From a virus, in the IMG/VR virus record IMGVR_UViG_3300033149_005403, positions 1 through 34,128 of that record: DNA of 34,128 nt; one strand, 5' to 3'. A program made the position numbers and the translations under genes. The notes beneath the pieces are model-generated. The model was not told the origin of the DNA. It saw nothing but the letters and a program-made list of their open reading frames with translations, and made no database searches. This document shows, piece after piece, positions 1 to 34,128 of the stretch. Each line of letters begins with the position of its first letter. The stretch's first letter is position 1.

Positions 1-14
1 TTTTTCTTTTCTCC

Positions 15-176
15 TCAAACGTTAAAAATGATCTTGACTGCGTAGATGATGCCAACGGCGATTACACCATAAAAGAGAGCTTTCCACAAGATGAGTACGA
101 TGAGACAGCTGATTAACTTCCGCACGTCTTTCTTTTCATCCTTGTTTAGCTTGAAGTAATTTTCCTTAAAACTCAT
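15..176 (-). CDS. Small membrane protein, unknown function
   Basis: I do not recognise this 53-residue protein. A charged, Lys-rich N-terminal half (residues 1-20) is followed by a hydrophobic stretch at about residues 21-50 that could form one long or two short membrane segments. The start at 176 is chosen because its ATG overlaps the TGA of the preceding gene (ATGA) and has a purine-rich GAGAAAG just upstream; a longer version from 209 would overlap the upstream gene by 37 bp. It is the last complete gene of the left operon in this window. The minus strand continues with GGAGAAAAG right after its stop, which looks like the ribosome site of a gene beyond the window edge. Confidence 0.6.
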   Translation of the reverse strand: MSFKENYFKLNKDEKKDVRKLISCLIVLILWKALFYGVIAVGIIYAVKIIFNV

Positions 177-424
177 TTCTTTTCTCTCTTTCTCTTTTGT
201 TTCCTGCATGATAGTTTTCGCGTAGGCAATATGATATTTAACTCACAATAATAATATGGTGGTGAATACTCATCTCTCGAATCAGACCGCAAATGGGTAC
301 ATTCTGTACAACAGGCTGGCGGTATACCGTTACAGACCACGAGATGAAACCCCCAGTCAGAATCAGAAACATCTGTTGGCCTCACCAAGCCACATTTTGG
401 GCATTGTTTTACTGTAGGATTCAC
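173..424 (-). CDS. Cys-rich zinc-ribbon-like protein
   Basis: An 83-residue protein of unknown function. It has a CPKC pair near residues 8-11, then C31, the CCTEC cluster at about 38-42, and further cysteines near 60 and 73, so it probably binds one or more zinc ions. The C-terminus is very basic (RKQKRKREKK). The start overlaps the previous stop as ATGA and its own stop overlaps the next start in the same way, so translation is coupled along three small genes. Such proteins in phage early operons may bind nucleic acid or host proteins, but nothing here shows which. Confidence 0.65.
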   Translation of the reverse strand: MNPTVKQCPKCGLVRPTDVSDSDWGFHLVVCNGIPPACCTECTHLRSDSRDEYSPPYYYCELNIILPTRKLSCRKQKRKREKK

Positions 425-639
425 TGTACTACTCGATATTTCCCATTAACGTATATTCTCTGCCCGATATACCGATTGTGTATAAATAATGTCTCAAAAT
501 ATGCCGAACATTTCATACATTGATATTTGAAAATTTCATATCCTCCGGTTTTTTCAGGATACAATTCTGTCTGCACTGTCTCTATACTACCACAATGAGG
601 ACATCGCTCTTCCAGTGAATCATTTCCTATTTTCGACAT
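421..639 (-). CDS. Small zinc-ribbon protein
   Basis: A 72-residue protein with two CxxC knuckles, CPHC near residues 13-16 and CMKC near 41-44, the usual spacing of a zinc ribbon. The start is supported by GGGAG seven bases upstream, and the gene overlaps the end of the UvrD-like helicase gene by 13 bp. It lies directly behind a helicase and in front of a second Cys-rich gene, so a role in DNA or RNA binding during phage replication is plausible but inferred only from composition and place. Confidence 0.7.
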   Translation of the reverse strand: MSKIGNDSLEERCPHCGSIETVQTELYPEKTGGYEIFKYQCMKCSAYFETLFIHNRYIGQRIYVNGKYRVVQ

Positions 640-2276
640 TTCAAACTCCCTACATTAAACTCCGATGATGGCTGTAATAAGACGACCTCGTTGCGTGACC
701 TCGTCATCGCAACATAAAATAACCTGATAACAGCATCCCGCCCGGGTCCGCGCCGACGCCATTGCTGAATGCCGGCAGATGATAGATCAGGAAAAATATA
801 AACGACATCTGATTCTCCGCCTTTTACGCTATGAATCGTGCCGATAATTACGCGAGGCGCGCTCCGCAATCCTGACCATGACCGCCGAATCAATATCCGC
901 CTCAAAAAATCAAATCGTCTGCGTTGAGCAGGTCTAATATGCTGAATATACCAATCATAATTTCCGCTAACTGAAGCCCGCAGCGCATCATTTAATATCT
1001 CGAGTCCGCAAAATAAATCAGTCATATTTGCACCATCGGGAATTTCATCCTGCGAAATTTTACTGAGAATCTTTTTCGCTCCACGCACGAATATCAATTT
1101 TGATTCTATCGGTTTTGCCCATCGCTGTAAATCCTGCCACGTCCATGCTCGCGCCTCCTCGCCCCAAACATCAGCACATTCAGCCATAAATGCAAATAAT
1201 TGATCTCTTGCCGTTACGCCGCGCCCCCCTAATGGATTCCAATCCCCTCGTGTACGTCGATATGGATTATGAAACGGTATCCCCTCACGCCGCAGAAGCG
1301 ATTTTAGAGGCTCTAACATGTAACTGCATGTCGCTAAAATCATTACTGTTTGTCCTGCATCAATCCGCTCAATAATACCATCAATCAATGGTGCAGGATT
1401 ACTGAATGTTCCTCTGGAAATTGTGATTTTACCCTCAATCTCCGTTGGTAAATACTCAACCTGATCACGTTCCTCTATCTGTTCGATCCAGTTTTTCGCG
1501 AGCTGATAAACTGCCCGAGGCACCCGATATGACTGTTTCAAAATCCGTCGATTTTCAACAGGGATATTCGATAATCTGAATACATTAGGATCAGCTCCCC
1601 GCCATTGATAAATCGATTGATCAGGATCTCCAACCCGGACAAATATATCCGTATTCATTCCCCATTTCTCCATCAAGGCGGATTCGAGCCTCGACCAGTC
1701 CTGACATTCGTCGCCTAAAAATACGCTCGGTATTCCCGGCGCATATAATACATCATCAATACACCGTTCAATCAGATCAGTAAAATCCAGATAATTATTA
1801 TCAGATTTCCACCGATTATATTTCGCTGCAAATACCCGAATCCGTTCAGGATATAATTTCTCATCGAGCATCTGTTGTCTCATCAGGTTTAATTCAGACA
1901 ATAACGCGTCTCCTCGTGTAATCGATTTAATCGGTTCAACCTCATTGTCGGGATCTCGCACCGAACTCGAAATCCTGAACTGTGGAAATTCTCGATTAAA
2001 TTCCCCGATTTTCGTTTCAGCAACAGTCGGCTGTGATAACGCCCGATAACAGAATGAATGGAGCGTCCCGATATTCCCTCGCGGAATAGGCGACTCTCGC
2101 CCCGCAACCTCTGCCGCAGCAGCTCGTGTCATCGAGGTAATCATGATTTTATTTGCATCATATCGTTTTAATGCACGCGACGCCTGCCGAACCAGCCACG
2201 TAGTTTTCCCCGTTCCAGGTGGACCCGTGACATTAAACGCGCCCTCTATATTATCTGTTAAATTTTTGGACTCCAC
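627..2276 (-). CDS. SF1 (UvrD/PcrA-like) DNA helicase
   Basis: A 549-residue superfamily 1A helicase, an ATP-driven 3'-5' DNA translocase by family knowledge. Visible motifs are Walker A GPPGTGKTT (about 18-26), TLHSF (71-75), Walker B DECQD (189-193), the GDPDQSIYQWRGA loop (216-228), IHSVKGGESDVV (about 481-492) and RLFYVAMTRS (518-527). It is shorter than bacterial UvrD (about 720 residues), mostly because the 1B/2B regions are small. The start is GTG with AGGTGA four bases upstream. A repeat-rich 190-bp gap precedes it, so it may have its own control. It probably works with the primase and SNF2-like protein of the same cluster in phage DNA replication or recombination. Confidence 0.93.
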   Translation of the reverse strand: MESKNLTDNIEGAFNVTGPPGTGKTTWLVRQASRALKRYDANKIMITSMTRAAAAEVAGRESPIPRGNIGTLHSFCYRALSQPTVAETKIGEFNREFPQFRISSSVRDPDNEVEPIKSITRGDALLSELNLMRQQMLDEKLYPERIRVFAAKYNRWKSDNNYLDFTDLIERCIDDVLYAPGIPSVFLGDECQDWSRLESALMEKWGMNTDIFVRVGDPDQSIYQWRGADPNVFRLSNIPVENRRILKQSYRVPRAVYQLAKNWIEQIEERDQVEYLPTEIEGKITISRGTFSNPAPLIDGIIERIDAGQTVMILATCSYMLEPLKSLLRREGIPFHNPYRRTRGDWNPLGGRGVTARDQLFAFMAECADVWGEEARAWTWQDLQRWAKPIESKLIFVRGAKKILSKISQDEIPDGANMTDLFCGLEILNDALRASVSGNYDWYIQHIRPAQRRRFDFLRRILIRRSWSGLRSAPRVIIGTIHSVKGGESDVVYIFPDLSSAGIQQWRRRGPGRDAVIRLFYVAMTRSRNEVVLLQPSSEFNVGSLKCRK

Positions 2277-2468
2277 ATCATCACCTGAGAGACATATATT
2301 AAAGAAATTTTTTGTAATTATATCTAAACTATTGAAATCATAATATGTAATAGGTTACTCCAATTACACCGATACCTAACTCCTTGATTTTTCAAGTGTA
2401 ATTGGTAATGCTATTACACCTACCAAAACCTCGTTTACGATTTTTTTATTCGCTTATATAGAATCCAA
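2277..2468. repeat. Non-coding gap with TGTAATTGG repeats
   Basis: This 190-bp AT-rich gap holds several copies of a 9-bp motif in both orientations: CCAATTACA at 2360-2368, TGTAATTGG at 2397-2405, CCAATTACA at 2465-2473 (running into the stop of the upstream gene), and the variants TGTAATAGG at 2346-2354, CTATTACA at 2411-2418 and TGTAATTA at 2313-2320. The same motif recurs only in the other large gap at 28803-29222. The gap could be an operator for the helicase gene or an iteron-type replication origin. No ORF is visible. Confidence 0.6.
2317..2322 (-). promoter_or_regulatory. Possible -10 box in front of the helicase gene
   Basis: The minus strand reads TATAAT here, about 40 bp upstream of the helicase GTG. 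At 16-18 bp further upstream there is no good -35 hexamer, but the TGTAATTGG-type repeats lie just upstream of this box, so a protein bound to them could act as activator or repressor. This is a weak, position-based call. Confidence 0.3.
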
Positions 2469-2705
2469 TTACAGAACATCAAAACAATACAGTGATTCAC
2501 CTCGTGATTGCAACAACAGCGAATAGTAAATGTTTGCCTCATCATCAGTTAAATGATATGCCAGTTGTGAGGGATAAATAATAGCAACTCCGTCACTCCC
2601 TCCATCAGGAATATACAGCGCGATGCATCCAGCGCCATCTCCGAAATTTTCTCTCAGATACTGATCAAGCAATCTGACCATTTTCAACCGTTCTGTCGGA
2701 TTCAT
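2469..2705 (-). CDS. Small acidic protein, unknown function
   Basis: A 78-residue protein with no recognised domain. The sequence predicts a mixed alpha/beta fold with an N-terminal helix (MNPTERLKMVRLLDQYL) and an acidic C-terminal half. The start at 2705 is preferred because GGAG lies about 7 bases upstream and the primase stop lies just before it; an alternative ATG at 2732 would overlap the primase gene by 25 bp. It is the last gene before the repeat-containing gap, and its stop codon falls inside one copy of the CCAATTACA motif. Confidence 0.6.
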   Translation of the reverse strand: MNPTERLKMVRLLDQYLRENFGDGAGCIALYIPDGGSDGVAIIYPSQLAYHLTDDEANIYYSLLLQSRGESLYCFDVL

Positions 2706-2707
2706 TT

Positions 2708-4342
2708 TTACTCCGAGATTTTCATTGTCCATGCTGCACGTGTGACTACTCGTCCGTTATCAGCACGCGCAGATATACTGATAGATGTATAACCCGCCGC
2801 CCGAAATCTGAGAGCAATTTCCTGATGTGAATAATTCTCTCCTCGAGCTGTTTTCAGCCATTTTCGAAACGGTGAGCTGAATATGAAAATTTGATTGTCT
2901 TTTATAAACGGAACCTCACCCTGTAATGCATCCCATACTGTGAAATCCTCAGTAATTTCATGGGGCGGAATATCATCAATATATTCCTGAGTCCACTGAT
3001 TGCCGGTGCCAGCAATTGTGGTGAGCTGTCCCAATTCAATTTCCTCACATGCATCTGTCAACGCTTGTACGATCCGATCCCATTTGAACTCTTTTTGTCG
3101 TCTGATTAAAACACCAGTTGCCGAATGGATTTTCGCACGCATCGTTGTCTGGTTGATCAGGTGTGCAGATGTGCCGATCTGAGCTGCTCCCCGATCCGTA
3201 ATCAATTCAAATAAGGGTGGATCCGAGAGGTATTTAATCATTTTGATAATTTTCACACCTATTATCGATGATACTGCCTCCAGCCCCATTGATCGAACCG
3301 TTGATTTATCTGGAGTTGCTAATACCTCCTCGAGCTTCTCTTCAGCAATATCTATCTGGATTCCTGATCGTGCTTTTGCAATTGTCAGTTTATAATAATC
3401 AGGACGATTTAATTTTAGATCATCACCATGTTTTCTGCGTGATGCTATCAATAGATCAGCGATTTCCTGATCACTCCATCCCGCCTGCGCGCTGATGGTT
3501 GCCAATGCCATATCATATCCTGACGCCGAAGTGTCTTTCAGATCACGTCGTTTTCTCTCCCATGTAGGAACGACTCGTGTAATGTTTTTTTGTAATACAG
3601 AAAATTTATCAAATGGAGGATTTGCATTTGATTTTAGAATAATCCGTTGTGATTTGCCGTCAACAGTTTCATTCATAGAGTATGGTAATACATCAGGAAC
3701 GAATTGAGCGAGGTCATCAGGATTGTAATATATCTCGTTTTTATTGACAAACCGGACCATCACAGGCGGCGTGCGTTTATTATTGATTGTTCCTGTAATA
3801 CGCAGGATTCTGGATAGATCACTGACATTATCGACCTCTCGGCCGATTCCATCAAATAATCCGATTAAATGTCGTGCGAATCGATACATCAAATCCTGCG
3901 CCTCATCACGCTCGCGTTTATCTGCAAAATACCAGATTTCCTTGAATAGCCACCAGACATGATAACCATGTCCGGAATTGATTATCATTGTAGGTTTAGG
4001 CAGTTTACTGATAATCCTGTCAGCTTCCTCAATCGTCGGTAGATTTTTTTTGGAGTGTTCACCGGTAAAATCTATATCCGCCCAAACGCCCGGGATACCA
4101 TCAATTTGATTTTTAGGACAACGCCGGTTTGACGGCAGGGCACGAGGTGATAATCCACACCCGATATAAATATCGTTCTCATGCCCTGCCCGTCGTATTA
4201 TATCAGCAATCGCTGAGGATGTATTTTGACAATATGCCGATTTTTTCGAGGGGAGACTCCAAATCTGAATATACCCTCGCGCCGGCTTATCCCCGTAAAC
4301 AGCCTCGATAAAATCGCTGATTTTTCTTTGATCAGCTTTCAA
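2708..4342 (-). CDS. Archaeo-eukaryotic-type (AEP/PrimPol-like) primase
   Basis: A 544-residue protein whose N-terminal 200 residues carry the three AEP signatures: the metal-binding DxD strand WADIDF (87-92), the SGHGYHVWW strand with its histidine (123-131), and DLSRILRITGTINNK (175-189), the basic nucleotide-binding motif typical of RepB'/PrimPol-like primases of phages and plasmids. It should make primers, perhaps also extend DNA. The C-terminal 300 residues have no Walker motifs, so no helicase domain is fused; they probably include a winged-helix region. The start is TTG, overlapping the upstream gene by 11 bp, because no in-frame ATG lies near. This is the core replication gene of the cluster. 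Confidence 0.85.
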   Translation of the reverse strand: MKADQRKISDFIEAVYGDKPARGYIQIWSLPSKKSAYCQNTSSAIADIIRRAGHENDIYIGCGLSPRALPSNRRCPKNQIDGIPGVWADIDFTGEHSKKNLPTIEEADRIISKLPKPTMIINSGHGYHVWWLFKEIWYFADKRERDEAQDLMYRFARHLIGLFDGIGREVDNVSDLSRILRITGTINNKRTPPVMVRFVNKNEIYYNPDDLAQFVPDVLPYSMNETVDGKSQRIILKSNANPPFDKFSVLQKNITRVVPTWERKRRDLKDTSASGYDMALATISAQAGWSDQEIADLLIASRRKHGDDLKLNRPDYYKLTIAKARSGIQIDIAEEKLEEVLATPDKSTVRSMGLEAVSSIIGVKIIKMIKYLSDPPLFELITDRGAAQIGTSAHLINQTTMRAKIHSATGVLIRRQKEFKWDRIVQALTDACEEIELGQLTTIAGTGNQWTQEYIDDIPPHEITEDFTVWDALQGEVPFIKDNQIFIFSSPFRKWLKTARGENYSHQEIALRFRAAGYTSISISARADNGRVVTRAAWTMKISE

Positions 4343-5087
4343 TCGTCTCTACCGACACCTCGCGCCACAACAGCGCAAATGTTTCAGCATAACGCTCCAT
4401 CGCGTGAATTTCCTCATCAGTAAGTCGTCGCGCGACAGTTAACACAACAACACCATGTGGCATCGGTTTCTCCTCCCGACGGAGACGAAATTTTGTAACC
4501 ACGCGATTGTATACTGTAGGAACATCACTGGATGATAATCGCATTAGATATTTTCGAAACCCCTTGATTGAAGCGGGCGGAAGCGAAATCACAATCGGCA
4601 TTATTGATGATTTCGGCAGCACAAATAGTAACCGCATTTCTTTACACGCTTTTTTCCGTCCCTCGCCGGCAGACCCGAATTGATTCAGGGCGCATTCTGA
4701 ACAGAGTGAACCTGGAGGATCACCGCCGATTGTACCGACACCATGTGTGCCGTTATCGGAATGACAATCCGGCGGCATACCACCACCACCCTCGTCAAAT
4801 CCTGATTCCCAGTAGGCTCGAACGAGCCGATAATCGAGAATTACACCCTCAACTGAATCGACCGATTTGTATCCCGATTCACTCTCATCATCGGGAACCT
4901 GCCAGCTCGTAATCCCTCCGGGCGGGACGGTTAACCGGATCAAATCAAATGGTGTGATTTCCTCGCGTTCCAGATTTGCCCGAATCGCCTGAACAGCAGC
5001 ATCGGATTTAATATTTTGCAATCCTACAAACTCCGTATCGAGTTTGACTACTGCCGCATTTTTTTTAGACCTCGTTCCATTTGCCAT
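4332..5087 (-). CDS. Conserved phage protein with Cys-based zinc site
   Basis: A 251-residue protein. Its centre holds a glycine-rich, cysteine-containing segment with PPDC (about 104-107), CSEC (about 132-135), NQFGS and KKAC (about 146-149), a likely zinc knuckle. I associate similar layouts with phage early proteins lying next to replication genes, possibly single-stranded DNA binding, but this is not shown by sequence alone. The N-terminal part contains beta-rich segments before the Cys cluster and the C-terminal part ends in a helix. GGGAG lies nine bases before the ATG. It sits between the coiled-coil protein and the primase and overlaps the primase start, so it is probably co-translated. 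Confidence 0.65.
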   Translation of the reverse strand: MANGTRSKKNAAVVKLDTEFVGLQNIKSDAAVQAIRANLEREEITPFDLIRLTVPPGGITSWQVPDDESESGYKSVDSVEGVILDYRLVRAYWESGFDEGGGGMPPDCHSDNGTHGVGTIGGDPPGSLCSECALNQFGSAGEGRKKACKEMRLLFVLPKSSIMPIVISLPPASIKGFRKYLMRLSSSDVPTVYNRVVTKFRLRREEKPMPHGVVVLTVARRLTDEEIHAMERYAETFALLWREVSVETIES

Positions 5088-5105
5088 AACTACTCCCTCG
5101 GTTGT

Positions 5106-5552
5106 TTAGGATGTTTTGCGCATTTTTGCCTTGCGCCTGCCGAGTTTGAAAACCTCGGCAATTGTAATTTCATTTCGAACCTCAGCTGGAATGCATTCGA
5201 GAATCTCGTCTGGTGAGAGTTTTTTCTCTGGATCAAACTCCCGTACCCATGCCGACAATCGTGATGCATTGACGGTCGGTTTGACGAAATGCCCCAAGCC
5301 GATTTTTTTCAGCGCTTCCATACCGGGCGCTTTCCCGGCATCATCATGATTAACCAGTCCTGCATAGAGATTGCGACGGATATATAACGTATATCCACGC
5401 CGCGTCAGACTCTGTGATCCTGATCGCTGCATATTTTCGAGAACATAGGATTCCTCGACAGCGATTTTGTCATTGAGGATTTCGAGCTGTCGATTCAAAT
5501 CCTCAATCTCTACATAATAGTTAATCAGTTTGTTCAGTCGTCTCTCGTCCAT
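5106..5552 (-). CDS. Conserved phage protein with N-terminal coiled coil
   Basis: A 148-residue protein. Residues 1-45 form a likely coiled coil, then a beta-rich part (about 50-65) and the stretch EALKKIGLGHFVKPTVNASR (about 80-99), which resembles a conserved segment of uncharacterised phage early proteins next to helicase genes. The C-terminus is strongly basic (GRRKAKMRK), which suggests nucleic acid contact. The start has GAGGGAG close upstream and overlaps the helicase end by 32 bp. A role beside the SNF2-like helicase is inferred from place only. Confidence 0.6.
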   Translation of the reverse strand: MDERRLNKLINYYVEIEDLNRQLEILNDKIAVEESYVLENMQRSGSQSLTRRGYTLYIRRNLYAGLVNHDDAGKAPGMEALKKIGLGHFVKPTVNASRLSAWVREFDPEKKLSPDEILECIPAEVRNEITIAEVFKLGRRKAKMRKTS

Positions 5553-7179
5553 TACTCCCTCGTTTTAGAATTTCACTGATTATTTCACGCCGCTCTTGTA
5601 GCGCCGTAAATACCCTCTCATCAACTGTATCACGTGCGATGAGGTGGATGTTGGTTACAGGTAATTTCTGTCCTGGTCGGTGAACTCGGGCTTTTGATTG
5701 CTCGTAATCTCCGAGTGAAAATCCGAGCGAATAATAAATCACATAACTCGCCCGGGATAGATCAATTCCTAATCCTCCAGCCTGAATTTGAACACCCATA
5801 ATCTGGATATTTTCAGGATAGATCGCCTCGCCGTCGATGTCTTTTCTGCGTCCTGATACCTCTCCATATTCGAGGTTGAGATTTTCAGCAACTTCCCTGA
5901 CAGCATCCAGGTCCGCAATGAATCGTGTGAAAACCACAATGTGATGTTTCGTTGTATCAATTCCCTCAATAATATCCCGTAATACATCCTGTTTAGCTGT
6001 GCTGACCTGTAACAATTCATCCTGATCGTCCAATTTGAGAAATCCTGATGTCAATTGCTGGAGTCGTAATAATTTTACGAGTGCATTCGTCGCTGTAATT
6101 AACCCCTCATCTACCTCAGCCCAGAATTGACTCTCCAGTGAATTGTAAACGATTTTAGTTTCCTCATCAAGATAAAAATCTCTAACGGTATCAATTGACG
6201 GCGGTAAATCGAGCACGTCTTCTTTCCGCACCTGAAATGAAATCGAATCAAATTTTGATCGCAGATCGTCCTGATTTTTGAATCTGATCACCTGTTTCTG
6301 ATGAAACCCGCCCATCTCAGCATACTGGCTGCGAAACGCTGTAAATGAAGTTCCAAAAATCCCTTTATCCAGCGCCCGGAACTGTGCATAAATATCCAAT
6401 GGTGAATGCGGCATCGGCGTTCCGGTTAATCCGATTCGATATTTAGCTCGATCCGAGAGCCGTGAGCAGAACCGACTCGCCACACCGCCGGGCGCTTTTA
6501 ATTTATGAATCTCATCATAAACTATGAGATCCCAATTAACCATCAGACACCATTTCGCAAATGGCTGTCTCCACACCGCTTCATAATTGATCACGAATAT
6601 CGACGGTAATTGCCGAGCGGTATTCAACTGATAATTCTGTTGTGCAATTTCCAGCCGTTTCGCTATTTTGGCATTATACAGAATTATCGGTCGGAGATTA
6701 TCAATGGAGTGTTTCGAAAACTCGCGTTTCCAGACATTCAGAACAGATACAGGGGCAACGATCAGAATCATTCTCAATTCCGGATTATTGTTTACCAGGT
6801 CCACAACGATTTTCGATTTACCTGTCCCCATATCCATCGCGAGCAGGCTCGCCGGCTGTCCCTCAGCAAACCAGTAGCCCTGTAGTTGATGTTGCCATGG
6901 AGTGATTTTTGATCTGATTTCATTGAGATTAGATGAATTTATCGCGGTCTGCCGACGAATAATCAATTCAGCGGTATTATGGATTTCATCATCAATCAGA
7001 TCGGTAATTTCAGAAAATTTATCGATGCAGATTTTTGCTGTGGTTGGTGTCAGCGGAAATTCCCACCTGCGCCGCGTTTTATTCCAGCGATGTCCGGGAA
7101 TTGATTTGCAGGTATCCTTTAATTCGTATGGTGTTTCAGCGGCGATTATACCATCACTGATAAATAATTTCGGAATCAT
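5521..7179 (-). CDS. SNF2-family DNA helicase/translocase
   Basis: A 552-residue superfamily 2 protein of the SNF2/Rad54-like group, common in phage replication modules. Visible motifs are Walker A MDMGTGKS (115-122), DEIH (222-225), LTGTP (251-255), AGGLGIDLSRA (467-477) and the SNF2-typical motif VI QSKARVHRPGQ (494-504). The first 90 residues form a separate N-terminal domain with a GHRWNKTRRRWEFP segment that resembles the short HARP-like or annealing-helicase N-termini. It should translocate on double-stranded DNA and may act in recombination or fork restart. GAGGT lies before the ATG, two bases after the HTH gene, so the two are co-transcribed. Confidence 0.93.
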   Translation of the reverse strand: MIPKLFISDGIIAAETPYELKDTCKSIPGHRWNKTRRRWEFPLTPTTAKICIDKFSEITDLIDDEIHNTAELIIRRQTAINSSNLNEIRSKITPWQHQLQGYWFAEGQPASLLAMDMGTGKSKIVVDLVNNNPELRMILIVAPVSVLNVWKREFSKHSIDNLRPIILYNAKIAKRLEIAQQNYQLNTARQLPSIFVINYEAVWRQPFAKWCLMVNWDLIVYDEIHKLKAPGGVASRFCSRLSDRAKYRIGLTGTPMPHSPLDIYAQFRALDKGIFGTSFTAFRSQYAEMGGFHQKQVIRFKNQDDLRSKFDSISFQVRKEDVLDLPPSIDTVRDFYLDEETKIVYNSLESQFWAEVDEGLITATNALVKLLRLQQLTSGFLKLDDQDELLQVSTAKQDVLRDIIEGIDTTKHHIVVFTRFIADLDAVREVAENLNLEYGEVSGRRKDIDGEAIYPENIQIMGVQIQAGGLGIDLSRASYVIYYSLGFSLGDYEQSKARVHRPGQKLPVTNIHLIARDTVDERVFTALQERREIISEILKRGSNGRETTEQTD

Positions 7180-7181
7180 GA

Positions 7182-7484
7182 TTACCTCGAAATTATCCTG
7201 GCTGTTTGTCTGATCTCTCTGGGGATTTTATAAATCCCGGGTGTACCCAGAATCACGATTGCCATTCCGTGTACATCATAGGCGAGATGTGCCCAGTTCT
7301 CTCGAAAATACTCAATCATATTTTGGAGCCGAGCATCCACAATTGATGCGTAACTCCGGTTTTTATCCGGATCACCTCGTCGTGATGTTGCAATATCAAT
7401 TGATGATTTGGAAACCCCAGCGATCTCAGCAATCTGTAAATTACTCAGATTGTATTTTTCGCGAATCTGTTTCAGATTTACCAT
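7182..7484 (-). CDS. HTH (XRE/Cro-like) transcriptional regulator
   Basis: A 100-residue protein with an N-terminal helix-turn-helix at about residues 3-45 (IREKYNLSNLQIAEIAGVSK, then a recognition helix with SSIDIATSRRG). The remaining 50 residues probably serve for dimerisation. It has a strong ribosome site (AGGAGGT, spacing 5-6) and is the only clear DNA-binding regulator in the window, so it is the best candidate to bind the palindromes found at the two duplicated promoters (8426-8441 and 32405-32420), one of which drives its own operon. That link is inference; it could also be a Cro-like or replication control protein. Confidence 0.75.
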   Translation of the reverse strand: MVNLKQIREKYNLSNLQIAEIAGVSKSSIDIATSRRGDPDKNRSYASIVDARLQNMIEYFRENWAHLAYDVHGMAIVILGTPGIYKIPREIRQTARIISR

Positions 7485-7604
7485 GTGGACCTCCTAATAA
7501 AATACAGGGGCGCTATATCTACCTGCTCGGACAGGGGAGAAAACCGAGCGCCTTCAGATGCCTTAGCCGCGCGATGGGCACAGGTGCGCGGTACCCCAAA
7601 CAAT
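7485..7604. other. GC-rich non-coding gap with hairpin
   Basis: This 120-bp gap is richer in GC than the genes around it and contains GCTCGG at 7527 to 7532 pairing with CCGAGC near 7551 across a 13-14-base loop. It ends at the AGGAGGT ribosome site of the HTH gene. I see no ORF with a ribosome site. It may be a structured leader or attenuator controlling the regulator. Confidence 0.35.
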
Positions 7605-7796
7605 TCAATCCTCAACCCAACGGAGAGTAATTCCGTCGATTGTAATACTGATTCCGGTTAACTCCCGCAGTATCTCTCGCAATCGAGAGATACTGAATCC
7701 CTTTTTTTGGATCTGTTTTAATATCACAGGATTCACCTCGATCCATTCAACTCGATTTTCATTGCCCGAATAATTAATGCTTCTCTGGAGTAGCAT
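7605..7796 (-). CDS. Small basic protein, unknown function
   Basis: A 63-residue protein with no recognised family. It contains a helix-rich part (VILKQIQKKGFSISRLREIL) that could be a short helix-turn-helix but is too short to assign. The start at 7796 is preferred because GAGGAG lies four bases upstream; a longer form starting at 7844 would overlap the previous gene by 71 bp. The overlap with the upstream gene from 7796 is 23 bp, which suggests translational coupling. Confidence 0.55.
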   Translation of the reverse strand: MLLQRSINYSGNENRVEWIEVNPVILKQIQKKGFSISRLREILRELTGISITIDGITLRWVED

Positions 7797-8076
7797 GATT
7801 CTCCTCAAAATATTCGGCAGCAGCTTTCGCTCCTGCAATTTCAAATGACAGTAAAAATGTGGCTTGTGCTATATCAGCCATTTGCGCTTCGATATATGCT
7901 TGGCGTGCATCCTCGAGAGCACTGGGAATAGCATTTTTAATTTGCGCCCTCAAATAAATCAGGAACTCATCTGTCAATCTCAACTCAAATCCTCGCGTTT
8001 CACACCAACGGCATGCCCCTGTAACCGCTGTTGAAATCGCAATAGAACCCAATTTATCTAATTCCTGATCGTCCAT
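7774..8076 (-). CDS. Small helical protein, unknown function
   Basis: A 100-residue, mostly alpha-helical, alanine-rich and acidic protein. It has a CRWC pair near residues 22-25 and lacks signal or membrane segments. The ATG follows AGGGAGAGAGACA, nearly the same leader as in front of the genes starting at 8375 and 32356, so these three start regions are related. Function unknown; position in the early operon ahead of the HTH regulator suggests a role early in infection. Confidence 0.55.
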   Translation of the reverse strand: MDDQELDKLGSIAISTAVTGACRWCETRGFELRLTDEFLIYLRAQIKNAIPSALEDARQAYIEAQMADIAQATFLLSFEIAGAKAAAEYFEENHATPEKH

Positions 8077-8168
8077 TGTCTCTCTCCCTGTTTTGAATGT
8101 TATCCCGGGCCTCCCCGGGTTGAGCGCGGGGAGAGAATCGAATTCTCCCCTGCAACCATGCCGCGCTG
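8077..8168. other. GC-rich intergenic region with two hairpins
   Basis: Between two small genes lies a 92-bp stretch much richer in GC than its surroundings. On the plus strand CCCGGG-cctc-CCCGGG (about 8103-8118) forms one stem, and GGGGAGA (about 8128-8134) pairs with TCTCCCC (about 8144-8150) for a second, with AGCGC/GCGCT arms outside on the minus strand. It could be an attenuator, processing site or small RNA. I checked for a tRNA and did not find one. Confidence 0.4.
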
Positions 8169-8375
8169 TTAGCGTGATTTGTTTATGATGCTCCTCATCT
8201 GCTCTTCATATTCGGGGTAGAGGTAATCTATGAGATTATTGGCTGTTGGTGAGGAACGCGCAGAAAATAATGGATGATCATATCCATATTTCCTGACGAA
8301 ACTTTTGGTTAAACTACATGATAAAAAATTATCCTGGAGATTTCTCAGACGGTTACGTTTTTGGGTCATTATCAT
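8169..8375 (-). CDS. Small basic protein, first gene of left operon
   Basis: A 68-residue protein of unknown function. The N-terminus is basic (KRNRLRN), and there is a Tyr/Pro-rich C-terminal half (YLYPEYEEQM). GGGAGAG lies five bases upstream of the ATG at 8375. It is the first gene behind the promoter block at 8381-8491, whose near-copy drives the repeat protein at 31583-32356; the two proteins themselves are not alike. As the first product of the early operon it may be a host takeover or control protein, but that is only inferred from position. Confidence 0.6.
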   Translation of the reverse strand: MIMTQKRNRLRNLQDNFLSCSLTKSFVRKYGYDHPLFSARSSPTANNLIDYLYPEYEEQMRSIINKSR

Positions 8376-8380
8376 TGTTT

Positions 8381-8491
8381 CTCTCCCTTGTTTTGGTTTC
8401 AGTAGATGATCTCACATCTGCTAATTCCAATATATATCGGAAAACCGAAAATGTCAAGCGTTTTGTTATATTTTTATAAAATAATTAAAAT
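8381..8491 (-). repeat. Promoter/leader block, copy A (111 bp)
   Basis: This non-coding block matches 32360-32470 in 106 of 111 positions by my count, in the same orientation. It covers the AT-rich upstream region, the promoter, a 16-bp near-palindrome over the -10 box, a small inverted repeat in the leader (AGATG/CATCT, 8404-8419) and the ribosome site region. The differences lie in single bases and leave both promoter boxes intact. Confidence 0.9.
8429..8457 (-). promoter_or_regulatory. Sigma-70 promoter of the left (early) operon
   Basis: The minus strand has TTGACA (8452-8457), a 17-bp spacer and TATATT (8429-8434), preceded by AT-rich tracts like an UP element. A 16-bp near-palindrome (8426-8441, one mismatched pair) covers the -10 box and is a likely operator. 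It should drive the small gene at 8375 and probably the whole early operon. The late-operon hairpin at 8520-8553 insulates it from upstream transcription. Confidence 0.85.
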
Positions 8492-8519
8492 TTATTTATC
8501 ATTTCCGATTAGAACGAGT

Positions 8520-8553
8520 AAGCGGGGCGGTCCATCATGAAACCGCCCCGCTT
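8520..8553 (-). terminator. Strong hairpin after the late operon
   Basis: A perfect 12-bp inverted repeat, AAGCGGGGCGGT (8520-8531) and its complement (8542-8553), with a 10-base loop. It lies about 140 bp after the endolysin stop and 60 bp before the early promoter. There is no clean T-tract after it on either strand, so it may act as a terminator with help, as an mRNA 3' end stabiliser, or on both strands. Confidence 0.6.
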
Positions 8554-8692
8554 GAGGGAGTAGTGCATCACTACGTCAGTTATTCATCATATACCCCCCA
8601 AATTCGTTGCGTAAGCGGGCATAGCCGCAAAATAATCCCGCTCCCTATATCCGAATACCCCTTGAAGTTATAATCAATTATATCTACTGTAT
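8554..8692. other. Non-coding region after the endolysin
   Basis: This 139-bp stretch contains a 6-bp hairpin GTAGTG-cat-CACTAC (8560-8574) and a pair AGCGGG/CCCGCT (8614-8619 and 8637-8642). Together with the 8520-8553 stem it makes a row of three possible RNA hairpins. A frame of about 42 codons is open on the minus strand (stop at 8580-8582), but it has no start codon or ribosome site at its beginning, so I do not call a gene. Confidence 0.35.
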
Positions 8693-9238
8693 TTAGGTAA
8701 TTTCCGCCGATTCAAACGTCCCGCTATGGCGATTTATTACCGAATCGAGCTTCTGTAGGGCATTTCCGGCTTGACGGCGGAATTGATTCATGTCAATGTT
8801 CGGGCAAGTTTTGGAATAATTTCCGCCTCTCAATAATTCATAATGCCCCCGAATACAATTGACACCCCTTAAATGTGGGAATTTCGGATTATGCAGATAA
8901 TTGTGGATTACCGCAATCGCCTGATTGAATTGCCCCTGTGTAAACTGCCTCCGTCCGATCAGACAAATACCGATTGATTCATGGTTATGTCCCCTGACAT
9001 GCGCCCCCTGAAATTTATTGGAACGCCCCCGCCAGAGCCAACCATCAGTCCAAAATAATGGACGTTTATCAATCCAATTTTCGTACGCGGGATAACCGTT
9101 ACCGATTAGATAATGATAGCCGATAGCATCAAATCCCCGATCCAGATGCCATTTCTCAATCAGTTCAAAATCACCATAGTAACTCGCTGAGCAATGAATG
9201 ATGACATATCGAATTCGTGTCGGATCTAACAGCCGCAT
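8693..9238 (-). CDS. Endolysin, N-acetylmuramoyl-L-alanine amidase (Amidase_2)
   Basis: A 181-residue single-domain amidase that should cut the bond between muramic acid and L-alanine in peptidoglycan at lysis. The zinc and catalytic signatures of the T7-lysozyme/Amidase_2 family are visible: IIHCSAS with the metal histidine near residue 15, GYHYLIG (40-46), the region SIGICLIG (88-95), GHYEL (131-135) and KTCPN (143-147) with the likely catalytic Lys and metal Cys. No signal peptide or cell-wall binding domain is present, so export depends on a holin. Its ATG overlaps the TAA of the holin-like gene by one base, giving a typical lysis cassette. Confidence 0.93.
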   Translation of the reverse strand: MRLLDPTRIRYVIIHCSASYYGDFELIEKWHLDRGFDAIGYHYLIGNGYPAYENWIDKRPLFWTDGWLWRGRSNKFQGAHVRGHNHESIGICLIGRRQFTQGQFNQAIAVIHNYLHNPKFPHLRGVNCIRGHYELLRGGNYSKTCPNIDMNQFRRQAGNALQKLDSVINRHSGTFESAEIT

Positions 9239-9483
9239 TATTTGAATTTTCCGAATGGAATTTTTTCAATCACATTGCCGGCTACAATTGCGAGCGCGAT
9301 GAACATGTAAATCGTGAAAAAATTCTCGAGTAGTCCGATGATCATCTCGGTCTGTCGCCCGAACACAACCGATCCGATAAATGCAGCCAATAATCCGGTC
9401 AACACCAGTAAATATGCGAATTTCCGCCCACCAATCCGATTGATACTGGTTATCTGTTTACCGTTTGTCTCTCGTGATTCCAT
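9238..9483 (-). CDS. Holin candidate (two membrane segments)
   Basis: An 81-residue protein with two hydrophobic segments at about residues 22-43 and 52-70, separated by a short loop with a charged TEM patch, and a basic N-terminal tail. Size, topology and position right in front of the endolysin fit a class II-type holin, the pore former that lets the amidase reach the cell wall. The last bases overlap the endolysin start. No family-specific motif is recognisable, so the call rests on topology and context. Confidence 0.7.
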   Translation of the reverse strand: MESRETNGKQITSINRIGGRKFAYLLVLTGLLAAFIGSVVFGRQTEMIIGLLENFFTIYMFIALAIVAGNVIEKIPFGKFK

Positions 9484-9485
9484 GA

Positions 9486-9833
9486 TTACTCTGCTCTATT
9501 CAATGTCATTACAGTCATTGAAATTAATAGATCAATTGCTCTACTCAGCAGCAATCCATCAAACGGCTCAGCCCAGAATGGCAGTTTAACCGCATCATCG
9601 AGTTTATCAACCAGGTGATATTTCTGATCAAAATGATCAAATGCTTCCCGGACGACCTTGTGTTTGAGTTTACCTGCATCAGCAATGTTAATGAACTTCT
9701 CAGCCATGGAAATCAACACGTAAATCAATTTGAGCGCGGTCTCAGCCGTGATTTTACCATCCTCCCGGAAATCACTCCACGTCTCAACGATTTTTTCAAC
9801 CGCATTGATCAATAATTTTGTTAAATCGTTCAT
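9486..9833 (-). CDS. Helical phage protein in the lysis cassette
   Basis: A 115-residue protein, helical throughout, with REDGKITAETALKLIYVLI near residues 23-41, a pattern seen in small phage proteins near lysis genes. The region around residues 32-45 is hydrophobic enough to associate with membrane but not a clear membrane segment. The start at 9833 has GGAGAG about five bases upstream; a start at 9845 would lie inside the upstream gene. It sits between the coiled-coil membrane protein and the holin candidate and is probably part of the lysis or virion-associated set. Confidence 0.55.
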   Translation of the reverse strand: MNDLTKLLINAVEKIVETWSDFREDGKITAETALKLIYVLISMAEKFINIADAGKLKHKVVREAFDHFDQKYHLVDKLDDAVKLPFWAEPFDGLLLSRAIDLLISMTVMTLNRAE

Positions 9834-9834
9834 G

Positions 9835-10218
9835 TTACTCTCCATCGAGTTTTGTTTTCATCTGGATGATCAACCGCATGATCTCATCCTGATTTTTTGT
9901 AAATTCCCTGAATTGAATTTTCTGTTCGTTTTTGAACTCCTTGAAATTAGTTTTCAACTCCCTAATATCATCGATTACATTTTCGAGCCGCGCTTTATCT
10001 GGAATATAAGGCGATTCCCGCTGAATTTTCGCCGACACTTCCTCTCGGCTGATAATTTTTTCCTCAATTACCTGATTGACATCATCATGTGTAACCACAT
10101 TTTTCAGTGTGTCTGATGCATTGGCAAACCACCAACTGCCGATACCGAAAATCAATATCATGAATACTCCCACGATGGCCTCGAGAATCCAGACCTTGGT
10201 CCCATTACTTTTCTGCAT
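9835..10218 (-). CDS. Membrane-anchored coiled-coil protein, spanin-like
   Basis: A 127-residue protein with an N-terminal membrane segment at about residues 10-31 (ILEAIVGVFMILIFGIGSWW) and then a long, charged region rich in Lys, Glu and Ile that should form a coiled coil (about 40-125). This layout, N-in membrane anchor plus periplasmic coiled coil, is that of inner-membrane spanins, which act in the last step of lysis of Gram-negative hosts. No Rz1-like lipoprotein gene is nested in it that I could find. GGAG lies before the ATG. A structural or holin-associated role cannot be excluded. Confidence 0.55.
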   Translation of the reverse strand: MQKSNGTKVWILEAIVGVFMILIFGIGSWWFANASDTLKNVVTHDDVNQVIEEKIISREEVSAKIQRESPYIPDKARLENVIDDIRELKTNFKEFKNEQKIQFREFTKNQDEIMRLIIQMKTKLDGE

Positions 10219-10247
10219 GAGGTTCTCCGGTATCTTGCGTAAACTCC

Positions 10248-10790
10248 TTAAATTCGTAATTCAATCCCAACCTCTCCGCGATAGTATTCATCGCTGTTAT
10301 CCCTGAAATAGTGCCCTTCGATGTATGGTCTGATTTTTTTGTCATCACCTAAAAACCTCAATCGTGTCTCTGCATCCCATATATGTGTCCGATTAAAATC
10401 CGTCGTCCAGGTCACCGATCCATCCCCAGGAAGCGGCGCACTAAACCTCACCGCCCAATCCGGATGGCTGTATTCATGCGCAACTGCCGTAAATCCGGCG
10501 CTGAAAAAATTATCAAAATCCCGCATTACCCCCATCATCTGTCTATTGATGCCCTTGCTGTCGATAACCTCCGTACTATATGCTAACCGGTATCTGCCGC
10601 TCAGTCCACGCTCGCCGTAACCGGAATAATTGAGATAATACGCGCCGTCCTCACGTTCCCATTCCAGCGAATATCCGTGCATTGCATACATCGCGCCGGC
10701 TCGCAACAGATAATCAAACGGCTGATTCGTCTCGTATGCTGGTCGAATCGATACCGACAATGCCAGAGATATGGGTATAAGCCAGTTCAT
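10248..10790 (-). CDS. Small outer-membrane beta-barrel-like protein
   Basis: A 180-residue protein with a short hydrophobic N-terminus (MNWLIPISLALSVSIRPAYE) that may be a signal peptide, followed by alternating polar/aromatic strands such as YSLEWERED, YYLNYSGYGERGLSGRYRLAYS, WAVRFSAP and a final strand ending in VGIELRI. This fits an 8-stranded barrel like OmpX or the phage lambda Lom protein. The last residue is Ile instead of the usual Phe/Trp. It lies between tail-fibre-linked genes and the lysis cassette, and a promoter precedes it, so it could be expressed in a lysogen and change the cell surface, for instance to exclude other phages. That role is inference. Confidence 0.55.
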   Translation of the reverse strand: MNWLIPISLALSVSIRPAYETNQPFDYLLRAGAMYAMHGYSLEWEREDGAYYLNYSGYGERGLSGRYRLAYSTEVIDSKGINRQMMGVMRDFDNFFSAGFTAVAHEYSHPDWAVRFSAPLPGDGSVTWTTDFNRTHIWDAETRLRFLGDDKKIRPYIEGHYFRDNSDEYYRGEVGIELRI

Positions 10791-10816
10791 TATTTAATTA
10801 TTATCATATAGTTACA

Positions 10817-10845
10817 ATTATATTTGGGAGAATAATTGGGTTTAA
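10817..10845 (-). promoter_or_regulatory. Possible promoter for the outer-membrane-like gene
   Basis: The minus strand reads TTAAAC (10840-10845), 17 bp and TATAAT (10817-10822) in the 73-bp gap between the LRR frame and the barrel-like gene. The -10 box is perfect, the -35 box matches in three of six positions. Independent transcription would fit an accessory (moron-like) gene inside the late operon. No ribosome site is visible before the ATG at 10790. Confidence 0.45.
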
Positions 10846-10863
10846 TTCCTTGTAACTCGCCAT

Positions 10864-12021
10864 TTATTCATCAACATAAAATTCTGCATACGTTCCATTC
10901 GCCGTACATGCCGAATCAATATATGTTGTATCCGCTAATCCCGCAGCAGACGGCGGAGCGTTTCCTCTCAATCGGAATTTAATCCAATGGGTTGGCGTTA
11001 CATCGCCTTCCTCAATCAGCAATCGATAATCATGTAATATCAAATCCACTTCGGCCTGGCTCATTCCACAACTGTCGAAATAAACCCAGTAACAAACTGG
11101 TGATAAAAATCTGTCGGTAACGCTGACCGCTGTAGAATCCAACTGATATTCGTACACTATATCGCAATTTGACAGCTTTGCCAGATCATCATCAACGCCG
11201 GTATGATGACAATTGATAACATTGATCGTCGCAGCGCAGCTATCAAATACCCCCACACTTCCATAAGCTCCCGTGTGTTCTAATTCGATCACAGTCAAAC
11301 ACGGCATATAACCACATACAACTATATCACCATACGACCTACTGCCTCCCAAATTAAGGTGTGTTAATTTTGTCAGCAATTCAAGAGAAGCAAGATCGAT
11401 GGTTACCGAATCCCCTACAGCTGTCAAATCCGTCAGGTTTGTCAATGAATCAACATCATCACCGGTTAGTTTCAGATTCGCACCTAACCCCCCAACACCC
11501 AGTATCGTTAAATCCGAAAACTGTTTGAATACACTCCCGTCTCCATATCCCGAATCACTCGCGATTGAAAAAACATATAAATCCGGCGACCAGTTTTCGA
11601 CTACTGATACATTTCCATACGCATCTGATCCCTCCCTCATCCAATCAAAATATTTCATGTGATTCCATGAGTAGAGGCTATCAAAGATCATTGTGATTTT
11701 AGAATAGTATCCTTTTATTTTTTCGAGTGATGTCAACGAATTTAGCTTCCATCCATCCCCTGTGATATTTGTATTATTATTTGCTGAGCCACAAATGTAT
11801 AATGTTTTGAGTGAATCCAGATCAAGCAATGAATCAACAGGAATAGCCATATATTGATAATTCAATAAGAGCACAGTTAAATTGGGAAATAAAGTTGACC
11901 ATTTAATCGATTTACCATTAAATGGATTATCGGAAATATCAATCCGTGTTACACCCGTAAATCCATCCGTTGAGCTGACAGTTATAATACCATCACCTCC
12001 CCCTAATGTGTGTGACGGCAA
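10864..12021 (-). CDS. Leucine-rich repeat protein frame
   Basis: A 385-residue frame with many LRR-type units of about 20-25 residues, for example LFPNLTVLLLNYQYM, SLTNLTDLTAVGDSV, LLTKLTHLNLGGSR and MPCLTVIELEHTGAYG. LRR folds serve as protein or glycan binding surfaces. The frame has no ATG near its start; TTG at 12021 lacks a ribosome site. The frame stays open upstream to 12078 and meets the preceding signal-peptide gene, which ends at 12068, within 11 bases in the +1 frame. I therefore think both are parts of one secreted protein, separated by a frameshift (real or sequencing). Aspartate-rich, no cysteine pattern of a phage fibre. Confidence 0.75.
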   Translation of the reverse strand: MPSHTLGGGDGIITVSSTDGFTGVTRIDISDNPFNGKSIKWSTLFPNLTVLLLNYQYMAIPVDSLLDLDSLKTLYICGSANNNTNITGDGWKLNSLTSLEKIKGYYSKITMIFDSLYSWNHMKYFDWMREGSDAYGNVSVVENWSPDLYVFSIASDSGYGDGSVFKQFSDLTILGVGGLGANLKLTGDDVDSLTNLTDLTAVGDSVTIDLASLELLTKLTHLNLGGSRSYGDIVVCGYMPCLTVIELEHTGAYGSVGVFDSCAATINVINCHHTGVDDDLAKLSNCDIVYEYQLDSTAVSVTDRFLSPVCYWVYFDSCGMSQAEVDLILHDYRLLIEEGDVTPTHWIKFRLRGNAPPSAAGLADTTYIDSACTANGTYAEFYVDE

Positions 12022-12067
12022 ATCATTCTGAACATAAACTGAATCGTCTATCTGCCATCGGAGCGTA

Positions 12068-12340
12068 TCACCTAAATGTCATCAGCAGAATAAAATCGCA
12101 TACTGTTTTTGTCTGGCTGAATGTATCATGGAGATATGTGCCCGCGTCTAATCTATCATGTAATTCATTCCGCAGGGTATAGCCTAAATAACCATGTTGA
12201 TTTTCATAGCTCGCAACCATTGCCCATGCCCAGCCCCCCTTACATTTTCGGCATCGCCATATATTACGCTCTCCATCAGCGACAGAACCAGCAATGAGCA
12301 TTAATACGAAAACAACCAGTAACCAACGAAATTTCACCAT
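12068..12340 (-). CDS. Signal-peptide protein, likely N-terminus of the LRR protein
   Basis: A 90-residue frame with a textbook signal peptide: MVKFRW, a hydrophobic core at about 7-17 and a cleavage site after GSVA near residue 22. The mature part starts with a CRKC pair (about 30-33) and a tryptophan-rich patch, and the frame stops right where the LRR frame opens one base further. It overlaps the LamG-like gene by 7 bp, so it is translated in the late operon. If the two frames are joined, the product is a secreted protein of roughly 490 residues. Alternatively it is a short secreted protein of its own. Confidence 0.6.
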   Translation of the reverse strand: MVKFRWLLVVFVLMLIAGSVADGERNIWRCRKCKGGWAWAMVASYENQHGYLGYTLRNELHDRLDAGTYLHDTFSQTKTVCDFILLMTFR

Positions 12341-13143
12341 GAGAGTCCATATCGGGATTTAACATAACCCTCCAACGCCAGACGATCAGCCTCAGAAATA
12401 GCCCCATTATGAATACCCAACTCAGCAATTTTTATCGATGCCGGTTGTGTTTTCGTACTTGAAAACAATCGAACATAAAATATTGCTGCATCCCCCCCAG
12501 TCTGGTAATTAGTTTGCTTTGTGCCATTCCAATAAAAATCATCAGAGCTCTGATCCAGAAAAGCCAACCCCTCAGTACCGGCAGCTGGAAGATTTTGAAT
12601 ACATAATAATACTCCGGTTTTAATCTCCCATCGATGATATGCTCCTCCATAATTGGCAAAAATACCCCGACTGGTAGAATAAACAGAAAACACAACATTC
12701 GTCGCATCATTATCCGCTGGTACTGTACAGACAATCCATATCGACCAGGGGCTCACTATATTATCAATGTCACAGTAAAGATAATCATCAACGCCGTCCC
12801 CCTCAAGCGCATCCTGCCCTCCTATTCCATTTGCGCCATGCACATAAGCTGGATATGTCGTGTCGCCCAGCGTAGCCGATAACACCTCGCCGCCGATTAT
12901 GTCCGTACAAGCAATTACGCTGTCACTCCCTGCCGATGTTTCAGTAACCAGCGAATCCGCCCGCCACCAGTGCACTATATTGGACATTTCGACAGGTGAC
13001 CATGATTCACGACATTGAAATATCTCAACCAATCCGCTATTAGGTCGTTTGATCTGTCCATGCGGACGCTCAAATTGTCCATATTGACCGGTTGTCAGAA
13101 AAGCAATCATCAACAAAAATACAAACAACCTCAATGAACGCAT
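12334..13143 (-). CDS. Secreted LamG-like (concanavalin A-fold) protein
   Basis: A 269-residue protein with a signal peptide (MRSLRLFVFLLMIAFLTTG) and then a lectin-like jelly-roll domain. Typical LamG marks are VHWWRADSL with an aspartate-rich follow-up, the ALEGDGVDDYLYC strand, the WEIKTG region and the C-terminal motif ISEADRLALEGYVKSRYGLSW-like ending, which I recognise as the end of such domains. The start at 13143 has GGAGG five bases upstream and overlaps the previous gene by 13 bp. LamG domains bind glycans or proteins; in phages they occur in tail fibres, but the signal peptide is unusual for a virion protein. Role unknown. Confidence 0.75.
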   Translation of the reverse strand: MRSLRLFVFLLMIAFLTTGQYGQFERPHGQIKRPNSGLVEIFQCRESWSPVEMSNIVHWWRADSLVTETSAGSDSVIACTDIIGGEVLSATLGDTTYPAYVHGANGIGGQDALEGDGVDDYLYCDIDNIVSPWSIWIVCTVPADNDATNVVFSVYSTSRGIFANYGGAYHRWEIKTGVLLCIQNLPAAGTEGLAFLDQSSDDFYWNGTKQTNYQTGGDAAIFYVRLFSSTKTQPASIKIAELGIHNGAISEADRLALEGYVKSRYGLSW

Positions 13144-13841
13144 ACTAACCTCCACCGAACAACCGGCGTTTCCAACATTGTATTCACGCTGTTGATTGTA
13201 AATGATGCGTATGCCGCTCCCGGAGGAACACGAACAATAAAAATATACCATCGTTTGATCGGTGAATTTGCTAATACATCAGCAGGGAAACAATCATTCC
13301 AAACCCAGTTTCCGTAAAAATCCTCGTCGCTGTATTGATCGTCCTCGATTACGATATTCGTGCTGTCTGCAATCCACGCATCGTATGACGAATCAATATC
13401 CATCTGATCCATCGCGAATGTAACCATGATCGTTGGATCGATCCCGCAACTGTCCGCATCGCAATATCCTCCATATGATGTATCCGCATACGAAAACGTA
13501 GTCGTATCCTGCATAATCCACAATGCGAAATATCGAGGTGATAAATACGCTAATCGATCATTGCCGGTATAGGTTTTACCGTCCAGTTTAGAATCCATAC
13601 TCGTCTGATCAGACCATGCAAGCTGCAAATCATCGATCTGGATCAGCGAATCGAATCCAACTGAATCTACATATGCTGCCGGGGCAATCGTATCCTGCCC
13701 TGAATAGTAGAAATATACATGTTCGCCTCCCAGCAGCCGCGCCTCGCGCAGTATGTCAAATCGATCATATACTGTTGGCGTTTCAGCGAATATCGCTCCT
13801 GCTATCAACAGTATCGCTGTTAAAATTGTCAGAAATCGCAT
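13131..13841 (-). CDS. Secreted protein of unknown function
   Basis: A 236-residue protein with a clear signal peptide (MRFLTILTAILLIAGAIFA, cleavage after IFA near residue 19). The mature part is rich in Asp, Ser, Tyr and Trp, with a short CDADSCGIDP segment, and looks beta-rich. I do not recognise a domain. TAGGAG lies before the ATG, eight bases after the stop of the fibre-like gene, so it belongs to the same late transcript. It is the first of three genes in a row with signal peptides. It may act on or at the cell envelope rather than in the virion. Confidence 0.65.
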   Translation of the reverse strand: MRFLTILTAILLIAGAIFAETPTVYDRFDILREARLLGGEHVYFYYSGQDTIAPAAYVDSVGFDSLIQIDDLQLAWSDQTSMDSKLDGKTYTGNDRLAYLSPRYFALWIMQDTTTFSYADTSYGGYCDADSCGIDPTIMVTFAMDQMDIDSSYDAWIADSTNIVIEDDQYSDEDFYGNWVWNDCFPADVLANSPIKRWYIFIVRVPPGAAYASFTINSVNTMLETPVVRWRLVCVH

Positions 13842-13849
13842 TTTTACTC

Positions 13850-15394
13850 CTAAATTACGGGTATATTTGTTAACGTATCAATGTACACGTTACTCTCGAT
13901 ATTCGAGGAATACGAGGTGGATTTTACATTTTGCTGATACAGACGCAGGTAATAAACAACCCCTGCTGTTAAACCACTCTCGATGTTGAGTTGAATCTCC
14001 TGCGGTGTTGTCGGATATGTTCCGTAGGTATCATGATCAATCAGGAACGATTGAGATTTTATAACCGTACCAGAACGATCCTGAATTTCGGCAATTAAAT
14101 ACGCATCATCACCAGAAGCCAATCCTGATTTTCCGAAAAATGAAATCCGGATCGCCTTGTTTTCATCTCGATGACGATAGGAAGTCGAGAGTTTTAATAT
14201 CTTCGATGAACTCGAATCCTGTGTCCATTCCGTTACTGCTGCGGCAGCATTTCCTGTTGCACCCCCAGCAATCGTCAGGTGACCCGGTTGCGTCAAATCC
14301 GCTGCCCTGATGAGTTCACCATCGCTATCACGACGATCACCAGGTACAACTGGACGTGCAAAATCCTGAGCAGATACGTATTGATTTATCGGGGAATCCC
14401 AGTCAAATGCGACAGCAATCACATAGAGAGGATGCCGTGTATTGAGCATATACCAGTTTCCTGTCCCACCATCAATCCGCACCTGCCCCTCAGCCTGACC
14501 GCGTAGGCGGGCTAAATCCGTATCGCTAATCGTACCGGCACTGAGCCACTCAAACGAACTCCGTGACCAATAAACCTCATATCGTCGAACAGCATCCTCA
14601 TTTGCAGTGCTCTCCATGAAAAAATTTATCCTGATCAGGTAAAATCCATAATCAGGTGTGGTCGCGAGGCAATGCACTGTCGGTGATGAAAACGCATCAC
14701 TCCGCTCTAATGCTGTGAGACGAGTATCGAGCGCGTCTGTAATTGATTTCGGAACTGCACCATCAGAATCAACAGGTTCAGCAATCCCTGTGAGATAAAC
14801 CGCCGCTGCTGCATCATTTAATAACTCCAGATCATTACAGGTGATTTTTAATGTCCGATCAACAGTTTTCGCTGCATTCATTACTTTCATTTCAACTGTC
14901 GATGCATCACTGCTTTTTATATGTAAAACGCTGTCTGCCGCTGACGGTTTTATCCCGACCGGCGATAAATTTGTATTATCTTTTAGTGCGGTTCCCGGGA
15001 TGTCCTGAAGCGTGTTATCATCACCATCAATGGTTTTATTCGTCAATGTCTGCGAATCACTCGTTCCTACAACATCACCTGTAATTCCATGGACCGCTGT
15101 AGCCGCCTCATGGGTTTCTCGTCCAATCGCCTCCCGTAATGAGCCAAATTCAATTTTATTGACGACCTCGGCAGAATTGTCCCAGATTGAATAGAGTGAT
15201 GTTGGATCATATTGTGCTAAATCAGGATTATCGGATATAAGCGAATCGTCAAATTCAAAATAATATGCGTTGGCATCTGCATCCCATACGCCCACTACGT
15301 TTTTTGCATGCCCTGCACCATGCGAGGTAATCCCCATTTCAACAGTATATGCTGATTGTGATGCTCGCGCCCACCATTTACGAACGAGTGCCAT
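13850..15394 (-). CDS. Tail fibre-like protein
   Basis: A 514-residue protein with an N-terminal part of about 90 residues, then a fibre-type segment with HGITGDVVGTSDSQTLTNKT near residues 102-121, a motif frequent in phage tail fibres and spikes, a shaft-like region with many Asp/Thr/Ala residues and a C-terminal beta-rich domain (about 250-514). It probably forms or joins the receptor-binding part of the tail. GAGGAG stands before the ATG. The neighbours are tail tip genes upstream and secreted proteins downstream. Which part binds the host cannot be told. Confidence 0.7.
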   Translation of the reverse strand: MALVRKWWARASQSAYTVEMGITSHGAGHAKNVVGVWDADANAYYFEFDDSLISDNPDLAQYDPTSLYSIWDNSAEVVNKIEFGSLREAIGRETHEAATAVHGITGDVVGTSDSQTLTNKTIDGDDNTLQDIPGTALKDNTNLSPVGIKPSAADSVLHIKSSDASTVEMKVMNAAKTVDRTLKITCNDLELLNDAAAAVYLTGIAEPVDSDGAVPKSITDALDTRLTALERSDAFSSPTVHCLATTPDYGFYLIRINFFMESTANEDAVRRYEVYWSRSSFEWLSAGTISDTDLARLRGQAEGQVRIDGGTGNWYMLNTRHPLYVIAVAFDWDSPINQYVSAQDFARPVVPGDRRDSDGELIRAADLTQPGHLTIAGGATGNAAAAVTEWTQDSSSSKILKLSTSYRHRDENKAIRISFFGKSGLASGDDAYLIAEIQDRSGTVIKSQSFLIDHDTYGTYPTTPQEIQLNIESGLTAGVVYYLRLYQQNVKSTSYSSNIESNVYIDTLTNIPVI

Positions 15395-15404
15395 ATTTTA
15401 CTCC

Positions 15405-16127
15405 TCAAAATACAAGCGGATGAAACTCTCCAGCCGCCGATGCTTTTGGAATAGATGAGAGTAATTCCTCTCCAATAAATCGAATTTCAACATCATGTCC
15501 AATAAACAAATCACCAGTATAAGCCGACCTGACTGCCTCTGGACAGGTCATAATGAATTTCATGGCAATATCATTATGAGGTTGCACCTCAACACGTCCC
15601 GCGATTGTATGATTGATTATTATCAATAAATCCAGCATATCCGTACGACTCAAATTCGACCATTTGAATGTAACGATTGGACGATAACCCTCATGGCGCT
15701 GTCGTACTGTTCCATCTGACAGAGTTACCGATATAGCTCCGCCGTCAGTTCTCTCTGGAATAAATTCCAATTGCGTATCGACGCAATCAGGAAGCGTAAT
15801 TATTCGTCCATCATTCAAATCAACGTTACGCCAAATTTCACCGCCTAAATCCGACGCCTCGAGAAAATTACTCGTTAATACGATTTTTGCAGCATCAACT
15901 GATGCCACAACATAACACTTATTCCCCACCTGCGCATTTGATACTTGCTGATCAGCTCCTAAATTAGAGCGGAGATCAACCGTTGTCGCAACCTCGTTCG
16001 ACCCGTTGACCCAGTTACCCGTGCCGGGCAGCTGAATTTTATTATACCGAAAATCCGCTCCTGCCCCAGGTAACAGAGCAAATGCAGGTGGACCCGTTCC
16101 CCAAATTAGTGTTTCTGGATAACTCAT
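15405..16127 (-). CDS. Tail tip/distal tail protein
   Basis: A 240-residue protein. Residues about 20-95 (from LPGTGNWVNGS to KIVLTSNF) resemble a beta module also present in the neighbouring hub protein and common in phage tail proteins. The rest, with WSNLSRTDMLDLLIIINHT and IGHDVEIRFIGEE, is beta-rich and looks like distal tail proteins that join hub and tube. No enzyme motif. The ATG overlaps the hub stop by TGATG. The call is from position between hub and fibre and from fold-like pattern. Confidence 0.6.
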   Translation of the reverse strand: MSYPETLIWGTGPPAFALLPGAGADFRYNKIQLPGTGNWVNGSNEVATTVDLRSNLGADQQVSNAQVGNKCYVVASVDAAKIVLTSNFLEASDLGGEIWRNVDLNDGRIITLPDCVDTQLEFIPERTDGGAISVTLSDGTVRQRHEGYRPIVTFKWSNLSRTDMLDLLIIINHTIAGRVEVQPHNDIAMKFIMTCPEAVRSAYTGDLFIGHDVEIRFIGEELLSSIPKASAAGEFHPLVF

Positions 16128-18301
16128 CAGTCAAATGGATTTGGATAAAGGTGATCATCATGTCCCGATTGAAGCGTCAACTGGAGATAATCCTTGCCAT
16201 AAACAATCTGACGCACAATTTTTTCAGAAATAATAACATTGTGAATTATAATTCTATCAAATATCCGGATATTCCAATGCTCATCAACATCCGGATCACA
16301 ATTCAGAACAACAATATCCTGTTTTTCGAGGTAATAACTGTCAGCATAAAAACGACTCAGCACATCGTTGAATCCCTCATTATCAATTATCCGACTATCC
16401 ACCCGGGGGGGATCGTCCCCTTTATGATCTGTTATGGTTAATTCCGGCATCCCCAATAAATTTCGTCGATCCAGAATAACAGAATTGCCCGAATATCCAC
16501 GATGTACGAGATAAATTCGCTTTTTACCATCAGAATCGCATTCCACATAGAGAATCGAATTCGTCAACAAACAAATTTCACGGAGAATCTGTCCTGCGGT
16601 TTTATCCCTAAAATCAAATGATATGGTTGTAATATCAATCAATCCGGCATAAAACAATACACCAGTAATTAGATAGTATCGTCCTTCAAGCCACGCCAGC
16701 TCCTGTGAATTAGCTCGTCCTGCCGACAGGGACAAATAATCCCTGAATACGAAATCTCTATATATTCCAATTCGCTGAACCCGTCCTGCAGGATCCTGGT
16801 AACTCGTTGTCAAAATTATTTTCGTTGATTGAACCTCAGCTATCATGTAATAAAATCTTCGCTCGAATCCACTCGTTGCTGGTCTAACAACGTCTCCTGC
16901 CTCCAGATAATTCCGCAAATCTATAGATGTCATAACATCTGTAGATCCCGGCGTCCATGTTCCTACTCCCGGTAATTGATATGGCACTCCTGTATAATCA
17001 TAATCTGGTAATTCAATTGATTTCCAAATCGATCTACTCGGAATGTTGTCTAATACACGATACCAATCAAATCGTTGTTCTGCCGCAGCCCCCCAGGCAT
17101 GATTGATTATGTCGCGGTTTTTCAGATCAACGGCAAACCATTCAGCAATACTGCATCTACCATACAGAATGATCGGTGACCGCCGCGTCATCTGATGCTC
17201 CTCAATCCATGACCATAATTGATAAACAATTATGATATTTTCATCATCAATCACCTGTTGTTTTCTATACCGATATATCCGATCATTTCGTATCCAGTAC
17301 TCACCTCTGTTATCGTTGTCATCAAATTTTGCATTTAAGGTGCGACGTAATCCGCCGTGCTCTCGTTCCTCGCGTAGGGCATCCAGATCAATATCGCAAT
17401 TTAATTCAATTGAATCTCCACAATCATAGGTGTTTTCAATGATCCGTATTTCTGCTGTATCACCCGCCGCGTTCCAACCAATATGACAGGGTTTTAATTC
17501 ACCATCGATCTGTTTCATAAATACATCATTGTCGCTATAATTTTTATCAATAATGCGTAAATTAGAATATCGGCTGATCGTTCCCGGGGAATAGATGAGT
17601 TCATAATTCCCATATTCCAGATTCAACTGCCTAACAACGTCTCTCGCAATATCAGATAGATTGATCTGTCGCATCAGGCTGTCACTATTCCTCCATCGAT
17701 ACACTCCCCATTGAACCTCTTCATAGGCATCCTGATCGTTTTCCGGTTGAAAGGGCAATCCACGTGAATCGTATAAATATACCTCATCATAACCGAGACG
17801 GTCTGCAGGTGTCAGGGTCGGATAAATATGCTCCCAGATAACCTGCAACCAGTCCTCCTGTATTTCCTCGTCGTTTACTATACGCGGTATTTGGAGTCGT
17901 TTCAAATATCGCAATCCTGAAACGCTCTCCATTTCACCATCAGCATTAACCACATTACCGCGTTTCCCGATCTTCAAATCCTTCAGCTCCTGTGAATAGC
18001 TCAAAACACGAAATCTGAGTAGTTCATTTTCATAATTCCATGATTGCTCACGATCTACGAAACCACGAAATATCTCGGTCTGCTGACTCCCGCCTTTAAT
18101 CCTGACAATATCACCGCGGACTATTTCCATATCACCACCGGGACGAAAATAACCATCCCTGTCGAAAATCAGGAGCTGTGCATACGATGATACGAAATTA
18201 AATAACGTGTCCTGCTCAACCTCAATCACAACTAACGGATCGTCGCCCTGAATCCAAACGAGTTCATGCCACTCGTCGTTTTTATATATCTCGGCAATCA
18301 A
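16127..18301 (-). CDS. Tail hub/baseplate-type protein
   Basis: A 724-residue protein directly after the tape measure, the usual place of the tail hub. The N-terminus has the strands and the phrase EIVRGDIVRIKGGSQQTEIFRGFVD-like pattern found in hub and late-control-D-like proteins; the C-terminal 200 residues repeat such elements (TAGQILREICLLTN, DRIIIHNVIISEK). Residues about 440-520 hold the LPGVGTWTPGS module shared with the next gene. The start is TTG, overlapping the tape measure TGA, since no ATG is near. It should form the ring that closes the tail tube and contacts the tape measure. No peptidoglycan hydrolase motif seen. Confidence 0.65.
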   Translation of the reverse strand: MIAEIYKNDEWHELVWIQGDDPLVVIEVEQDTLFNFVSSYAQLLIFDRDGYFRPGGDMEIVRGDIVRIKGGSQQTEIFRGFVDREQSWNYENELLRFRVLSYSQELKDLKIGKRGNVVNADGEMESVSGLRYLKRLQIPRIVNDEEIQEDWLQVIWEHIYPTLTPADRLGYDEVYLYDSRGLPFQPENDQDAYEEVQWGVYRWRNSDSLMRQINLSDIARDVVRQLNLEYGNYELIYSPGTISRYSNLRIIDKNYSDNDVFMKQIDGELKPCHIGWNAAGDTAEIRIIENTYDCGDSIELNCDIDLDALREEREHGGLRRTLNAKFDDNDNRGEYWIRNDRIYRYRKQQVIDDENIIIVYQLWSWIEEHQMTRRSPIILYGRCSIAEWFAVDLKNRDIINHAWGAAAEQRFDWYRVLDNIPSRSIWKSIELPDYDYTGVPYQLPGVGTWTPGSTDVMTSIDLRNYLEAGDVVRPATSGFERRFYYMIAEVQSTKIILTTSYQDPAGRVQRIGIYRDFVFRDYLSLSAGRANSQELAWLEGRYYLITGVLFYAGLIDITTISFDFRDKTAGQILREICLLTNSILYVECDSDGKKRIYLVHRGYSGNSVILDRRNLLGMPELTITDHKGDDPPRVDSRIIDNEGFNDVLSRFYADSYYLEKQDIVVLNCDPDVDEHWNIRIFDRIIIHNVIISEKIVRQIVYGKDYLQLTLQSGHDDHLYPNPFD

Positions 18302-20106
18302 TATGCACGCCGATTATTGAACTGTTCAACTGTCCGTAAATAACTCGAAATCTGAACACTATCAATCATTACCGTTACATCACCTCCACCACTACGCCCG
18401 GCTAATGATGTTCCGCTACTCACTCCCGGTGCAGAAAAAGGTAATACCGATCCGAGTGCACCGCTAATACCTCCAACACCGAATATAGATGATAGGATTT
18501 TCGCTGATAATGCTTCCGCCGCCATCCGCCGGAGCGTATAGAGGAATGAGTCCAACATTCCCTTCAATCCCTTATCAAACGGATCGAACAGAAAATCAGC
18601 AAAAGCATCCTGGATATTCCGAGCAGCTTGCTCGGCATATTCATTCATTTTATCAGTAGCTTCCTCCATCGTGTCTGCCATCTCATCCGTCGAATCTATT
18701 ATCTCATCTATTGAATCTGCTGTCTCACCATATATATCCTTTAGCCTTGCTAATTCACGCTGATATATCTCATCTGTCATCAAGCCGCCACTTTTTGCCA
18801 TGACTTCATTTAGATGGGCAATACCAAGCGCTAACCTCTCAGCATTGGTTAAATTTCTCTCCCAGATTTGATACCATTGAGATAATGCCGTTGTATCAAT
18901 ATCTAATTCCAGTATATCGACTGGAAGAATCGGTCTGGGTGGTATTTTATCTATTGTTTTAGCAATATCATCAATATTCTGCTTTACAGGTCTTAATACA
19001 GCATCGAATTCTCCTACACTCGAGGTCATATCGCTTGCAACTACTGCTAATTGTCCAAATGTTCCTGCGCCTTTATTTAATATATCATTTAATTCCTTCT
19101 GTAAATCGGCAACGCTCTTCGATGATTCTCCTATCGCTGCTGAAAAATCTAATACCTCTTCACCATTTAGATTGACTGTAAATTTATTCAGCGGATCCTG
19201 ATATGATTTAATTAGTATAAAATACTCCTCCATTATATCATTTAATTTCTGCACCCTTGTTTCTGATTCGCCTAATATATTATTGAATAATTCAAACACT
19301 CCAGTTAATGTTTCAACTGCAGGAGCACCGATCCATAAAAACAAATGCCCTATTTTTTCTAAAACGTCACCATATTCATTCATTAATGCCTGTGTTCGCC
19401 CCCCAAATGTATCACGTGCTGCCCGCGCTGCCCCCCCCATCTCCTTTTCAAATTCCCTTAAAATCATTTTCTGCGCATCGAGGGTACGACCGGTCATTAC
19501 CAGATTTTTTATCAATTCCTTCTGCTGTTGTGTGAATTGAACTCCCGCCCGCGAAAGTGCAGTGATCCCCAAAATCGGATCATTTAATGCTTTTCCGAGC
19601 ATGAGTGCAGATGATTTCAAATCCTGACCTAAAACAGTACTCATATTAAGGGCAGCTTCAACTGCTCCGGGTAATACATCATGTCCGATATTTGTAAAAG
19701 TCAACAGGATTCCCTGAAGCGATAATACAGCCTCATCTCCATAGGTTGTGACTTTTTGAAATCCTGCAGCCATTTCTCTCAATTCACGCGATGTCATACC
19801 CGCTGCAAATCCTGTTGAACGAACGCGAGCTTCAATCTGACGTTGAGCTGCTTCCTGCTCAATGAATGCCTTGGTCGTAGAACTCACTACTCGTGTAATC
19901 GCATAAAAAGTCGCTGCCATCGTAAATTTGAACAGCAGACTTGCATTACGAATACGCGCAATAGTCATTCGCACTTTTTCCAATGATTTCGTCATTCCAC
20001 TCGAAGAGACTCGAATTTTCCCTTGAGCATCTTTCAAATTACGGACAAATTTGTCCATAGAAAGCTCGAGTTTGAATTTCGCCTTTCCGAGTTCCTGTTC
20101 AGGCAT
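18298..20106 (-). CDS. Tape measure protein
   Basis: A 602-residue tail length protein. The N-terminal 100 residues are basic and helical (LSMDKFVRNLKDAQGKIR), followed by the conserved segment with MTSRELREMAAGFQ, GDEAVLSLQGILLTFTNIG and LGKALNDPILGITALSRAG (about 103-210), typical of phage tape measures, then a hydrophobic region near 255-275 and long helices. The C-terminus is glycine/serine-rich. At about 1.5 angstrom per residue it suggests a tail of roughly 90 nm, typical for a siphovirus. It has a perfect AGGAGG site, and its start overlaps the chaperone frame end by 8 bp. Confidence 0.93.
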   Translation of the reverse strand: MPEQELGKAKFKLELSMDKFVRNLKDAQGKIRVSSSGMTKSLEKVRMTIARIRNASLLFKFTMAATFYAITRVVSSTTKAFIEQEAAQRQIEARVRSTGFAAGMTSRELREMAAGFQKVTTYGDEAVLSLQGILLTFTNIGHDVLPGAVEAALNMSTVLGQDLKSSALMLGKALNDPILGITALSRAGVQFTQQQKELIKNLVMTGRTLDAQKMILREFEKEMGGAARAARDTFGGRTQALMNEYGDVLEKIGHLFLWIGAPAVETLTGVFELFNNILGESETRVQKLNDIMEEYFILIKSYQDPLNKFTVNLNGEEVLDFSAAIGESSKSVADLQKELNDILNKGAGTFGQLAVVASDMTSSVGEFDAVLRPVKQNIDDIAKTIDKIPPRPILPVDILELDIDTTALSQWYQIWERNLTNAERLALGIAHLNEVMAKSGGLMTDEIYQRELARLKDIYGETADSIDEIIDSTDEMADTMEEATDKMNEYAEQAARNIQDAFADFLFDPFDKGLKGMLDSFLYTLRRMAAEALSAKILSSIFGVGGISGALGSVLPFSAPGVSSGTSLAGRSGGGDVTVMIDSVQISSYLRTVEQFNNRRAY

Positions 20107-20440
20107 TTAACCTCCTACAGATTTCCTCGTGTAATCGTTTCCGCTTAATCAAATCAACACCGGTGATTGATTTATTCTCCGATGGTAACAATTGATTCAG
20201 GGATGGAATTGTTTTAGCTCGCGATAACATTGCCGTCAACCAAGCCTGCTGAATCGAACGCTTCATCTCTAACTCAACCCTCTCAGTATATCCCTGTGTG
20301 AGTAGAGTAAATTCAAGAGGACTAAGATTCCAGAATTCCGACGGCTGAATACCAGATTGAATAGCTAATCGGTAGGCTTCGCGCCAGTCGAACCTTGCCC
20401 CCGACGCTTCGCTCGTCCGACCGGCGCTTTCGCTTCCCCC
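20099..20440 (-). CDS. Second tail assembly chaperone frame (-1 frame)
   Basis: After the stop of the first chaperone frame a second conserved frame continues in the -1 register to a TGA at 20099-20101. From 20392 it encodes 97 residues beginning FDWREAYRLAIQSG, then PSEFWNLSPLEFTLLTQGY and AWLTAMLSRAKTIPSL, which match the tail assembly chaperone family found in GTA-like and lambdoid tail modules (TAC, Phage_TAC_6 type). It has no ATG, GTG with ribosome site or other good start, so it is probably made as a -1 frameshift fusion to the first frame. Candidate slip sites are GGGGGAA (20434-20440) and CGGGGGC (20397-20403). I place the left limit at the first of these. Confidence 0.75.
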   Translation of the reverse strand, partial: GGSESAGRTSEASGARFDWREAYRLAIQSGIQPSEFWNLSPLEFTLLTQGYTERVELEMKRSIQQAWLTAMLSRAKTIPSLNQLLPSENKSITGVDLIKRKRLHEEICRRLNA

Positions 20441-20712
20441 AGGGATCTGTTGAGCGCCTCCGCAACAGGTTCGGCAAATACTGATGGATTCATTTCCCAG
20501 TCTAATACCTCCTCGAGAGTCAAACTGGGATCATCAGATAATAATCCTGCCCACAGCATCCCCGCTAAATGCAGCATGTTGGTTGAATCGAGATTCGATA
20601 GATCGAATTTCAGCCCGATCTTTTTCGATTCAGCTTGCAATCCAGCATAGGAGCGCATCGTGAACCGAATTATTCTCTCTTTGCCACCAACAGTGATTTT
20701 TATCCCGTTCAT
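20365..20712 (-). CDS. Tail assembly chaperone, first frame
   Basis: A 115-residue protein between the tail tube and tape measure genes. It has an N-terminal beta part (MNGIKITVGGKERIIRFTMR), a helix, and a C-terminal basic tail rich in Gly, Ala, Lys and Arg (KAPVGRAKRRGQGS) which is where the -1 frame takes over. Tail chaperones bind the tape measure and guide tube polymerisation; the usual phage arrangement is a short form and a frameshifted long form. The start at 20712 is chosen because its ATG overlaps the tail tube TGA (ATGA). The alternative GTG/ATG starts upstream lie inside the previous gene. Confidence 0.8.
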   Translation of the reverse strand: MNGIKITVGGKERIIRFTMRSYAGLQAESKKIGLKFDLSNLDSTNMLHLAGMLWAGLLSDDPSLTLEEVLDWEMNPSVFAEPVAEALNRSLGEAKAPVGRAKRRGQGSTGAKPTD

Positions 20713-21113
20713 ACTGCTGACCATGCTCCTGTCACCTCAACCGATACGCTGATAGTGGCAGCTTCCTGATCAGGAAATGAATCTGACATTGATGTTACAA
20801 TGCAATCTGCCTGTTCAGTATCCGTTCCTGAATACTGGCGACGAATTTTCATCACAGTTCCGTTTCGCATCGCATCGCGTAATGCCGTATAACCTGCTGC
20901 GCTCGGAACGTAGAGAGCATCGAGTGTTACTGAAGCCGAATATCGTCCAGGCAACAGTTTCCGGTTTCTGGAATCCTTTGAGGAAACATCAATTACATCG
21001 ACATTTTCATTGAATACTACATTCCCCTGCGACCCGACCGTTGTCCATACTGGAGTATCGTATGTCCCCGTATTGACACGGAGAACGACATCAGCACCAT
21101 TTATCTCGGCCAT
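20709..21113 (-). CDS. Major tail protein (tail tube, TP901-1 type)
   Basis: A 134-residue tail tube protein. Family marks are the start MAEINGADVVLRVNTG, WTTVGSQGNVVFNENVDVID (about 24-43), the SKDSRNRKLLPGRYSASVTLD stretch and the C-terminal SFPDQEAATISVSVEVTGAW. These tubes polymerise around the tape measure. GGGAGGT stands before the ATG, the strongest ribosome site of the tail region, which fits a highly made structural protein. It overlaps the chaperone start. Confidence 0.9.
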   Translation of the reverse strand: MAEINGADVVLRVNTGTYDTPVWTTVGSQGNVVFNENVDVIDVSSKDSRNRKLLPGRYSASVTLDALYVPSAAGYTALRDAMRNGTVMKIRRQYSGTDTEQADCIVTSMSDSFPDQEAATISVSVEVTGAWSAV

Positions 21114-21123
21114 ATTTACCTCC

Positions 21124-21513
21124 CTATCCTACGTTTGCGATTTTGACCGCCCGGACTTTCAAATCGGTAACAGCGGAGTAGGTCACCTGAACCTTGCCAT
21201 TGCCATCATTGTATCCTGCCGTAGGCAGAATAATCGCCGCCTCAGTCCTATTCCCTGTTGATCCATCAGTCACGAGCGTTTTGTCCGAAATCGGAATCGA
21301 TTGCCCAAATCCCTCGACTTTGATCGAGGTCTTCTGAGCAGTAAATGTTGCCGTGATCTCTGTCGATCCCTCATTTCGGATTTCGAATATCGTGCGACCA
21401 TCATTCACGTACTCATTCCCGTCGGAATTCGCCGCCTCAAATGAATCGCTGTCTTCATCTCGCACCAACCCGTCCTCGTCCAGTTCAACGGGCGTAATTT
21501 CTACAACAGCCAC
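21124..21513 (-). CDS. Conserved head-tail/neck protein, beta-rich
   Basis: A 129-residue beta-rich protein with NEYVNDGRTIFEIRNEGSTE-like core (about 31-50). Proteins with an NDGRTxFxxxNxGS pattern are common in phage structural clusters near the tail tube, but their role is not settled. The start is GTG with GGAGG six bases upstream, three bases behind the stop of the preceding gene. It may be a tail tube or neck accessory. Low-complexity acidic N-terminus. Confidence 0.6.
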   Translation of the reverse strand: MAVVEITPVELDEDGLVRDEDSDSFEAANSDGNEYVNDGRTIFEIRNEGSTEITATFTAQKTSIKVEGFGQSIPISDKTLVTDGSTGNRTEAAIILPTAGYNDGNGKVQVTYSAVTDLKVRAVKIANVG

Positions 21514-21514
21514 C

Positions 21515-21943
21515 TCAAACCTCCATTGCTAAAATTCGAACTGATACCACCAATCCGGCTATTCTCTCACCAGATGCGCCCTCCAGTGGTACGCTGATCG
21601 CGCCCGACGCCGACGCTATAACAGTTTCGTAATTGTCAATTGATAATTTGTGCCTGTGAAACAATATCCTGACCCGCTCGGCAATTTGTTCGAGTTTTAA
21701 TAAACTCCCCTCCTCTGCTCCATAACATAATACATCCCGAATCTGATCCCGCCCGCGAGTAGTTTTCGTATCAAATGGCTCATCCGTAACCGGCGCTGAA
21801 ATTACAATATATGGTAATTCCGCATCATCTGGAACCAGCCTCCCTGTAAAAATTGCAGGTGCGCTATTATAACTCGTGATCAATGATGAAAGCGTAGCAT
21901 CATTTGCTAATCGATTGTAAAACGCCTTTGTAAAATCACTCAT
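21515..21943 (-). CDS. Tail completion protein (DUF3168-like)
   Basis: A 142-residue protein that resembles the DUF3168/tail terminator group: FTKAFYNRLANDATLSSLIT at the N-terminus, ELPYIVISAPVTDEPFDTKT (about 41-60) and a C-terminal beta strand AGLVVSVRIL. Such proteins cap the top of the tail and join it to the head. The ATG at 21943 follows the upstream stop closely; a TTG three bases earlier is also possible. Position between HK97-gp10-like protein and tail tube fits. Confidence 0.8.
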   Translation of the reverse strand: MSDFTKAFYNRLANDATLSSLITSYNSAPAIFTGRLVPDDAELPYIVISAPVTDEPFDTKTTRGRDQIRDVLCYGAEEGSLLKLEQIAERVRILFHRHKLSIDNYETVIASASGAISVPLEGASGERIAGLVVSVRILAMEV

Positions 21944-22338
21944 CAACCATAACCTCTCACAATCAACGAAAACAATTTCCGACGATACCGCATAACTGTC
22001 GGGCGTAAATATGGTCGGCGAAATTTCGGCTCACCCATTTCAAGCCGCAGCGCATAGGGCTCAGCTGATCCTGTTGTGATTCCCTCCAATACCCCGACAT
22101 ATCCAATGATTTTGGTCGGCGTTCTATGCACTTCATACCAAATCGATTTACGTAATGTTCCTGTTTTAACATGAGGTGGTCCACCCGGCGGACCCGGCGG
22201 CTGCCCCTGCGCAACATATCGTTTGCATTTCTCTACAGCATAAACACACGCATTTATCATGCCCTGTTCAAGAGCACTATTCGCTCTCCGGATTATCCGG
22301 TCACCATGCCAGGTCATCGTGGTAGTTATTTTATTCAT
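21943..22338 (-). CDS. HK97 gp10-like head-tail protein
   Basis: A 131-residue protein similar to the HK97 gp10 family: a helix with ACVYAVEKCKRYVAQGQP (about 28-45), the marker PPHVKTGTLRKSIWYEV (about 53-69), and APYALRLEMG with a C-terminal RPYLRPT segment. These proteins take part in head-tail joining or tail assembly. The start at 22338 is fixed by GGGAGGAGC directly upstream and the ATGA overlap with the head closure gene; the earlier start at 22362 would be inside the previous gene. Confidence 0.85.
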   Translation of the reverse strand: MNKITTTMTWHGDRIIRRANSALEQGMINACVYAVEKCKRYVAQGQPPGPPGGPPHVKTGTLRKSIWYEVHRTPTKIIGYVGVLEGITTGSAEPYALRLEMGEPKFRRPYLRPTVMRYRRKLFSLIVRGYG

Positions 22339-22658
22339 GCTCCTCCCTGGGTTTCCATGCAATCCACCTCGAGGTGATGTCGATTTCCACCAACAGCCCT
22401 GACCCCTAATACCTCAACCGTTAAATCACCGAGTACCAATTGACAGTTTTCCGTTACATCTGCACCAATCCTGAAATATGCAACGTGAGATATTTTCGCT
22501 TGTTCGCGCTGACCTGCCACCTGTTCACGTCCTGTTGCCGGACGAATCCGCCCCCTCTCCGTTGCTACCGTTGCCCAGTTTTCAGTCCAACCGCCCTGTC
22601 CATCTGCTACCCGTGCCTTGCGGCGGATTGATATTTTTCTGCGGAGTAATCCCTGCAT
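22335..22658 (-). CDS. Head closure (head-tail joining) protein
   Basis: A 107-residue protein of the phage head-tail joining type: basic start LLRRKISIRRKARVADGQGG, WTENWATVATERGRIRPATG, and a beta-rich rest ending in HLEVDCMETQ. The family closes the head after DNA packaging and links connector and tail. The start at 22658 overlaps the connector stop as TGATG; a GTG nine bases earlier is possible but would overlap more. Gene order connector-closure-gp10-terminator is the usual one. Confidence 0.85.
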   Translation of the reverse strand: MQGLLRRKISIRRKARVADGQGGWTENWATVATERGRIRPATGREQVAGQREQAKISHVAYFRIGADVTENCQLVLGDLTVEVLGVRAVGGNRHHLEVDCMETQGGA

Positions 22659-23254
22659 CAGAACCACAAATCTTTATATTTATCCAGAATACTCCTCGCA
22701 TCTGGCGCCATTGTTAATACTCCCGCGATTGGAGCATTGAGTGTATATTGATAATCGCCGATCCGCTCTCCGGTTTTATCGCCTTCACGATCGCGATACC
22801 GGCTCGCAATTAACAATAATGCTGCCAGTTTAATATCATCCGGTGCACCATCAAATCCGCCAACATACGTAACCTTCCAACGCCGACGACCGCTCGACCA
22901 GCATGCAGGTTTCCGATCAGGAAATGTTGATCCATAAATAAATAACGTATTCTCCTCGGAGAGCCAGATCGTACCAGCTTCAGGATCGAAATCATAATTG
23001 TCAGACGATAATGTCGAATCATCATCCGTATCAATTATCGAGGTGATTGAATCAATCGGTCGATTTTTCACAATTAAATCCCGGGCCCCCCCATCATGAT
23101 ATTCGGTGAAACTCGATTGCGTGAAGGATCGATTAAGATAAGTCTCAATTCCCTGCGTGAAATAATCGATCAATCCCTCAAACAAATCGTCATCGTCTGA
23201 ATGATCAATCCCGAGATATGTTTTGACCTCGGCGAGTGTAACCAGATCACTCAT
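22658..23254 (-). CDS. Head-tail connector protein (gp6-like adaptor)
   Basis: A 198-residue protein with the usual adaptor start TLAEVKTYLGIDHSDDDDLFE (helices that build the ring) and YFTQGIETYLNRSF, followed by a beta-sheet insertion with RPIDSITSIIDTDDDS, and the closing helix DIKLAALLLIASRYRDREG. These proteins form the ring between portal and head closure protein. The ATG overlaps the upstream stop as ATGA. Length is typical for the long version with extra beta insertion. Confidence 0.88.
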   Translation of the reverse strand: MSDLVTLAEVKTYLGIDHSDDDDLFEGLIDYFTQGIETYLNRSFTQSSFTEYHDGGARDLIVKNRPIDSITSIIDTDDDSTLSSDNYDFDPEAGTIWLSEENTLFIYGSTFPDRKPACWSSGRRRWKVTYVGGFDGAPDDIKLAALLLIASRYRDREGDKTGERIGDYQYTLNAPIAGVLTMAPDARSILDKYKDLWF

Positions 23255-23655
23255 TTATCGATCTTTAATGTGGCAACAGCGATGGGTTTGAGCTCCTTGT
23301 CCTCAGGCGGTTGTTTTTTCGGCTTTTTTTCTGGAATTTTTTCAATTCGCGGTAATACACGAATGAATCGTTTGTGTGCCATGATCTGCCGATATAACAC
23401 GCCGATACGTCGCGTATCATATTTCCCACCAGGTTGCAGAACAACCGTTCCGTTTAAAACCGTTCCATGGCGAGCTTGATACTCGCCACTACCGATTTTT
23501 CGCGATGGTCGTTTCAGGCAAATCAATTCCCGCCCCCGCAAGAGCTCTTTTATGATCGTCTTCCCCAATATGAGATCATCCAGTATTGCCCCTGTTTCAA
23601 TAACTGTGCGACCGTTGACATTTATCGGATGAAGTAATTCATACTGAAAATTCAT
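23251..23655 (-). CDS. Small structural-region protein, unknown function
   Basis: A 134-residue protein. The N-terminus MNFQYELLHPINVNGRTV resembles short tail/head accessory proteins with an HPxxVxG pattern, followed by basic and Lys/Pro-rich segments (KIPEKKPKKQPPEDK near 107-121). The start at 23655 (ATG with GAGAG upstream) is preferred over a GTG at 23697, because the GTG lies inside the strong hairpin at 23672-23703 and lacks spacing to a ribosome site. It sits between decoration-type protein and connector and overlaps the connector start. Confidence 0.6.
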   Translation of the reverse strand: MNFQYELLHPINVNGRTVIETGAILDDLILGKTIIKELLRGRELICLKRPSRKIGSGEYQARHGTVLNGTVVLQPGGKYDTRRIGVLYRQIMAHKRFIRVLPRIEKIPEKKPKKQPPEDKELKPIAVATLKIDK

Positions 23656-23671
23656 TATTCTCTCGAATTCT

Positions 23672-23703
23672 GGAGAGGTGGAGATTTTATGCTCCACCCC
23701 TCC
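23672..23703 (-). terminator. 12-bp hairpin after the capsid genes
   Basis: On the minus strand GGAGGGGTGGAG pairs with CTCCACCTCTCC across an 8-base loop, 12 pairs with one G-T wobble. It lies just after the decoration-like gene and ahead of the connector genes. No T-tract follows, so it may slow or stop part of the transcripts, or stabilise the 3' end of capsid mRNA so that capsid genes are made in larger amount. Confidence 0.5.
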
Positions 23704-23724
23704 AAGTTTGCCGGATTTGCTGGT

Positions 23725-24177
23725 TTAACTCAGCACTCCGCTGCCTCCTGCACGATACGGACTCCCCTTAACCGCGACTGCCGCAATCGGCGTTCCCGTT
23801 CCATGCGTTCCCGAAAAATCGAAAACGACGCGGGTGTATCGCTTTTTACCGCGATATCCGATATTCGCGACCGCCGGAATATCCGCATTGGCATCCGCGA
23901 CGAAAAATTTCCCGGTCGTGGCATCAACCATGGTTCCGATATAGTCATCGGCTGATGTAACTGCCGCCATATCGCTCGCGTCAGATTCATCACCATGCTG
24001 CAGAATACATTCGATTTTGTTCGTCCCCGAGAGCGTAATACCCTCAATCCCGAACATAATCACATGTTCAACTGCCCCATATCCGGATTTATCGATTGTC
24101 GCGCCATCCACGTCTGCGTCAGCTACGACCGGATAAACGCTATACTCAACCGATACATTGTTATGCAGATCATTCAT
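23725..24177 (-). CDS. Capsid-associated protein, decoration-like
   Basis: A 150-residue beta-rich protein directly after the major capsid gene. It shows the pattern GAVEHVIMFGIEGITLSGTN and a segment GYRGKKRYTRVVFDFSGT (about 108-125) that I associate with conserved head proteins beside HK97-type capsids. It may decorate or stabilise the capsid or act as a head completion protein. The start at 24177 has AGAGG seven bases upstream; a TTG at 24192 is possible. No membrane segment or enzyme motif. Confidence 0.65.
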   Translation of the reverse strand: MNDLHNNVSVEYSVYPVVADADVDGATIDKSGYGAVEHVIMFGIEGITLSGTNKIECILQHGDESDASDMAAVTSADDYIGTMVDATTGKFFVADANADIPAVANIGYRGKKRYTRVVFDFSGTHGTGTPIAAVAVKGSPYRAGGSGVLS

Positions 24178-24231
24178 TATGTGTCCTCTCAAGTCTCTTG
24201 ATTTTTAACTTCAGAATCTTCCGCTCGGCTT

Positions 24232-25590
24232 TTAGGTGCGATTCAGCCGCACAAATGCGTTGACATCACGCAGACCCCCGTCGACCCGGGCATCCATGAG
24301 AATCCCGACGTGACGCGAGGCGGCATACAGCTCAACCAGTTTCTGCATTACGAACGCCTTCCGGTCGCAAATCGTGTAAAAACTGAAATCGCCGAATGCC
24401 ATTACCGCATCACCATCTGCCGATACGGTGGGCCAGAATTCAGTCTCCATCACCGGATACCCCGCCAACGTAGGCGGTTCGCCGGCTTGGAAATTCCGCT
24501 GCCACATGAAAAGTCCCGTTCCTGAACCGCCCGAATCATCGCGCAACAGCATCGCCTTTTTCATGTAGGTTCGATTCATCAACCAGCGTGCATTACTGCG
24601 ATACGCGGCTTTCAGGTTGTATGGTAATCCCTGAACATCATTGACTGTAATTTCTGCTGACGTGGCAGTTTCGACATCAACTGCCGTGATTCCCGATGTT
24701 GAGAGAATTCCTAACGGCTGTTCGACTCCTGTGCCATAAACGAAATAGCCCTCCTCGACCTCGCCTTTACGCTCGGCATACATCTCAACCAGAAGCTGAA
24801 TCAGATTGAAATCGCTGTCATCCAACAGCTCCCAAGGAATTTTGACAATCGCAGCCATCGAATGAGGCTCGAATGTTAGTTTCCCCGCGATGTTGGTCAG
24901 GTCTTCAGGTGTGATCGTCTCGCCGTCTTTCACAACCGACACTGTCGGTGTAAATTCGAACGAAGGATACGTGACTTTGCTCTTCGTTGTCGTGATGATT
25001 CGCGCAACCTTCCTGATCCATGTTGCATCCGCCAGTTTCCGGATCAGCTCCTGACGCCGATCCTCGCTGACGAGATATCCACCATCAGGGTCTGACAGGC
25101 GACTCAATGCCTTTTGCTGTACATCCAGAAACGCTTTCTCATACGGAGAAAACTCCCTATGATACAGCCCATAAATCGGATCAGCTGATTGCGCCTTCAG
25201 CCATGCCGTAAACAGATTACGCTCTGCCGATTTCACAGCATCTGCCGGCGAGAGAATTTCACCGATTCCGAATGCCGCGTTCATCGCCTTTACAACCGCT
25301 GCATCTGTCACCAAATCATTCTCTGTTGATCTGGGAGCCGGAATACCATCTCCGACCGGATGCGGCGCGGCAGGCTTGTTGAACTGAACGCCCATCGCCT
25401 CGAATTTCGTTGCAACGCTATCCAGCTTTTTCACCTGATCTGACAGATTTAACGCTTCATCGAGGAGCCCCTCGATTTTCTGAATCTCTTCTGAGGTTCC
25501 GGCGCGCTTCTCTTCCTCAAGCTGCTTCTGGATTACACGAGCCTCATCGTATTTGGCTTGTGCTTGTTGCAATAACTGTTCTTTCGTCAT
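24232..25590 (-). CDS. Major capsid protein, HK97 fold
   Basis: A 452-residue major capsid protein. Residues 1-65 form the coiled-coil delta domain that is cut off by the protease in this family (MTKEQLLQQAQAKYDEARVI, EKRAGTSEEI). The HK97 body starts at about residue 130 with FSPYEKAFLDVQQKAL, LSDPDGGYLVSEDRRQELIR, IARIITTTKSKVTYPSFEFT and the P-domain and E-loop strands, and ends RVDGGLRDVNAFVRLNRT. It overlaps the protease gene by ATGA. Length and features are typical. It forms the icosahedral shell. Confidence 0.95.
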   Translation of the reverse strand: MTKEQLLQQAQAKYDEARVIQKQLEEEKRAGTSEEIQKIEGLLDEALNLSDQVKKLDSVATKFEAMGVQFNKPAAPHPVGDGIPAPRSTENDLVTDAAVVKAMNAAFGIGEILSPADAVKSAERNLFTAWLKAQSADPIYGLYHREFSPYEKAFLDVQQKALSRLSDPDGGYLVSEDRRQELIRKLADATWIRKVARIITTTKSKVTYPSFEFTPTVSVVKDGETITPEDLTNIAGKLTFEPHSMAAIVKIPWELLDDSDFNLIQLLVEMYAERKGEVEEGYFVYGTGVEQPLGILSTSGITAVDVETATSAEITVNDVQGLPYNLKAAYRSNARWLMNRTYMKKAMLLRDDSGGSGTGLFMWQRNFQAGEPPTLAGYPVMETEFWPTVSADGDAVMAFGDFSFYTICDRKAFVMQKLVELYAASRHVGILMDARVDGGLRDVNAFVRLNRT

Positions 25591-26690
25591 TTCAATAACT
25601 CCATTGCTACGTTAAGACTCTTACTCCTCAACCGCAGATATTGCAATCGCTCCTCATCTGTGAGTGGACGTACCGGCTCGGCAGATAACCGTTTGATTGT
25701 CTCTCCGCGCTCAACCGGATCCAATTTATTCAGTAATCGTGAACATAATGTGATTACACGATCCGGCTCAAATTCACCAACGAGTGTATCCTCGTCGGCA
25801 GTAATATCAAACAATAAATCGATAGATTTTTTCCACGGCGCTATGATCGTATCATCATCAAATTGCGACCGCATTTTAGTATAATATCGCTCGAGATGTT
25901 TTTTCACTCCCCCGATTTCTGTATCAGGAATGTCAACTCCACCACGCGCCCCCATGACAACCCCCGCCGCCGCGAATACTGCACGAGGGATGCAATGAAG
26001 TTGACCATTGATTACATCGCCGATGAGCAATTTATATGAACCGAAATTCTCTGGCGCTGCGCGATCATACCAGACAAATCCCCGTCGATATTTCGTATTT
26101 GGTGCATCGTCGGCTTTAGCCCATGCTCTGACACGTTTCTCTGCTGCTGGTTTATCCCATGCCCGCGATCGACTCGCCAATGGTAAATCCTGAAACGGCA
26201 CGACGCTTTTTACTGCCGTAATTGATGCTGCCTCATTTGCTGGAAATACAACCGCAGATATTTCGTATAACAACACCTCCAGTATCTGCCGAATCTGCCG
26301 ACCGTCAATTTCTTCAAATTTATCCCGAATGGTTCGAAATCCAATTGACAGTTTATCGAGAATACCCTCAATCATTTTTACATAAATATCCTCAACCGAC
26401 GGTGCGTTTGATAATTTCGCCCGGAAATAGAGCCCCTTTTCATCTTCACTCGCATCCGTTACAACTCCGATCAATCCCGCCGGTGACCAATCATGTCCTG
26501 ATAAAAATTTCACCGCACCTTGAGGCACGCGCTCCTGCAGTGTCTTTTTGAATGCTCCTGGCATGACAATATCATCCTGCTGATCGATATTGCCAAATGT
26601 CGATGCATATCCCTCAACGATCCGATCGTCTGTTTTGCCCTCCTTGACTGCCTTCAGCTCAACCGGAAATTCCAGAATTTCGTAATTCAT
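25587..26690 (-). CDS. Prohead protease (HK97 type) with extra C-terminal domain
   Basis: A 367-residue protein. Residues 1-160 form the HK97-type (U35) serine protease fold: VEGYASTFGNIDQQDDIVMP (26-45), LSGHDWSP with the catalytic His (64-71), LSIGFRT with the catalytic Ser (about 114-120) and VLLYEISAVVFPANE with an acidic residue (138-152). It matures capsid and scaffolding parts. The remaining 200 residues form a second domain (AEKRVRAWAKADDAPNTKYR, GFVWYDRAAPENFGSYKLL, RAVFAAAGVVMGARGGVDIP) that I know from other phage proteases with unknown role. AGGA precedes the ATG. Confidence 0.92.
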   Translation of the reverse strand: MNYEILEFPVELKAVKEGKTDDRIVEGYASTFGNIDQQDDIVMPGAFKKTLQERVPQGAVKFLSGHDWSPAGLIGVVTDASEDEKGLYFRAKLSNAPSVEDIYVKMIEGILDKLSIGFRTIRDKFEEIDGRQIRQILEVLLYEISAVVFPANEAASITAVKSVVPFQDLPLASRSRAWDKPAAEKRVRAWAKADDAPNTKYRRGFVWYDRAAPENFGSYKLLIGDVINGQLHCIPRAVFAAAGVVMGARGGVDIPDTEIGGVKKHLERYYTKMRSQFDDDTIIAPWKKSIDLLFDITADEDTLVGEFEPDRVITLCSRLLNKLDPVERGETIKRLSAEPVRPLTDEERLQYLRLRSKSLNVAMELLK

Positions 26691-26699
26691 TTTTCAATC

Positions 26700-28802
26700 C
26701 TATTCAATGATTGGAACCAAATCACAACGACAATTCGGATGCAATGGCGGACCCGGAATGTCCTCATAATCCAGTTTTATCGGCGGTAATGGATCATCCT
26801 CAGGATCTCTGGGTATAGGCTGAAATGTATCCCCCTGGTTGAAAAAATTAGTCCCGACAGCAATTCGCCTGCCTCGCATTGCCTCACAATACTCGCATGC
26901 ATCTCCGCCTGCCGGCAGCCACTCTTTTATTTTGATTCCGTTCTCTTTCCAAACCGCCTCGGCAGCTCGTGATAGTGCTCGAGCCGTCTCCGTCCGCGCA
27001 ACCATGTATGCACGCGCTTCCGTCCAATTTCCAAATTTAGCCATCAACCGCTCAATTATTTCAGCATAGCTCAATCCATCACGCTGCGCCGCCAATATAA
27101 TCGATCTGACATCATTGATGGAGGTTTCTGAAATCACATTCGCCAATCGGAATTTATAATCCCTGATGAATGCCTGTACCTCCGCGCTCGATAAATCAAA
27201 TGCAACTCCTAACTCAGCCGCTGCCATCTGTCCTGCGCTAATCAATACCTGTGTAATAACCGGAATACCGTCATCGAGTATTCGCTCAACCCATTCCTCT
27301 CCTAATTCAAACATCGTCAATTGCCGCATTATAGCATCCAGATCGCCTTCAGTATATTTGACGTTTGACTTCAGCCGCCTTACGAGACGTAAAACATCTT
27401 TCGATTGATGATCAAATTCTCGTGCTGCCCATTCCCGAATTTTAGACGTGGATTTTTCTGCAACCTCGCGTCGCAGAACTGCACCATTTGCCAATATACT
27501 CCATCGGAGCGATTTTATTTCATCATTTGAGGATTTCCCGCCTCCTGATGATTTCTGCATAGGCGTCTCAATGGTATTCAACGGCATGAGAAACACATCG
27601 CCACCAGGAGCTAACGGCAATCCCCATTCAATCCTCGCCTCGTTCCGGGTCATAATACCAGATTTTAACGCCTCCAATACCTGTTTGGAACGCGACTCCC
27701 TAATTGCTGATAATGCCGATACATTTGAAATATCATGTCGAACGAAAATACCACCGCCGAAATCCGATACCAATCCCTCGGTCAATTCCTCGTCCCAACG
27801 TACCTGCGCAGGACGGATTGTATCCTGATAAAATGCTGTTCGCGCCTCCTGATAATTCGAGAATGTTGACCGTTTCAATCCGACATTGAGCCCGATCAGT
27901 ATCGGCGGTACACCAAATATCGTACAAATGCGAGCCTCACTGACGTCCCGTAAATCGGGAAATGTCAGCTCCTTCATGTTCAGTGAAATCGTCTTTATGT
28001 CCTCAATACTGCCACCCATGAACAGCGGTGTCCCTCTTCGATCACCTTCATACCTCGAAGCCCACATCGACCTGTATCGCTCAATCTGCGAAGCGTCCAT
28101 GTCACCTTTCATACGCACGATCACGCCTGGAGCTTTTCCACGATTCTCCAGTGTGATTTTCGTAAAATCGGTTGCTTCATTGTCAGTACCTATATCCCGC
28201 AATCCTGCAATCATCGGCGACATTCCAAAATAATCATTCAGTGGGTCCGACGCCTTGAGATGAATCATGTCCTCCGGTTTAATGAGAAATTTCCTCTCCC
28301 CCAGGGTATAAATATACCCCTCGATAAATTTATCAGCCGACGGAATAATACTAACCCGATCCGGTCGGAGCGACCATAACATTACAGGAACACCCGCAGC
28401 ATTACGCCATTTCTCAATGAAAACGTTTCCAGACAAATAATAATAGATCAATGATAATGATTTGAACTCATGCTCGGTCATAAACGGATTAGGGCGTTTC
28501 AGTAATCCACGCAATCTGTGACCCGGCAATACCCGTCCGTCCCTCTCATCATAAACCCGCGCCGGCGCTTCACAGAATGACGACATGATCATATTGATCG
28601 CGCTATAGACCACCGAATTCCGTTTGTATCCGCCCTGCGCCAGATCAGCATAATCACTATCACCATACTGCGGCGTCGATCCCGATCCCAGATAGAAGAC
28701 CAGATGACTCGATTGCGGCAACGGTTTCGGCTTTGCCTTGAATGATTTCAGTAATCCCGTCAAGAGATTTTTCAAATTCACATGCTCCTGTATGCCCTCC
28801 AT
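26700..28802 (-). CDS. Portal protein fused to a MuF-like head morphogenesis domain
   Basis: A 700-residue protein. Residues 1-400 are an HK97-type portal: NSVVYSAINMIMSSFCEAPA, KRPNPFMTEHEFKSLSLIYYYLSGN, DMIHLKASDPLNDYFGMSPM and IFGVPPILIGLN. It forms the ring at one capsid vertex for DNA passage. The C-terminal 270 residues carry a SPP1 gp7/Mu gpF-type domain: ARAYMVARTETARALSRAA, IKEWLPAGGDACEYCEAM and the Cys/His-rich end LHPNCRCDLVP. In many phages these are two genes. The ATG at 28802 has no clear ribosome site and follows a long non-coding gap; a GTG at 28781 behind AGGAG is an alternative start. Confidence 0.92.
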   Translation of the reverse strand: MEGIQEHVNLKNLLTGLLKSFKAKPKPLPQSSHLVFYLGSGSTPQYGDSDYADLAQGGYKRNSVVYSAINMIMSSFCEAPARVYDERDGRVLPGHRLRGLLKRPNPFMTEHEFKSLSLIYYYLSGNVFIEKWRNAAGVPVMLWSLRPDRVSIIPSADKFIEGYIYTLGERKFLIKPEDMIHLKASDPLNDYFGMSPMIAGLRDIGTDNEATDFTKITLENRGKAPGVIVRMKGDMDASQIERYRSMWASRYEGDRRGTPLFMGGSIEDIKTISLNMKELTFPDLRDVSEARICTIFGVPPILIGLNVGLKRSTFSNYQEARTAFYQDTIRPAQVRWDEELTEGLVSDFGGGIFVRHDISNVSALSAIRESRSKQVLEALKSGIMTRNEARIEWGLPLAPGGDVFLMPLNTIETPMQKSSGGGKSSNDEIKSLRWSILANGAVLRREVAEKSTSKIREWAAREFDHQSKDVLRLVRRLKSNVKYTEGDLDAIMRQLTMFELGEEWVERILDDGIPVITQVLISAGQMAAAELGVAFDLSSAEVQAFIRDYKFRLANVISETSINDVRSIILAAQRDGLSYAEIIERLMAKFGNWTEARAYMVARTETARALSRAAEAVWKENGIKIKEWLPAGGDACEYCEAMRGRRIAVGTNFFNQGDTFQPIPRDPEDDPLPPIKLDYEDIPGPPLHPNCRCDLVPIIE

Positions 28803-29222
28803 AACTGGAGGATGTAATAATGTAATGAGAAATGTAATTGATTTCCAATTACGTTTCCACGCCCTTTATATGAGCCTCAAATGGGCGTGGGTATTGAGTG
28901 ATTCGTTTCCCGCAGAGTAAAGGCTATAATAGGTGTAATTGGTGTGTAATTGGTTTCCAATTACATTATCAGCCCGTATCAGCATTATGTTTAATCTCTG
29001 CTGTAATTGGAAATAATTTCCTTTCGTTGATTCTCGCAAACCACTTTTCATTTTCTCCAATTACAATTACTCACGCGCGCGCGTATATAAAGAATAAGAG
29101 TCGCCATTCCAATTACGAGAAATTACATCCCGTATTTTCAATGACTTGGAAGTTATTACAAAATCGATTTTCCTATTACCGATTTTCCTATTACAAACCT
29201 TAACTCTAACATCATCAGATAT
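28803..29222. repeat. 420-bp non-coding gap with TGTAATTGG repeats
   Basis: This gap between terminase and portal holds at least seven full copies and several variants of TGTAATTGG/CCAATTACA: TGTAATTG at 28833, CCAATTACG at 28845, TGTAATTGG at 28934, 28945 and 29002, CCAATTACA at 28957 and 29057, CCAATTACG at 29109, CCTATTACC at 29172 and CCTATTACA at 29187. The copies at 28945 and 28957 form a perfect inverted pair with a 3-bp spacer, and 28934/28945 are 11 bp apart. An alternating CG run stands at 29074-29084. No convincing gene is seen; a 55-65-codon frame crossing the repeats is treated as chance. Confidence 0.7.
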
Positions 29223-30485
29223 TTACGCAAGCCAGAACTCTCCGTCCTCTTCAACCAGCATTAATTCTGTGAATGCCCATACCCGGGCATCCATCCGGTC
29301 AGGTGATTTAGGGTCCCCCTGAACATAGGTACAACACTGATCCTCGCATTCCCCGAATATGCCGACCTGGTGCAGGAGTCCCTGTTCATCCAGCGATGCA
29401 ATCGGTTCAGCCCGCACCATTTTCCCGCGTGAGGCGTGAACTAGCTTAACCTTAACTGTAGAATTAACCGTGTGGATTGTGTGTTCGATCATCTCTCCGC
29501 CGTTATTTGCCTCAGCTATGATCGCATCTGCCCGCAATATCTGGTATACGTTAACCGCTTTCTGCGCCCAGCCGGCGGGACTCTCCTGACAACTCAGATC
29601 CGCCAGCATATAACCATGATTGTCAACTCCTCGTCCAGCAACCACGATTCCTGTTTCATCTGAATCGTCATTCGAGCTTGCCGCAGGATCGATTGCAACT
29701 ACAATTCGCACTAAATCAGGATGTTTGCTGACCCGATTTTTATCAAACGTTGATCGTTTCCATAATGCCCCTTCGATGTCTTCGAGGATTTCCGCATTCA
29801 ATTCCTGACGCCCTAAACGTGTCCCCTCGTATTTTTTGATGATGCGGTCTGCAAATGACGGCGCCAGATTATCAATGTTGTCATACGTGGTCATGCGAGT
29901 CATAATGGTTAAATCATCATCTATCAGATTTTTCAGCAGTTTTATAGGACGTGGAGTAGTCGTTATACAAATTCGCGGATTCATTCCCGATCTCAATCCG
30001 AACTGCAGATTGTCCCAGGTCTCCTGGGGATATTTCCAGTAACAGAGCTCATCACACCAAGCCGCCTCGTGCTGTGGACCGCGGAGCGAATCGGGCTCTT
30101 CAGCAGAATACAGATGTGCAATCGCACCATTTCCGAATTCAATTCGGGATTTCGACGGTATATATCGGGGTTCATAACCGGATTTCCAATTCAACGATAA
30201 TATCCCTGCGCGCCCTTGTGGCGGTGGCAGATCAACCATAACATCTCTCACATCTGCTGCTGTCCGTCCTACAAATGCGAAAACGCCATAAACATTATTC
30301 TCAATACAGGATCGAATCCATTCAGCACCAGTTCGAGTTTTACCGCCGCCGCGTCCTCCAATCGCTAACCAGTAAACCCAATCACCATCCGGCGGCAATT
30401 GATTTTGACGCGCCACCAGATTCCATCGCCGCTGAATCTCATGCCAGACCAGATTAGCCATCTGTCGCGTATCAGGAGCTGCCAT
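29223..30485 (-). CDS. Terminase large subunit (TerL)
   Basis: A 420-residue packaging motor. The ATPase part shows Walker A GGRGGGKT (about 43-50), Walker B AAWCDE (about 141-146) and the coupling motif TTTPRP (about 175-180). The nuclease part shows VVAIDPAAS with the first metal aspartate (about 266), a second acidic residue in IIAEANNGGE (about 325) and SPDRMDA (about 394-400). It cuts concatemers and pumps DNA into the prohead. The start is taken at ATG 30485; a TTG at 30497 gives four more residues. It overlaps the small subunit by 14 bp. Confidence 0.95.
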   Translation of the reverse strand: MAAPDTRQMANLVWHEIQRRWNLVARQNQLPPDGDWVYWLAIGGRGGGKTRTGAEWIRSCIENNVYGVFAFVGRTAADVRDVMVDLPPPQGRAGILSLNWKSGYEPRYIPSKSRIEFGNGAIAHLYSAEEPDSLRGPQHEAAWCDELCYWKYPQETWDNLQFGLRSGMNPRICITTTPRPIKLLKNLIDDDLTIMTRMTTYDNIDNLAPSFADRIIKKYEGTRLGRQELNAEILEDIEGALWKRSTFDKNRVSKHPDLVRIVVAIDPAASSNDDSDETGIVVAGRGVDNHGYMLADLSCQESPAGWAQKAVNVYQILRADAIIAEANNGGEMIEHTIHTVNSTVKVKLVHASRGKMVRAEPIASLDEQGLLHQVGIFGECEDQCCTYVQGDPKSPDRMDARVWAFTELMLVEEDGEFWLA

Positions 30486-30939
30486 GTTCGGACTCAATTT
30501 TAGACATCAGTTTCCGGTACATTTTCAATAAATCCTCATCGCTCAGGTTCGAATATGGACTATCGCCGGCAGGATTTGTCGGCGCGACTTTGACCGGCGA
30601 ATCCAATCCGAGCAGTTTTGCCCGTCGATCCATAATTCGTAATAATTTATCAACGAGTTCGATCTCGCCCTCGTCGAGCACTCGATCCCAGCAGAGCCGC
30701 TGAAGATGATCGAGCCGATGCAACTCGAGCTCCCGAACCTCGAGGGCTGGCTCGGTTGTTATACGTTCAATCGCGCGCTTGATTGCATGATATGCTCCTG
30801 ACCGGCCCTTAAAACCACATTCCCGCGCAATGTAATTGAGGTCATATCCCGCTTTCCGAAGCTCCAAGGCTTTTGCCTCACGTTCCGACTGCGCAATTTT
30901 TCGTTTCGATGTTTTCTGATTACCTCTTCTTACTGCCAT
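30472..30939 (-). CDS. Terminase small subunit (TerS)-like protein
   Basis: A 155-residue protein in front of TerL. It has a basic N-terminus, a helix-turn-helix (LRKAGYDLNYIARECGFKGR, about 28-47) and a central helical part with RLDHLQRLCWDRVLDEGEIE for ring formation, then a Ser/Gly-rich tail. This layout fits small terminases that recognise packaging sites. No strong ribosome site is seen. The overlap with TerL supports translational coupling. Confidence 0.85.
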   Translation of the reverse strand: MAVRRGNQKTSKRKIAQSEREAKALELRKAGYDLNYIARECGFKGRSGAYHAIKRAIERITTEPALEVRELELHRLDHLQRLCWDRVLDEGEIELVDKLLRIMDRRAKLLGLDSPVKVAPTNPAGDSPYSNLSDEDLLKMYRKLMSKIESEHGSS

Positions 30940-30957
30940 AGTTCAAACCGCATAGGT

Positions 30958-31227
30958 TTAAGTTGGATGCTCTAAATTGATATCTTTTCTGCATTTAAGT
31001 AACTTCATATCTTTACGGAGATGTCCATCGATCAGGACGAGTTGACCGTCATCAAGCTCCCGGGCAACGAGGGCTTGTGCATAACCTATTTCACGCAGGA
31101 TTCCCCGCAGGGCGCGGGATTGATTTTTAGGATGGATGCGCCAGTTTTTAGGATTATCAAGCAATTCCGACGCCTTAACGCGTCTAAAATCCGTGATACG
31201 ATCCCTGAATGCGCTATTATTCGGCAT
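30958..31227 (-). CDS. Truncated ParB-like domain protein
   Basis: An 89-residue protein that starts like the ParB/Srx-fold proteins found near phage terminases: FRRVKASELLDNPKNWRIHP (about 14-33), ALRGILREIGYAQALVARELDDGQ and LIDGHLRKD (about 66-74). In the full-length proteins that I know this is followed by a further 30-100 residues with the rest of the fold. Here it ends after 15 unrelated-looking residues (KLLKCRKDINLEHPT), and I could not find the missing part in other frames downstream. It may be a truncated or recombined gene, still expressed as first gene after the late promoter. Confidence 0.7.
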   Translation of the reverse strand: MPNNSAFRDRITDFRRVKASELLDNPKNWRIHPKNQSRALRGILREIGYAQALVARELDDGQLVLIDGHLRKDMKLLKCRKDINLEHPT

Positions 31228-31259
31228 CTAAAATACTCCAGCAATTTAATGCTGTCTCG

Positions 31260-31288
31260 AGTTTACGATAAAAAAATCCCCTTGTCAA
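31260..31288 (-). promoter_or_regulatory. Sigma-70-like promoter of the late operon
   Basis: The minus strand reads TTGACA (31283-31288), 17 bp, then TAAACT (31260-31265), 33 bp ahead of the ParB-like gene. The -35 box is perfect and forms one arm of the terminator hairpin at 31270-31309, so the end of one operon and the start of the next overlap. This may give mutual exclusion between termination and initiation. Confidence 0.6.
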
Positions 31289-31309
31289 GAGGACAAGAGA
31301 ATTTTTTTT
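31270..31309. terminator. Bidirectional intrinsic terminator
   Basis: CTTGTC and GACAAG pair across a 5-base loop, with G-T extension, and T-tracts lie on both sides: ATTTTTTT on the minus strand and AATTTTTTTT on the plus strand. On the minus strand it ends the transcript of the repeat protein operon (32356 to 31344). Confidence 0.8.
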
Positions 31310-31343
31310 GATCGATTATGAAAAAAAATCGGTCAGTTGGGAA

Positions 31344-31589
31344 TCATTTCTCTTCCGTTGGTTTATACAGGTCAGGATTGCGGTGAATACTATCCCTGAT
31401 AAGTTTCCGATGTTCTCGTGCGAGCCGCGTACATTCATCGCGTGAAATAGGTTGTTGAATTGTATCCGGTAATCGGGAGTATTTCAACCCCCCAACCAGC
31501 AACCCCATCCCGTGTTTACTGTGATGATACGTGATATGGTATGTCCAGTTGCCGGTCTCACGTTCGCAGAAAATCTGGGTTTTCAGCAT
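31344..31589 (-). CDS. Small protein, unknown function
   Basis: An 81-residue protein rich in His, Arg and Tyr (YHITYHHSKHGMG). Its C-terminal half is basic and helical (SRDECTRLAREHRKLIRDSI). No family recognised. GGAGGAG lies before the ATG, which overlaps the end of the repeat protein by 7 bp, so both come from one transcript driven by the promoter at 32408-32436. The terminator follows about 35 bp after its stop. Confidence 0.6.
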   Translation of the reverse strand: MLKTQIFCERETGNWTYHITYHHSKHGMGLLVGGLKYSRLPDTIQQPISRDECTRLAREHRKLIRDSIHRNPDLYKPTEEK

Positions 31590-32356
31590 GTCTCCTCCTT
31601 CGGCTTCAATTTATTGAATCGTTCAACCCAGTACGGGTCGGTAATGCGGGCTCGCATAATATCATGGTCACCGATATGCCATGCCCAGCGATATGCCCAC
31701 TCTGATTCGGTAACCCGATCGCGCATAACGTCCTGGTCGCCGATATACCGAGCCCAGCAGTATGCCCATTGCGATTCGGTAACCCGATCGCGCATGATGT
31801 TGCGGTCACTGATGTCCATAGCCCAGCGATATGCCCACTCTGATTCGGTAACCCGATCGCGCATAACGTCCTGGTCGCCGATATACCGAGCCCACCAGTA
31901 TGCCCATTGCGATTCGGTAACCCTATCGCGTATGACGTCCCGGTCGCCAATATGCCGAGCCCAGCGATATGCCCACTCTGATTCGGTAACCCGATCGCGC
32001 ATAACGTCCTGGTCACCAATATACCGAGCCCAGCAGTATGCCCATTGCGATTCGGTAACCCGATCGCGCATGATGTTGCAGTCACCGATGTCCATAGCCC
32101 ACCAGTAAGCGTATTCCGATTCGGTAACCCGATCGCGCATGATGTTGCGGTCGCCAATATGCAGAGCCCAATGATATGCCCATGCTGAGGGGATGTCAGT
32201 TTTCAGCAACCGCGGCAGTAGTTTATCCCGTAGGGGTCTGGCAGCGGTCATGATCTCCCCCCAACAACAGCCGTCACGAATTGCCTCGCGGAGTTCAGGA
32301 CAGTTTAAGCCCCGGATGAGTCTCAGCCCCAGTTTACGTTGTTCTGCATAATCCAT
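31583..32356 (-). CDS. Protein of 23-residue Trp-rich repeats
   Basis: A 257-residue protein. After an N-terminal part of about 55 residues (with CPELREAIRDGCCWGEI) it consists of eight units of 23 residues with consensus E/Q-W-A-Y-x-W-A-x-x-I-G-D-x-D-V-M-R-D-R-V-T-E-S. E-type and Q-type units alternate, so the DNA repeat is 69 bp with a 138-bp higher order. Each unit should fold as one or two short helices, stacking as a solenoid. I do not recognise a family. AGGGAGA stands before the ATG and a strong promoter precedes it. Highly conserved copies suggest recent duplication or selection for repeat integrity. Confidence 0.8.
   Translation of the reverse strand: MDYAEQRKLGLRLIRGLNCPELREAIRDGCCWGEIMTAARPLRDKLLPRLLKTDIPSAWAYHWALHIGDRNIMRDRVTESEYAYWWAMDIGDCNIMRDRVTESQWAYCWARYIGDQDVMRDRVTESEWAYRWARHIGDRDVIRDRVTESQWAYWWARYIGDQDVMRDRVTESEWAYRWAMDISDRNIMRDRVTESQWAYCWARYIGDQDVMRDRVTESEWAYRWAWHIGDHDIMRARITDPYWVERFNKLKPKEETC
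31640..32195. repeat. Tandem 69/138-bp repeats inside the gene
   Basis: The marker tctgattcgg recurs at 31701, 31839 and 31977, and tccgattcgg at 32115; gcgattcgg recurs at 31771, 31909 and 32047. Each series has a 138-bp period. The repeats keep the reading frame (69 is divisible by 3) and therefore also leave open long false frames on the other strand and in another minus frame. Confidence 0.9.
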
Positions 32357-32359
32357 TGT

Positions 32360-32470
32360 CTCTCCCTTGTTTTGGTTTCAGTAGATGACCTCACATCTGC
32401 TAATTCCAATATATATTGGAGAACCGAAAATGTCAAGCGTTTTATTACATTTTTATAAAATAATTAAAAT
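32360..32470 (-). repeat. Promoter/leader block, copy B (111 bp)
   Basis: Same block as 8381-8491, with five differences in 111 bases by my count. It lies directly upstream of the repeat protein and ends at the stop region of the VRR-NUC gene. It contains the promoter, a perfect 16-bp palindrome and the AGATG/CATCT leader repeat (32383-32398). Confidence 0.9.
32408..32436 (-). promoter_or_regulatory. Sigma-70 promoter of the repeat-protein operon
   Basis: TTGACA (32431-32436), 17-bp spacer, TATATT (32408-32413) on the minus strand, with AT-rich UP-like tracts upstream. The perfect 16-bp palindrome TCCAATATATATTGGA (32405-32420) overlaps the -10 box and should be an operator. Confidence 0.88.
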
Positions 32471-32472
32471 AA

Positions 32473-32769
32473 TTATACAACCGTCATAAATGAATCAATT
32501 GATGCAATAATCAATCGAACATCATCAACGCAATCGACTCGCGTTGCGATTGCATCGGCTTGTGTCCAATGCAATAATTCGATTTCCTGTAGCTTCGTCA
32601 ATGAATTTCCCGGACGTTTTACCTCAAGCGCGAGGGTTCGTCCACGATAACAAGCGATAATATCCGGTAAATTTGCCGTAAAATTCGATGAGAATATTTT
32701 GCGAGCATAACAATGGTCCAACCCATTGAGATACTGCAGAATTTTCTGTACAATTATTTTCTCTCGCAT
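32473..32769 (-). CDS. VRR-NUC type nuclease
   Basis: A 98-residue PD-(D/E)xK nuclease of the VRR-NUC group, found widely in phages. The catalytic signature is visible: LPDIIACYRGRTLALEVKRP with D36, E49 and K51, and a Gln at 61 in the following helix (LTKLQEIELLHWTQADA). The family includes Holliday-junction-resolving and structure-specific nucleases, so it may trim replication or recombination intermediates before packaging. It is a single-domain, short version. AAAGGA lies before the ATG, right behind the stop of the zinc protein. Confidence 0.88.
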   Translation of the reverse strand: MREKIIVQKILQYLNGLDHCYARKIFSSNFTANLPDIIACYRGRTLALEVKRPGNSLTKLQEIELLHWTQADAIATRVDCVDDVRLIIASIDSFMTVV

Positions 32770-32771
32770 GG

Positions 32772-33161
32772 TTAAAATCCTTTAGATTCGTCTGCATAAT
32801 TAAATCCATTCACGTCTGACGGATGTATCCGCTTCTGCCGCAACGTCGCTAAAATACAAGCGGGGCAATCCCCTGTGATCTCTCTCAATTTTGGGATCGC
32901 CTCCTCTACGGCAATAAAATAAGACGCGTTTAGAGAGTTGTTTGGAATAAATCCAAACGAATCGTAATCGCCGTCATAGTCCGGCAACACAGCCAGATAA
33001 TCAGACATCGGCTTTTGCTGATGCTCGATGAGGTTGCACATTCGACAGATACGATCAGGGTTCATTGTGCAATGTTTCTCATGTTGACTCATGTGCGATG
33101 CAGATAGTCCTTTCTTACCGCAATACTCGCACTCGTAACGATTTACCCGTTTAACTTTCAT
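32772..33161 (-). CDS. Zinc-finger phage protein
   Basis: A 129-residue protein with an N-terminal finger CEYCGKKGLSASHMSQHEKHC (C10, C13, H23, H27/H30, C31), then CRMC (about 39-42) and CPAC near 99-102, so up to two zinc sites. The finger resembles short C2H2-like units of phage proteins that bind DNA or join partners. The middle part is acidic (PDYDGDYDSFG). Function unknown. No strong ribosome site; it follows the methyltransferase relic. Confidence 0.65.
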   Translation of the reverse strand: MKVKRVNRYECEYCGKKGLSASHMSQHEKHCTMNPDRICRMCNLIEHQQKPMSDYLAVLPDYDGDYDSFGFIPNNSLNASYFIAVEEAIPKLREITGDCPACILATLRQKRIHPSDVNGFNYADESKGF

Positions 33162-33170
33162 TGATTAGTC

Positions 33171-33393
33171 TTATATCCCTATTGTTTGTTGTTTTAGTCT
33201 ATCTCTTGAGTATTTCACGTATCTCTCGCCAATTTCTATCATAATATATTGTCTATTCAGCCTTTTCGCCACCCCATATTTGCGGCTGTGTCAAATATGC
33301 CCGTAATCCCCAGTAAGGTGGACTCGTGATAACACATTGCACATATTCGTCAGGTAATGATTGCATTACGGAGAAGCAATTTGCGTGATACAT
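33171..33393 (-). pseudogene. Internally deleted DNA methyltransferase (relic)
   Basis: Two ends of a beta-class DNA methyltransferase remain. From 33393 (ATG with AGAAAGG upstream) a 46-residue frame encodes VMQSLPDEYVQCVITSPPYW, with motif IV SPPYWGLR, and stops at 33253. In the +1 frame, from about 33275 to 33171, a 34-residue piece reads GVAKRLNRQYIMIEIGERYV and ends with a helix typical of the protein C-terminus, where the SAM-binding motif I region leads to an IGIExxxxY element. In intact phage enzymes (often 200-300 residues) these ends are separated by the rest of the domain. So the centre is lost and the frames do not fit. SPPY suggests N4-cytosine or a beta-class N6 enzyme originally. 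Confidence 0.75.
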
Positions 33394-33413
33394 GTAATTG
33401 CCTTTCTGTTGAA

Positions 33414-33605
33414 CTATTCGGAATTTCCTAATAGTTGCAATTGGGTTTTGCTTCTTTTAATCTTGCGGAGCCCCCGAAACGGGCGTACAGTGATTTTCCC
33501 GTCTGGATATTGGATCATCACATTCCGCGGTCCACCACCGCGACCCCAACGGCATAAAATGCGAACCTTAACGCCTCGTAATAGATAAAATTTATCCATT
33601 AACAT
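33414..33605 (-). CDS. Small basic protein, unknown function
   Basis: A 63-residue, very basic protein (VKVRILCRWGRGGGPRNVMI, PFRGLRKIKRSKT), probably with a small beta barrel or RNA/DNA-binding surface; the Gly/Arg-rich segment and spacing suggest an SH3-like or KOW-like small domain, but that is only a guess. It overlaps the upstream gene by 14 bp (an ATG six bases later is also possible) and lies 20 bp before the start of the methyltransferase relic. Confidence 0.55.
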   Translation of the reverse strand: MLMDKFYLLRGVKVRILCRWGRGGGPRNVMIQYPDGKITVRPFRGLRKIKRSKTQLQLLGNSE

Positions 33606-34002
33606 GTTTGATTTTATGCTGAATTTCTCCTTCCAACCAATTTAACACGCTTCTAACATCATCGATCTGAAAATCCCGAATTAGTGGTACGCAGGGTATT
33701 TTATGAGCAAATGCCTCATCTACCTCCTGTCGGCATCCTTGAGACCCACGCCATTCCGGAGACAAAATCATCGCATCACATCGCAGCATTAATCCGCAGG
33801 TTGATTCGTACCAATAATCATCGTCCAGCTTGCTGCCCATATCCGTCATTTCCAGACCGATCAAATTGTTCATGGTGTGCGGACAGACCGCTGACCATTT
33901 GCCCTCCCCCGCTACATTAACCATCGCTGCAATACGAGACGCCCTGATGATGTTTGTCAGCTCATCGCCGCTGAATGGAGCGGCTATGTAGACATATTTC
34001 AT
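33592..34002 (-). CDS. Nucleoside 2-deoxyribosyltransferase-like protein
   Basis: A 136-residue protein of the deoxyribosyltransferase-like group (DUF4406/DUF1937/DUF7768-like) common in phages. Marks are the start MKYVYIAAPFSGDE, ASRIAAMVNVAGEG, and DAMILSPEWRGSQGCRQEVD (75-94), where the family has its substrate-binding Asp/Ser and the acidic catalytic residue. Such proteins may process nucleosides or nucleotides or bind them as signals. The ATG follows GGAGGAG and overlaps the stop of the partial upstream gene (ATGA). Confidence 0.75.
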   Translation of the reverse strand: MKYVYIAAPFSGDELTNIIRASRIAAMVNVAGEGKWSAVCPHTMNNLIGLEMTDMGSKLDDDYWYESTCGLMLRCDAMILSPEWRGSQGCRQEVDEAFAHKIPCVPLIRDFQIDDVRSVLNWLEGEIQHKIKHVNG

Positions 34003-34128
34003 TTCTCCTCCAGTGGAAAATAATCATGCGGATTATCTTTAATACCCTGCTCGAGTTCTAATAATTCTGATTCCCTGGGTTCTATCCCTATCGCCCCTAA
34101 CCAGCCCCAGAAACTATACTCCGGAGAT
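33999..34128 (-). CDS. C-terminal part of an unknown gene (cut by window edge)
   Basis: The last 42 residues of a protein run from the window edge to a TGA that overlaps the next ATG. The visible part has YSFWGWLGAIGIEPRESELL and a helical acidic end (DNPHDYFPLEEK). Too short for a family call. The stop overlap and the ribosome site for the following gene inside this reading frame show that both belong to one operon that continues to the right of the window. Confidence 0.6.
   Translation of the reverse strand, partial: SPEYSFWGWLGAIGIEPRESELLELEQGIKDNPHDYFPLEEK

Follow-up and report, generated by a model that had tools for sequence, protein, structure and literature searches.

Three predicted exported proteins encoded beside a fibre-like tail gene in the late region of an uncultured siphovirus

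Phages T5 and BF23 encode, next to the gene for their receptor-binding protein, the lipoprotein Llp, a receptor blocker that contains a disulfide in its complex with FhuA and that in T5 is thought to shield progeny from debris (PMC9586334, PMC4728585). The Cor proteins of phi80/mEp167-type phages and of T1 relatives are exported, block FhuA and exclude superinfection (PMC9311878), and are small lipoproteins (PMC9586334). In the literature on signal-peptide cassettes beside fibre genes, we found only these Llp/Cor-type precedents. Lambda Lom and Bor are outer-membrane proteins from the late region of a siphovirus, with Lom encoded near the tail host-specificity gene; they are known from lysogenic conversion by this temperate phage.

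The window analysed here is a stretch of 34,128 bases, a virus record that represents an uncultured tailed phage, a siphovirus, with all recognised genes on one strand. Its late genes follow the order terminase (29223-30497), portal (26700-28802), protease, capsid, connectors, tape measure (18298-20106), two tail proteins (16127-18301 and 15405-16127), a fibre-like gene, the cassette described below, and lysis genes. The isolates searched are only distantly related to this phage, whose portal shares 28.7% identity with that of Geobacillus phage GBK2; a portal-based genome search returned four remote loci and no host, and a search for relatives of the 724-residue tail protein (16127-18301) gave no match. 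The two tail proteins have a 69-residue domain in common (39% identity, E = 7e-10), an internal duplication in the tail module. Directly upstream of the cassette, the fibre-like gene (13850-15394, minus strand, 514 amino acids) has matches to fibre-type proteins confined to residues ~90-140, and we infer that its product is the receptor binder. Downstream of the cassette lies a lysis module (8693-10218, minus strand) that ends with an amidase (8693-9238; Amidase_2, 4.5e-10, and phrog_822); a holin-like gene (9238-9483), a further member (9486-9845) and a protein with a single transmembrane (TM) segment (9835-10218) were assigned to it by weak similarity, TM content and gene order. A strong hairpin 3' of the amidase gene (8520-8553, minus strand) was read directly from the sequence, the automated scan having missed it because no T run follows. 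A promoter-like TTGACA/TATATA pair follows the hairpin (the two span 8431-8553) where the late unit gives way to the downstream one, both units on the minus strand, and hairpin and pair together likely mark the end of the late unit.

The original prediction of three successive genes with Sec signal peptides was borne out by P1 (13131-13841), P2 (12334-13143) and P3 (12068-12340), all on the minus strand. Using a home-made Sec-signal scorer, we obtained scores of 9.0, 8.7 and 11.7, respectively, and the N-termini (MRFLTILTAILLIAGAIFA, MRSLRLFVFLLMIAFLTTGQ and MVKFRWLLVVFVLMLIAGSVA) have full n-, h- and c-regions of the type-I-like Sec kind, with a positive n-region, a hydrophobic core and, ahead of the cleavage site, small residues. 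No TM segment follows in any of the three proteins, and none of the hydrophobic cores ends with a lipobox Cys. Strong ribosome-binding sites stand before P1 and P2 (TTAGGAGTAAAAATG and GGTGGAGGTTAGTATG; TTAGGAG and GGAGG, respectively), and because of the latter site the start of P2 was placed at 13143 and not at 13251. Misread N-termini of the cassette genes are ruled out by the positions of these sites. The proposed coupling to the tail fibre gene by short gaps or overlaps also held, with an 8-nt gap between the fibre-like gene and P1, a 13-nt overlap between P1 and P2, and a 7-nt overlap between P2 and P3, in which the P3 start overlaps the P2 stop.

Elsewhere in the window, Sec scores did not exceed 3.1, with the sole exception of the single-TM protein of the lysis module (7.1). 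In the comparison loci, which are mostly remote phage contigs and so give a general rather than a matched background, 9 of the 1123 genes (0.8%) scored 8.5 or above, and no locus had three in a row; when 25 further viral contigs were scored in the same way, no signal peptides turned up close to their fibre-related genes. Two side observations come from other contigs. At L033 (16569-17563), two overlapping predicted-exported genes after the tail/lysis region encode a lipoprotein and an outer-membrane protein with a weak, sub-threshold similarity to PagL (Pfam PagL, E = 0.019), and the viral contig L059 (4787-5350) encodes a signal-peptide protein with a ClpP-like look and, by eye, a YIDSPGG motif.

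Cysteine content points in the same direction as the signal peptides. Outside these peptides, P1-P3 and the LRR part that follows P3 contain 21 Cys in 937 residues (2.2%), whereas head and tail proteins together have 30 in 4874 (0.6%; odds ratio 3.7, p = 1.6e-5). Cys-rich proteins also occur among the small replication-side products of the window. An oxidising compartment is where Cys-rich folds are expected, and the enrichment thus fits folding outside the cytoplasm, as supportive evidence and not as proof. Given the start sites, the signal-peptide architecture and this enrichment, P1-P3 are very probably exported, and it is this part of the earlier proposal of envelope-acting or surface-displayed products that is well supported.

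The signal-peptide gene that had been described as continued by LRRs is P3. The LRR part (10864-12072, minus strand), an LRR solenoid with a C-terminal domain, is real, but its frame is +1 relative to that of P3 and its match to Pfam LRR_4 (PF12799; E = 0.022, 15.5 bits) falls under the cut-off of 27; by eye it consists of about ten repeats of ~24 residues. The codon-usage score follows the P3 frame up to the P3 stop and then the LRR frame at once, with no gap (12068-12072), and the LRR frame is open from that stop onward and lacks a good start codon of its own. On the simplest reading, P3 and the LRR part are probably one gene of ~490 residues (signal peptide, N-terminal part, LRRs and C-terminal domain) with one frame change. 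The break may reflect an assembly error, decay, or +1 frameshifting at TTT-AGG-TGA, a candidate +1 site at the junction (12060-12080). Over its C-terminal ~55 residues the LRR part is 42-43% identical to an LRR-like protein of viral contig L098, which is encoded within a structural gene cluster and has no signal peptide. No LRR relatives were found in 50,697 phage records.

For P1, a signal peptide followed by a 216-residue secreted domain to which no fold was assigned, no family, phage or PDB relative was found. P2 had no Pfam match and no relatives in the 50,697 phage records, a PDB sequence search gave no matches, and P1 and P2 as single-protein queries found no relatives in IMG/VR. P2 does align with a domain at the C-terminus of a protein from viral contig L097 (4174-5517, 447 residues; BLASTP 5e-8). 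This protein adjoins terminase and portal genes, has no signal peptide, and matches the virion structural family phrog_10356 through this domain (5e-16); among all ORFs of the loci then fetched, phrog_10356 had one further match, from the window (5e-4). A second match of the L097 domain is gp37 of Erythrobacter phage ZS04 (L101), which is annotated as virion structural, lies between tail genes and endolysin, has no signal peptide and is low in Cys; compared directly, P2 and gp37 are only weakly similar (E = 0.007). The L097 and L098 relatives were found with degenerate motif queries, composed of the window protein and meaningless filler rows varying at motif positions, chosen partly after the LamG and LRR families, and matches were judged solely by tblastn/BLASTP against the window protein. 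A model of P2 built with one relative (pLDDT 44, pTM 0.50) served as support only: the best viral Foldseek matches of this low-confidence model were LamG/concanavalin-like phage proteins (E = 3e-4), and its matches to PDB structures were not significant. These alignments and model matches support the earlier call of P2 as a LamG/ConA-like, lectin-type domain behind a signal peptide. In ZS04 (5935-8202) and vB_EliS_R6L (L102, 2944-5211), a LamG-type domain and an annotated D-alanyl-D-alanine carboxypeptidase region occur in one protein, located between tail genes and endolysin.

A P2 profile run against 297 genomes of one phylum gave a single match, a bacterial surface-type protein in which the P2 domain is followed by surface-type repeats. 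Since P2- and LRR-type modules occur in virion, structural-cluster and bacterial surface-type proteins, they appear to serve both virions and cell surfaces. Plain tail-protein homologues with misread N-termini had been named in advance as evidence against export, and the first half of this was found: the viral P2 and LRR relatives lack signal peptides and are structural or structure-linked (ZS04 gp37 by annotation, the L097 protein by its PHROG match, the L098 protein by its gene cluster). The N-termini in the window, however, are not misread, and we therefore read the cassette as phage adhesin modules with export signals rather than as unrelated envelope genes. No relative of the cassette as a whole was found, and hence no conservation of the signal peptides was seen.

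The last gene of the region, BAR (10248-10790, minus strand), had been described as barrel-like. Its alternating C-terminal strand, EVGIELRI, agrees with this, but the excess of amphipathic strands has p = 0.08, there is no proper signal peptide (score -1.2), and an AlphaFold model made without relatives was unusable (pLDDT 38). BAR contains no Cys and had no relatives in the 50,697 phage records. A small outer-membrane barrel is thus only suggested, and remains unproven.

Exported phage proteins beside a host-recognition gene are, in view of Llp and Cor, an already known kind. Like Llp, P1-P3 are encoded directly beside a host-recognition gene, P1 lying 8 nt from the presumed receptor-binder gene. 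Llp is one small lipoprotein and is reported as early, whereas P1-P3 are three larger proteins with LamG and LRR modules, no lipobox and a place in the late unit; we know of no sequence relation between them. Cor proteins are exported FhuA blockers, and P1-P3 are predicted to be exported but have neither a lipobox nor similarity to Cor. Lacking the lipobox, P1-P3 are not members of the Llp/Cor family, although they may act in a similar way. Within the cassette region BAR alone could resemble Lom. P2 has the same domain type as phrog_10356, ZS04 gp37 and the L097 protein, and shares with gp37 the genomic slot between tail and lysis genes; unlike these virion relatives, which have no signal peptide and little Cys, P2 is a stand-alone domain with a predicted export signal. 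What is new here is that the probably exported proteins beside the host-recognition gene are three in number and consist of tail-adhesin-type modules.

A site beside the fibre gene, binding-type folds and export signals together fit action on the outer envelope late in infection. By analogy with T5 Llp and Cor, receptor or glycan masking is the leading, though unproven, function. Three co-transcribed late genes would deliver their products through the host Sec pathway. Of these products, one carries a LamG/ConA-like lectin fold and one an LRR solenoid, adhesin-type modules such as occur in structural or structure-linked proteins of other phages. Late in infection the proteins would arrive in the periplasm and acquire disulfides as they fold; they would then reach or attach to the cell envelope or surface and occupy the glycan or protein recognised by the neighbouring fibre. 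Neither superinfecting phage nor newly released progeny would then adhere to the infected cell or to its debris. If the host has an outer membrane, BAR or lysis itself might provide the route across it. Several findings weigh against masking: P1-P3 differ from Llp and Cor in having neither a lipobox nor an obvious anchor, they belong to a late unit while Llp is described as early-expressed, the viral relatives of P2 and the LRR part are virion or virion-cluster proteins, and no relative of the whole cassette was found. We hold the explanation as a whole only tentatively, at somewhat short of an even chance. A more specific and unlikely version is that tail-adhesin modules have been turned into a secreted late cassette, a soluble lectin and LRR coat that would shield the host surface or released progeny as a multi-protein, non-lipoprotein counterpart of Llp and Cor.

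P1-P3 could instead be accessory proteins of the tail or baseplate, whose hydrophobic N-termini would act in assembly or membrane contact, or which would be exported and then dock on released virions after lysis. The structural or structure-linked relatives, one of them in the same slot after tail genes, agree with such a role, as do hydrophobic N-termini in some tail-module proteins of the comparison loci (for example L002 14033-14263, score 6.8). Those relatives have no signal peptides, however, and three consecutive proteins with full n-, h- and c-regions and raised Cys are unlike the virion proteins of the window; we regard a virion role as rather unlikely, at about one chance in four. The location of P1-P3 before the lysis genes, in one unit with them, and the lack of a recognised classical outer-membrane spanin lipoprotein in the window would suit proteins that are exported to weaken or bind the outer envelope together with the holin, TM protein and amidase. 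This is improbable, as LamG and LRR are binding folds and not known lysis folds, and the match of P3 to an Rz-like spanin (phrog_17598, E = 0.37) is noise from its hydrophobic N-terminus.

The cassette could also be moron-like cargo with an effect on the surface of a host that survives or is lysogenic, for instance in adhesion, in the style of lambda Lom. The P2 domain in a bacterial surface-type protein and exported envelope proteins on other phage contigs, such as the PagL-like one of L033, speak for such cargo. For expression in a lysogen, as originally suggested, a small HTH regulator (7182-7484) is the sole support, and the proteins scanned yielded no integrase. Across the cassette region, promoter-like matches are no more numerous than chance, and late expression agrees with the translational overlap that links the region to the fibre gene, which leaves the cargo reading with a small probability. 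Decay, or recent acquisition of an insert that is functionless now, would account for the change of frame between P3 and the LRR part, with coding signal before and after it, but a single assembly error or +1 shift does so equally well, P1 and P2 are intact with strong ribosome-binding sites, and the base composition of the cassette resembles that of the rest of the phage; we consider a functionless insert very unlikely.

Judged by their domains alone, genes of this kind risk being mis-annotated as tail proteins. If P1-P3 are exported and mask the receptor, the joining of a tail module to a signal peptide would be a general phage route to an exclusion factor, and signal-peptide genes beside fibres could be screened for exclusion.
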